A DNA stretch of 47,797 bases, from positions 1-47,797 of the forward strand of contig JAQVJP010000006.1 of assembly GCA_028695145.1 (NCBI GenBank). Direction: 5' to 3'. Position 1 is the stretch's first letter, and the number at the start of each line of letters is the position of its first letter. The position numbers and the translations under genes were made by a program. This document shows, piece by piece, positions 1-47,797 of the stretch. The stretch comes from Eubacteriales bacterium (GTDB lineage Bacteria > Bacillota > Clostridia > Saccharofermentanales > UBA5734). Below the pieces are notes generated by a model. It was not told the DNA's origin, searched no databases, and saw only the letters and a program-made list of their open reading frames with translations.

Positions 1-66
1 ATCAGACCATTTAAACTTTTTCTGCTCGCTGGTAAACCCGCAAATGCTACACACTAACTTATTCAT
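1..66 (-). CDS. Partial cysteine-pair (zinc-ribbon/rubredoxin-like) protein, N-terminus only
   Basis: Only the first 22 codons lie in the window, reading leftwards from an ATG at 66. The visible start MNKLVCSICGFTSEQKKFKW carries a Cys-x2-Cys-Gly pair, as at the beginning of zinc-ribbon or rubredoxin-like domains. A well-spaced promoter lies directly upstream at 90-118, which supports a real gene start, although no strong ribosome site is seen before the ATG. The function cannot be judged from this fragment. It is divergent from the fructokinase gene. Confidence 0.5.
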   Translation of the reverse strand, partial: MNKLVCSICGFTSEQKKFKWSD

Positions 67-89
67 AGCAATTATCTATTTATACGTAT

Positions 90-118
90 ATAATATATCT
101 GCTCTATGTTAAAGTCAA
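90..118 (-). promoter_or_regulatory. Sigma-A-type promoter of the leftward partial gene
   Basis: On the minus strand a -35 box TTGACT (118-113) and a -10 box TATTAT (95-90) are separated by exactly 17 bases. Transcription would begin near 83 and run into the gene starting at 66. A plus-strand TATAAT at 89-94 overlaps the same AT-rich core, but its -35 match is weak. Confidence 0.65.
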
Positions 119-137
119 CCCAAAGAAAAGTGGCTTT

Positions 138-245
138 CATCCCATAGGCAAGCCTATGGGTTTTCGCCAAGAATTAATAACACCGGATATTCACTTAAGG
201 CCGTTGTCTGTGATAAGATAATAACAGACAACGGCTTATTTTATG
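138..245 (+). promoter_or_regulatory. Two hairpins in the leader region of the fructokinase gene
   Basis: Two perfect inverted repeats stand between the divergent genes. The first is CCCATAGGC-AA-GCCTATGGG, about 140-159, followed by TTTT. The second has a 12-bp stem (200-211 with 224-235) and a 12-base loop, followed by TTATTTTAT at 237-245. Both look like intrinsic terminators on the plus strand, yet no plus-strand gene precedes them in the window. They may attenuate a leader transcript reaching the fructokinase start at 280, or end a short upstream RNA. Confidence 0.45.
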
Positions 246-279
246 AGTTCGCAATGAATTGATGAAAAGAGGTACTGCC

Positions 280-1266
280 ATGATTGATGTTACGGCAATA
301 GGTGAGCTCCTGATTGATTTTACTCCAGCAGGTCATTCTGCTCAGAATAATCCGATTTTTGAACAAAATCCAGGTGGAGCGCCCGCTAATGTACTTGCTT
401 GTCTTAGCAAGCTCGGACGCAAAACCGCGTTTATTGGCAAGGTAGGTGCCGACCAGTTTGGTGTTGCGCTTAAACAGACGCTTCAGCAAGTAGGTGTGTC
501 TACAGACGGGCTGGTAATTGGTGAGGATTGTCACACAACCTTAGCTTTTGTCCACCTGAGCGAGACCGGCGATAGATCGTTTTCCTTCTATCGTGATCCT
601 GGAGCGGATCTGCTGCTTGCGCCGGAAGAAGTTAATCGTCAGGTGATAGATGATTGCAAAGTATTCCATTTTGGTTCAGTTTCCATGACCGGCGAGCCTT
701 CACGTTCTGCGACACTCAGCGCGGTGAAATATGCCAGGGAGCAGGGTAAAATAATATCTTACGATCCTAATCTGCGAATCAAGCTCTGGAAGTCTGAAGA
801 AGAGGCGAAGGAAGTTATCCTCAGTGCCATGCCTCTGACTGATATAGTAAAAATCTCTGAAGAAGAGCTGTATTTCCTGACTGGTGAGAAGGATCTGCAG
901 CGTGGCAGCCATCTGTTGCAGGAGACCTATGATATCAAACTTGTTTTGATTACTCTGGGTCCTGACGGTGCGTATGCCGGCAACAGCAGCGCTCAGGCTA
1001 TAAGTCCGGCATATGCTGTTAAAACTGTTGACACAACCGGAGCAGGTGATTCTTTTGCCGGTGGCTTCCTGTATTGTCTGATTAACTCTGGCAAAGTTCC
1101 GGAACAGCTTACAGAGACAGATTTGAAGGAGTTTCTGGCCTTCGGCAATGCGGTCGGTTCTTTGACGACAATGAACAAAGGGGCTATTCCTGCCTTGCCG
1201 ACCTTGGATCAGGTGCGTGAATGTCAGAAATCTGTTCCGTTTGAAAAAAGCAGACATCAGCTGTAG
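280..1266 (+). CDS. scrK: Fructokinase, PfkB/ribokinase family
   Basis: A cytoplasmic sugar kinase of 328 aa, normal length for the PfkB family, likely converting fructose to fructose-6-phosphate with ATP. Family signatures are ELLIDF near the N-terminus, the substrate-binding GGAPANV, GKVGADQFG, and the C-terminal signature DTTGAGDSFAGGF with the catalytic Asp at about residue 257. I chose the ATG at 280 because AAAGAGG (266-272) sits seven bases before it; a TTG at 259 would extend the frame without a ribosome site. The exact sugar is inferred, since 2-keto-3-deoxygluconate kinases and other PfkB members share these motifs. No sugar transporter is adjacent. Confidence 0.85.
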   Translation: MIDVTAIGELLIDFTPAGHSAQNNPIFEQNPGGAPANVLACLSKLGRKTAFIGKVGADQFGVALKQTLQQVGVSTDGLVIGEDCHTTLAFVHLSETGDRSFSFYRDPGADLLLAPEEVNRQVIDDCKVFHFGSVSMTGEPSRSATLSAVKYAREQGKIISYDPNLRIKLWKSEEEAKEVILSAMPLTDIVKISEEELYFLTGEKDLQRGSHLLQETYDIKLVLITLGPDGAYAGNSSAQAISPAYAVKTVDTTGAGDSFAGGFLYCLINSGKVPEQLTETDLKEFLAFGNAVGSLTTMNKGAIPALPTLDQVRECQKSVPFEKSRHQL

Positions 1267-1339
1267 AATAAAAGGGTTGAGTCTGTGAATGTTTGTACAC
1301 AGACGTATGGCTGATTTTTTCTCGGAAGGGATAGACCTG

Positions 1340-2239
1340 ATGCATTATATTGTTTTTGACCTTGAATGGAACATAGCAGGCAGAGCCAACAGAGTTTCCG
1401 CTGAGGATCTCAAGGCTCTGCCATTTGAAATTATTGAAATTGGCGCGGTTAAACTTGATGAATCATTTAATATGATCAGTAAATTCAATGTTACCGTTAA
1501 ACCGAAGCTATATCCGATACTCTCGGGACATGTAGCAGCGGTGACTCGCAGGATCCAACAGAGTTTGAAGTTTGGCATATCCTTCGTCGACGCGGCCAGG
1601 GATTTTCTTAAATGGTGCGGAGATGATTTCATGTTCTGTACCTGGAGTGAGAGCGATACAGGTGTTCTGAAACAGAATCTTGCTTATTACGGGTTCCCGG
1701 ACAAGTTGAACGCGCTCTGTCTTGATGTGCAGTATCTCTTCGATCAGGTGATTGAAAAAGCCGGTATTCAGCGCAGTGTTGAGTACGCACTTGATTTTCT
1801 CTCAATTGATAAGTCGAGGCCTTTTCACCAGGCTGTACAGGATGCCTGGTATACCGGTGATATTCTTCGTGCGATCGTGGATCTTATTAACAATGATGCG
1901 ACAGCAGATGGTAGTAAGATTAATATAGTTGATTACGCCTATGATCCTGATTTGAACCGTTCTTATCAGCAAACGCTTGAAGTACAGGAGAGTGTAGCTC
2001 ATCTCTTGCAGCATCTTCTGTCTGTTAAGCTTGTATGCCCGGCATGTGGCAAGGAACTTGAACGTGTCGATGATTGGTCACGAAAAGGTAATCGTATGAA
2101 CGCGTCTTTTGTTTGTCCGGAACACGGTAGTGTTAGTGGTCGTACTAAGATGCGTATCAGACCACGCGAGGCCAAGGAGAATGTCAGTGCCTATTTGACT
2201 GTCAAACTCGACCGTAATAAGCCGTTGATCGAGGCTTAA
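1340..2239 (+). CDS. DEDDh 3'-5' exonuclease (KapD/ERI-1-like) with C-terminal Cys cluster
   Basis: A 299-aa protein beginning MHYIVFDLEWN. FDLEWN gives the first acidic pair (D-x-E) of the DEDD exonuclease fold, EIIEIGAVKLD follows as in ERI-1/KapD relatives, the middle Asp lies near TWSESDTGVLKQNL, and HQAVQDAWYTGDI supplies the DEDDh His and last Asp. It probably trims RNA or DNA 3' ends in the cytoplasm. The C-terminal part has CPACGKE and, further on, CPEHG, suggesting a small metal-binding addition. The start at 1340 follows GGAAGGG at 1324-1330; the longer frame from 1289 lacks support. It lies 73 bases after the kinase and may be co-transcribed with it. Confidence 0.8.
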   Translation: MHYIVFDLEWNIAGRANRVSAEDLKALPFEIIEIGAVKLDESFNMISKFNVTVKPKLYPILSGHVAAVTRRIQQSLKFGISFVDAARDFLKWCGDDFMFCTWSESDTGVLKQNLAYYGFPDKLNALCLDVQYLFDQVIEKAGIQRSVEYALDFLSIDKSRPFHQAVQDAWYTGDILRAIVDLINNDATADGSKINIVDYAYDPDLNRSYQQTLEVQESVAHLLQHLLSVKLVCPACGKELERVDDWSRKGNRMNASFVCPEHGSVSGRTKMRIRPREAKENVSAYLTVKLDRNKPLIEA

Positions 2240-2308
2240 GCTTAGATTATCCTGATGACAACGGCTCTATCCGGTGCGTTCTTGTTTTTGTTTTTATAAA
2301 TTCTTAAA

Positions 2309-3349
2309 TCACTTGCTCTTATCTGAATTGTTTGGCTCTGTTGGTATTTGAGTCTGCTGTACGGGTGCCTGCTGTTGTTGCGGAAACTGTTGCTGCGTTT
2401 GGATTGCCTGAACGCGCCGCTGCTTTTTCTTGCGGCTGCGTCTGATCAGGATTATTGCTATGATAATCACGGGGATCCAGAGCGGCGCACCGGCTACAAG
2501 GATTATCAACAGCCATTGACCTGTTCCTGCCAGAATATTTACAATGGTTTTCAGTCCTGAAGTCATGAGGTACGACATGTCGTCTAAGCTCAGCGCACTC
2601 CAATCTACTTCTTTGCGAATTAGTACAGGATCATTTTCTTGCCGGATTAAGAGATCAAGAGTTGACTCGGCAAGTTGACTATCCCAGAGTCTGAGCCTGC
2701 CTTTTAGTGATTCTATTTCCATAGTCAGACTGTTAATCTGATTCTGAACCATCATGGCCTCTTCTATATTCCGACTGTCATCGAGATATTCATAATACTT
2801 GTCCAGCGATTTTTCCATGCTCTCAAGTCTGATCTCGGTATCATAATAACTCTCGGTAATATCTGATGTGCTGATATTAAGATTGACCAGGTCGCCGGTT
2901 CCTCTGATAAAATCAATTAGACTGTCCAGATGCTCGGGAGGCAGTTTGATTGATGCTTTTATAACTGTGTAATCATTCTCTTCATATTGTTCTCTTGACA
3001 GTTCATAGCCTCCGTCTGCCTGAGCCTGCGCCAGTATCGATTCATAGGTCTGTGTGACATTAATTGTGGTCATATCTATCTGAGCGTTACGGATGATTTT
3101 GCGTTCTGCTGTCTCATCTTCATTTATTGCTTCATTTGACAGATTACCGGAACCATGTTCAACAGACATAACAGTTGTTTCATAAGCCATGTCTTCATCT
3201 TGTGCCGGTGCGCTATATCCATCGTTACCGATGTTCTTATCACTTGAAGCGGCACACGCGGTTGAAGTAATAGACAGTAACAGGATAATTAGAATGATAA
3301 GACTGTTTCTTGCCGAAAATTCGGTGCGATGTTTCGTGCGGATTATCAT
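2309..3349 (-). CDS. DUF4349 membrane-anchored lipoprotein-like protein
   Basis: A 346-aa envelope protein read leftwards. It has a basic N-terminus, a hydrophobic stretch (about residues 13-30) and a weak lipobox ending STAC. The central region around MEKSLDKYYEYL, IEEAMMVQNQINSL and IESLKGRLRL is a charged alpha-helical coiled coil typical of DUF4349. Near the C-terminus a transmembrane helix of about 30 residues is followed by a basic run (RRSRKKKQRR) and a Gln/Pro-rich cytoplasmic tail. The start at 3349 follows a strong AAGGAGG about eight bases away; a start at 3400 would place basic residues before the signal. The biochemical function of the family is unknown. It is convergent with the exonuclease and divergent from apt. 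Confidence 0.8.
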   Translation of the reverse strand: MIIRTKHRTEFSARNSLIILIILLLSITSTACAASSDKNIGNDGYSAPAQDEDMAYETTVMSVEHGSGNLSNEAINEDETAERKIIRNAQIDMTTINVTQTYESILAQAQADGGYELSREQYEENDYTVIKASIKLPPEHLDSLIDFIRGTGDLVNLNISTSDITESYYDTEIRLESMEKSLDKYYEYLDDSRNIEEAMMVQNQINSLTMEIESLKGRLRLWDSQLAESTLDLLIRQENDPVLIRKEVDWSALSLDDMSYLMTSGLKTIVNILAGTGQWLLIILVAGAPLWIPVIIIAIILIRRSRKKKQRRVQAIQTQQQFPQQQQAPVQQTQIPTEPNNSDKSK

Positions 3350-3414
3350 AATGACCCCCTCCTTGTTAATATGAATGGTTTTTCCCTTCTTTAATTTCAT
3401 TCTATCACTAACTC

Positions 3415-3443
3415 TGTTAAGATCAGTAAAATATCTGTATAAT
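3415..3443 (+). promoter_or_regulatory. Likely apt promoter
   Basis: A perfect -10 box TATAAT lies at 3438-3443, 44 bases before the apt start. The -35 region is poor (TGTTAA or TTAAGA near 3415-3422), so only the -10 is convincing. Confidence 0.45.
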
Positions 3444-3487
3444 AACTTAGGTCATATACTTTCATATTAAGACTGGAGGCTCAATCA

Positions 3488-4000
3488 ATGGATCTGGCTG
3501 CTGAATTAAGACATATACCGGATTTCCCGAAGGAAGGTATAGATTTTATTGATATCACTACTGTGCTTAAGGACAAAGAGCTATTTCGTGAGACTATCGA
3601 TCAGATGGCTGCTCTCGTTGAAGATCTTGATTTTGATCTGATAATAGGTTCTGAGTCGCGTGGTTTTATTTTAGGTGCACCGCTGGCTTATGCTACAGGC
3701 AGAGGTTTCGCTCCTGTGCGTAAGAAGGGTAAACTGCCTTTTAGAACAGTTCAGGCTACTTATAGTCTGGAATATGGTAGTGATACGCTTGAAATGCATA
3801 TAGATGCTGTACAGCCTGGTCAGAAAGTTCTCGTTGTAGACGATCTATTGGCTACAGGTGGAACCGCGCTGGCTAATTGTCAGATGGTAGAAGCACTTGG
3901 CGGCGAGGTGGCCGGTGTACTATTCTTCATCGAATTGACTGATCTCAAAGGTAAGGATAAATTATCACGTTATCAATTGAGGTCTCTGGTTAAAATCTGA
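3488..4000 (+). CDS. apt: Adenine phosphoribosyltransferase
   Basis: A 170-aa purine salvage enzyme that joins adenine and PRPP to give AMP in the cytoplasm; the length is normal for bacterial APRT. It opens with the family-typical IPDFPKEGIDFIDITTVLKD and carries IIGSESRGFILGAPLAY. The PRPP-binding loop VLVVDDLLATGGTA is at about residues 114-127. GGAGG at 3475-3479 stands eight bases before the ATG. In many Firmicutes apt is followed by relA; here it is followed by a glucan synthase, so that linkage is absent. Confidence 0.95.
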   Translation: MDLAAELRHIPDFPKEGIDFIDITTVLKDKELFRETIDQMAALVEDLDFDLIIGSESRGFILGAPLAYATGRGFAPVRKKGKLPFRTVQATYSLEYGSDTLEMHIDAVQPGQKVLVVDDLLATGGTALANCQMVEALGGEVAGVLFFIELTDLKGKDKLSRYQLRSLVKI

Positions 4001-4064
4001 TAGTAGTAAATATTTTTTCTCTTTTTTAGATAAGCACACGTACTTGATATTATCTCGTTTAAAC

Positions 4065-4116
4065 ATAATCGTAGCGCCTGTTTGTTGACAAGTGTCATGA
4101 CAGGTACTACGATTAT
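4065..4116. promoter_or_regulatory. Long interrupted palindrome with an embedded promoter
   Basis: Arms ATAATCGTAG (4065-4074) and CTACGATTAT (4107-4116) pair over ten bases. Inside are CCTGT/ACAGG and TGACA/TGTCA arms around a two-base centre. A -35 box TTGACA (4085-4090) lies near the dyad centre, and 17 bases on a -10-like TACGAT (4108-4113) falls in the right arm. No T-run follows, so an operator overlapping the promoter of the glucan synthase gene fits better than a terminator. Confidence 0.55.
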
Positions 4117-4199
4117 ATTGTATTTCGAAAAAATATTTGTTAAAAACATGTTGAACAGCTGATGCTGCTCGTCTATTTTCAGGAAGGTGGCGGCTGACA

Positions 4200-7100
4200 G
4201 TGGTTTCGGGTCGCATAATTGATAAGAGTTCTGTTAGAGGCGCTGCTATGATACGACAGGCAGCAGCTGTGCATACTGAGGTCGCAAGTGGCGGATTTGC
4301 ATACACAATGAATCATTATCTACATGTGTACCATCTACTTAATAGATGCCGACGTGAACTCGCGTCGGCTTCGCCTGAACTGATTTCTCTGATTCCGGCA
4401 ACTGTCTGGTTGTTTGACAATTACCATCTTATGTATCATCAGCTCAAGGATGTCAGACCTGTGCTACTGTCACGTTCTGCGCATTCGTTGCCTTGTATCA
4501 AAACAAATTCAAATCATGAATCTGGTCTGAAGCCCCGAATTGCCGCTCTGGCTCAAACCCTGCTTGAAGCCTCTGATTGTAATATTGATGAAGACGCGCT
4601 TCCTGATCAACTGAATATTTATCAGGATGTGACCGTCCTGACTTCGCAGGAATTATGGCTGCTCCATGCCTGGATCAGGATGATTGTGCTGATTAGACTT
4701 ACAGAAAAAATAGAAATTCTTCTCAGGTGGCTGGATATAAAGCAGCAGGTCGAGAACCTGGTAGATGATCTTGAACAGATTGATGGTCTGGACGCATCTG
4801 AATTGGTGTCGAGACTTATCGCTCGTAAATCCTGGCTTGATAATCGCAGCGAAAATGTTTGGAAAGCGCAGCTGATTCTCAAACTTCGTCGCAACAATCT
4901 ATTTGATGACGCGATTATGCCTCTTTTGAATGGATATGATGATATCGAGAATAATGCTGATTCCGAGTCTGGTATTTCGGCTGCGCAGATTATAGCAGCA
5001 GAAGAAGAGGCTCAGTCAGTTATCGAACGCGAAGTCTCATCGTTAATTATTAGTCTGAAAACACTCTCGATGATGAATTGGGTCATTTTTTTCGAGCAAA
5101 CCTCCCAGCTGGAAGCTATTCTTCGCCGGGATCCGGCAGGTATTTACGCTCTGATGGATCAAGAGAGTCGTGACTATTATCGGCGTTTTGTCACAAAATT
5201 TGCTGCGCGCTCTGGCTGTGATGAATGTCAATTCGCAGAAAAACTACATAAGTTCTGCATCGATAGTGCTTCTTCCGGAAGTACTGCTGATGAACCGATT
5301 CATAATGGGACTGCTCTTCTTGGCTGGCTGGCGTCTGCTTTTGCCAGCTCAATTGGCGTCAAGAGGGCTCCGGGACACCACAGCGGTTTAACTCGTCTGG
5401 CATATGCGGTGTCGTGTATTTCTGCAAGTGTTCTTTCTGTTTGCCTGTTTACCTTGCTAACACTGAATGCTGTCAGTGACTGGCGTGTGCTTCTGATCAT
5501 AGTACCTGCTATTTCTCCGCTGGTTGGCGGTGGACTTGCTGCGGTCAACATGCTGTTCAGCAGACTGGTTAAGCCTCAGCCGGTTATGAGTATGGACTTC
5601 ATAGCCGGATTACCGGACAGTTCTCGGACCTTCGTGGTTATGCCGGTAATATTTGCGGATGAGCAACAAATCAGAAGTACTGTAAAAATGCTGGAAACAC
5701 ATTATCTTGCCAATTCGCAGAAAAATCTCTACTTCGCGGTGCTTGGCGATTTATCAGATGCGGCTTATCAGGAAAATGAGCAGGATCAGGCCATGTCTCT
5801 TCGGTTGGCTCTGGAGATTGATAAACTGAACAAACGATATCAGAAGTCAATTCCTTTGTTTTACGGCTTCATGCGCCAACGTTGTTGGAATTCCGCAGAA
5901 CATTGCTGGATGGGATGGGAGCGAAAACGCGGGAAATTGGAAGAGTTTAATCAGCTCCTTCGAGGCAAACATCTTGATACTTGGGGCGGTAATTTGCCGG
6001 AAGAACAGTTTCTCCAGTCTTTTTGCTATGTGTTAACTCTTGATGCTGATACAGAGCTGGTACAGGATAGCGCCGCGCATCTTGTTGGTATGATCAGTCA
6101 TCCGCTTAATTATACTGAGCTTGACGCTGAACATCATAAGCTTAAACATGGATACGCGATTTTACAATCAGCTATGAAAAACCGTCTTGGAGCAAGCTCG
6201 GACAGCTTGTTTAGCAAGTTATTTTCCGCGCCTGCCGGCCTCGATCCTTATGCCAGTGTGTCTTCTGATATTTATCAGGATGCTTTTCATGAAGGGATTT
6301 ATGTTGGTAAGGGTATCTACAGTGTAGATGCAATGGAGAACCTTGTATCAGGCAACTTACCGGATAATCATATACTGAGTCATGATCTGCTTGAGAGCTG
6401 TTATGCTCGTTGTGCTTTTGTCAGTAATGTTCAACTCATGGATCGTTGTCCGTCTGGTTTTCTCTCTTATATGAAGCGTGAGCATCGATGGATACGAGGT
6501 GATTGGCAGCTGCTTCCCTGGGTCTTGCGGCGAAACAGTCGACTGAGTGTTCTATCTCGTTGGAAAATCTTCGATAATATCAGAAGGAGTTTAGAATCTC
6601 CTTCCTGTTTGCTTGTCATTGTTGCTATGATTCTACTCAATCCTTATTATCTTGGGCTTGCCCTTGTTCCGGTTGTTTTTGCTCCTACACTGAGATTATC
6701 TCAATATATTATAGGTAATATTTTAAGCCGACTGCTTCACCCGTTTACTCATATGGCCTGGCGTTATTATCTGATAACCGCAATTCGCATGCTGGTGCAG
6801 GAAATCTTTTGTATCGCGGTATTGCCTTATCGAGCATGTAATGCTCTTGACGCTGCCGGCAGAGCATTATACCGTATGATTATAAGTCATCATAATCTTC
6901 TTCAATGGCAGACCGCGGCCGCCGGTGATAGGCGTGATAATATCAATATGGCTGCATACTACCTTAAAATGTGGCCTTGTGCTTCTGCCGGTGTTTTTAT
7001 GTTTGTACCGATGATTTTGTATTTTACATCCGCTATAGCTTATGGAAATGGGATTGTTGTCGCGGCCGGAATCGGTAGTTTGTGGATTTTATCGCCTGCT

Positions 7101-10100
7101 GCTGCCTGTGTTTTGAGTCGTAAACGCAGGGGTGTGCTTGCTTCTGGAACTCTTGATAAACACGAGCGTACACTTCTAATGCGCATTGCCCTTGACAGTT
7201 GGCATTATTATGCTGAACAGGCTGATGAGTCAACCGGCTGGCTGGCTCCGGATAATTGGCAAGAACAGCCAGGACCGCGTCGGTCTGATAAGACTTCTCC
7301 GACTAATATTGGCATGCAGTTAAATTGTGTGCTGGCCGCATATGATTTCGGGTTTACCGGAATGAATCAGACGGTTGAATGGTGTGAGCAGATTATGCAC
7401 ACTGTTATATTGTTGGAAAAATATCGAGGTCATCTTTATAACTGGTATGAGCTCGGCAGCGGTAGCGTTTTACAGCCTGATTATATCTCAACTGTAGATA
7501 GCGGTAATTTGCTGGCGGCGATGATTACACTCAGACAGGGACTTGGCGATCTTAAACAGCAATCTCCGGTCGACGAGAAGAGTTTTCAATGCTTGAAGAT
7601 GATGCTTGAAGAGATATTCGATGATGAGTTCACTATTGAGGCTGAGACTGCCGAACAGTGGAGACGTGTTTTAAAAGAGAGCCTTATTGAAGCGCGTTTG
7701 TTGCCGGTTGAGGATGATGAAGGATTGAAGACTGCTGCCGGCTGGCTGAAATATCATGTGGCCGGCTGGCTGGAGGATATTGATTTGTATCAGTCCGGAC
7801 ATGAGCGTAGTTTGAATATGACGCTTGCTGGTCTGGCTGCCGGTGGCGGCCGTCAGGCTCAGTATCTGATTCAGCGAATTGATCGTTTGCGTCTTATGCT
7901 CGATGAATTAATTGTAGGTATGGATTTCACTTGGCTCTATGATAATTCCCGCCAACTGTTCCGTATTGGCTATAGAGTTGGAGCTGGCGCTGCTGATAAT
8001 GGTTGTTATGATTTGCTTGCTTCTGAAGCGCGTCTGGCAAGTTTCCTGGCCATAGCCGGAAATGATGTTCCTTATGCGCATTGGAAGAGTCTTGGTCGCC
8101 CGCTTACTCTGATTGGTGGTTTGCCTGCTCTTGTTTCGTGGAGTGGCAGTTTGTTCGAATACCTTCTGCCTGATATTTATCTTGATACATCGGCTGACTC
8201 AATCCTTGGTACAAGTTCAAAATCCGCCGTGAAACAACAGATCAGGCATGGACACCGACAGAAAATACCCTGGGGTATATCTGAATCACAATATTACCGT
8301 TTCGATCAAGATGGTAATTATCAGTACAGGGCTTTTGGTGTGGATCGTTTGCGCTTGATGCCCAGCCGCAGCAGGGCACGTGTAACCGCGCCGTACGCGA
8401 CTTTGCTCGCGATGATGGTATCACCTGTTTTGGCCATGATCAATCTGCGCCATTTAATCCGACTGGGAGCTCGTGGCCGTTATGGTTTATATGAAGCTAT
8501 TGATTTTACATCCACTCCAACAGGTTATGATTATAGAATGACCATTGATAGTAAGCCTGAGATCCGCCAGACAGATGATACGAAGAATGGAACCGGATCA
8601 GCAGATGGTCAGGCTTTTGCCATTGTCAGAAGTTTCATGGCACATCATCTTGGTATGGGGCTGTTGTCTCTTGATAATCTGCTGAATGATAACATTATCC
8701 GCCGCAGATTTCATAGTGCCGCCGCTGTTCGCGCAGCTTCGAGCATGCTGGAAGAAACCTTGCCAAGTCCTCTGATCGCGCGGGCTGGCCGACATTTCAC
8801 GTTGAGCCTGGAAGAACAGGAGTTAACAGAAGAGAGTATTTTGCCAAGAAGAGAATTCGAATCGAATATCGATCCTGCTTATCATGTTCTGGCCAATAAC
8901 CGCTATCAGGTCATAATAAACAGTATGGGTGAAGGCTTCAGCCAATGTGACAATATACGCATAAATAATTGGCAGAGTATTAAAACGAGCGGACCACAGG
9001 GGCAATTTATCTATTTGCGTGATCTGAATGATGGCTCTACTTGGTCTGCGACGGCAGAACCTGCTTGCTGTCAGAATGAGAAGAAAATGGCAGATGATGG
9101 GCGTGTTTTATTTGGTGTGGACAAGGCCGAGTTCTCAAGATCTGTCAATGGAATAATGACTAATCTTGAAATCACGGTTGATCCGCAGGAGCCACAGGAA
9201 CTGCGCCGGCTGTTTATTAGTAATCAGAGCAAAATCAGCCGAAGCATTGAGATTACAAGTTATCTTGAACCTGTGCTGACATCAGCAAGAGATTATCGAC
9301 TGCATCCTGCCTTCCATAAGCTGTTTCTTGAAACTGAATACATCGCGGATCGTGGTCTTCTTATCTGTCATCGACGTGTACAGGGAACAGAATCAGAGCA
9401 TTTTGTCGGTCATCAACTGCTGCTGCCGCCTGAAATAGAAGGAATAGAATTTGAAATCGAGAGAATGGCTTTTGTTGGCAGGGATAGGACACTTAGGTGT
9501 CCTGAAGCTCTTAGCGGCGAGCGTCTGCACAGCTGTAGAGCAGGGTTCTCGCCTGACAGTGTTCTCTCACTAAGAACATCACTGCAGCTTGCTCCGGGAA
9601 CAACTGTGATGCTGCTGTTTATAACTGGATATGGCAATTCGCGCAGTGAGCTCATGCGACGTGGGCATTTGTCACGGCAGTCAGGATATGACGCCGGTAT
9701 ATTCTCCAGGGCACTGATACATGCCAGACTTAAACTGCGGTATCTGGGGATCGGCAGCAAGGAGTACAATCAGCTGCTGGCAGCGCTGCCGGCTGCGTAT
9801 GATCCGATTCAGACTGCCCGTAAATCGTCTGAGGATATAAGCAAGCTTGAGCTTGGACAATCAGGACTCTGGCGTTTCGGCATATCAGGTGATTATCCTC
9901 TAATTGTTCTGCAGATTGACGGCTCGCAGGATTTTCAGCTTCTTGACCGTGTGCTTAAACTATATGAGGTCTGGAGCTGTAATCTGGTGCGGGTCGATCT
10001 CGTCATAATATGTGATGAGCCTGCCGGATACCATCAGGAGCTCTTCCATCAGGTAATGGCAGCAACTGAACATCTGCGCTTAAGTATGAATCCACAGGAA

Positions 10101-12758
10101 CGTCATCAACCTTATGTTATTGCGGCGTCCGCTATCGATGAACGGGAGTTGGTACTGATCAGAAACTGTGCCTGCCTGCTTATTGGAGTTGACAATGTCG
10201 GATTCGACAAAAAACCGGCAAAAGCTCCCGTGCCGGGAGCCGCTGTATCGAGAGGTGAGGGAAAAAAAGTTCAAGCGCTGTCTGCTGACTTGGATCAATT
10301 CAGCTCGATGATAGGGGAACAAAATCAGCAAAGATCAGAAAAGTATGGCGAGGGTTTGTTCTGGAACGGTACAGGCTATTTTGGCAAGGATGGCAAATCA
10401 TATGAAATCAGACTCGAGCCGGGAGTTGTGACTCCACGACCTTGGTCAAATGTTATCGCCAATGAGAATTTCGGTATATTAGCGACGGATAACGGTGCCG
10501 GGTATACATGGGCCGGCAATAGCCAGAGTTGTAAGTTGACACCATGGTCTAATGACCCTGTGCTTAATCCTGCCGGTGAGACGATATTGATCCAAGACAA
10601 GAACAATGGCAGTATCACTTATCCCTGCAGATATCAAATGGATCTTGCGGGTCAGTTCAGTATAAGCCATCGTTTCGGCTATAGTGTCTTCACCTCCTGC
10701 GTAAATAATCTTGAGCAGCAGCTGACTGTGGCTGTTGACAATGATAAGCCGGTTCGTTACTGGCAGCTGCGAGTGAAAAATAACAGCCATCATCAACGAA
10801 GTCTGCGCATTGTTCTATATGCATCTTTGGTGCTTGGTGTACATGAAGAAGAAACCTGTCGTTATATTGAAACGGCATTTGATCAGGAAAATCAATTGAT
10901 CACAGCCGTAAATCGTTATCAGACTGCTGATAAGCAGAAGACGGCGTTCTTATTCACGAGTGATGAAATTGCTGCCTGGACTACCGACCGACAGAGTTAT
11001 TTCGGCGATGGTGGTACGATAATCAGGCCGATGGCTCTGCTTGATAATAATGACATCAAACCGATTGATGGCAGCGGACGTGCGCCTTGTGCCGTTCTCG
11101 CTGTAGATATTCATCTGCATGACAATGAGATTCGCGAGCTGGTTTTTGGACTTGGAATGGCTACGGATCATCAGAGTGCCATTTATCTGGCCGACAGTTG
11201 CCGCAGTAACAGAAATTTTCATCATAATCTTGAGAGAGTTTCTGCTAAATGGCATAAGCGACTCGGACAAATCACCATAAGCAGTCAAGATAAACAGCTT
11301 GATTTGATGTTCAATGGCTGGCTGCTCTATCAGGTGATCAGTTGTCGATTGTTAAGTCGGGCAGCCTTCTATCAATGTGGTGGCGCATACGGCTTCCGGG
11401 ATCAATTGCAGGACAGTCTGGCCTTGCTGCCAACAGATCCGCAAATAATTAGAACTCATGTACTGCGCAGCGCTGCCCGCCAGTTTGTCGAGGGGGATGT
11501 GCAGCATTGGTGGCATGAGGATATTGATGTCGGGGTTAGAACAAGAATCTCAGATGATCTGCTATGGCTGCCATATACAATTGCCAGATATATCAGATGG
11601 ACCGGAGATTATAAGATTCTTGACGAGCAGGTGCCCTGGCTTGTCGGCGAACTTCTAACTGATACAGAACATGACAGGGCATTTGCTGCCGGAAGGACTG
11701 AGTATACTTCGAGTATATTTGAGCATGCGATAGCCGCTATCAAACACGCTTTGAAAACCGGATGTCACGGTTTGCCTCTGATTAAGGGTGGAGACTGGAA
11801 TGACGGTATGAACCTTGTTGGCGCGAATGGACAGGGTGAGAGCGTCTGGCTCTGCTGGTTTTTCATTACCGTACTTGACTTGTTCGGAGATGTATGTCGG
11901 GATTATGGGTTGGCGGAAGAGACAGAATGGCTCCGAAAAGAGTCCGATCGACTCCTCGAATCAGCCGAAACAAACGCCTGGGATGGCCAGTGGTATCTGC
12001 GCGGCTGGTTTGATAATCAACATCCTCTTGGTTCACGCCGTTCGCTTGAATGCCGGATTGACAGTATCAGTCAATCATGGGCGGTTATCTGCGGTCGGGC
12101 TTATAGATCACGTGTGCAGACAGCACTTGAATCAGCAGATCGTTATTTGGTTAAGGATCAAGCAGGCACGATTCTGCTGCTTGCGCCGCCATTTGATGGA
12201 CTTGGATCTGAACCTGGCTATATCAGACGTTATTATCCCGGTGTACGTGAAAACGGTGGACAGTATACCCACGCTGCGGTCTGGCTGGCGATGGCCTGGC
12301 TCAGATTAGACCGCAAAGAACAAGGGCTGCACCTGTTGAAAATGATTAATCCGATCAGTCATAGTCTTAATCCATCTGATGCCTGGCGCTTCCAGACAGA
12401 ACCGTATGTTCTGCCGGCGGATATCTACGAAGGAGATCCTTATTCAGGATATGGTGGCTGGAGCTGGTATACAGGCTCTGCCTCCTGGTATTATCAAACA
12501 ATTCTCCATGACTTGATAGGTCTTACAATTGAAGGAGATACGATGTATATCAGACCGCGATTGACAGCTTCTCTTCTGCCGTTAACAGTAAACTATCGTC
12601 TGCCCCATTGCTACTTGTCAATTGTCTTCAAAGAAAACTCGGCGAAACATCCACGGGCAATAGGAATTTGGCTTGATCAGAAGCAGCTCGAATCGGACAA
12701 GCTAAAATTACCTTGTGATAATAGTGAACATCACCTGATTGTCTATATACAGAGTTAA
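4200..12758 (+). CDS. Cyclic beta-1,2-glucan synthase (NdvB/ChvB-like, GT84 + glycoamylase-like + GH94)
   Basis: A 2852-aa membrane enzyme, in the usual size range of cyclic glucan synthases, using UDP-glucose to build and close beta-1,2-glucan rings. The GT84 part spans about residues 1-990, with LDADTEL (about 614-620) as the nucleotide-sugar Asp motif and HRWIRGDW (762-769) as the processive-transferase motif. Hydrophobic segments lie near 405-455, 800-850 and 930-985. A glycoamylase-like domain begins at about 1000 (SWHYYAEQADESTGW). Two beta-rich GH94-type sections follow, then the phosphorylase-like catalytic part with YQCGGAYGFRDQLQDS and GGDWNDGMN (2530-2538), which sets ring size in this family. 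The GTG at 4200 follows GGAAGGTGG; an ATG at 4248 with AGAGG is a possible alternative. No export gene is adjacent. Confidence 0.88.
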   Translation: MVSGRIIDKSSVRGAAMIRQAAAVHTEVASGGFAYTMNHYLHVYHLLNRCRRELASASPELISLIPATVWLFDNYHLMYHQLKDVRPVLLSRSAHSLPCIKTNSNHESGLKPRIAALAQTLLEASDCNIDEDALPDQLNIYQDVTVLTSQELWLLHAWIRMIVLIRLTEKIEILLRWLDIKQQVENLVDDLEQIDGLDASELVSRLIARKSWLDNRSENVWKAQLILKLRRNNLFDDAIMPLLNGYDDIENNADSESGISAAQIIAAEEEAQSVIEREVSSLIISLKTLSMMNWVIFFEQTSQLEAILRRDPAGIYALMDQESRDYYRRFVTKFAARSGCDECQFAEKLHKFCIDSASSGSTADEPIHNGTALLGWLASAFASSIGVKRAPGHHSGLTRLAYAVSCISASVLSVCLFTLLTLNAVSDWRVLLIIVPAISPLVGGGLAAVNMLFSRLVKPQPVMSMDFIAGLPDSSRTFVVMPVIFADEQQIRSTVKMLETHYLANSQKNLYFAVLGDLSDAAYQENEQDQAMSLRLALEIDKLNKRYQKSIPLFYGFMRQRCWNSAEHCWMGWERKRGKLEEFNQLLRGKHLDTWGGNLPEEQFLQSFCYVLTLDADTELVQDSAAHLVGMISHPLNYTELDAEHHKLKHGYAILQSAMKNRLGASSDSLFSKLFSAPAGLDPYASVSSDIYQDAFHEGIYVGKGIYSVDAMENLVSGNLPDNHILSHDLLESCYARCAFVSNVQLMDRCPSGFLSYMKREHRWIRGDWQLLPWVLRRNSRLSVLSRWKIFDNIRRSLESPSCLLVIVAMILLNPYYLGLALVPVVFAPTLRLSQYIIGNILSRLLHPFTHMAWRYYLITAIRMLVQEIFCIAVLPYRACNALDAAGRALYRMIISHHNLLQWQTAAAGDRRDNINMAAYYLKMWPCASAGVFMFVPMILYFTSAIAYGNGIVVAAGIGSLWILSPAAACVLSRKRRGVLASGTLDKHERTLLMRIALDSWHYYAEQADESTGWLAPDNWQEQPGPRRSDKTSPTNIGMQLNCVLAAYDFGFTGMNQTVEWCEQIMHTVILLEKYRGHLYNWYELGSGSVLQPDYISTVDSGNLLAAMITLRQGLGDLKQQSPVDEKSFQCLKMMLEEIFDDEFTIEAETAEQWRRVLKESLIEARLLPVEDDEGLKTAAGWLKYHVAGWLEDIDLYQSGHERSLNMTLAGLAAGGGRQAQYLIQRIDRLRLMLDELIVGMDFTWLYDNSRQLFRIGYRVGAGAADNGCYDLLASEARLASFLAIAGNDVPYAHWKSLGRPLTLIGGLPALVSWSGSLFEYLLPDIYLDTSADSILGTSSKSAVKQQIRHGHRQKIPWGISESQYYRFDQDGNYQYRAFGVDRLRLMPSRSRARVTAPYATLLAMMVSPVLAMINLRHLIRLGARGRYGLYEAIDFTSTPTGYDYRMTIDSKPEIRQTDDTKNGTGSADGQAFAIVRSFMAHHLGMGLLSLDNLLNDNIIRRRFHSAAAVRAASSMLEETLPSPLIARAGRHFTLSLEEQELTEESILPRREFESNIDPAYHVLANNRYQVIINSMGEGFSQCDNIRINNWQSIKTSGPQGQFIYLRDLNDGSTWSATAEPACCQNEKKMADDGRVLFGVDKAEFSRSVNGIMTNLEITVDPQEPQELRRLFISNQSKISRSIEITSYLEPVLTSARDYRLHPAFHKLFLETEYIADRGLLICHRRVQGTESEHFVGHQLLLPPEIEGIEFEIERMAFVGRDRTLRCPEALSGERLHSCRAGFSPDSVLSLRTSLQLAPGTTVMLLFITGYGNSRSELMRRGHLSRQSGYDAGIFSRALIHARLKLRYLGIGSKEYNQLLAALPAAYDPIQTARKSSEDISKLELGQSGLWRFGISGDYPLIVLQIDGSQDFQLLDRVLKLYEVWSCNLVRVDLVIICDEPAGYHQELFHQVMAATEHLRLSMNPQERHQPYVIAASAIDERELVLIRNCACLLIGVDNVGFDKKPAKAPVPGAAVSRGEGKKVQALSADLDQFSSMIGEQNQQRSEKYGEGLFWNGTGYFGKDGKSYEIRLEPGVVTPRPWSNVIANENFGILATDNGAGYTWAGNSQSCKLTPWSNDPVLNPAGETILIQDKNNGSITYPCRYQMDLAGQFSISHRFGYSVFTSCVNNLEQQLTVAVDNDKPVRYWQLRVKNNSHHQRSLRIVLYASLVLGVHEEETCRYIETAFDQENQLITAVNRYQTADKQKTAFLFTSDEIAAWTTDRQSYFGDGGTIIRPMALLDNNDIKPIDGSGRAPCAVLAVDIHLHDNEIRELVFGLGMATDHQSAIYLADSCRSNRNFHHNLERVSAKWHKRLGQITISSQDKQLDLMFNGWLLYQVISCRLLSRAAFYQCGGAYGFRDQLQDSLALLPTDPQIIRTHVLRSAARQFVEGDVQHWWHEDIDVGVRTRISDDLLWLPYTIARYIRWTGDYKILDEQVPWLVGELLTDTEHDRAFAAGRTEYTSSIFEHAIAAIKHALKTGCHGLPLIKGGDWNDGMNLVGANGQGESVWLCWFFITVLDLFGDVCRDYGLAEETEWLRKESDRLLESAETNAWDGQWYLRGWFDNQHPLGSRRSLECRIDSISQSWAVICGRAYRSRVQTALESADRYLVKDQAGTILLLAPPFDGLGSEPGYIRRYYPGVRENGGQYTHAAVWLAMAWLRLDRKEQGLHLLKMINPISHSLNPSDAWRFQTEPYVLPADIYEGDPYSGYGGWSWYTGSASWYYQTILHDLIGLTIEGDTMYIRPRLTASLLPLTVNYRLPHCYLSIVFKENSAKHPRAIGIWLDQKQLESDKLKLPCDNSEHHLIVYIQS

Positions 12759-12820
12759 TGATGAAATATACTAAGATATCGGCTAAATGCAAGAAGAGCA
12801 ATAAGAAGTTGCAAAAAAGC

Positions 12821-12849
12821 TTGACATAGTCATGATCAGAGTATAAAAT
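12821..12849 (+). promoter_or_regulatory. Promoter of the T-box / aspS2-gatCAB operon
   Basis: A consensus -35 TTGACA (12821-12826) and a -10 TAAAAT (12844-12849) are separated by 17 bases. Transcription should begin near 12856 and enter the T-box leader. Confidence 0.8.
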
Positions 12850-12855
12850 CTGTTG

Positions 12856-13158
12856 TAAGTAAAAAGCTATGACGAAGAGAGTAGTCTGATTAAGTATCAA
12901 CAGAGAGAAGATGTCAGAGGCTGAGAGCATTTTTGGTTTACGATCAGATGAAGAACACTTCCGAGCTGCTGTCCTGAAAGTATTTGCAGGGTGTCCTGCA
13001 TAATTAGTAGGGTCAGACGGTGTACCCGTTATGTACATTTGAGCGGATGCGTGGATCATCAAGGGCGATGACAGTCATCAAACAGGGTGGTACCGCGGGT
13101 ATTTATATTGATTGACCCGTCCCGGAATTATTATAATTCCGGGACTTTTTATTTTTTT
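12856..13158 (+). ncRNA. T-box riboswitch leader, Asn specifier (AAC), before aspS2-gatCAB
   Basis: This fills the 418-base gap before aspS2. Stem I begins with GACGAAGAGAGTA (12871-12883), the conserved K-turn segment. The specifier region reads GAAGAAC followed by ACTTCCGAGC (12950-12966), placing AAC (Asn) at 12954-12956 in the usual position; GAA (Glu) overlaps it at 12953-12955. The conserved T-box AGGGTGGTACCGCG is at 13084-13097 and pairs with the uncharged tRNA acceptor end. The competing terminator is at 13119-13158. Uncharged tRNA-Asn should favour the antiterminator and raise expression of the downstream genes, matching their role in making Asn-tRNA. Confidence 0.93.
13119..13158 (+). 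terminator. T-box-controlled intrinsic terminator
   Basis: A 12-bp stem GTCCCGGAATTA / TAATTCCGGGAC (13119-13130 with 13134-13145) with a TTA loop is followed by TTTTTATTTTTTT. It is the off-state of the T-box, ending 18 bases before the aspS2 start. Confidence 0.93.
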
Positions 13159-13176
13159 GAAACGGGGGATGAACAG

Positions 13177-14451
13177 ATGATGTATCAGGATGGACAGGCC
13201 GTAAAACTGCACGGTATGGTGCACAGTCACCGAGCACTTGGTGAAATAACGTTTTTTGATTTGCGCCAGCGTACAGATTTACTCCAATGTGTTATGAACA
13301 GTGATACGCGAATCAATGGTGCCGACCAGCTGCGTGATGAGCAGGCAATCAGGATTGAAGGTCTGATGCAGGCTGAGCCCAGAGCCCGTGGCGGCTTCGA
13401 ATGCCATGTCATGAATATTGAGGTGTTGTCATCTCCTGCAGAAACAAGACCGGTACATCTTGGCAAAAGAATCCGCAATGTCGGTCTTGATGCTGATTTA
13501 TCCCTGCGTCCGATTACCCTGCGACATCAATTCTACAGAGCGATGTTCAGGCTGCAGGAGGGTATCTGCCGCGGATTTCGCGATTATCTTGCTTCGGCAG
13601 GTTTTACAGAGATTCATTCACCGAAAATCGTTGCTTCAGGTGCTGAAGGAGGCTCAAATATTTTCCGGCTTGATTACTTCGGGCGCAAAGCCTATCTTGC
13701 CCAGAGTCCTCAGTTTTATAAACAGATGATGGTCGGCGTTTATGAGCGGGTTTTCGAAATCGGGCCGGTATTTCGAGCGGAAAAGCATAGTACCATCAGA
13801 CATCTCAATGAATATACAAGTATGGACTTCGAAATGGGATTTATTGAGACTTTTGCCGATATAATGGATGTAGAGGAAGCCATGCTCAAGCATCTGCTTG
13901 AATTGCTTGGCAGTGAGTACAAAGCTGAAATTGAACTGCTTGAGGTTAAGCTTCCGAGTATTGATCGCATACCAAGGGTGCGCTTCGATCAGGCCAAACA
14001 AATGGTAGCAGAAAAATATGGGCGAAAAATCAAGAATCCTTTTGACCTTGAACCTGAGGAGGAACGACTTATCGGTGAGTTGTTCGCGCAGGAACACAAC
14101 AGCGACTTCGTATTCGTAACACATTATCCGAGTAAGAAGAGACCTTTTTATGCTATGGATGATCCTAAAGACACGCGTTATACTCTAAGTTTTGATCTGT
14201 TGTTCCGTGGGCTTGAGATCACAACCGGCGGTCAGCGTCTGCACGATTATCAACAGCAATGTGATAAGATGCTGGCAAAAGGCATGGATCCGACCGATTT
14301 TGCTGATTACCTGATGATTCATAAATACGGCATGCCGCCACACGGCGGTTTGGGTATCGGTCTTGAACGCCTGCTGATGATGTTGACAGGACAAAACAAT
14401 GTTCGTTATTGCGCGCTTTTCCCAAGAGATCAGAGTAGACTTGAGCCATAA
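13177..14451 (+). CDS. aspS2: Archaeal-type (probably non-discriminating) aspartyl-tRNA synthetase
   Basis: A 424-aa class II synthetase. It has an N-terminal OB-fold anticodon-binding domain (about 1-110, HGMVHSHRALGEITFFDLRQ) and then the catalytic core: SPKIVASGAEGGSNIFRLDY, motif 2 around FEIGPVFRAEKHST and motif 3 GGLGIGLERLLMMLTG. It lacks the large insertion of bacterial AspRS, so it is the short archaeal type. With the Asn T-box in front and gatCAB behind, it most likely charges tRNA-Asn with Asp for later amidation. The non-discriminating character is inferred from context. The ATG at 13177 follows GGGGG after the terminator; the frame from 13087 lies inside the T-box and is not translated. 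Confidence 0.88.
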   Translation: MMYQDGQAVKLHGMVHSHRALGEITFFDLRQRTDLLQCVMNSDTRINGADQLRDEQAIRIEGLMQAEPRARGGFECHVMNIEVLSSPAETRPVHLGKRIRNVGLDADLSLRPITLRHQFYRAMFRLQEGICRGFRDYLASAGFTEIHSPKIVASGAEGGSNIFRLDYFGRKAYLAQSPQFYKQMMVGVYERVFEIGPVFRAEKHSTIRHLNEYTSMDFEMGFIETFADIMDVEEAMLKHLLELLGSEYKAEIELLEVKLPSIDRIPRVRFDQAKQMVAEKYGRKIKNPFDLEPEEERLIGELFAQEHNSDFVFVTHYPSKKRPFYAMDDPKDTRYTLSFDLLFRGLEITTGGQRLHDYQQQCDKMLAKGMDPTDFADYLMIHKYGMPPHGGLGIGLERLLMMLTGQNNVRYCALFPRDQSRLEP

Positions 14452-14480
14452 ATACCTTATAGAGACTGGGGGCACATGAA

Positions 14481-14786
14481 ATGAAAGATGCAAATAGAAA
14501 TGAACTCACAATTGAAGAAGCCGGCCGCGTTGCTGCTCTTGCCAGGCTGAAATTGAGTGATGCGGAACTTGAGGCCGCGAGATTTGAACTTGCCCGGGTA
14601 CTTGGCCATTTCAGACAGCTTGAGACTGTTGACACTTCTTCAGTCGAGCCGGTTTTCAATCCTCAAGATTCTGTTAATAAACTGCGCGAGGATACAGCGA
14701 TTGAGGGACTTGAGCGTGAGCAGCTGATGAGCTTGACTGAGTATGTCAAAGACGGTTGTCTAACAGTACCACGGACTGTCGATTGA
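14481..14786 (+). CDS. gatC: Asp/Glu-tRNA amidotransferase subunit C
   Basis: A 101-aa small subunit of the GatCAB amidotransferase, of normal length, which stabilises GatA against GatB. The typical opening TIEEAGRVAALARLKLSDAE and the later LREDTAIEGLEREQLMS (residues vary, but DxxxxG-type spacing is kept) identify it. It lies 29 bases after aspS2 and 37 before gatA in the T-box operon. GGGGGC precedes the ATG. Confidence 0.9.
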   Translation: MKDANRNELTIEEAGRVAALARLKLSDAELEAARFELARVLGHFRQLETVDTSSVEPVFNPQDSVNKLREDTAIEGLEREQLMSLTEYVKDGCLTVPRTVD

Positions 14787-14823
14787 AACAGACCTGATCT
14801 GAGAGCCTGAAGGAGAAATGACT

Positions 14824-16431
14824 ATGGATTTGTTGAAACAAACTGCCGGTGGCGTTGGTTTGCTGCTGGCAGATAGGAAAATAAGCTCGGTTGAGTTGAC
14901 TGCCGATATCCTTAAAATGACTGAAGAACGAGACGAAGTTCTTGGCTGTCTGATTACTGTCGATAAGGCTAACGCTATGAAACAGGCGCAGGCCGCGGAT
15001 GATCTTCTGGCTGATGTTGGAACAGGCAGTTTATTGACAGGTGTACCGATGGTGGTAAAAGACAATATCAGTACAGCCGGTATCAGGACAACCTGCGGCT
15101 CGCGCATGTTAGAGAAGTATATTCCGCCTTATTCAGCTTCCGTATACTCGCGTTTGCAGAAAATCGGTGCTGTTATGACCGGCAAGAGTAATCTTGATGA
15201 ATTTGCCATGGGCAGTACCTGCGAAACCTCAGCTTTGCGCTTGACACGTAACCCATGGGATCACAAACGTGTGCCGGGGGGCTCGAGCGGCGGGTCGGCC
15301 GCTGCCGTTGCAGGTGGTCTTGCCTGGTACGCGCTCGGCTCGGATACAGGCGGATCGATTCGTCAACCGGCCGGTTATTGCGGTCTTACCGGACTGAAGC
15401 CGACCTATGGCGCTGTTTCGCGTTATGGCCTTATAGCTTACGCGTCATCACTTGATCAGATAGGGCCGATGGCTCAGGATGCCGCTGACTGCGCTCTTGT
15501 TTTCAGTGCCGCGGCTGGTCCTGATAAACGTGATAGTACTTGTGTGCAGGATGTTTCCGGCAGCTTGCGGGCTGGCCTTGATAAGCTGAATCGTGATGTT
15601 GAGATTGTCCTTAGCGGAGGCTCTGTTGACAAAATATCGCTTAAAGGTCTCAAGATCGCTGTACCGGCCGTTTGGCGAGAACACGCGCTGCAGCCGGAGA
15701 TAGCCGATGTGCTTGAGAAAACTATTAAAAAACTCGAGACAGCCGGTGCTATTTGCAGTGAATGTGATTTGCCGCTGCTTGATGAGAGTATCCCGGCTTA
15801 TTATTTAATCGCATCTGCCGAAGCAAGCGGAAATTTGTCCAGATATGACGGTGTTCAATATGGCAGTAGAACTCAGGCAGCAGATGTTTCTGATCTTGCT
15901 GATTTTTATAGCAGGACGAGAGCTGAGTATCTTGGTCCTGAAGTCAAAAGGCGAATTATGCTGGGGACTTTTGCCTTGAGCAGCGGCTATTACGATGCCT
16001 GGTACCTTAAGGCGCAGCGGGTCAGACGATTAATCAAGGATTACTACCAGTCCTTACTTGCTGATTACGATTATATTCTGGGTCCGATTACGCCTGCTAC
16101 TGCTCCGGAGATTGGTACGAGTCTTGAAGATCCTCTGACAATGTATCTTAGTGATATTTATACCGTAGCTGCTAACCTTACTGGTCTGCCGGCATTGGCT
16201 CTGCCCTGTGGTTTTGATAAAAATAACCTGCCGATTGGTTTGCAGCTGACCGGCAGAGCTTATCAGGATGCTGATCTTCTTAGAACCGGCATGGCCTGGC
16301 AGCGGGAAACAGATTATCATCTTAGAGTACAGCAGATCAGACAGCTTGGTCCTGCTGAGGGAAACACAAACCTGTTTGCCGGAGGCGGTAATGAGAAGAT
16401 ACATCAGAGTCTAACGGGGGTGGCACTGTGA
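14824..16431 (+). CDS. gatA: Asp/Glu-tRNA amidotransferase subunit A
   Basis: A 535-aa amidase-family glutaminase subunit; it releases ammonia from Gln and passes it to GatB. The Ser-cisSer-Lys triad is intact: Lys79 in VVKDNIS, Ser154 in GGSSGGSAAA and Ser178 in SDTGGSIRQP, the same numbering as in well-studied Firmicute GatA. The ATG at 14824 was chosen because AAGGAG (14810-14815) is eight bases ahead, whereas the ATG at 14818 is only two bases from it. The C-terminus carries an extra tail of about 30 residues (after QIRQLG) rich in Gly and Asn. Its stop overlaps the gatB start (GTGA). Confidence 0.95.
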   Translation: MDLLKQTAGGVGLLLADRKISSVELTADILKMTEERDEVLGCLITVDKANAMKQAQAADDLLADVGTGSLLTGVPMVVKDNISTAGIRTTCGSRMLEKYIPPYSASVYSRLQKIGAVMTGKSNLDEFAMGSTCETSALRLTRNPWDHKRVPGGSSGGSAAAVAGGLAWYALGSDTGGSIRQPAGYCGLTGLKPTYGAVSRYGLIAYASSLDQIGPMAQDAADCALVFSAAAGPDKRDSTCVQDVSGSLRAGLDKLNRDVEIVLSGGSVDKISLKGLKIAVPAVWREHALQPEIADVLEKTIKKLETAGAICSECDLPLLDESIPAYYLIASAEASGNLSRYDGVQYGSRTQAADVSDLADFYSRTRAEYLGPEVKRRIMLGTFALSSGYYDAWYLKAQRVRRLIKDYYQSLLADYDYILGPITPATAPEIGTSLEDPLTMYLSDIYTVAANLTGLPALALPCGFDKNNLPIGLQLTGRAYQDADLLRTGMAWQRETDYHLRVQQIRQLGPAEGNTNLFAGGGNEKIHQSLTGVAL

Positions 16432-17861
16432 CTTACGAAACTGTAATTGGTCTGGAGGTACATGTTGAGCTTAGCACAGCCAGTAAAATATTCTGTGGTT
16501 GTCCGGTTACTTATGGCCAAGAGCCCAACACCAAGTGTTGTCCGGTTTGTACCGGCCTTCCCGGCGCGCTGCCGGTTTTGAACAAAAATGTGGTTGAGTA
16601 CGCCCTTCGTACCTGCCTTGCGGTCAATTGTGAGATCAGCAGAATTACTCGCTTCGATCGTAAGAATTATTTCTATCCTGATCTGCCGAAGGCTTACCAG
16701 ATATCTCAGCTCTATCAACCGATCGGCCGCAACGGCTGGCTTGATATTGAAGTTAACGGAACTAAACGCCGCGTTCGTATCCATGAATTACATATGGAGG
16801 AAGATGCCGGCAAGCTGATGCATGATCCCTGGGAGGATCAGACGCTTGTTGACTATAATCGTTGTGGTGTGCCGCTGCTGGAGATAGTCAGTGAACCTGA
16901 TCTGCGTTCTGCTGAAGAAGCGCTAACTTATCTTGAGCAGCTGCGAGGAATACTACAGTTTATCGGTGTATCTGACTGCCGTATGGAAGAAGGATCACTT
17001 AGGGCAGATGTCAATGTTTCGGTCAGACCGGCTGGCTCTAATGAGTTTGGAACCAGAACCGAAATGAAAAATATGAACTCGTTCAAAGCGATCGGCCGAG
17101 CTATCGAGAAGGAAAGTTTGCGCCAGATAGAATTGCTAAATGAAGGTGGCCGGGTGATTCAGGAGACCCGCAGATGGGATGAGAACAAGGACGCAAGCTT
17201 CCCTATGCGCTCCAAGGAAGATGCCCATGACTATCGTTATTTTCCGGATCCGGATTTAACTGCCGTACATGTTTCTGAAGATTGGATTGATCAGGTGAGA
17301 CGTGAGCTGCCCGAGCTGCCTGCTGATCGCCGTAAACGCTACATTGGCGAACTTGGGTTAAGCGATTATGAAGCACAGATTGTAACAGGTCATCCGGTTA
17401 TTTCCGGTCTGTTTGAAGATGTATATGATCTGACAAAACTGGCAAAAGATACCGCCAGCTGGATCATGGGTGAGTATCTACAGCTGCTAAAGGATAAGAA
17501 CTGTGGGCCGGAAAATCTCAGCTTATCTGCTGAGGATTTGGCAGCTGTAGTCAGTATGACCGCAGAAGGCAAGGTTAACCGTGTAACGGCGCGTAAAGTT
17601 CTGGCGGCTGTAATAGAAGACGGAGTAAAACCACAGACATATATTGAGCAGCACGGTTTGGCTATGGTCAGTGACGCGTCTTTGCTTGAGGACACGGTCA
17701 GACGAGTTCTGGCAGAAAATCCCCAGTCGATCGAAGACTACAAAAATGGCAAGAAAAAAGCCGCTGGTTTCCTGGTAGGCCAAGCGATGCGTGCGCTCGG
17801 CGGTAAAGCCGACCCGCAGCTTCTCGGTAGTATTATTAACAGACAATTATCTGAAGCGTAA
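16428..17861 (+). CDS. gatB: Asp/Glu-tRNA amidotransferase subunit B
   Basis: A 477-aa subunit that binds misacylated tRNA, activates its side chain with ATP and transfers ammonia to give Asn-tRNA or Gln-tRNA. The N-terminal GLEVHVELSTASKIFCGC and CPVCTGLPGALPVLN, with the Cys residues of a zinc site, and the later MEEGSLRADVNVS and EMKNMNSFKAI are GatB signatures. The C-terminal helical and YqeY-like tail (ENPQSIEDYKNGKKKAAGFL) is complete. It begins with a GTG overlapping the gatA stop by four bases, implying translational coupling. It ends the T-box operon. Confidence 0.95.
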   Translation: MTYETVIGLEVHVELSTASKIFCGCPVTYGQEPNTKCCPVCTGLPGALPVLNKNVVEYALRTCLAVNCEISRITRFDRKNYFYPDLPKAYQISQLYQPIGRNGWLDIEVNGTKRRVRIHELHMEEDAGKLMHDPWEDQTLVDYNRCGVPLLEIVSEPDLRSAEEALTYLEQLRGILQFIGVSDCRMEEGSLRADVNVSVRPAGSNEFGTRTEMKNMNSFKAIGRAIEKESLRQIELLNEGGRVIQETRRWDENKDASFPMRSKEDAHDYRYFPDPDLTAVHVSEDWIDQVRRELPELPADRRKRYIGELGLSDYEAQIVTGHPVISGLFEDVYDLTKLAKDTASWIMGEYLQLLKDKNCGPENLSLSAEDLAAVVSMTAEGKVNRVTARKVLAAVIEDGVKPQTYIEQHGLAMVSDASLLEDTVRRVLAENPQSIEDYKNGKKKAAGFLVGQAMRALGGKADPQLLGSIINRQLSEA

Positions 17862-17889
17862 AAATTATTTACGAAATCGCGAAAAGGGA

Positions 17890-17951
17890 TTGACCGTAAA
17901 CTCTTTTGGTAGTAAAGTCTTCTGAATGTTATTTCAGAAGGAGAGCAGTTT
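17890..17951 (+). promoter_or_regulatory. MATE gene promoter and hairpin touching the ribosome site
   Basis: TTGACC (17890-17895) and TAAAGT (17913-17918) are 17 bases apart. Just after comes a perfect 8-bp hairpin CTTCTGAA / TTCAGAAG (17919-17926 with 17933-17940). Its 3' arm runs into the AAGGAGAG ribosome site (17938-17945) of the exporter gene. Folding could partly hide the ribosome site. Confidence 0.6.
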
Positions 17952-19421
17952 ATGTCCGCGATTAGTGCATCAAGATTGCGTCCGTTAATTGGCAGCCGAT
18001 CGTTTTATCGTGAAGCTGTATTGGTCATGCTGCCTGTAGCCGGACAACAGCTGCTTAACTCTATGTTCGGCTTCTTCGATAATCTGATGGTAGGTATGGT
18101 TGACGCTGCTACACTGTCCGGTGTTACTGTTGCCAACAAGGTATTTTTTGTCTATCAGGGAATATTCTGGGGCATAACCGGAGCCGGAGGTCTGCTGCTG
18201 TCACAGTACTATGGCGCAGGTGATCGCAAGACTTGTCAGATTTTATTCGCGCTGCAGCAATTGGCCGGACTGCTCGTAGCGATAGCTTTTACCGGTATTT
18301 TACTCGTTGCTCCGGAGATGCTGCTTAGAGCGTTTGTCAGTGATCCTGCTACAATCGCGGCTGGAATGGGTTATGTTGAGTTAATCCGTTTCAGTTACTT
18401 ACCGGCGGCTGTTTCTATGGTGAGCCTGTTTTCGCTGCGATCAGTCGGACAGAGTAAGGTGCCTTTTGTAGTCGGCTTATTTACGATCTCTGTTAATATT
18501 GTTCTTAATTGGATCTTTATTTTTGGCAAGCTGGGATTGCCAGCTATGGGCGGACGAGGCGCGGCACTGGCCACATTGATCGCGCGTATCGTGGAGATGC
18601 TATTCTACCTGGTCTGGATCGGCAGCGGACGAACTTGGTTTACCTGGAATATCGCAGCGGCACGCGGTGCCGGCCGCAAACTCATCAGGATGGTGGCGGA
18701 TAAAACCTTCCCACTAATTGCCAATGAGTTTCTCTGGACAATGGGTACTAATATGCTCTTCTGGTCTTATGCCAGGATAAATGAATACGCTGTACCGGCG
18801 CTGGTTATCGTTGAGCAGTCAATGCAGTTTGTCTATGTTATGTTTGGCGGTATGTCTGCCGGTGTGGCCATTCTAATCGGCAGTCGTCTTGGTGCCGGTC
18901 GTTTCGAGGAAGCGCGCAGGAACTCTAATCAGTTGATGTTTATGGCTTCATGTATTGGTCTTGTGCTTATGATAATTTCTATAGCCGTTTCCGGTGTGCT
19001 GCCCGGTTTCTTCAATGTCTCTGATGAACTCAGGCAGATGGCGACGTTGTTGATTCGTATTCAAACACTATTTTTTATTCCGCAGATTTTGTATACGAAT
19101 ATTTTCTTCGTACTTAGAGCCGGCGGTGATATTCCTTCGGCCTTCCGCCTCGATGCTGTTTATACCTGGTTGGTACCTATTCCGCTGGCGATTCTGATAG
19201 CGACAGTTGTGCCACTGGTCACGCCGGTTTCGATTGTGGTGGCTTATGTTATTACCCAGTTTATGCTAAACGCGAAATTGGCCCTGGCATTTAAGTATTA
19301 TGCCAAGGGCCTGTGGCTTAAAAATTTAACTGTTGAGCATAATCACGATCAAGACCACGATCAGTCAGATCAGACAGGTCAGCCTGGAAATCCGTCGCCA
19401 TCGATATCGGGCATATCATAA
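17952..19421 (+). CDS. MATE-family multidrug/sodium antiporter
   Basis: A 489-aa inner-membrane exporter with about 12 hydrophobic helices. The opening PVAGQQLLNSMFGFFDNLMVG and the following GITGAGGLLLSQYYGAGD match the MATE N-lobe; the second lobe begins near FPLIANEFLWTMGTNMLFWS. Such proteins exchange Na+ or H+ for cationic drugs or metabolites; the substrate is unknown. The hydrophilic C-terminal tail (HNHDQDHDQSDQTGQ) is unusually rich in His, Asp and Gln. The last 43 bases overlap the convergent PH-like gene. It has its own promoter, so it is separate from the gat operon. Confidence 0.88.
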   Translation: MSAISASRLRPLIGSRSFYREAVLVMLPVAGQQLLNSMFGFFDNLMVGMVDAATLSGVTVANKVFFVYQGIFWGITGAGGLLLSQYYGAGDRKTCQILFALQQLAGLLVAIAFTGILLVAPEMLLRAFVSDPATIAAGMGYVELIRFSYLPAAVSMVSLFSLRSVGQSKVPFVVGLFTISVNIVLNWIFIFGKLGLPAMGGRGAALATLIARIVEMLFYLVWIGSGRTWFTWNIAAARGAGRKLIRMVADKTFPLIANEFLWTMGTNMLFWSYARINEYAVPALVIVEQSMQFVYVMFGGMSAGVAILIGSRLGAGRFEEARRNSNQLMFMASCIGLVLMIISIAVSGVLPGFFNVSDELRQMATLLIRIQTLFFIPQILYTNIFFVLRAGGDIPSAFRLDAVYTWLVPIPLAILIATVVPLVTPVSIVVAYVITQFMLNAKLALAFKYYAKGLWLKNLTVEHNHDQDHDQSDQTGQPGNPSPSISGIS

Positions 19422-19885
19422 CCGTCACCGGCTACGCCAAATAGTTCACGCCCGATGATTCTGCGCTTGTCGCGTTCTTCCTCTACGAGATTGCTGAGGA
19501 ATCGGCGAACCTGCTCCGGTTTTTTGATATTTAGAAGCTTAAAAGTGGCATGTGACTGGTCGGCGGTGAACAGTGTGATTGTGCCGACACCAAAAATCTT
19601 CTGCCACAGTGTGCGTGAAAGATTGAGGTCCATAATTCTGTATAACAGGGTTTCATTAGTTGTCGTGCTGAAGAAACCGATTCTGCTTGTAAATCTGGTT
19701 TCGTCCACTTCATATCTGGTAAAAGAAATAGGTAGACCCAAATATCGTTTGCGGTCTTTCCAGAGGATACGCGGCTGCTCGGTTTCAAGGAAGGTTTTGC
19801 GTCTGCTCTTCTTCGCCGGTACTGGTTCGACTTGAGGTGTTTCTGTGCCTTGCGGGGCTTCTCCCTGATTGGTATTCTCTGTCAT
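19379..19885 (-). CDS. Bacterial PH-like domain protein (YdbS/bPH2-type)
   Basis: A 168-aa protein with a disordered Glu/Pro-rich N-terminus (about 1-30) and a domain with ISFTRYEVDETRFTSR, LLYRIMDLNLSRTLWQKIFGVGTI and HATFKLLNIKKPEQVRRFLS, the pattern of bacterial PH-like (bPH2) domains. No transmembrane segment is seen. Its function is unknown. The ATG at 19885 has no good ribosome site of its own; instead its first bases overlap the stop of a 13-codon leader frame (ATGA). The 3' end overlaps the MATE gene tail by 43 bases. Confidence 0.7.
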   Translation of the reverse strand: MTENTNQGEAPQGTETPQVEPVPAKKSRRKTFLETEQPRILWKDRKRYLGLPISFTRYEVDETRFTSRIGFFSTTTNETLLYRIMDLNLSRTLWQKIFGVGTITLFTADQSHATFKLLNIKKPEQVRRFLSNLVEEERDKRRIIGRELFGVAGDGYDMPDIDGDGFPG

Positions 19886-19923
19886 AGTTTAGTCGGCAGG
19901 TTCCCTGAAAAATACGCTGTCAT
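19882..19923 (-). CDS. Possible 13-aa leader peptide coupled to the PH-like gene
   Basis: An ATG at 19923 opens MTAYFSGNLPTKL and stops with TGA at 19884-19882, overlapping the next gene's ATG. AAAGGAGGAGG (about 19934-19945) lies 12 bases ahead, somewhat far but much better than anything before the main gene. Translation of the main gene by reinitiation is plausible. Confidence 0.4.
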   Translation of the reverse strand: MTAYFSGNLPTKL

Positions 19924-20062
19924 GAGGAAAACCAGCCTCCTCCTTTCTGTTTATTTGATTATAATATATTTCTTCAGACGTTTGTAGACGATAATGTGTT
20001 GCTGGCGTTAGAATGTTTAAGTGGAAGAATTATTCTTGAAAATTTAAGATCGGAGAATACAT

Positions 20063-20815
20063 ATGCCTCGCTTTTTTATTGAAGAATGCCTTGATCATAA
20101 TACAGATAAAATTGTTCTCGAGAAGGATGACGCCCATCATATAAGCCATGTTCTACGCATGAAAATAGGCGATGAAGTTATCGTTTGTGATGGCGCGAAA
20201 ACAGAGTTTATCGCTATTGTTGAACATTTTGAGTCCGGCAGGGTTTTCCTTGCTGTCAAGCAAAAACGTATAAATAATACTGAACCACCCTGGAGGGGCT
20301 GGCTATTTCAAGGATTGCCAAAAGGTGATAAGTTTGAATTGATCATCCAGAAGGCTGTTGAGCTTGGCTGTTATGCTGTCGTGCCGGTTGCTTGCAGCCG
20401 CAGTGTCGCGAAATTGTCACCGGTAAAAGCAGAGCGCAAGCTTGAACGTTGGAATAAAATTGCCCAGGAAGCCGCTCGTCAATGTGGACGTGGAATCGTA
20501 CCAAAGGTATATGAGCCTATAGCGTTTAGTGAAGCAGTTGGTCGTATCAGTGAAATGTCTCTTGGGTTTTTGCCATGGGAAAATGAGAATTCCTGCTCGC
20601 TACGCAATCTGCTGGAGTCGGAATCTTCTAAGATCACTCAAGACGGTTTAGAGATTGGGTTTCTGATTGGTCCTGAAGGTGGGTTCTCACAGCATGAGGT
20701 TTCACTTGCTGAATCCGCAGGTATCCGCAGTGTTACCCTTGGTCCAAGGATTTTGCGCACGGAAACCGCAGGCCTTGCTGTTTTGTCGATGCTTGGATAT
20801 CAATACGAACAATAA
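20063..20815 (+). CDS. rsmE: 16S rRNA (uracil1498-N3)-methyltransferase
   Basis: A 250-aa SPOUT-fold enzyme that methylates U1498 of 16S rRNA with S-adenosylmethionine. The N-terminal PUA-like part (MPRFFIEECL, HHISHVLRMKIGDEV) and the C-terminal knot with LIGPEGGFSQHE and LGPRILRTETAGLAVLSML are diagnostic. The length is normal. CGGAGAA stands seven bases before the ATG. Unlike many Firmicutes, prmA is not directly upstream; a divergent PH-like gene is there instead. Confidence 0.94.
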   Translation: MPRFFIEECLDHNTDKIVLEKDDAHHISHVLRMKIGDEVIVCDGAKTEFIAIVEHFESGRVFLAVKQKRINNTEPPWRGWLFQGLPKGDKFELIIQKAVELGCYAVVPVACSRSVAKLSPVKAERKLERWNKIAQEAARQCGRGIVPKVYEPIAFSEAVGRISEMSLGFLPWENENSCSLRNLLESESSKITQDGLEIGFLIGPEGGFSQHEVSLAESAGIRSVTLGPRILRTETAGLAVLSMLGYQYEQ

Positions 20816-20905
20816 TCTGTATTATGGAACTTTTTTGAATTTTATAACCAAAAACAATATGAATTGCACGTTTTTAACGGGGTGTTAGTAGAGGCTTGTT
20901 TGTTG

Positions 20906-20911
20906 TATAAT
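20906..20911 (+). promoter_or_regulatory. Possible -10 box of the hisS operon
   Basis: A perfect TATAAT lies 48 bases before the leader frame of hisS. The -35 position (TGTTAG, 20883-20888) is a poor match, so the assignment is tentative. Confidence 0.35.
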
Positions 20912-20958
20912 AATACGACTGTTTTATTTATCAGGAAGGGAGGCAGGTGTTGCTGTTT

Positions 20959-20979
20959 ATGAGCGACACCGGCAGGTAA
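20959..20979 (+). CDS. Possible short leader frame coupled to hisS
   Basis: ATG at 20959 encodes MSDTGR and stops with TAA whose last A is the first base of the hisS ATG (TAATG). GGGAGG at about 20938-20943 lies before it and could also serve the in-frame GTG/TTG starts at 20947 and 20950. The hisS ATG itself has no properly spaced ribosome site, so reinitiation is plausible. Confidence 0.4.
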   Translation: MSDTGR

Positions 20980-22244
20980 TGAGCAAAATCAGCGCCCCCA
21001 AGGGCACCAGAGATATTTTACCATCGGAGACGGCTGCCTGGCAGTACGCGGAACGTGTTTTTGCCGATGTTTGCGGCCGTTTTGGATATCAGGAAATAAG
21101 AATTCCGACTTTTGAGCAGACTGAACTTTTTCAACGTGGTGTCGGCGATACAACGGATGTAGTCCAAAAAGAGATGTATACTTTTGAGGATAAGGGTGGC
21201 CGCAGTATGACTCTCAGACCTGAGGGAACTGCCGGCGTGGTTCGGAGTTATCTTGAGAACGGTATGGCATCGTGGCCATCACCGGTTAGATTGTTTTATA
21301 ATATTACCGCTTTCAGATATGAGAAAATGCAGAAAGGACGCTACCGAGAATTCCACCAGTTCGGTTGTGAAGCATTTGGCTCCGCTGGTCCTGTTGTAGA
21401 TGCTGAGATGGTCAGCCTTCTTGATCTTTTTTTCAGGGAGCTTGGTCTAAAAGAAACAAGTCTTAGGATTAACAGCATTGGCTGTCCAACTTGTCGAGCG
21501 GAATATAATCAAAAATTGAAAGAATATCTTAAGCCGCATCTTGATAAACTATGTGATACATGTCAAACAAGATATGATAAAAATCCTCTGAGGATTATAG
21601 ATTGTAAAGAACCAGGCTGTAGACCTTATGTCCAGGAGGCTCCCGCGCTTCTTGATAATCTGTGTCCCGATTGTCAGGCGCATTTTAATGGCTTCTGCAA
21701 TAATCTTGATGAGCTTGGTTTGAAATACACGATCGACAAAGGTATCGTCAGAGGTCTTGATTATTATACACGCACTGTTTTCGAATTTGTTTCTGAACAT
21801 GTTGGCACACAAGGGACTATCTGTGGTGGAGGACGCTATGACGGACTTGTCGCTGAAATGGGTGGTCAACCAACTCCCGGCATTGGTTTTGCCCTTGGAG
21901 TTGAGCGTTTATTGATGGAACTGCAGCAGCAACAGGCGACGATGCCTGATCCTGCCGGAATAACAGTTTATATCGCGGCACTTGGCAGCGGCGCGGCGGC
22001 AGAAGCAAGACGCTGGACTCTCAGACTCAGAACTCTTGGTGTTAGAGCGGAAACTGATTTGCTGCAGCGCAGTCTTAAGGCACAGCTGAAATATGCCGGT
22101 AAGCTCGGAGTCAGGTATACTGTAGTTATCGGTGAAGATGAGATTAAGACCGGAAAAATTAAATTGAAGGATATGCGACAGCACTGTGAGCAGGAAATGA
22201 GCTTCGAACAGGCTGAGCAGCTGTTGATAGAGGGGGATGAATAA
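20979..22244 (+). CDS. hisS: Histidyl-tRNA synthetase
   Basis: A 421-aa class IIa synthetase that charges tRNA-His. The sequence begins KISAPKGTRDILP, motif 2 covers MTLRPEGTAGVVRSY and FRYEKMQKGRYREFHQ, and the His-specific motifs LDYYTRTVFEF and GGGRYDGLVAEMGG are present; the C-terminal anticodon domain starts near residue 325. Four Cys pairs between about 168 and 240 (CPTC, CDTC, CKEPGC, CPDC) form an insertion seen in some Firmicute HisRS and may bind zinc. It is followed after two bases by aspS, the common hisS-aspS pair. Confidence 0.96.
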   Translation: MSKISAPKGTRDILPSETAAWQYAERVFADVCGRFGYQEIRIPTFEQTELFQRGVGDTTDVVQKEMYTFEDKGGRSMTLRPEGTAGVVRSYLENGMASWPSPVRLFYNITAFRYEKMQKGRYREFHQFGCEAFGSAGPVVDAEMVSLLDLFFRELGLKETSLRINSIGCPTCRAEYNQKLKEYLKPHLDKLCDTCQTRYDKNPLRIIDCKEPGCRPYVQEAPALLDNLCPDCQAHFNGFCNNLDELGLKYTIDKGIVRGLDYYTRTVFEFVSEHVGTQGTICGGGRYDGLVAEMGGQPTPGIGFALGVERLLMELQQQQATMPDPAGITVYIAALGSGAAAEARRWTLRLRTLGVRAETDLLQRSLKAQLKYAGKLGVRYTVVIGEDEIKTGKIKLKDMRQHCEQEMSFEQAEQLLIEGDE

Positions 22245-22246
22245 AG

Positions 22247-24052
22247 ATGGCGGAATCAATGCAGGGAATGAAGAGGACATGCAGGTGCGCTGAACTTGAC
22301 GATAATATGGTAGGTAAGCAGCTGACGCTTATGGGCTGGTGCCACAAACAGCGAGATCTCGGAGGATTAGTGTTTATCACTCTAAGAGATAGAAGCGGTG
22401 AAGTCCAGCTCTTAATTGATGAAACCAGTTCACAGGAAGTTCAGCAGAAGGCAGCTCAAATTCGCAGTGAGTATGTTGTTGCTGCGACCGGTACACTGAG
22501 AAAACGTGAATCGGCCAATCCAAATATGAAAACAGGACAGGTTGAGCTCCTTGTTTCAGAGTTACGCGTCCTTAGTGAATCGCAGACACCACCTTTCTAT
22601 ATCGAAGAGAATATTGATACTAAGGAATCACTTCGACTGAAATATCGTTATCTTGACTTACGCAGGCCTGATATGCAGAGCAAAATGATGCTGCGCCATC
22701 GCATTACCAAGTTGACTAGAGATTATTTCGATCAGGCTGGTTTTCTTGAGATAGAGACCCCGATGCTAATTAAGAGTACTCCGGAAGGCGCGCGTGATTA
22801 TCTGGTGCCAAGCAGGGTTTTTCCCGGACGTTTTTTTGCGCTGCCGCAGTCACCTCAGCTATATAAGCAATTGTTGATGCTCTCCGGCTATGACCGCTAT
22901 ATGCAAATTGCCCGCTGCTTCCGTGACGAGGATCTGCGTGCGGATAGACAACCGGAATTTACTCAAATTGACCTTGAGATGGCGTTTGTTGACATGGAAG
23001 ATGTTATCAGCGTTAATGAAGGTTATCTCAAGAGATTATTTAGTGAGGTCATGGATATCGAAATCGAGCTGCCTCTGCCTCGTATAACCTGGCAGGAAGC
23101 GATGGAACGTTATGGCTCTGATAAACCAGATCTGCGTATAGGTATGGAACTCAAAGATATTTCCGATCTCGTTGCTGATAGTTCTTTCAAAGTATTCGCT
23201 GACGCGATCTCAAACGGTGGCAGTGTCCGTATGATTGCTGTTCCAGGAGGTTCTTCACTCAGCCGTAAGGAAATCGATTCTCTGGGTGAGTATGTAAAAA
23301 CCTACCGGGCAAAAGGTCTGGCCTGGTTGACTGTTGAAGAGAAACCGCGCGGTTCGATTCTCAAATTTGTCGATACAGATCTGGTACAGCAGTTGGCGGA
23401 ACGTGCAGGTGCTATTGCTGGAGACTTACTTCTGATTGTCGCTGACAAGAATGAAGTTGTGTATGACGCTCTCGGACAGTTGCGCTGTGAAGTAGCCAGA
23501 AGAATGAACATGTACCAGCCTGATGATTATCGACTGCTCTGGGTAACCGACTTCCCGCTACTTGAGCATGATGAGGAAGCAGGTCGTTATGTGGCTATGC
23601 ATCATCCTTTTACCAGTCCTAAACATGAAGATATCGCTCTGCTTGAGACTGATCCTGGTGCCGTCAGAGCTCAGGCCTATGACATAATATTGAACGGTAC
23701 TGAGCTTGGTGGCGGTAGCATCCGTATACATGATCAGCAGCTGCAACAAAAAATGTTCTCATTGCTTGGGTTTACAGATAAGCAGGCTTGGAGCCGATTT
23801 GGCTACTTGCTTGAAGCGTTTAAATACGGCGTTCCGCCCCATGGTGGTCTGGCTTTCGGACTTGATCGTCTGGTCATGCTACTGACTGATAGTGAGAGTA
23901 TTCGTGATGTAATAGCTTTTCCCAAGGTTCAGAATTCGTCCTGCCTCATGACAGATGCGCCGGGTGATGTTGATGAAGCACAACTTGAAGAGCTTGGTTT
24001 GATATTAAGTCAGCTGACAAAGCAAGCAGCAGAGGGGTCGGAAGAGAATTGA
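22247..24052 (+). CDS. aspS: Bacterial-type aspartyl-tRNA synthetase
   Basis: A 601-aa class IIb synthetase, full bacterial length. The N-terminal OB domain (MGWCHKQRDLGGLVFITLRDRSG) binds the anticodon; motif 2 lies around YMQIARCFRDEDLRADRQPEFTQ; the GAD-type insertion occupies about 285-420; motif 3 is GVPPHGGLAFGLDRLVM. It should supply Asp-tRNA-Asp, beside the archaeal-type paralog at 13177. The ATG at 22247 lies two bases after hisS, with GGGGG inside the hisS end as ribosome site; an ATG at 22259 is also possible. Confidence 0.95.
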   Translation: MAESMQGMKRTCRCAELDDNMVGKQLTLMGWCHKQRDLGGLVFITLRDRSGEVQLLIDETSSQEVQQKAAQIRSEYVVAATGTLRKRESANPNMKTGQVELLVSELRVLSESQTPPFYIEENIDTKESLRLKYRYLDLRRPDMQSKMMLRHRITKLTRDYFDQAGFLEIETPMLIKSTPEGARDYLVPSRVFPGRFFALPQSPQLYKQLLMLSGYDRYMQIARCFRDEDLRADRQPEFTQIDLEMAFVDMEDVISVNEGYLKRLFSEVMDIEIELPLPRITWQEAMERYGSDKPDLRIGMELKDISDLVADSSFKVFADAISNGGSVRMIAVPGGSSLSRKEIDSLGEYVKTYRAKGLAWLTVEEKPRGSILKFVDTDLVQQLAERAGAIAGDLLLIVADKNEVVYDALGQLRCEVARRMNMYQPDDYRLLWVTDFPLLEHDEEAGRYVAMHHPFTSPKHEDIALLETDPGAVRAQAYDIILNGTELGGGSIRIHDQQLQQKMFSLLGFTDKQAWSRFGYLLEAFKYGVPPHGGLAFGLDRLVMLLTDSESIRDVIAFPKVQNSSCLMTDAPGDVDEAQLEELGLILSQLTKQAAEGSEEN

Positions 24053-24687
24053 AAAAACGACATGGTCAGGAATCACTTATAACGGATGACAAGCAGCCGA
24101 TGTTTAACAGTACTGACATAGTACTCGATGATGAGCTGGTACAAGAAACTGATCCTGTGATGGAGCTGCTTGATTGGTTGAAGTATATTCTGGCGGCGGT
24201 GCTGATAGGACTGCTTCTGGTAGTTTTTGTAATTCAGCGCAATGCTGTCGTCGGTGATTCCATGGTACCTAATTTGCATGATCGGGATCAGCTGCTTGTT
24301 GAGAAGGTCAGTAAGCATTTCAGTGGTATAGATTATGGTGATATCATCACAATCAACACTGAAGATCTAAGCGGCCACGATGCCGGACCGAATATTATCA
24401 AGAGAGTTGTCGGGCTGCCTGGTGATAAAATTGAGATTCGCGATGGTAATGTCTATAGAAATGATCAGCTATTGTCCGAACCTTATTTACCAACCGGAAC
24501 CGTAACGAATGAACGGGACGCGCGATATGCCAGTTTGACGCTGGGACCTGATCAGTATTATGTTATGGGTGACAATCGCGGTATTAGCAAAGACAGCCGT
24601 AGTATCGGCCCGATTCCTGATGATAATATTATCGGTGAAGTTCTGCTGAGGTTCTATCCGTTTGAACAATTCGGCAAACCTGAATAG
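24049..24687 (+). CDS. lepB: Type I signal peptidase
   Basis: A 212-aa membrane protease that removes signal peptides outside the membrane. After a charged cytoplasmic N-terminus, one transmembrane helix spans about residues 46-66. The catalytic dyad is Ser71 (VGDSMVPN) and Lys118 (IIKRVVGLPGD); box E is YYVMGDNRGISKDSRSIG. It starts with TTG overlapping the aspS stop (TTGA), so the two are translationally coupled. GGAAGAG precedes it. Placement between aspS and lepA recalls the classical lep neighbourhood. Confidence 0.93.
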   Translation: MKKRHGQESLITDDKQPMFNSTDIVLDDELVQETDPVMELLDWLKYILAAVLIGLLLVVFVIQRNAVVGDSMVPNLHDRDQLLVEKVSKHFSGIDYGDIITINTEDLSGHDAGPNIIKRVVGLPGDKIEIRDGNVYRNDQLLSEPYLPTGTVTNERDARYASLTLGPDQYYVMGDNRGISKDSRSIGPIPDDNIIGEVLLRFYPFEQFGKPE

Positions 24688-24708
24688 AGAAGGAGACACG
24701 ATATACAG

Positions 24709-26520
24709 ATGCCATCCGAGAGACAAAAACTAATCAGAAATTTCTGCATTATCGCTCACATTGACCACGGTAAATCAACTCTTGCCGATCGCATGATTGA
24801 GCAGACTGGTGTTTTAACAGCCCGTGAAATGCAGAGCCAGGTTCTGGATAACATGGATCTGGAAAGAGAGCGCGGAATAACGATCAAAGCTCAAGCTGTG
24901 CGTATGGCTTATAAGGCGGAAGATGGTCAAATCTACACTCTGAATTTGATCGATACTCCGGGACATGTTGATTTCCACTATGAGGTATCGCGTACGCTTG
25001 CTGCGTGCGATGGCGCTGTTCTGGTGGTTGATGCCGCTCAAGGAATTGAAGCGCAGACTCTGGCCAATGTTTATCTGGCGCTTGATTCTGACTTGGAGAT
25101 ACTTCCGGTTATCAATAAAATTGATCTGCCATCAGCGCAGCCTGACGTTGTAAAGCATGAGATTGAGGATGTTATCGGCCTTGATGCCAGTTACGCGCCT
25201 ATGATTTCGGCTAAGAGCAATATTAATATCAGAGAAGTGTTGGAGAAAATAGTTCAGTATCTGCCATGTCCGCAGGGAGATGAGGAGAAACCGCTGCGCG
25301 CGCTGATATTTGATTCTAAATATGACAGCTACAAAGGTGTAATCGTTCATGTCAACGTGAAAGAAGGCAGTGTCAAACTGGGCGATCGGATCCGTATGAT
25401 GCATACACATAAGGAGTTTATCGTCAATGAAATCGGCTATTTCCGGCCGGGCGAGATGCAGCCGGCTGAAGAACTCCTGGCCGGTGATGTTGGCTATATT
25501 GTCTCGAGCATCAAAAATGTACGTGATACGGCAGTTGGCGATACGGTTACGCTTGCTGAGAATCCTGCTCAGGAATCACTTCCCGGATATAAGCCTGTAC
25601 GTCAGATGGTGTTCTGCGGATTATATCCAACTGATGGCGCTCGATATCCCGATTTGCGTGACGCACTGGAAAAACTACAGCTGAATGATGCCGCTTTGTC
25701 ATTTGAAGCAGAAACATCGGCTGCTCTTGGTTTTGGCTTCCGTTGTGGATTTCTGGGTCTGCTTCATTATGAGATTGTTCAGGAACGTCTTGAACGGGAG
25801 TTTCAGCTTGAACTGATATCGACCGCTCCTTCAGTTGTATATCGTCTCAATAAGATCGATGGCGAGTCTTCGTGGCTTGATAATCCAACTAACATGCCTG
25901 ATCCTACTGAGATTGACAGTATGGAAGAGCCGATTGTCAACGCGACCATTATGACACCGAAGGATTATGTTGGCAGCATCATGGAACTCTGTCAGGAGCG
26001 CCGCGGCAACTACATAAACATGGAATACATGGATGTTTCCAGAGTCATGCTGCACTATGAAATGCCGCTGAATGAAATCATCTATGACTTCTTCGACGCG
26101 CTGAAATCAAAAACAAGAGGTTACGCTTCGCTTGACTATGAATTCAAGAATTATCAAAAATCCGATCTGGTTAAGCTCGACATCATGCTAAATAATGAAA
26201 TAGTAGATGCCTTGTCGTTTGTTGTCCATCGTGAGAAGGCTTATGCCAGAGCCAGACGTATGGCTGAGAAGCTCAAAGAGAATATCCCCAGACATCAGTT
26301 TGAGATTCCTGTTCAGGCCTGTATCGGGGGCAAGGTTATCGCCCGTGAGACTGTCAGAGCCTTCCGTAAGGATGTTCTGGCCAAGTGTTACGGCGGTGAT
26401 ATTACCCGTAAGAAGAAGCTTCTTGAGAAACAAAAAGAAGGCAAGAAGCGGATGCGCCAGGTCGGTAATGTAGAAGTACCGCAGGAAGCCTTCATGAGCG
26501 TGTTAAAACTTGATGAATAA
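24709..26520 (+). CDS. lepA: Translation elongation factor 4 (LepA)
   Basis: A 603-aa ribosomal GTPase, full length. G1 is [11 protein letters not shown]2 lies near RERGITIK, G3 is DTPGHVDF, G4 is NKID and G5 is near ISAKSN. The LepA-specific C-terminal domain ends with [19 protein letters not shown] and [14 protein letters not shown]. It binds ribosomes and assists translation or subunit maturation under stress. AGAAGGAG lies about 13 bases ahead of the ATG, slightly distant. It closes the hisS-aspS-lepB-lepA run. Confidence 0.97.
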
Positions 26521-26525
26521 CGGCA

Positions 26526-26554
26526 TTGACGAAACGGTGCTGTCTACGTATAAT
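26526..26554 (+). promoter_or_regulatory. tRNA-Leu promoter
   Basis: TTGACG (26526-26531) and TATAAT (26549-26554) stand 17 bases apart, starting six bases after lepA. The transcript would begin near 26561 and include a 7-bp GC-rich hairpin (26573-26579 with 26591-26597) just before the tRNA. Confidence 0.8.
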
Positions 26555-26604
26555 TAGACAGGTCTAAAAAATGCCGGGCTGACAAAAACCGCCCGGCTCA
26601 ATAT

Positions 26605-26687
26605 GCGGATGTGGTGGAATTGGCAGACACGCTGGATTTAGGTTCCAGTGCGAGAGCATGCAGGTTCAAGTCCTGTCATCCGCACCA
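26605..26687 (+). tRNA. tRNA-Leu, anticodon UAG
   Basis: An 83-base gene with encoded CCA. Acceptor arms GCGGATG / CATCCGC pair at both ends, the anticodon stem CTGGA / TCCAG (26632-26636 with 26644-26648) encloses a loop with TAG at 26639-26641, a long variable arm follows as in class II tRNAs, and the T-loop is GGTTCAAGTCC. It reads CUN leucine codons. It marks the left flank of the integrated element. Confidence 0.96.
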
Positions 26688-26690
26688 TGC

Positions 26691-26740
26691 CGAGTGTTCT
26701 TATAGCATTTGAAAAATGCTGTAAGAACACTCGCTTTTTT
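26691..26740 (+). terminator. Terminator of the tRNA-Leu transcript
   Basis: A 20-base arm (26691-26710) pairs with 26714-26733 with two mismatched positions and a three-base loop, followed by CTTTTTT. It is the last clearly chromosomal element before the change in composition. Confidence 0.92.
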
Positions 26741-26744
26741 ATGC

Positions 26745-27101
26745 TCAAAAGTGTTCCCGCTGTCCAAGGGAAACGCCCTCGTCTGCCGAGATAAGCTCCG
26801 CACCGTACTGATTGAGCGTCTTTACGACCTCTGGCATGAGCAGATAGCTACGCACGATGCGCGACAGATTTTTGACCAATACTGCTTCTGCTTTTCCGTC
26901 TTTCACGGCATCCGTTACTTCCTTCAGCCCCAGCCTGTCGAGCGTAAGGCCGTTTCCGTATTCGGTGGTGATACCCGCAACAGCAAGCCCTTACTTGGCG
27001 GCATACTCCGTCAGGCATCTTACCTGGGCGGTCATGGCGAAATCGTTATCGGGAGACTGATGGGCTATCCGGCAATATATCCACACTCGCTTTTGCGCCA
27101 T
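26745..27101 (-). pseudogene. Broken resolvase-N-terminal-like gene downstream of the recombinase
   Basis: Reading leftwards from ATG 27101, 118 sense positions encode a serine-recombinase catalytic-domain-like protein: VWIYCRIAHQS at the start, then LTLDRLGLKEVTDAV, AVLVKNLSRIVRSY and ELISADEGVSL. Codon 37 is an in-frame TAA (26993-26991), and the frame resumes with clear homology to TGA at 26747-26745. At the place of the nucleophile (Y-x-R-x-S) the sequence has YCRIA, so Ser is replaced by Ala; even without the stop it would probably be inactive. GGGAGGG precedes the ATG, 15 bases after the recombinase stop, so both were one operon. Alternatively the first 36 codons are dispensable. Confidence 0.7.
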
Positions 27102-27115
27102 CCTGTATCCCTCCC

Positions 27116-28825
27116 TCAACTCGCCAGCGTGTTGGGAACGTAGTTCACAATCACGCCTTTTCTGGTGTTCACAGAGACTTCGGGATAAGGCAAGGGCAGC
27201 ATGTCGGGAATGTCGATTGCGCCGATGCAGTTATAGCGAATCGTCAGCCGCTGTTCCCAAACGCCGTTGACCTTCTCGGCCTGATGGACTTCGATGCGCT
27301 CTACAAGCTCATTGAGCATCCGGGGCGTGAGCTTTTTTGCCCGTGTGTATTTGCGGACGGTGGAGATGAACATATCCGCTGTGACGGACTTGCTGACCGA
27401 TTTATCGAGCGCGTTTCTGAGCGCCTTGATTTTCTCGGTCAGTTCTTTTTGTTCATCCTCATACTTGATCGACATGCGGGCAAACCGTTCATCTGAGATT
27501 TTTCCCGAAGCATTGTCCTCATAGATTTTCTCAAACAACGTATCCAGCTCTCTGTCGCGGGCTTGAAGCGCGTATAGCTCTTTCTGCATAGACTGGCGCT
27601 CTGTAACGGCGCTCTGCTGGGAATACCCCATGACTGCCTCCGCAAACATCTTCTCGTATTGGCTGGCGAATTTGGTGAGCCTGCGGATTTCCCCAAGTAC
27701 GACCTGTTCCAGAAAGTCCACCCGGATATAATGGGTTGAATTGCAAGTACCCCGGTTGCCCTTATAGTTGGAGCAGTTGAAATACTTAATCTCCGGGTTC
27801 CCCTGGTTGAAGTGGAAGTGGAGGTTTTTCCCGCAGTCGGCACAGACAAGCAGGCCGGAAAACATGCAGGTGTCGCCATCGTTGGTCTTGCGCTTGCGGA
27901 GCTTCCCGCGCTTTTGCTGTACCTGTTCCCATACGGTACGCTCGATAATGGCCTCATGCACATCGCGGAATATTACCCAGTTCTCACGGTCATTCTCAAT
28001 CCGCTTTTTGAGCTTGTAGGACTTTGAGTAGGTCTTGAAATTGAGAATGTCGCCGCAATACTCTTGTGAGGACAGGATTTTAATGACCGAGGAGCTGTTC
28101 CACTTGGTAGGCGGCGCGTCCTTGCGCTTGCCGGGGCGGTTGATGCCCTTGCTCTGCCAGTAAGCCATCGGGGTCAGCACCCCTTCTTCCTCCAACCGTG
28201 TGGCGATTTGCTCCGTTCCAAGGCCATCCATCGTCATGCGATAAATGCGGCGAACAACGGCAGCGGGTTCATCGTCCACAAGCCAATGCTTCAGGTTGTC
28301 CGGGTCTTTCATGTACCCATAAGGCGGCTGGCCCATCGGCTCACCGGCGTTCCCCTTGATTTTGTTGCTAATTCTCCGCTTTTTGCTGATGTCCCGCGCA
28401 TACCATTCGTTGAACAGGTTTTTTATCGGGGCCATCTCGCTTTCACCCTCGGCGGTGTCGATGCCATCGGAAACGGCCACAAGCCGGATGTCGTGTTCCG
28501 GGAAAAATTCTTCCATGAGCCTGCCGACTTCAATATAGTTGCGTCCCAAGCGCGACATATCCTTGACAAAAACAGCGGCGGCGTGACCTTTCTCCAATTC
28601 TGCTATCATCGCATTGAAGCCGGGGCGATCCATCGTGACGCCGGAAACACCGTCATCGCAAAATGTCACAAGGTTCGTATAGCCCATGTCCTTCGCTGCT
28701 TTGGTGAGCAGTTTCTTTTGGTTCTGGATGCTGTAACTGTCGCCATCGAGGTTGTCATCGCGGGAAAGACGCGGATACAAAAACGCGGTATCCTCGCGGT
28801 TTTTTCTACTACTTGACTGTTTCAC
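27116..28825 (-). CDS. Large serine recombinase (TnpX/TndX-like)
   Basis: A 569-aa site-specific recombinase, likely the integrase/excisionase of the element. The resolvase domain (about 13-155) starts AFLYPRLSRDD with the catalytic Ser at residue 21, and has the usual YSIQNQ, DDGVSGVTMDRPGFNAMI and KDMSRLGRNYIE. The recombinase domain follows (PPYGYMKDP, ILSSQEYCGDILNF), then a zinc ribbon (CADCGKNLHF, FNCSNY, GTCNS) and a C-terminal coiled coil. Start GTG at 28825 has AAAGGAGG four bases ahead. It matches Tn4451/Tn5397-type enzymes rather than phage integrases. Its genes end a few bases from the tRNA-Leu terminator. Confidence 0.92.
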   Translation of the reverse strand: MKQSSSRKNREDTAFLYPRLSRDDNLDGDSYSIQNQKKLLTKAAKDMGYTNLVTFCDDGVSGVTMDRPGFNAMIAELEKGHAAAVFVKDMSRLGRNYIEVGRLMEEFFPEHDIRLVAVSDGIDTAEGESEMAPIKNLFNEWYARDISKKRRISNKIKGNAGEPMGQPPYGYMKDPDNLKHWLVDDEPAAVVRRIYRMTMDGLGTEQIATRLEEEGVLTPMAYWQSKGINRPGKRKDAPPTKWNSSSVIKILSSQEYCGDILNFKTYSKSYKLKKRIENDRENWVIFRDVHEAIIERTVWEQVQQKRGKLRKRKTNDGDTCMFSGLLVCADCGKNLHFHFNQGNPEIKYFNCSNYKGNRGTCNSTHYIRVDFLEQVVLGEIRRLTKFASQYEKMFAEAVMGYSQQSAVTERQSMQKELYALQARDRELDTLFEKIYEDNASGKISDERFARMSIKYEDEQKELTEKIKALRNALDKSVSKSVTADMFISTVRKYTRAKKLTPRMLNELVERIEVHQAEKVNGVWEQRLTIRYNCIGAIDIPDMLPLPYPEVSVNTRKGVIVNYVPNTLAS

Positions 28826-28911
28826 AAATCCTCCTTTCCGGCAGTCAAGAGCAGTATTTACAAGGCAAGGATACCACGCCAGACCACCGTTGTCACGCTT
28901 GCGGCATATAG

Positions 28912-29112
28912 CTAAAGCTGATTCGTCACGTCAGCTTTCATCATTCTCATTAAGATGCTGCCAAAGGATTCGCGCCCTTCCTGCTGAAAGATGGGCGTGA
29001 CGATAAACTTCTTGCCATCTACCTGATAGGTAGAAACCTTTTCAAGAGGGTTACGCCCGGAAGCAGCGGGTTGGATTTCGCTTATCCTGGATTTGGGGTT
29101 ACTCTTTTCCAC
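28912..29112 (-). CDS. TnpW-like transposon-encoded small protein
   Basis: A 66-aa protein upstream of the recombinase. The stretch VSTYQVDGKKFIVTPIFQQE followed by SFGSILMRMMKADV resembles the short TnpW proteins of Tn4451-like elements (a beta-rich core around a Tyr, then a conserved ILRL-type helix). The GTG start at 29112 follows AAGGAGG by seven bases. Its job in those elements is not established. An 86-base gap to the recombinase suggests one transcript. The identification rests on pattern and position, not on a search. Confidence 0.65.
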   Translation of the reverse strand: MEKSNPKSRISEIQPAASGRNPLEKVSTYQVDGKKFIVTPIFQQEGRESFGSILMRMMKADVTNQL

Positions 29113-29142
29113 CTATTTGCCTCCTTCTTTGTAGAATAAGAA

Positions 29143-29204
29143 ACAGCCGCGCCGAATGAGTTGGAGCCGCATAAACATATTGCGGCACAGACCGGCGCGG
29201 CTGT
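29143..29204 (-). terminator. Nested GC-rich hairpin, terminator-like on the minus strand
   Basis: A perfect 12-bp stem (29143-29154 with 29193-29204) encloses a second 6-bp stem GCCGCA / TGCGGC (29166-29171 with 29181-29186). On the minus strand it is followed by TTCTTATT, 31 bases before the TnpW start. It could terminate or attenuate transcription coming from the sigma-factor gene. Confidence 0.6.
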
Positions 29205-29593
29205 CCTATCTTAATGCTGATTGCTTTCGCCGTATTTGCCACGCATCCCCGGTGAGGGGAGTTTGCAGGCCGTCCTTGGTGGGACTGTCCCAACACCGCA
29301 GCACCGTCGCTTATAAGGCTAACAAATGCCGCCGTGTTCCCCCTCAAGTCAGTGGGAGGCCGTAGGCTGGGGTTGCGTATCGCCCGCGCTGTCATTGCGC
29401 CCGAATGTACCATAATTCGGGTCAGAGGAAAATGCGTTGATCGCTCGGATAGCTTGTCCAGAATCACCTCCTGAAGCCATCGTCTTGGCGGCGCACCTCA
29501 TTTCGCTATCACGCGGGGTCTGTGCCTGCAAACTCGTATATTCAGTTTTCATGGTTCAATGTGAAGGCGCTGTTCGAGGAAAATGCCCTCCAC
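29205..29593 (-). other. Hairpin-rich stretch without a convincing gene; possible structured RNA
   Basis: No frame here has both a ribosome site and a protein-like sequence. Several clean hairpins are seen: TCCCC/GGGGA (29246-29260), GGGAC/GTCCC (29281-29291) and CCCGAAT/ATTCGGG (29400-29421). A 67-codon frame (29552 to 29349, starting MKTEYTSLQAQ) is the best coding candidate but has no ribosome site and a low-complexity tail. Together with 29143-29204 this may be one structured RNA between the sigma-factor gene and the TnpW gene. Confidence 0.4.
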
Positions 29594-30103
29594 TTATCGC
29601 GGCGAAAACGGGGTTTTTGCACCCTGTTTTCTGAAAAAAGTTTTAACTTTTTTCTTCGCTGACGAGATAGCCTTCGATACGTTCTGATGCCGGACATTTT
29701 CGGCAACCGCTATTTGCTCGATGGTCATCCCCTCCACACAGTACAGCCAAAGGCGGCGGCGCTGCGTCGAGGTCAGGCAAGTGTTCAGCGCCTCCCGGAG
29801 CAAGTTATAACGCCGCTCCTGCTCCTGCCGGTTATCTTCATCAGCAATTTGAGTCTCTGGCGACAAAACCGCCGCTGTTTCGTCGGAAATGTCGTTGACG
29901 GAAACGGTGTGATCTGAATAAAGATGCCCTTCCTTCTCAGAAGTGTGATAATCCTCATCCGACCACTCCTTCCACCGCAGGAACTCCTTCTCGCTGATGA
30001 ATTCCGCTTGCGTCAGGCGTTGGGTTTCGCCCTCGGCGTCGATGTAGACGATAGCGCCCTGGTCTTTCTTGTTGAGCGCGTATATGCTTTTGCTATTGAA
30101 CAA
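29594..30103 (-). CDS. Sigma-70 region-4-type protein of the mobile element
   Basis: A 169-aa regulator. The N-terminal part (FNSKSIYALNKKDQGAIVYIDAEGE) and the acidic middle (SEKEFLRWKEWSDEDYHTSE) are like proteins encoded on clostridial mobile elements. The C-terminal 70 residues form a sigma-70 region 4 helix-turn-helix: LREALNTCLTSTQRRRLWLY, GMTIEQIAVAENVRHQNVSK. It may recruit RNA polymerase to element promoters. I chose the TTG at 30103, which has GGAGG (30119-30115) 11 bases ahead; the frame extends to 30175 without such a site. It lies upstream of the structured stretch. Confidence 0.75.
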   Translation of the reverse strand: MFNSKSIYALNKKDQGAIVYIDAEGETQRLTQAEFISEKEFLRWKEWSDEDYHTSEKEGHLYSDHTVSVNDISDETAAVLSPETQIADEDNRQEQERRYNLLREALNTCLTSTQRRRLWLYCVEGMTIEQIAVAENVRHQNVSKAISSAKKKVKTFFRKQGAKTPFSPR

Positions 30104-30589
30104 TTTAGTTGTTTCCTCCGTTTCGATTTTGGGGTCACGCGAAACGGAGCACGGCGGGGAGCGGCAACGTGGCAACGTGCGTCCTGCCCATATAGAAATG
30201 CGCCTGTAACACGGCCGATGAAGCCGATATTCAAGCGCATCAAGTATTTCATCTTTACTATGTATTGTTAGTTCATGATAATGCCCGCGATACTTTGTCC
30301 TTTGAGCAATGCTTTTTTTGACAGAATACCTTTACCGATTACCCAATTAGTGTGAGGCGGAACTGTAAGCGTTTATTCGCTTCAAAATACTAACCCTCCA
30401 ATCCAAAACTCTGGCTTGGAGGGTGTAGGCGTGTTAATATGCCCCGTCAAGCCTCGTTTTTTTTGTTGGCGGGGTCATCTTGTATTTAGTTCAGAAGGCA
30501 GCGCACTCTTGGTTCACATATATTTGAACTCATGTGCCATTATCAGCATGGCATAAATGAATACAATTATATGTGGAGGTGAACCTAAA
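30104..30589. other. 486-base divergent intergenic stretch with three hairpins
   Basis: It separates the leftward sigma-factor gene from the rightward XRE gene. I see no supported gene. Hairpins are AAGCG/CGCTT near 30367-30382, CCCTCCAA/TTGGAGGG (30394-30401 with 30416-30423), and CCCCGTCAA/TTGGCGGGG with one wobble pair (30442-30450 with 30466-30474) enclosing an eight-T run. A short dyad GCCAT/ATGGC (about 30536-30552) lies 38 bases before the XRE start and could be an operator. No clear -35/-10 pair was found for either gene. Confidence 0.45.
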
Positions 30590-30922
30590 GTGCAGAAACA
30601 ACCTGAAATACTCAGCGACATCATTAAGGCAGCCCGTCAGCGTGCTGACATCACAGTTGAGAAGCTGGCAGAGAGTATTGGCGTAACTGAGCGGTACTTA
30701 TATCGGATCGAAAACGAGAACAAGAAACCGAGTTTTAACGTCCTATTCAAGCTGATCCGCAAACTGAATATTCTGCCGGACTCGATTTTCTACCCCGAGA
30801 AGCCGTCCAAAGATTCCGAGGTAGAAAATCTTGTCCGTATGCTTTACAACTGCGATGAACGATCCATGAGCATCATCAAGGCAACTGTGAAAGCCGCGTT
30901 GGAAAGCCAAAATAAACAATAG
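30590..30922 (+). CDS. XRE-family helix-turn-helix regulator
   Basis: A 110-aa DNA-binding protein, the only plus-strand gene of the right-hand block. The XRE domain covers about residues 8-65 (DIIKAARQRADITVEKLAES, GVTERYLYRIENENKKPSFNVLFKLIRKL). A helical C-terminal half (VENLVRMLYNCDERSMSII) may mediate dimerisation. The GTG at 30590 has GGAGGTGA about eight bases ahead; the ATG at 30557 would add a tail without a ribosome site. As in other integrative elements it probably controls element genes. It ends at a bidirectional terminator. Confidence 0.85.
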   Translation: MQKQPEILSDIIKAARQRADITVEKLAESIGVTERYLYRIENENKKPSFNVLFKLIRKLNILPDSIFYPEKPSKDSEVENLVRMLYNCDERSMSIIKATVKAALESQNKQ

Positions 30923-30944
30923 CTTTGTGATACCACGTTTTTAA

Positions 30945-30992
30945 GACGCAGAGCTGATGACCGAAAGGTTCGCTGGTTATCGGCTCTGCGTC
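30945..30992. terminator. Bidirectional terminator between XRE gene and cargo operon
   Basis: A 10-bp stem GACGCAGAGC / GCTCTGCGTC (30945-30954 with 30983-30992) with an imperfect inner extension (GAT/ATC, ACC/GGT) lies between convergent genes. On the minus strand it is followed by TTAAAAACG, and on the plus strand by AATATATT, so its U-runs are modest. Confidence 0.65.
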
Positions 30993-31005
30993 AATATATT
31001 AGAAA

Positions 31006-32355
31006 TTACTGCTTCGGCGCCGCGTAAAGCTCGTCAACGCTCATACCGAAGTGTTCCTGCACAAACTGTTCAAAATGAGCAAGCGCGGGATAGTACAGCT
31101 CCTTGCCCTGGGAATCAAAGGCATCACCAAACATCCGATGTACCGTCTCAATGTCGGGATCTTCCCACCCCAATTCGTCCTTTTCGGGATAGTAGTCGTA
31201 AGCGCAGCTCTCGCCGTCCTTATCCACCGATATGTGATACCTGCCATCTTTGGCGTGATAGGTGATACGCAGGCTGTAGCCCTTTATATCGGTATCCATA
31301 AACTCGATGTTCCAGTCCTCGTTAAACTCGCCCCATTCCGGCCTCGCGATGGCGACGGAGACATAATGCGGCTCACGATCTTCAAAGACGCCGCACATTC
31401 CGGCGTCGTCAAAGCCAAAGCCAAGCGCGGTCAGAGACCCCTCGGCGATGGGCTGCAAGTACTTATTCGATTGCACAATGGTAATTGCGCCGCCCTCGCT
31501 GTCAACGATGAGCTTGTTGCCTATCGCGTTATTATAGGCGATATAGGTCTCCATGTTTCCGTTCCATTCCCACCAGTCGCTATTCACGTTTGAGGCGATA
31601 TTCTGTCGGATCGTCTCAGCGTCGGGGACATAATAGGGGACTGAGGTTTGAACTTCGTTTATGTACAGATTTACGCTGATGCCGCACTCACTAAAATCTG
31701 TTGCGGTATCAAAATACGCGGCGATTGGAGACAAGGCCTCTATACTGTAGTTATCCTGCACAAGCTGGGTATACTTTTCCAACTCGTCATCGGGAACATA
31801 ATACGTCAGCTCGATGAGGCAGCCCGCGCCCGTAAAGCCTTGGTTGCCATCGGACTCCACATATTCATAGCGGTTGTCGTCGGGGTTGGCCGGACGGATG
31901 GTAACAATACGACCGTCCGCGCCGGTAAACTCCAAGTATTGGCCGTTATTGCGGTACGCCTCTACCAACTCGCCCTTTCCGCCCTCGTCAAGCCCAAGCC
32001 CGGCTACGTCCGCATGGTAGGCGATACAGGCGTATACGGCGTTGCTGGTCATGGAGAGCGTAAAGGGATTTTTGCCTTCCAGTTTCGCCACACCCTTTTC
32101 AAATCTTGCTTCAAATACAGTACCGGGCATGTCCATGCCGAAGGTATTAAACTCCGCTTCAAAAATATCCAATGCCGCATAGGGTTCCCGCTCCGGCGTG
32201 GGTTCCGGCGGCATACTGTTGTCCGGTGTTTCCGCAGGGTCAGACGTCGCCGGCGGCGATTCCGGCGGCTCTGACGGTTCGACAGGCTGATTTGAGCAGG
32301 CCGTGAGCGTGCAGAGCAGCACGACGATGAGCAAGGCCGATAGAATTCGTTTCAT
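31006..32355 (-). CDS. Cargo lipoprotein A, unknown domain
   Basis: A 449-aa secreted lipoprotein. The signal peptide MKRILSALLIVVLLCTLTAC ends in the lipobox LTAC (Cys20). A Pro/Glu/Ser-rich linker follows to about residue 60, typical for spanning the cell wall. The rest is a soluble domain rich in Tyr, Asp and Gly (for example ECGISVNLYINEVQTSVPYY) that I do not recognise. GGAGG (32367-32363) is seven bases before the ATG at 32355; the frame continues to 32475 without support. It is the last gene of the ten-gene leftward run and ends at the shared terminator. The 123-base gap before it could hold a promoter, though none is clear. Confidence 0.8.
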   Translation of the reverse strand: MKRILSALLIVVLLCTLTACSNQPVEPSEPPESPPATSDPAETPDNSMPPEPTPEREPYAALDIFEAEFNTFGMDMPGTVFEARFEKGVAKLEGKNPFTLSMTSNAVYACIAYHADVAGLGLDEGGKGELVEAYRNNGQYLEFTGADGRIVTIRPANPDDNRYEYVESDGNQGFTGAGCLIELTYYVPDDELEKYTQLVQDNYSIEALSPIAAYFDTATDFSECGISVNLYINEVQTSVPYYVPDAETIRQNIASNVNSDWWEWNGNMETYIAYNNAIGNKLIVDSEGGAITIVQSNKYLQPIAEGSLTALGFGFDDAGMCGVFEDREPHYVSVAIARPEWGEFNEDWNIEFMDTDIKGYSLRITYHAKDGRYHISVDKDGESCAYDYYPEKDELGWEDPDIETVHRMFGDAFDSQGKELYYPALAHFEQFVQEHFGMSVDELYAAPKQ

Positions 32356-32478
32356 GTTCATTCCTCCGATTTTAATTTTCTGAAAGCGATGGAAGCACGG
32401 TGACGCCTCCACACTCACGTTCGCATACCCACATTGAATACCTTCTGTTTTATTGCTCTGATATGACGTCTCCATCTG

Positions 32479-33234
32479 CTAATCAATAACCAGCAGCTTT
32501 AACGATTCATCCATGACTTCAAGGAACAATCCATCCTGTCGCCTTGTCAGCACGCATTTGCCGTTGACATCCAAGGCGGTATTGTCAAGGCTCATGCTTT
32601 CGCCGGATTGGTAGGGCCGATCCGCCGTTTCCCACGCAAGCAGCTCACCGTCGGGATAGCTGTAATAAGAAACCCGCCATGTGGGAGTATAGAGCGTTAC
32701 CGAGTTGCCCGCCGGATAATAATACGTTTTGCCGCCGTCCAGATACCCGGTTGATTCAATCAATGCGTAGACGATGGGAAGATCGCCATCCTGCAAGGCC
32801 GCCAGCTTTTCTTCGGAGGCAAATTCGCCGCCATAGCCGCGCAGCAGATATTCCAAGTCTCTGGTGTCAAGCTCCAGCTCATCCGGCAGAGCGTCGTTTG
32901 TGAGAAATTCCTCCCGCGTCATATCGGGGATGTATTGTTGACGATTGATATAGGTTTCCCCCGGCACGCGCAGCCAGAACACCGGCCCGGTGAAATCCTC
33001 CGCCGACAGGACGTTGGGGTTGGTTTCGAGGTTGAGTGCCTCCGGGTATTCCGTTGCCCGGTTTTTCAAGACGTCATTTTCTATCTTTTCCGTTGGGAGA
33101 ACGCTATCCCAGACATTGAAAAAGGCATCACGATTCGCTTCAAGATTCGGTATCTCATATTTTTTCGCGCAGCCGCCGACTAAAAGCAGAGTCGCGGCCA
33201 GTATCCAGATTAGCAACTTGTGCAGCTTTTTCAC
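32479..33234 (-). CDS. Cargo lipoprotein B, unknown domain
   Basis: A 251-aa lipoprotein with signal KKLHKLLIWILAATLLLVGGC, lipobox LVGGC. The mature part has no linker and begins AKKYEIPNLEANRDAFFNVW. Tyr-rich segments (DGGKTYYYPAGNSVTLYTP, WRVSYYSYPDGELL) suggest a beta-sheet domain. No family recognised. GTG at 33234 is preceded by GGAGG at six bases; an ATG at 33333 would lie inside the preceding gene and place the signal internally. It starts 32 bases after lipoprotein C. Confidence 0.8.
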   Translation of the reverse strand: MKKLHKLLIWILAATLLLVGGCAKKYEIPNLEANRDAFFNVWDSVLPTEKIENDVLKNRATEYPEALNLETNPNVLSAEDFTGPVFWLRVPGETYINRQQYIPDMTREEFLTNDALPDELELDTRDLEYLLRGYGGEFASEEKLAALQDGDLPIVYALIESTGYLDGGKTYYYPAGNSVTLYTPTWRVSYYSYPDGELLAWETADRPYQSGESMSLDNTALDVNGKCVLTRRQDGLFLEVMDESLKLLVID

Positions 33235-33266
33235 CGTTTGCCTCCTTGAAGTACATATCTGCTCAT

Positions 33267-34157
33267 TTATCTGCTTCCCGTGCCACCGCAGACGGGACAG
33301 GTCGTGCGGCCGCCGCCGCAGCAGTGGGAGCAAACAGCCCTGTTGCTCTGCATGGTGTAGCTGCCGGTTATGGGGTCGCGTACCTGAACATACTGCGCCC
33401 GCCCGCCTGTGCCGGAGCAGGAGGTGCAGATGGCTCTCCCTGTACCGCCGCAGCTATGACAAGCCTGTGCGCCGGTGTAGAGCGCCTCACCCAAGCCCGG
33501 AACAGCCTCGGCGGAGATTGAAAGTCCGTTTATGCCTGAGTTTTCGGCGTCTATTGCCGTATCCGCCGTAATCGTAACGCCGCTCCTGTCAGCGGTGAAG
33601 TCCACCACGGCATCCAGCAGGTGCATGAAGGTGTAGCTCGGCACATAAAAGCAGCCGTCGATGTATTCCGGGGCTGTGCCGCCAAGTGTGGTTTTTCCGA
33701 CTGCAATATCGCTGTTGTCGCTCTTGCAGGTGATGACCTGACCGTTTACCCGCGTCGTTAAAGCCTCCAGATGCTCGTCGAACAGGCACTCAACGCCCAG
33801 ATGTTCCAAAATCTCCACAATGGGGTAATACGCGCCTTTCGGTTCATCTGGGTAGGTGTAGGCATCATGATCGGTATCGGCCAGCTCGCCGTTTATGTAT
33901 ATCTGATGATGGATTCGCCCATCGTTATCTTCAAAGGGATACTCCGCTTCTTTTTCCTCCGGCTCAGTGGAAGTGGGAGGCGCTGTCGCTTCGCTATCGG
34001 AATCCGGGCTTGGTTCGACGGACTGAGACGGTGCGTCGGTCTGCGAGGGAGCGGAGGTCGGCTCATTCGATGGAGCGGCCACACTCTGATCGCCGGAACA
34101 GGCGCAGAGCGTCAGGCAGAGCAACAAAGCAATCGCTGACAAAATCGTTCTTTTCAT
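33267..34157 (-). CDS. Cargo lipoprotein C: copper-amine-oxidase-like domain plus DnaJ-type zinc finger
   Basis: A 296-aa secreted lipoprotein. The signal ends LCLTLCAC (Cys20). A Ser/Pro/Thr/Glu linker runs to about residue 80. About 95-215 resembles the copper-amine-oxidase N-terminal domain often found on clostridial surface proteins (YYPIVEILEHLGVECLFDEH, later CFYVPSYTFMHLLDAVVDF). The last 64 residues (233-296) hold four CxxCxGxG-type motifs: CHSCGGTG, CTSCSGTG, CSHCCGGG and CPVCGGTG, the arrangement of the DnaJ cysteine-rich domain, without any J-domain. In DnaJ this binds two zinc ions and client protein, so an extracytoplasmic metal or thiol role is possible. The start at 34157 fits the signal peptide; the ribosome site (AGCGGG) is weak. 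Confidence 0.8.
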   Translation of the reverse strand: MKRTILSAIALLLCLTLCACSGDQSVAAPSNEPTSAPSQTDAPSQSVEPSPDSDSEATAPPTSTEPEEKEAEYPFEDNDGRIHHQIYINGELADTDHDAYTYPDEPKGAYYPIVEILEHLGVECLFDEHLEALTTRVNGQVITCKSDNSDIAVGKTTLGGTAPEYIDGCFYVPSYTFMHLLDAVVDFTADRSGVTITADTAIDAENSGINGLSISAEAVPGLGEALYTGAQACHSCGGTGRAICTSCSGTGGRAQYVQVRDPITGSYTMQSNRAVCSHCCGGGRTTCPVCGGTGSR

Positions 34158-34185
34158 GGGAACACCCGCTTTCATTGTACCGTTT

Positions 34186-34446
34186 TTATTCATCATCGTC
34201 GTAAGGCTCAATATCAACCTCAGTCGCGCCGCAGATCGAACAGGTGCGCCGGGTAATCAGTATGTAGCCCTCCACATTGGGGTCGCCGTCGCCTTGCACC
34301 TCGTGCGTACAATTCCAGCTATGGCCTGTCAAGCCGCATTCTTCCTGCTTTTCCCTCATAAGCCGCAGCTTCTCTTTTTCGATTTGCTCTTGCTCCTGCT
34401 GCGCAGCGAGCTTTTTCTCCCGCCAGCGGCGATATAGCTTCAGCAT
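34186..34446 (-). CDS. Small coiled-coil/Cys-pair cargo protein D
   Basis: An 86-aa protein with a basic, Gln/Glu-rich helical first half (LAAQQEQEQIEKEKLRLMR) and a second half with GHSWNCTHE and TCSICGATEVDIEPY, a probable zinc ribbon formed by the Cys and His residues. No signal or membrane segment. GGGGG is about nine bases before the ATG. Function unknown. It belongs to a set of four small Cys-rich proteins in a row (34186-35672). Confidence 0.65.
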   Translation of the reverse strand: MLKLYRRWREKKLAAQQEQEQIEKEKLRLMREKQEECGLTGHSWNCTHEVQGDGDPNVEGYILITRRTCSICGATEVDIEPYDDDE

Positions 34447-34471
34447 AATATTCTGCCCCCACCCAAAGCCG

Positions 34472-34792
34472 CTATCGCAGGCCGCCTTTCTCTCCGATTA
34501 CCGCACCAACAGGCATTCTGAAGTCGATTCGCTCATCCATGCAGAAGGTGCTGTTTTCGTGGAGGCAGCCCTCACATAGCTCTGGGTAATTCAAGCAGGC
34601 ATATATGGTGTGATAGGCCGTGGGCTGCGCCTGCCAGCAGTGATAGCCGTCGTTACTTTGGATAAACTTCACATTTTGCCGGTCGCGCTCGTCAATAGTA
34701 AAGTCCTTTGCGCAGGCCCAGCAATGCAGCTCTGGGCCGCTTTTCATTTCACTGCTCATCCCACAATGGGGACAGATTACTTTACGTTTCAC
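34472..34792 (-). CDS. Small zinc-ribbon cargo protein E
   Basis: A 106-aa protein opening KRKVICPHCGMSSEMKSGP and ELHCWACAKDF, a four-Cys zinc ribbon (CPHC, CWAC). The C-terminal half has further Cys (YACLNYPELCEGC, STFC). The GTG at 34792 is preceded by AGGTGG; the frame extends to 34876 over the end of the next gene, which I reject. No known function. Confidence 0.65.
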   Translation of the reverse strand: MKRKVICPHCGMSSEMKSGPELHCWACAKDFTIDERDRQNVKFIQSNDGYHCWQAQPTAYHTIYACLNYPELCEGCLHENSTFCMDERIDFRMPVGAVIGEKGGLR

Positions 34793-34811
34793 AGCGCCAC
34801 CTACTGTCTTA

Positions 34812-35336
34812 TTAATCGGGCCACAGCAGAGTACCACAGCGGTTACATACAATACTCTCTGCGGCGTCAAACTCATTTCTGGTCACAGTGACAGAAACAT
34901 AGCAACTGCATTTTGGGCAATACATCGCACTGTCGCAGGGGATGCAGCCACTTCGATATTCCCGTCCATAATTCGGGTCTTTGGGGTTATCGCATATCTC
35001 CGCCAGATGGGGAGTTACCTTGCCGCAGCGACTGCAATACCTCTTGCGTAGCTGTGTGTACTTGCCCGGGTAACGATCAACCACCTTGCCCTGCCCGCAA
35101 TGGATGCAAAAGCCGCCCTCATCGTACACATGCTCCACCGCTCCGCAGACCGTGCATTTACAGCCGTCCCAAACATGAGGCTCTGTTTTTTGCCGGCAAA
35201 TAATACAGGCATGGCCATTCTTTCCTCTGATGTCAAACCGATGCCCTTCGTCCCGTATCTCGCCGCAGCGTACACATTTGCACCCATCCCAAAAATGACC
35301 GACCTTTTTGCATTTAAGTTTTTTGAATATGCCCAT
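34812..35336 (-). CDS. Multi-zinc-ribbon cargo protein F
   Basis: A 174-aa protein made of repeated metal-binding units. HFWDGCKCVRCGEIRDEGH and HVWDGCKCTVCGAVEHVYDE are two copies of an H-x-W-D-G-C-K-C-x2-C-G unit, spaced about 40 residues apart, with CIIC and CIHC pairs completing them. Two more ribbons follow (CSRCGKVTPH, YCPKCSCYV, CNRCGTLLW). GGAGG is about six bases before the ATG. Repeats of this kind occur in small clostridial and phage zinc proteins of unknown function. Confidence 0.72.
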   Translation of the reverse strand: MGIFKKLKCKKVGHFWDGCKCVRCGEIRDEGHRFDIRGKNGHACIICRQKTEPHVWDGCKCTVCGAVEHVYDEGGFCIHCGQGKVVDRYPGKYTQLRKRYCSRCGKVTPHLAEICDNPKDPNYGREYRSGCIPCDSAMYCPKCSCYVSVTVTRNEFDAAESIVCNRCGTLLWPD

Positions 35337-35348
35337 ATTCCACCTCCG

Positions 35349-35672
35349 TTACCAGCCCCCACGGACGCCGCCGCTGCCAATTCCCTCGTCGGAATTTGCC
35401 ATGCTTTCCTCATAGGACAACTTCGCGCGGGGTAGCGGGGCAGGGTCTCCGCAGCGGACGCACTTGCCGTCCTTGTAATCGTGTGAGAAGATATTGATGT
35501 CGCCGCAGACCTCGCATTTATCGTAGCAGCGATTGGGAACGCGTTGCCATTTGTGCATCGTCTGGCTCTTGCCGCACCGCTTACAGCGATAAAAGCAGTT
35601 TCCGAAGGTCTGATAGGGCGCAGGCTTAATCAAAACCCACTTATGCCCGAAGATTTTACAAAGAAGCTCCAT
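35349..35672 (-). CDS. Zinc-ribbon cargo protein G
   Basis: A 107-aa protein with FYRCKRCGKSQTMHKWQ, CYDKCEVCGDINIFSHDY and GKCVRCGDPAPLPRAKLS; the H-x-(W/Y)-x-x-G-K-C-x2-C-G pattern is shared with protein F, so the two are probably paralogs. The tail is Gly/Ser-rich (GIGSGGVRGG). AGGAGG is eight bases before the ATG. It lies 12 bases ahead of F. Confidence 0.7.
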   Translation of the reverse strand: MELLCKIFGHKWVLIKPAPYQTFGNCFYRCKRCGKSQTMHKWQRVPNRCYDKCEVCGDINIFSHDYKDGKCVRCGDPAPLPRAKLSYEESMANSDEGIGSGGVRGGW

Positions 35673-35749
35673 TGTTTCATCCTCCTGATAGCTGTTTCTG
35701 TGCTTGTTGCATGGGTGACCTATCGTGTTACGCTGTCATGTGATTGACC

Positions 35750-36478
35750 TTACTTACCAAACAATCCGTTTAGATATTGTACGATCTCATCATCGTAAAT
35801 ACTGACCTCGTATGTCCAAACTTTGCCCTTTTTGTTGAGGCGGGAACTGGACTCGGTAGCTGTGAATCTCTGCTCGTCTACAAGCGCCCAATCCGAGAGC
35901 CGGATGACCTCGATAATCATATACTCCGAAGTTGCGCCAGCCACATTCTTGCCGGAGGAGTCCTCCCAAAAACCAATGCGTTCCGTTCCTATTCGGAAAG
36001 CGACCACAGTATTGACCTTATCAGGATTGCCTTCAAAGCCTTCAAGAATATCTCTCGCTTCGTATTGGTATGTGTCCTTTGCGCGGTCATATAGGATGTA
36101 CCTTGCATTTTCCGGCAGCGCCGCGCCGGTTTCGGAATACTGTTCACGCATATAGGGACGAAGCGCCTTGTCGATACGGGAGGTATTCGACTGCGTGGTG
36201 AGCAAACTTACGCCGACCGACAATACGAGAAGCAGGGCAACACTTCCAATGATAATTAACACTTTTGAGAACCTGCACTTTGGGTTTTTGGCCGTTCCTC
36301 GCTTGGTCTTGGTAATTCCCCAAATCCCAAGCGCGAGCAACACAAAGCCAACCATGAAAAACTGCAAATTTCGCAGCATAAACCCGTTTTCAAAGCTGCC
36401 GACAGCCGCGAGATAAACGCAGTACGCGATCACTCCGATTCCAGCAAACAATGAAAAGATTGATAAAATGCGTTTCAA
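35750..36478 (-). CDS. Cargo membrane protein H with three TM helices
   Basis: A 242-aa protein with hydrophobic helices at about residues 4-27, 38-56 and 72-93, followed by a 145-residue soluble domain (DKALRPYMREQYSETG, KVWTYEVSIYDDEIVQYLNG). No family recognised. The TTG at 36478 was chosen because AAGGGGG lies seven bases ahead and the first helix begins right after; a start at 36664 would overlap gene I by 150 bases. Confidence 0.68.
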   Translation of the reverse strand: MKRILSIFSLFAGIGVIAYCVYLAAVGSFENGFMLRNLQFFMVGFVLLALGIWGITKTKRGTAKNPKCRFSKVLIIIGSVALLLVLSVGVSLLTTQSNTSRIDKALRPYMREQYSETGAALPENARYILYDRAKDTYQYEARDILEGFEGNPDKVNTVVAFRIGTERIGFWEDSSGKNVAGATSEYMIIEVIRLSDWALVDEQRFTATESSSRLNKKGKVWTYEVSIYDDEIVQYLNGLFGK

Positions 36479-36513
36479 AATCTCGCCCCCTTCGTAGCGG
36501 TCATTCGTCTGTA

Positions 36514-37089
36514 CTAACCATACTTGCGCCGAATTAGAATAGCCAACAGCAGGAACAAACCGCATACTGCGATGCAGATCATTTGAAACCTTCTCACAGG
36601 CGGGTAATTTGGCATTGAGATATAGATCATTAAGGCGTCTGCGAGTAGCGACGCGATGAGCCATCCCTTTCCAAAAACGGAGTCTGCGTTATACTCCCGG
36701 TCTTTCCCGATATTATTGGTGCTCAATTCCATTCTACCCGCGAAATAGAACACAAAAGAAAAAACGAAAGCAACGATGATATACAATATACCAACCGTAT
36801 ATCTCATCCAAGGCCTCACGATGGCGTTGCCGACGATAAACGATATGCCCGCAAGCAGACCAGCGACCGTCATCATACAGCCGTATAGGGTACTGTTGGC
36901 TGTCCGTTTCTCGAACGCCTGTCGGCTGATAGGTTGTGCGCTCCTCTCAGTTTTTGGGAAGCCCACCCTGTAACCGTCAGGCATTGGTCTGCCGCAATGC
37001 GGGCAGCAGCCCTTCGACACCCGCGAATACTCAACGCTGCCAAGCTCGACATAGCCCCCTATGGGTTTCTTGCAATACGGGCAATTCAT
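36514..37089 (-). CDS. Cargo membrane protein I: N-terminal zinc ribbon plus four TM helices
   Basis: A 191-aa protein beginning MNCPYCKKPIGG with the second pair CCPHCGRPMP, giving a cytoplasmic zinc ribbon, then four hydrophobic helices (about 70-92, 96-118, 142-160 and 168-187) ending with RRKYG. Function unknown. Its ATG overlaps the stop of regulator J (ATGA), with GGAGG seven bases ahead, so the two are co-translated. Confidence 0.75.
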   Translation of the reverse strand: MNCPYCKKPIGGYVELGSVEYSRVSKGCCPHCGRPMPDGYRVGFPKTERSAQPISRQAFEKRTANSTLYGCMMTVAGLLAGISFIVGNAIVRPWMRYTVGILYIIVAFVFSFVFYFAGRMELSTNNIGKDREYNADSVFGKGWLIASLLADALMIYISMPNYPPVRRFQMICIAVCGLFLLLAILIRRKYG

Positions 37090-38648
37090 AGAGTCGCCTC
37101 CTCATTAGCCTCGCAGATGTGCCGCTCATGCCTTATTGTCTTTTCCAGACGCTCCGTCACATCCTGCAAAATGCTCATCACATTGGCGCGGCTGCCGACG
37201 CCGCCCGCGCCCTGCGCCCAAAGAGCGTCGAAGCGCGCGCCGAACTCACGCAGGAGCATGGTCTGGTCGGAGTAGATCATCACGGGGTCTTTGGCTTGCC
37301 AGTTATTGATACAGAGGCTGCGCCCCTGTTTTAGATGCCAACAGCTATTCTGCTGAAGGTCGGATATATCGTCCAGGATCAACAGATTGAAGCTCGGCAC
37401 ATTTTCCAGATACTCAATATATCCCTTTAGGATGGCCGCGCAGCCCTCCGCGTCCAGCTCGATATAGCCTCGCTCCATGAAGTAAAGACCGGCCATGCGG
37501 CAAAGGCCGCGCTGGGCAATATCGTTCAGCCTTTTCAGGGAAAGCACCTCGCGGAACTCCACACCCTGCTCCAGATTGTTGTCCATGCCGCTTTTGAAGC
37601 GCACAAACTCCGTGCTGCGCCATGTGTACTCATCCGCATCGTGACCGCGTGTTTTCAAAAAGCGGTCATAGGCCGACATTGGCATATACATGGGATTGAT
37701 GCTGTCCTTCACTACGTCCAGCGCACCGGGAGTACAAAACTCCATGTAGAGGATTTCAAGGATATTGCGGGAGTAATTATCGTCGTAAATATTCAAAATT
37801 GGTTGAGCGAAGCGGGAGGTAGCCTCGAAGCTCCGCTGCATCCCCGCGATAAAGTCCGGGTCTGTGATGAACACCGACACCGGCGTTGCGTCGTTTTCTA
37901 TGGTTTCGGTAACTAAGACGGCGTTGCCGTCCGGGAATATCATGTGGAGCTGATTCGTCACGGTTTGCGTCAGCCCATGCACCACAAGGAGCTGAACGTG
38001 GCCGGAGACAATCGGCTCTATGTAGGCGTCAAGAATCTCCGAAAGCGCCTGCGTATCGCCGGACACGCAGACGATCATGCGGATGTGCAGATCACGCTTG
38101 GCTAATGCATTTTGCAGCAGGGAGGAAATATCCCCGTTTATTATCGTCCTGATACGGTCACTGGAGAGGAATATATCTATTGTCTCCCCTTGCTTCTGCG
38201 CCGATAAAACCGGCTCCAGCGCAAACAAGAGTTCCAGATAGCCGTGCTTTGCAGCGCCGTGTGTTCTGTTGAATACTGTCTGCGGCGTTGCAGGTTTTTG
38301 GATGTTTGTGATGGGCGCGGAACCGAGAGAGCGACGAAGAATATCCCCGTCTGTCGCCAACCACAGAATGAGGTTCTGCTTGAAACTGCGGACAGTAGAC
38401 ATATCTGTCGGCAGTCCGGCCTCCGTGAATCGTTCCTTGAGCCATTCCACATCCTGCGCGCGCTTGCTGCTGGTCAGAATATAATCCGCGATGGCGTCCA
38501 TCTGAGGGCTTGCTACCTTAAATTGACGGTGGCCGGAGAGATAGCGGCTTATCAGCGAAGGGTCGATAGCGAGCGCCTTTGCCACTGCAAGATTGGTAAG
38601 TCCGAGATATTCAAAAATCGCTTTCAAATTCTTATTCGGAGTTGCCAT
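37086..38648 (-). CDS. 520-aa helix-turn-helix regulator J
   Basis: The first gene of the ten-gene leftward run. Residues about 5-45 (NLKAIFEYLGLTNLAVAKAL, then IDPSLISRYLSGHRQFK) form an XRE-like DNA-binding domain. The large remainder contains IDIFLSSDRIRTIINGDISS, RMIVCVSGDTQALSEILDAY and LLILDDISDLQQNSCWHLKQ; it looks like a folded alpha/beta sensor domain, but I do not recognise the family. The protein has no membrane segment. ATG 38648 follows AAAGGACGG. It probably regulates its own operon; the effector is unknown. Confidence 0.7.
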   Translation of the reverse strand: MATPNKNLKAIFEYLGLTNLAVAKALAIDPSLISRYLSGHRQFKVASPQMDAIADYILTSSKRAQDVEWLKERFTEAGLPTDMSTVRSFKQNLILWLATDGDILRRSLGSAPITNIQKPATPQTVFNRTHGAAKHGYLELLFALEPVLSAQKQGETIDIFLSSDRIRTIINGDISSLLQNALAKRDLHIRMIVCVSGDTQALSEILDAYIEPIVSGHVQLLVVHGLTQTVTNQLHMIFPDGNAVLVTETIENDATPVSVFITDPDFIAGMQRSFEATSRFAQPILNIYDDNYSRNILEILYMEFCTPGALDVVKDSINPMYMPMSAYDRFLKTRGHDADEYTWRSTEFVRFKSGMDNNLEQGVEFREVLSLKRLNDIAQRGLCRMAGLYFMERGYIELDAEGCAAILKGYIEYLENVPSFNLLILDDISDLQQNSCWHLKQGRSLCINNWQAKDPVMIYSDQTMLLREFGARFDALWAQGAGGVGSRANVMSILQDVTERLEKTIRHERHICEANEEATL

Positions 38649-38705
38649 ATCTGCCCGTCCTTTCAAGGTGTTATTGTGAACTGTTGTTTCATGTTATTAT
38701 GGCTT

Positions 38706-38714
38706 ATTATAGCA
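38706..38714 (-). promoter_or_regulatory. Extended -10 promoter of the ten-gene cargo operon
   Basis: On the minus strand TGC-TATAAT (38714-38706) gives an extended -10 box, 57 bases before the regulator J start. No good -35 is visible, as often with extended -10 promoters. Confidence 0.55.
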
Positions 38715-38812
38715 TATGGGTTTGCTGTTTGTGCTAAGTGATTGGTAAAATGTCATTGACATAGACAGTATAGCAAGACGAAAGAGCCAATAGGTCAGCA
38801 AAACGCTCACTT

Positions 38813-38851
38813 TCATAAAAAATGTGCGAGTTGTAAAGGCCCGCACATTTT
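38813..38851 (-). terminator. Terminator after the kinase operon
   Basis: On the minus strand AAAATGTGCG (38851-38842) pairs with CGCACATTTT (38828-38819) over ten bases with a 13-base loop and is followed by a T-run, TTATG. It lies 16 bases after the kinase stop and ends that operon before the regulator J promoter. Confidence 0.85.
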
Positions 38852-38866
38852 CAAGCCGTTTGCTGG

Positions 38867-40486
38867 TCATTCGTATGTAAACGTAAAATGCGCCTGCTCT
38901 TTGATTTCCTCTGCGTTATCCCGCAGGCTTTCTCCCAGCAGAACAGTTTGTAACTCCGGCAAAATCAAAAGTGGTGAAAGGTCGCCGTCTACCACGCCGC
39001 TAAGCTGAATGAACTTCAAACGCCGGAGCTGTTCAATGCCGTCCAATGTATCGAATGTGAGCTGATACAGATTGAGATTTGTCAGCATATCCAGCCCCGC
39101 AAAGGCTGCCGGAGTGCGCGCCAATGTCGCACCGGCATCCAAATCAACCAGCCGTGGGCAGGATGAGAGCTGTGAAAAGTCGCTGACAAGGATGCCGAAC
39201 AGCGACAGCTTTTCAAGTCGCTTCAAGCCGTACAGTGGGGAAATGTCCTCAATGGGATTGTTCTTGACGATAATTACCCTAAGCTGTGGCAGCGAAGCCA
39301 GAGGGGTCAGGTCGTCCACCTGCTGCATCGCCACAGCAACGCATTGCAGATTCGGAAGCATAACAAGGTCGGACAAAGATTTGATAGGCCCGGTACTCAT
39401 CCTGTTTTCTGCAAACAGCCCGTAAGATATTTCATTCATTTCTTCTTCTGTTTTGGCAATGACCTCACTGCCGAAGATATACAGCTCGGTGACGGAGAGC
39501 AATTCTTCCTCTGTTATAAGCTCGTCGCCCGATTTTCCAAGCTGGAGACGGACGGCCTGCTCTATCAGCGGCTCGGTAAACTGAACGCCGGCAGGCGGCG
39601 GGGAAAGCACATCGGTATAACGGCCAATAGCAAAACCGGCGCAGAGGAACAGGGCACAGAGAAGCGAGGCTGTAAGGGTACGCGCCGCCGCTCTCTGACG
39701 CCTTCCATCTGAGCGAAGCAGAGCGGATTTCAGTTCTCCCGCAGAGGCGTAGCGCCCGCGCGGGGAGAAGTCGGTGCATTTGCGGTATATACGCGACAGC
39801 CGTTTGTTCTTGATCGCTGCCGCCGCCGCGTCAAGGTCGGTCTGTCCCGTCAATATGTAGCCCATCACCACGCCGAGAGAGAACAGGTCGGTGCGCTGAT
39901 CGGTCTGCGAAAAACCGTATTGCTCCGGCGGCGCAAATTCCTGTGTTCCATAGAAAACAGTATCCTTCTTTGCCTGCGCATCATACACGCGAGAAATGCC
40001 AAAGTCGATGAGCTTTACCTTACCGTCGTCAGTCAGAATGATATTCTGCGGCTTCAAGTCGCGGTGGATGACAGGCGGGGACTGGCTGTGCAAATAGCTC
40101 AGTATGTCGCAGAGCTGGAGCAGCACCGTCATCGCCTCCGGCTCTGAAAGCGGTGCTTCCTCCAAAAGTTCTGCCAATGTCACGCCGGGTACATACTCCC
40201 GGACGACGCAAAGCACGGTATCGCTTTCATACTCGCCGCGGAAGTGGGGCAGACCATCGTGCCGCAGAGAGCTTAATATGCGGCCCTCGTCCTCTCGTGA
40301 CAGCAGGGATTTATCCATGTAGCATTTCGCTACGGCAAACTTCCCGGACTGCCTGTCCTTCACATACACGGTCTCACATTCCGGCTTGACCGAAAGCCCC
40401 TCCAAAATCTCATAGCGGGCAAGGAAGCCAGGAGGATAGCGCCCCTCGTCATATTCGGCGGCCAGCTTATCTTTCTGTGTGTTCAT
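38867..40486 (-). CDS. Transmembrane Ser/Thr kinase with leucine-rich outer domain
   Basis: A 539-aa receptor-type kinase. The cytoplasmic kinase domain (about 25-255) has the ATP-anchoring Lys54 in FAVAKCYMD, HRDLKPQN (141-148), DFG (161-163) and a Pro-Glu motif FAPPEQYG; it appears catalytically complete. One transmembrane helix spans about 269-288. The outer part (about 300-539) contains repeated leucine-rich units (LTPLASLPQLRVIIVKNNPI, ISPLYGLKRLEKLSLFG, MLTNLNLYQLTFDTLDGI) like an internalin-type LRR. It should sense an outside ligand or partner and phosphorylate proteins inside. Its start overlaps gene L by 20 bases, implying coupling. Confidence 0.88.
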   Translation of the reverse strand: MNTQKDKLAAEYDEGRYPPGFLARYEILEGLSVKPECETVYVKDRQSGKFAVAKCYMDKSLLSREDEGRILSSLRHDGLPHFRGEYESDTVLCVVREYVPGVTLAELLEEAPLSEPEAMTVLLQLCDILSYLHSQSPPVIHRDLKPQNIILTDDGKVKLIDFGISRVYDAQAKKDTVFYGTQEFAPPEQYGFSQTDQRTDLFSLGVVMGYILTGQTDLDAAAAAIKNKRLSRIYRKCTDFSPRGRYASAGELKSALLRSDGRRQRAAARTLTASLLCALFLCAGFAIGRYTDVLSPPPAGVQFTEPLIEQAVRLQLGKSGDELITEEELLSVTELYIFGSEVIAKTEEEMNEISYGLFAENRMSTGPIKSLSDLVMLPNLQCVAVAMQQVDDLTPLASLPQLRVIIVKNNPIEDISPLYGLKRLEKLSLFGILVSDFSQLSSCPRLVDLDAGATLARTPAAFAGLDMLTNLNLYQLTFDTLDGIEQLRRLKFIQLSGVVDGDLSPLLILPELQTVLLGESLRDNAEEIKEQAHFTFTYE

Positions 40487-40940
40487 GCCGTTCGCCTCCT
40501 AACAGGGTCATCCCCATCTCGCTCAGAGAGCTTTGTATTGCAATGATCGTGTTGTGATGGGATAAGCCGTATATGATTGCGGCGTCCCGTTTATAACGTG
40601 GGTATAGCTGTGTTCTGCGGGCAGCACGCAAAAGCTCCTGCGTTTCGTCCACATCAAGTCCGAAGCCGATTGCCAGACGCAGCACATTATCTCTCGACGG
40701 TTTTCTTGAACCCCGAAAGAGTTGATGGCCAAATCCACGATCAATCCCTGCACGAAGGATAACGTGTTCCCTCACCATGTTGCGCTCACTACACAGTCTA
40801 TCTAAATATGCAACGAAGGTCGGCACAGTCATTGACGCCGCATTTTGGTCAAGAAAGCTGCGGAGATTGGATGTCTTTAGAATACGTCTGAGCAAGGTGC
40901 TTGTACCAATGGCAGCCGTCTCGGTGTTGTCTGTTTGCAT
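40467..40940 (-). CDS. XRE-like regulator L paired with the kinase
   Basis: A 157-aa protein with a lambda-repressor-like domain: FVAYLDRLCSERNMVREHVI, LRAGIDRGFGHQLFRGSRKP, then VLRLAIGFGLDVDETQELLR, and a conserved C-terminal block (LYPRYKRDAAIIYGLSHHNT). This subfamily is commonly seen next to Ser/Thr kinases in clostridia, from my recollection of such gene pairs. It is a candidate kinase substrate. GGAGG is about eight bases before the ATG; it starts one base after gene M ends. Confidence 0.8.
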   Translation of the reverse strand: MQTDNTETAAIGTSTLLRRILKTSNLRSFLDQNAASMTVPTFVAYLDRLCSERNMVREHVILRAGIDRGFGHQLFRGSRKPSRDNVLRLAIGFGLDVDETQELLRAARRTQLYPRYKRDAAIIYGLSHHNTIIAIQSSLSEMGMTLLGGERHEHTER

Positions 40941-40941
40941 G

Positions 40942-41130
40942 TCAGGCCCCTCCTTTGCCGGGTTTATTCTTTCGTGGGTCAGTCGGCTTCTCCGCGTTTG
41001 CGGGTATACACCAGGAGCGCCCGAAGCGGGTCAGGCCGGGGATGCGCCCCTGAGTACAGAATTGATTGACACGCCGCTCCGACACACCCCACTTGTAGGA
41101 CGCTTCCCGAACGGAGATGTAGTCTTTCAC
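40942..41130 (-). CDS. Small excisionase-like HTH protein M
   Basis: A 62-aa protein, MKDYISVREASYKWGVSERRVNQFC then RIPGLTRFGRSWCIP, matching MerR/excisionase-type winged helix proteins (KWGVSERRVN recognition helix). It could bind its own promoter or serve as element excisionase. The GTG at 41130 has GGGAGG eight bases ahead. It is the first gene of the M-L-K operon. Confidence 0.75.
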   Translation of the reverse strand: MKDYISVREASYKWGVSERRVNQFCTQGRIPGLTRFGRSWCIPANAEKPTDPRKNKPGKGGA

Positions 41131-41168
41131 CGCTCCAACCTCCCGGAAATCATAATTTTACATATTAG

Positions 41169-41197
41169 ATTATATACCAATATTAGTAGTTTTTCAA
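41169..41197 (-). promoter_or_regulatory. Promoter of the HTH-XRE-kinase operon with CTAATAT repeats
   Basis: TTGAAA (41197-41192) and TATAAT (41174-41169) are 17 bases apart on the minus strand. Two direct copies of CTAATAT, 18 bases start to start, flank the -10 box on either side and may be regulator-binding sites. No other feature is seen in the 133-base gap 41131-41263. Confidence 0.8.
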
Positions 41198-41263
41198 GAG
41201 AGGCTGACGCAATCGTGAGAAATCCATACCAAAACCCAAAGAAGGGCAAGACCTGCACCAACC

Positions 41264-42589
41264 CTATTTGTTGAATAACAGGTTGTTACACCTCATGCAA
41301 CGGTCATTTTGTATGGGATTCATCATGGAGCAGACATTGCAGTAGATAATGCGGTCTTTGGATTTATCATATTTTTCGTATGTACCGAATCTTGGATGAA
41401 ACCGCACCCTGTCACCAACGGAAAGGTAATCGTACATATCCCGCCCGCTGTCCTTTTCCACAATGGTCTTTTTCTTGCCTGCGTCGGTGTTGATGATCGT
41501 GGTGTATTCCGTATAGGTTCTGTAATTATCATCCTCGCCGCCCCTATGCTCACTTTTCTCCTTGCTGTATTTATTGACGACTACGCCCTCCCACATGGGC
41601 TGCTTGGTCTTTCGCAGCGCCAGCAGGTTAATGACCAGCATAACAAGGGCGATACCCACGCCGATGACAAGAGACTCACCGAAGGGAAAATCATCCATCA
41701 ACAGACCGGCGACGGGAAAGCCGATGAGCGGCACGAAAACCAATATCCACATACAGCCAATAGAGAATTTCTTATTTTTCTGCGCGGCGGCCAGTATTTC
41801 CGGGCAGTTATACCTGTCGGAGAAGCCGATTAGCCCCGCGCCGCCCTGTGGGGGCGGTGAAGCTGCCGTTCGGCTCGGTTGTACGGTCTCCGGCGCTGCC
41901 GGATTCACGGCATTGCCGCAACCGATACAGAATTCGGCTCCCTCCGGCAGCTCTGCGCCGCAGGCCGTACACACGCTGGGGACGCTGGCTTGTGTTTTTG
42001 CGCCGCAGGCTGAACAGAAAGCCGCGCCATCCGGCAGTTTGCTTCCACAGTTGGGACAAAACATATCCGTATCACTCCTTGCTTCGATTATTTGAGGCGC
42101 GGCGGGTTTCCTCGCCGCCGTTTTCTTTTTTCCGCCTCTGGCTGTGCGTATGACAAGCAGCAGCAAAAGCAGACAACCGATGGGAGCGAAGATATGATAG
42201 ATGATCCCCGCTTCTCCTATCTCGTCAAATTCGCACAGCATGGCGGGCTTATTAACATAAGGGAAAACCTCAAGGTGGCGAATGCGCTCGGAGCGCGTTT
42301 CGCCATCGTCCAAGCTCGGCCACGCCTCGTCGCTGCCATATATCACATAGCCACGGTATTCCTTACCGTTTGCCATAAACCAATAGCCCTTGGAAACGGT
42401 ACGGGAGCGGTTTGGTTCCGCATCCGTGTCATCCAGGCGACTGTCATAGCTATCCACCGTACCCATGACGCTCTCACCCCAAATCGCCAGCGCAAGGATG
42501 CTGATACTGGTATATATAGCGAACAAAAGCACGGCACAAATTAGAATAAGTATGGGTAGTGGTATTTTGTTGGTCTTTTTCTTGGCCAC
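41264..42589 (-). CDS. Zinc-ribbon membrane protein N (possible two-part fusion)
   Basis: A 441-aa protein. N-terminal TM helix (about 10-37), a soluble part containing YWFMANGKEYRGYVIYG, a second TM (about 133-148) and then, from residue 176, a double zinc ribbon (MFCPNCGSKLPDGAAFCSAC, later CTACGAELPEGAEFCIGC), two more TM helices and a final CNVCSMMNPIQNDRCMRC. An internal ATG at 42064 has AAGGAG ten bases ahead and would begin exactly at the zinc ribbon, so the gene may be a fusion or make two products. The GTG start follows GGAGG. The first part is reminiscent of DUF3592 proteins. Last gene of the right-hand run. Confidence 0.72.
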   Translation of the reverse strand: MAKKKTNKIPLPILILICAVLLFAIYTSISILALAIWGESVMGTVDSYDSRLDDTDAEPNRSRTVSKGYWFMANGKEYRGYVIYGSDEAWPSLDDGETRSERIRHLEVFPYVNKPAMLCEFDEIGEAGIIYHIFAPIGCLLLLLLVIRTARGGKKKTAARKPAAPQIIEARSDTDMFCPNCGSKLPDGAAFCSACGAKTQASVPSVCTACGAELPEGAEFCIGCGNAVNPAAPETVQPSRTAASPPPQGGAGLIGFSDRYNCPEILAAAQKNKKFSIGCMWILVFVPLIGFPVAGLLMDDFPFGESLVIGVGIALVMLVINLLALRKTKQPMWEGVVVNKYSKEKSEHRGGEDDNYRTYTEYTTIINTDAGKKKTIVEKDSGRDMYDYLSVGDRVRFHPRFGTYEKYDKSKDRIIYCNVCSMMNPIQNDRCMRCNNLLFNK

Positions 42590-42606
42590 GGTTGCCCTCC
42601 TGTTGA

Positions 42607-44862
42607 TTATTTCACCCGTTGATAACGATTCCCGCTGCCGCTTTGAATATAGTCGCTCCCATTTTCCTGTGAGCCATAGAACCTGCTGTCATTTATCCAA
42701 ATTCGTCCGTCCGTGTCATTGTCGTCACTTCCCGCTATTTCAAGAGAATCGTTTTCCTTGTGGAAAACGTAGGTACTATATGTAGTGACGGGGATAAGCT
42801 CTCCCGTAGCCGCAGGGGCGGGCGCTGTATAGCTGCAGTTTGTGCCGTCGATAATTTTCAGCGTAATGACGGTATCAGCGTCCAGATAGCGCCAACTGCC
42901 CTCAAACCATTTGGCATCAATCCCTGTGTTACCCAGCGGTATCACCGTGACCTTTTCCGTCACCTTAAAGGTCTGTGTCAATATCGGGTCGTCCTCAAAC
43001 TCGTCGTCACCCTTGCTCCATAGTCGAAGCTGGGTGGGGATGCCTGCCTGCATATACCCCAGGATGGTGGCGTCAATAGAAGCACGTCCGTCCTTGTCCA
43101 GAACGGCCGTCCAGTTTTCGTCTACGAGGGCATCGGGTCGGCAGATGTCAACGATACAGCCCGCGTATTTGCTCTTTTCGCCGTCGGGGATTTCCTCAAT
43201 GATTTTAACCTCCAGCGGCGCGTTGAGCGCCTTGCGCAGCTCCGTAGCGTTTGCACTGAACGCCTTGCGACTGTCGTAGCGTATCTTCTTCATAGCATCC
43301 TCCAGCACCGGCTGGAGATACTCGCCCAAGCGAGCCATATACTGCTCTATGCAATATTCTTTGGCGGCGTCCGTTTCGGGAAGAAGCCCCGTGGTGTAGG
43401 CGTGCAGCCCAGCTTCGTTGGTGGCTACAAGCTGCTCCTCCGGGTTGTCGAAGAAGTAACGAGAGCTGTAATTCTCCATAATACCGCGCAGAGCGGCGTT
43501 GAATTTCTTCGGGTCATCGCCGCGTGTTTTGTACAGCCCCATGATTCTTGCGTACCATTCGGCCTCTGTCCACGGGTGTATTTCCTCGTTGTAGGCGATG
43601 ACCACATTAAACAGGGCGTCCTTATAGGTTTGGTCGGCTGCGACCATGAACTTGTTCAGAGAGTAGTCGAGGGCGATCACACCCAACATGGAGAGCTGTA
43701 CCATGCCGGTGGTTATTCTTTTGTAATCCAGCACCGCCACACCCACATTGTAGGACAGCTTATACGCTTCCGCCGCCACTGTTTCGGCGGACTCGTCGCC
43801 TTTATATGCGTCAAGCATCGTCTCGCCGAGCGACAATGCGGAAAGTCCAAGGAGCATATAGCCGGTTTTCTCCATGATGCTAGTAAATAGTTTGTTGCCG
43901 GCGCCCTGTGCATCCAGTTCGCCCACGTCGGCCAGCCAGCCCAAGACCTCATGTAGCAACCCAGCTTCAGCCTCACCAAGACTCGGAATGTTCAAGAGCT
44001 GTCCGTAGAACTCGCGGAGCAGACTGTCGCCCACCTCACCATGCTGCCCGGCCTGTTCATACTCTCGCAGGATCGCCATCGCGGTTTCATCGTCCAGTCG
44101 CTTGTTGCTGAATTTGGATAACAAAGCGTAGGGTGAGCCTGCGTCCTGCAAGGTTACGGTGCAGTATTCCGAAAGATGGTCTGTGGTGATGGTAACGGTG
44201 TTGTCGGCTGTGTTTACGGTGTAGTCCGCAAGCTCCCATTCGCCGGTTTCGGAGTTGTAATGCTCCGCAAGCACGGAGCCTTCCTCATCAGCGGAATCGG
44301 TTTCGCTCTCGTCATAGGGCAGCGTGATAGTCAAAAGGCCGTCAAATTCGGTGCGTTCACCGGCTGAAATGTCATATGCCGTGCGTGTGCCGCCCTCTAT
44401 GCTGTCACTGTCGGCGGACAGCTCCTTGACCGACACCTTTTCTCCCGTCATTGCATTATATGGGCCGAAATCCACCGTCACGCCGCTGTCGGTCGAAATT
44501 GACGTCTGTCCCTCCTGCAAGGTAAAGCTATCGCTTCTGCTAAGCCCTCCGCCAACCATAAAACCCGGCCAGCCGTAGAGAGCCACCGCCGCGATCTGTA
44601 TGACGAGCAAGACGGAAAGCACGATGCAAAGCGTATTTCGCCCGCCGTTTCTTTTCGGTTTTGCGGCGCTTTCCCGTTTTGTCGTCGCAGCGGGCGGGGT
44701 GCGTTTTTGATGCTGTGCTGCGGCTGCTGGCTGTGGCACAGGCTTCGGCTGTGCTGCGGGAACCGGCTTCGCGGGCGCGTCAAGCACCGCCGCGCCGCAT
44801 TTGGCGCAGAAACGAGCGCCGGTATGAAGCTCCTTGCCGCAATTCGTACAATAGTTTCCCAC
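42607..44862 (-). CDS. Large zinc-ribbon/TM surface protein O
   Basis: A 751-aa protein. A cytoplasmic zinc ribbon (YCTNCGKELHTGARFCAKCG, residues 4-23), an Ala/Pro/Lys linker and one TM helix (about 77-98) anchor a large outer part. The middle is helical (LLREFYGQLLNIPSLGEAEA). Toward the C-terminus, KIIEEIPDGEKSKYAG and ILGYMQAGIPTQLRLWSKGD match protein R at the right edge, so the two are paralogs. It ends in a GSW-type beta domain (FEGSWRYLDADTVITLKI). GTG at 44862 has GGAGG seven bases ahead. Function unknown. Confidence 0.75.
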   Translation of the reverse strand: MGNYCTNCGKELHTGARFCAKCGAAVLDAPAKPVPAAQPKPVPQPAAAAQHQKRTPPAATTKRESAAKPKRNGGRNTLCIVLSVLLVIQIAAVALYGWPGFMVGGGLSRSDSFTLQEGQTSISTDSGVTVDFGPYNAMTGEKVSVKELSADSDSIEGGTRTAYDISAGERTEFDGLLTITLPYDESETDSADEEGSVLAEHYNSETGEWELADYTVNTADNTVTITTDHLSEYCTVTLQDAGSPYALLSKFSNKRLDDETAMAILREYEQAGQHGEVGDSLLREFYGQLLNIPSLGEAEAGLLHEVLGWLADVGELDAQGAGNKLFTSIMEKTGYMLLGLSALSLGETMLDAYKGDESAETVAAEAYKLSYNVGVAVLDYKRITTGMVQLSMLGVIALDYSLNKFMVAADQTYKDALFNVVIAYNEEIHPWTEAEWYARIMGLYKTRGDDPKKFNAALRGIMENYSSRYFFDNPEEQLVATNEAGLHAYTTGLLPETDAAKEYCIEQYMARLGEYLQPVLEDAMKKIRYDSRKAFSANATELRKALNAPLEVKIIEEIPDGEKSKYAGCIVDICRPDALVDENWTAVLDKDGRASIDATILGYMQAGIPTQLRLWSKGDDEFEDDPILTQTFKVTEKVTVIPLGNTGIDAKWFEGSWRYLDADTVITLKIIDGTNCSYTAPAPAATGELIPVTTYSTYVFHKENDSLEIAGSDDNDTDGRIWINDSRFYGSQENGSDYIQSGSGNRYQRVK

Positions 44863-44874
44863 GTCTGCACCTCC

Positions 44875-45588
44875 TTATGGCCGCACCAGCGCCACAAGCG
44901 CCGGTATTCCGTCGGGCGTATCCATCGTGCCGATGGCATACTGTTTTTCGTTTTGCGTATAGAACTGCGTCAGGCGAATGGTTCCCGCGCCGGACGCCCA
45001 CAGGCCGCCGCTTTCCCACTTGCCGTTGAATATTCCGTCCTCCATATCCGTTTCGTCGAAGCTCTCTCCCTCGTTGGCCCAAAAAATCTGATACCAGTCG
45101 AGGGTGAGGCTCAGGCTCTCCGCAGTACCCGCAAGGGAGACATTGAGAAACTCCATAGCGCCCGCGTCGAATTCGGTGTTGGGGTCGTAAATAATCAGAG
45201 CTTTCCAGCTCCCGGTCAGCGAGCCAATATTGTCGATGATACTCGCATCAGATGGAACGCCGTTATAAGCTACGTCCTCCGTGTACCAGAGAAAGTCCGA
45301 CAGATCGGGGCGTTCCTCCGTGGATAAGTCCGCGCCTGTTTCCTCCGGCGATGGAGTATCGCCGCTTTCTGTGGTCGCGGGCGGGATTTTTTCCTCCGGC
45401 GACGGTGTGACAGGAGGCACTTCTTCCTCTGGCGACGGTGTGACGGGCGCTGTTAGCTCCGTCCCCGGTACAAGAGATTCTTTTCCGTCGGCTGACCGCA
45501 GATTGGGCGGTATGGTAAGAACGCCTATCACAAGCATCAGCAGATTGGCTGCAATAAGCACGGCGAACAAGCCTTTCTTCAATTTCAT
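44875..45588 (-). CDS. Signal-anchored protein P with Pro-Ser-Pro-Glu repeats
   Basis: A 237-aa protein with an N-terminal membrane anchor (LKKGLFAVLIAANLLMLVIG) lacking a lipobox. Residues about 45-80 contain three copies of TPSPEE(E/K), encoded by near-identical DNA repeats at 45346-45445. The outer domain begins SDFLWYTEDVAYNGVPSD and has GSWKALIIYDPN, a beta-type GSW domain like that at the end of protein O. The ATG at 45588 has AAGGAGG ahead and overlaps the Lgt-like stop (TGATG). The longer frame to 46176 runs antisense-like through the Lgt gene in another frame and is rejected. Confidence 0.78.
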   Translation of the reverse strand: MKLKKGLFAVLIAANLLMLVIGVLTIPPNLRSADGKESLVPGTELTAPVTPSPEEEVPPVTPSPEEKIPPATTESGDTPSPEETGADLSTEERPDLSDFLWYTEDVAYNGVPSDASIIDNIGSLTGSWKALIIYDPNTEFDAGAMEFLNVSLAGTAESLSLTLDWYQIFWANEGESFDETDMEDGIFNGKWESGGLWASGAGTIRLTQFYTQNEKQYAIGTMDTPDGIPALVALVRP

Positions 45589-46403
45589 CAGTCCTCCTTG
45601 ATTCGCTTTGTCTCGGACGGAGTAAGCCTTGCCCTCTCTCGTCGCAATACTATGGCTATGCCCAGAAGAATTACAATGACATACAGCAGTGGGTAAACGA
45701 CGGTTTTGATGATGGCGGGATAAGCCAAGGCGCGCAGGGGCAGCACGGCCAGTCTTACGGCTGAAAACCACGCGGCGTAAAGAAGAAAGCTCGCCCCCTG
45801 CCGCAGGCGCAGACGCTTGACCAGCCAAAAAACCAGAGGCAGGCCCAGCGCGGCCCCGGTCAGCTCGTAGAGCTGTGTGGGATGAACGGCGCGGGAGGCG
45901 GAGAGGAAGGGCAGCCATTCGCTCAGCGCCTGCTGATAGCCAGCCTTGGACGGAAACACCACGCCCAGCGGGCTGGAGGTCGCCCGTCCCGCGCAGCAGC
46001 CGTTCAGGAAGCACCCCACCCTGGCCAGACAGAAAGCGACACCGCCGGGGACTGTCATGGCGTCCAGACCGGCCCACGGGGACAGGCCCCATTGCCGCGC
46101 GGCGATGACCAGCGCCGCCCCGGTGCCCAGAACGCCGCCGTAGAAGGACAGCCCGGCCAAACGCAGGCTGTACCATTTCAGCTCACCCTGAAAATTGCCC
46201 GGATTGGCGGCCGTGTTCCACAGCCGCGCCCCGATGAGAAAGGCGGCAGTCATGATCATCAGCAGAGCTATGGCTCGCCCCCGCCCCAGCCCCGTCCGCA
46301 GAAGAGCGGGCAGGGCCAGGGCACAGCCGATCATGGCGGCCAGCAGGGCGCAGAAATTGTAAGCCGGTATCTGCCAGACACCTATTTCCAGCAGCGGGTA
46401 CAT
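45588..46403 (-). CDS. Divergent prolipoprotein diacylglyceryl transferase (Lgt-like)
   Basis: A 271-aa protein with about seven hydrophobic helices. Lgt landmarks are GLSFYGG (84-90), RVGCFLNGCCAGR (128-140) and HPTQLYE (174-180). True Lgt attaches a diacylglyceryl group to the lipobox Cys. Here the active-site His of the H-G-G-L motif is Tyr, and the motif reads NGCCAGR, as in a divergent family of Lgt-like proteins in clostridia and Bacteroidota. It may lipidate the lipoproteins of this cluster or do a different transfer; this is inferred. The start ATG overlaps the stop of protein R (TAATG) and has no ribosome site of its own. Confidence 0.8.
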   Translation of the reverse strand: MYPLLEIGVWQIPAYNFCALLAAMIGCALALPALLRTGLGRGRAIALLMIMTAAFLIGARLWNTAANPGNFQGELKWYSLRLAGLSFYGGVLGTGAALVIAARQWGLSPWAGLDAMTVPGGVAFCLARVGCFLNGCCAGRATSSPLGVVFPSKAGYQQALSEWLPFLSASRAVHPTQLYELTGAALGLPLVFWLVKRLRLRQGASFLLYAAWFSAVRLAVLPLRALAYPAIIKTVVYPLLYVIVILLGIAIVLRRERARLTPSETKRIKED

Positions 46404-47797
46404 TATGGTTTGAGAGCCTTTGACCCGTCCAGCTTCACCATAATGTAGAAGTCGCTTTCCGGGAATAGGGCGGTCATCTTTAACTCGCCGGAGAGGACAA
46501 CGCCGCTCTTATCCCCATTGTATCCGACGCGCAGTTCTCCGCTTACACTGGTTTTTAGTTCAGCGTCACTCATATCAAAATTAAGTATACCGGAAGTCGG
46601 GTCATAAACCACATTACCGGGGTTGTCGTTCAGAGCCAAAATACCGGCGTTTTCTTCGGTTTTACTGATGGTAAAAGGAGATTCCTGGGCTACGCCGATC
46701 TGTTCCTCTAACCCCAGCAGAGCGCCGGCTATATCACAGCCCGCATATTCCTCATTGAGTTCATCAGTGATTGAGTCTAAAACGCCGTCGCCTCCACTAC
46801 TTTCTCCACTGTCCTCCGATGAGGCGGGCCTCTCCAGTTCCGCACGGAGCGTATCGGAAATAAATACGCTGTTGATGGTCATAGTGCCATCCTCATAGCT
46901 TCCCACTAACTCATCAAAGGTGGGCGCGCCGCCAATCGTTACCTCCGTCATCGGCGCGGAGAGCTTGAAGCCCAGCGTCAGCTCAGGCTCATCCTTATCG
47001 GGGTCGTCGCCGGGTTTGAACAGTTGCAGCTCCTTGGGGCATCCGGCCTGGATATAGCCCAGCAGGGTAAACTTGGTGGACTTGGTGGAGGCTCCGCCCT
47101 TCATCCTGCCGCTCCAGCTCTCCTTCACCGCGTTTTCGGAAAGCGGGGCGAAGCGCAGGGCATAGCCGTCATACTGCGACTTCTCGCCCTCTGGTATATC
47201 CTCCACGATGTTGAAGGTGATGCTTTGGTTAAAGAACCCCTTGACCTCGTCCAGCGCCTTGAGATACGCGGCCTCGGCCTTGCGCTGCATATACACGCTG
47301 ACTGACTGCGTTACCGGGTAGAGGCGTTCATAAAGATATGCCTTGTAACCGCCTACCAAGGCCTCGATCTCCGCCTCAGTAGGAGTGGGGATGGTAACGG
47401 AGCCTTTGCTGTTCTTCTCCTTCATTTCCGTAACGACGACGCCCATATCCACACTGTCCAGCGTCCAGAATACGCGGGCATAGCGTTCTATCTCCGCTTC
47501 GACGGCAGCCTTGGCGTCGGATTCGATGGGGTTGGCTTCGGCTATGTCGATCAGCACCTGTCGCCAATCTTTCAGGCTGCGGGCCGTCCATTGAAAGACC
47601 GTTCTCTCTTTGGCGCCGTATTCGTCGTTGAAATAGACATAGACCTCATTTAGCTTATCCATCTTCATCGCCAAGCCCTGCTCAAACATGCTGCTTATGG
47701 TGTAGTCAAAAATGAACAGACCACTGGCGGCAAGTCCCCACGCGGCGGATTCGGCATAGGAAAGCGCCAGCATCGCCGTGTCCTTATACAAACCGAG
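46403..47797 (-). CDS. Large surface protein R, partial at the right edge
   Basis: At least 464 codons, open to the window edge with no start seen. Helical part (KLNEVYVYFNDEYGAKERTV, YLKALDEVKGFFNQ), then NIVEDIPEGEKSQYDGYALR and LLGYIQAGCPKELQLFKPGD, closely matching protein O, then FDELVGSYEDGTM and a C-terminal beta-rich part. It is a paralog of O; an N-terminal zinc ribbon and TM helix probably lie beyond the edge. It is the most upstream gene seen of the right-hand run. Confidence 0.78.
   Translation of the reverse strand, partial: LGLYKDTAMLALSYAESAAWGLAASGLFIFDYTISSMFEQGLAMKMDKLNEVYVYFNDEYGAKERTVFQWTARSLKDWRQVLIDIAEANPIESDAKAAVEAEIERYARVFWTLDSVDMGVVVTEMKEKNSKGSVTIPTPTEAEIEALVGGYKAYLYERLYPVTQSVSVYMQRKAEAAYLKALDEVKGFFNQSITFNIVEDIPEGEKSQYDGYALRFAPLSENAVKESWSGRMKGGASTKSTKFTLLGYIQAGCPKELQLFKPGDDPDKDEPELTLGFKLSAPMTEVTIGGAPTFDELVGSYEDGTMTINSVFISDTLRAELERPASSEDSGESSGGDGVLDSITDELNEEYAGCDIAGALLGLEEQIGVAQESPFTISKTEENAGILALNDNPGNVVYDPTSGILNFDMSDAELKTSVSGELRVGYNGDKSGVVLSGELKMTALFPESDFYIMVKLDGSKALKP

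Follow-up and report, generated by a model that had tools for sequence, protein, structure and literature searches.

What do four CxxCxGxG motifs of the kind found in the DnaJ zinc finger do at the end of a protein that carries an export signal? The question is raised by a single gene in the window, the whole stretch of 47,797 nucleotides that was analysed, whose host is an anaerobic bacterium. The encoded lipoprotein may assist the folding or assembly of proteins on the outer side of this host's cell membrane, and folding help of that kind is poorly known in Gram-positive anaerobes, which tend to avoid exported cysteines. The gene and the parts of its product are located as follows, with the basis of each assignment in brackets.

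33267..34157, minus strand: lipoprotein gene, including the stop codon (open reading frame; full-length relatives)
34098..34157, minus strand: signal peptide, residues 1–20, with lipobox LCAC and Cys20 as the predicted lipidation site (hydrophobicity and lipobox patterns, nine members)
33942..34097, minus strand: low-complexity Ser/Pro/Glu/Ala linker, residues 21–72 (composition, identity, pLDDT)
33573..33896, minus strand: CuAO_N1-like domain (PF07833), residues 88–195 (Pfam; AlphaFold2 and Foldseek)
33438..33461, minus strand: motif 1, CHSCGGTG, residues 233–240 (exact match; C and G invariant)
33405..33428, minus strand: motif 2, CTSCSGTG, residues 244–251 (exact match; C and G invariant)
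33309..33332, minus strand: motif 3, CSHCCGGG, residues 276–283 (exact match; C and G invariant in intact members)
33276..33299, minus strand: motif 4, CPVCGGTG, residues 287–294 (exact match; C and G invariant)

The open reading frame starts with an ATG at 34157, ends with a stop codon at 33267–33269 and encodes a product of 296 residues, in which a signal peptide, a linker, the CuAO_N1-like domain, a short spacer and the C-terminal Cys domain follow one another. The sequence-only reading had described an exported lipoprotein with a copper-amine-oxidase-like middle and the CxxCxGxG domain last, and this architecture is supported by sequence and by the model of the middle domain, with the lipid anchor as a prediction. 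The signal peptide, MKRTILSAIALLLCLTLCAC, contains the single strongly hydrophobic segment of the protein and is followed by a linker composed to 84% of S/T/P/E/Q/A/G. The lipobox LCAC fits the relaxed consensus and not the strict one. Among the relatives, three have strict lipoboxes (LAAC, LSAC and LSSC) and four others relaxed ones; one member, L007, has no lipobox at the expected site in the pattern check across the nine members. Signal and linker together have the lowest mean pairwise identity of the protein (0.31), and AlphaFold2 gives pLDDT values below 50 across residues 19–69.

The middle domain matches PF07833 at residues 88–195 with E=4e-5 and 24.0 bits, just below the Pfam cutoff of 24.2. 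When the full protein was modelled with AlphaFold2, residues 73–199 were obtained with moderate confidence, and otherwise only the signal helix and a hairpin. The modelled part matches the N-terminal domain of the E. coli amine oxidase over about 71 columns with an rmsd of 2.1 Å (E=4e-3), and Foldseek ranks 1–18 are all occupied by that domain. Amine oxidase activity was considered and rejected, as Pfam finds the N-terminal domain alone and no catalytic domain. One Gram-positive anaerobe was found to have PF07833 proteins without a catalytic domain in its surface proteome (PMC4137172), and in the superoxide dismutase (SOD) of Paenibacillus lautus (8IMD) a domain of this type gives dimerisation and stability to an exported enzyme (PMC10432803).

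All four motifs that had been claimed to close the protein are exact, at residues 233, 244, 276 and 287, the last one stopping two residues short of the C-terminus. They are not due to chance, because 20,000 shuffles of the protein's own residues never gave more than one CxxCxGxG motif each; a chance cysteine pattern is rejected by these shuffles and by the conservation of the family. The motifs are spaced 11/32/11 in the lipoprotein family and 11/34/11 in the paralogue L008b. A search of the phylum sample at the DNA level for two pairs, with motifs three residues apart and pairs 32 residues apart, found the lipoprotein family only, the remaining matches to the motif-pair pattern being single pairs or long repeat proteins. 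In the same phylum, L065 and L066 (genomes G074 and G113) combine nine to ten CxxCxGxG motifs with ankyrin-like N-terminal repeats. The Cys domain itself was modelled with pLDDT below 50 from an alignment of six sequences.

Eight relatives of the lipoprotein were collected, and in seven of them the eight motif cysteines and eight motif glycines are invariant. This set is unchanged across eight intact domains, in which the non-motif positions average 38% identity. Full-length relatives share 58–69% identity with the window's protein, and one paralogue 31%. Among 84,980 species genomes scanned, relatives turned up in Clostridia metagenome-assembled genomes and in Lutispora saccharofermentans; three others, more distant, came from the 398-genome phylum sample (genomes G203, G204 and G302). 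The distribution is sporadic, since intact members occur in the host's own genome and in 5 of the 397 other genomes of the phylum sample, with none in the rest of the 188 genomes of the host's order. No relatives were found among viral contigs, plasmids or phages. Decayed copies also exist: L010 is frameshifted, and a remnant without the Cys domain is present in a single genome from the same class. The reading frame of L008a is intact apart from the loss of motif 3 and one half of motif 4. The full domain may therefore not be needed in that genome, although it also holds L008b, an intact, divergent paralogue.

Whether the domain is related to DnaJ was addressed with profiles in both directions. 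The profile comparison suggested by the sequence-only reading gave a weak score on PF00684 (DnaJ_CXXCXGXG), 10.7 bits for the whole protein and 14.5 bits for the domain alone, both below the cutoff of 32.7. Every family member matches PF00684 (best E=1.2e-6), the window's copy scoring lowest on the DnaJ model. When motif-preserving shuffles were scored on a DnaJ Cys-domain HMM, the real score was reached by 0 of 400 for L006, L007 and L009, by 0.25% for L008b, by 2.75% for the copy in the window and by 3.5–11.5% for L013–L015. In the reverse test, the family HMM scored real DnaJs above their own motif-preserving shuffles, and hhalign aligned the family with the DnaJ Cys domain at a probability of 97.8%, with the four motifs collinear. 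Because the scores exceed those of shuffles that keep the motifs and the four motifs align in order, the domain and the zinc finger of DnaJ are probably related, as judged from sequence, although the domain has the geometry of the J-less plastid type. The term "DnaJ-type" is thus kept for the relationship and given up for the form: the spacing is 17/26/14 in all 16 true DnaJs counted (15 of the phylum and the host's own), and neither Pfam nor NCBIfam finds a J-domain (HPD) in the 296 residues, where signal peptide, linker and CuAO_N1-like domain stand instead. Convergence of an independent CxxCxGxG repeat on the motif, a matter of origin compatible with any proposed function, is favoured by the low Pfam DnaJ score of the window's member, far below threshold, by the different spacing and by the presence of other CxxCxGxG repeat proteins in the phylum. 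Given the shuffle results in both directions and the PF00684 match of all members, we regard such an origin as improbable.

The nearest geometry is found among plastid proteins. Sequence profiles retrieve plastid EMB2737, DnaJ homologues and BSD2 as relatives in the PDB, and the spacings counted in the PDB-chain alignments are 11/24/11 for the BSD2 chain and 11/58/11 for the EMB2737 chain. PF25436 (BSD2_CRD) is matched by all eight members at E values up to 1 (best 1.3e-5), the window's domain reaching 17.4 bits, below the cutoff of 27.

The neighbourhood of the gene contains the following features.

38867..40486, minus strand: Ser/Thr kinase with a predicted transmembrane segment and C-terminal LRRs, upstream in the run (Pkinase E=1e-33, LRR_4 E=2.5e-9)
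37086..38666, minus strand: regulator, 526 residues, with an N-terminal XRE-like HTH and a TrmB/PLD-like alpha-beta region (HTH_3, Foldseek, co-occurrence)
34812..36664, minus strand: Cys-rich 174-residue and 107-residue proteins and a 304-residue membrane protein (Pfam; L010 synteny)
34472..34876, minus strand: small Cys-rich zinc-ribbon-like protein of the same run (weak zinc-ribbon matches; relatives in L006, 72%, and L010, 90%)
34186..34446, minus strand: small conserved gene next to the lipoprotein gene on its upstream side, 86 residues with one CxxC (relatives at the corresponding position)
32479–33333 and 31006–32475, minus strand: two downstream predicted lipoprotein genes (open reading frames)
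27116..28825, minus strand: large serine recombinase, Resolvase-Recombinase-DUF4368 (Pfam)
26605..26687, plus strand: tRNA-Leu, likely island edge (ARAGORN; synteny limit)

Several of these genes accompany the lipoprotein elsewhere. Relatives of the 86-residue gene occupy the same position in L006 (60%) and L010 (74%), and L010 keeps the order of the 34812..36664 genes at 86–93% identity. The regulator is present in four genomes of the 398-genome sample, all of them among the six with the lipoprotein. With the host's own genome left out, all three remaining regulator genomes lie within the lipoprotein's 5 of 397, with a chance of about 1e-6 by simple counting that ignores shared ancestry. The two genes are adjacent or separated by a few genes in the window, L006, L007, L086, L087 and L008, in the last beside the paralogue. 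The regulator relative in L006 matches HTH_3 with E=2e-5, and the model of the regulator, of low-to-moderate confidence, resembles TrmB (2f5t, Foldseek E=1.9e-4) and PLD-like folds. A second copy or paralogue of the regulator (G302; L094) adjoins an LRR lipoprotein, which suggests regulator–lipoprotein pairs with swappable partners. Near the lipoprotein copies of L008, positions 11225–15659 encode a ThiF/E1-like protein, an E2 (UQ_con)-membrane-FHA fusion and a protein with a prokaryotic RING and zinc ribbon, a possible ubiquitin-like conjugation cluster.

Synteny with related genomes stops at 26687, at the end of the tRNA-Leu, and the large serine recombinase follows; the whole gene run is therefore probably part of an integrated island that extends past the contig at its other end. 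Elsewhere in the window, large zinc-ribbon membrane proteins are encoded at 41264–47791, where a 462-residue protein (46403–47791) resembles the C-terminal part of a 751-residue one (42607–44862) at 27% identity, a likely duplication. A 2,852-residue protein at 4200–12758 has GH94 and glucoamylase-like domains and resembles cyclic glucan synthase-type enzymes.

In the DnaJ zinc finger, motifs 1 and 4 and motifs 2 and 3 pair to bind two zinc ions. Our preferred reading, to which we assign a probability of roughly 45%, is that the lipoprotein acts outside the membrane as a membrane-tethered, zinc-structured, client-binding holdase or assembly factor with a J-less DnaJ-like finger. A lipid anchor would hold it on the outer face of the membrane, the flexible linker would raise it, and the CuAO_N1-like domain would probably dimerise or stabilise it. 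The eight cysteines would most likely bind two zinc ions with the motifs paired as in DnaJ, forming a two-armed zinc hairpin that may present a surface to unfolded or unassembled clients, as BSD2/PSA2-type plastid proteins do. Cysteine tends to be excluded from exported proteins of obligate anaerobes (PMC12453122), so the eight that are retained imply a use, likely as ligands. Since a protein that lacks a J-domain and lies outside the cell cannot recruit DnaK and ATP, the role would be passive, perhaps with thiol exchange. The clients may be exported products of the lipoprotein's own gene run, under the linked HTH-PLD-like regulator. Several observations weigh against this reading. Motif repeats can converge, and the window's copy is the one lowest on the DnaJ model; L008a has lost part of the Cys domain; and the compared loci revealed no conserved client, as the two downstream lipoproteins have no relatives there and are not conserved with the finger lipoprotein.

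The main rival is an adaptor in a surface signalling complex, in which the zinc finger would serve as a structural docking module reporting to the linked kinase-LRR protein or regulator, instead of as a chaperone of unfolded clients. Linkage to the HTH-PLD-like regulator, and in the window and L006 to the kinase with LRRs (52% identity between the two), is as expected for such a role, the G302 regulator paralogue that adjoins an LRR lipoprotein points the same way, and the two L008 paralogues in one cluster would fit a set of dedicated partners. The kinase, however, was found linked in the window and L006 only and is absent from the G203 and G302 loci that were read, and no partner domain was identified, which makes an adaptor fairly unlikely in our view. 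Redox activity comes next: as an extracytoplasmic thiol-disulfide oxidoreductase or redox sensor, the protein would cycle its CxxC pairs between zinc-thiolate, dithiol and disulfide, exchanging disulfides with exported proteins or sensing oxidants. In vitro, DnaJ-type and ZnJ6-type Cys domains do act as thiol oxidases or reductases (PMC5818400, PMC7865324), but ZnJ2, with a closely similar motif set, had no reductase activity (PMC5818400). The gene runs read contain no thioredoxin-type partner, and the retention of all eight cysteines is expected of ligands and not of one active CxxC, so that we hold a redox function to be quite unlikely. Last, the eight invariant cysteines of a lipoprotein, together with several small Cys-rich proteins in the same run, might capture zinc or another soft metal at the surface for uptake, buffering or detoxification. 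This is very unlikely, as the gene runs read show no obvious gene for metal transport or efflux and buffering would leave the conserved glycines and the fixed 11-residue spacing unexplained.

The holdase or assembly factor may be set in a wider frame, which we consider somewhat unlikely as a whole: an extracytoplasmic bacterial counterpart of the J-less plastid chaperones, lipid-anchored and ATP-independent, that serves surface protein assembly and has spread with a ligand-sensing regulator on mobile islands. If true, an eight-cysteine finger at the surface would be a bacterial zinc finger that works beyond the cytoplasm and needs neither DnaK nor ATP, and plastid proteins of the BSD2/PSA2/ORANGE type would gain a bacterial model. 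Each part is known by itself; a BSD2-spaced J-less finger joined to an export signal and CuAO_N1 does not occur in the libraries and papers that were searched, and the open-licence papers among which we looked describe no bacterial exported protein with the four-CxxCxGxG set.

Compared with known systems, the lipoprotein shares with the DnaJ PF00684 domain the four CxxCxGxG motifs in order and a similarity beyond them. It differs from DnaJ (Hsp40 type I) in its spacing (11/32/11 versus 17/26/14), in its predicted export, in lacking the J-domain and the C-terminal substrate domains, and in scoring under the Pfam cutoff. Like the exported PF07833 fusions of Gram-positives, such as the P. lautus SOD, it has a signal peptide, a CuAO_N1-like domain and a C-terminal functional domain, which is of Cys-rich zinc-finger type here and a Cys-less SOD there. 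The closest likeness is to the BSD2 type (BSD2/PF25436, ZnJ2, ZnJ6, LQY1, PSA2, ORANGE), which has four motifs, often C-terminal, and no J-domain; the 11-residue spacing within each motif pair is that of BSD2 and EMB2737, whereas the gap between the pairs is longer than in BSD2 (32 versus 24). The J-less ZnJ2 (PMC5818400) and ZnJ6 (PMC7865324) bind zinc and have holdase activity, preventing aggregation. Even the location has a parallel: DnaJ Cys domains had been called normally cytoplasmic, to which PSA2 adds a caveat. This J-less protein with a DnaJ-like zinc finger is reported to act on photosystem I in the thylakoid lumen (PMC4806229), which is topologically an exported place. ZnJ6 and PSA2 lie at or inside the thylakoid membrane, as the lipoprotein is predicted to lie at its own; unlike the plastid proteins, it is bacterial, fused to a CuAO_N1-like domain and predicted to be exported and lipid-anchored.
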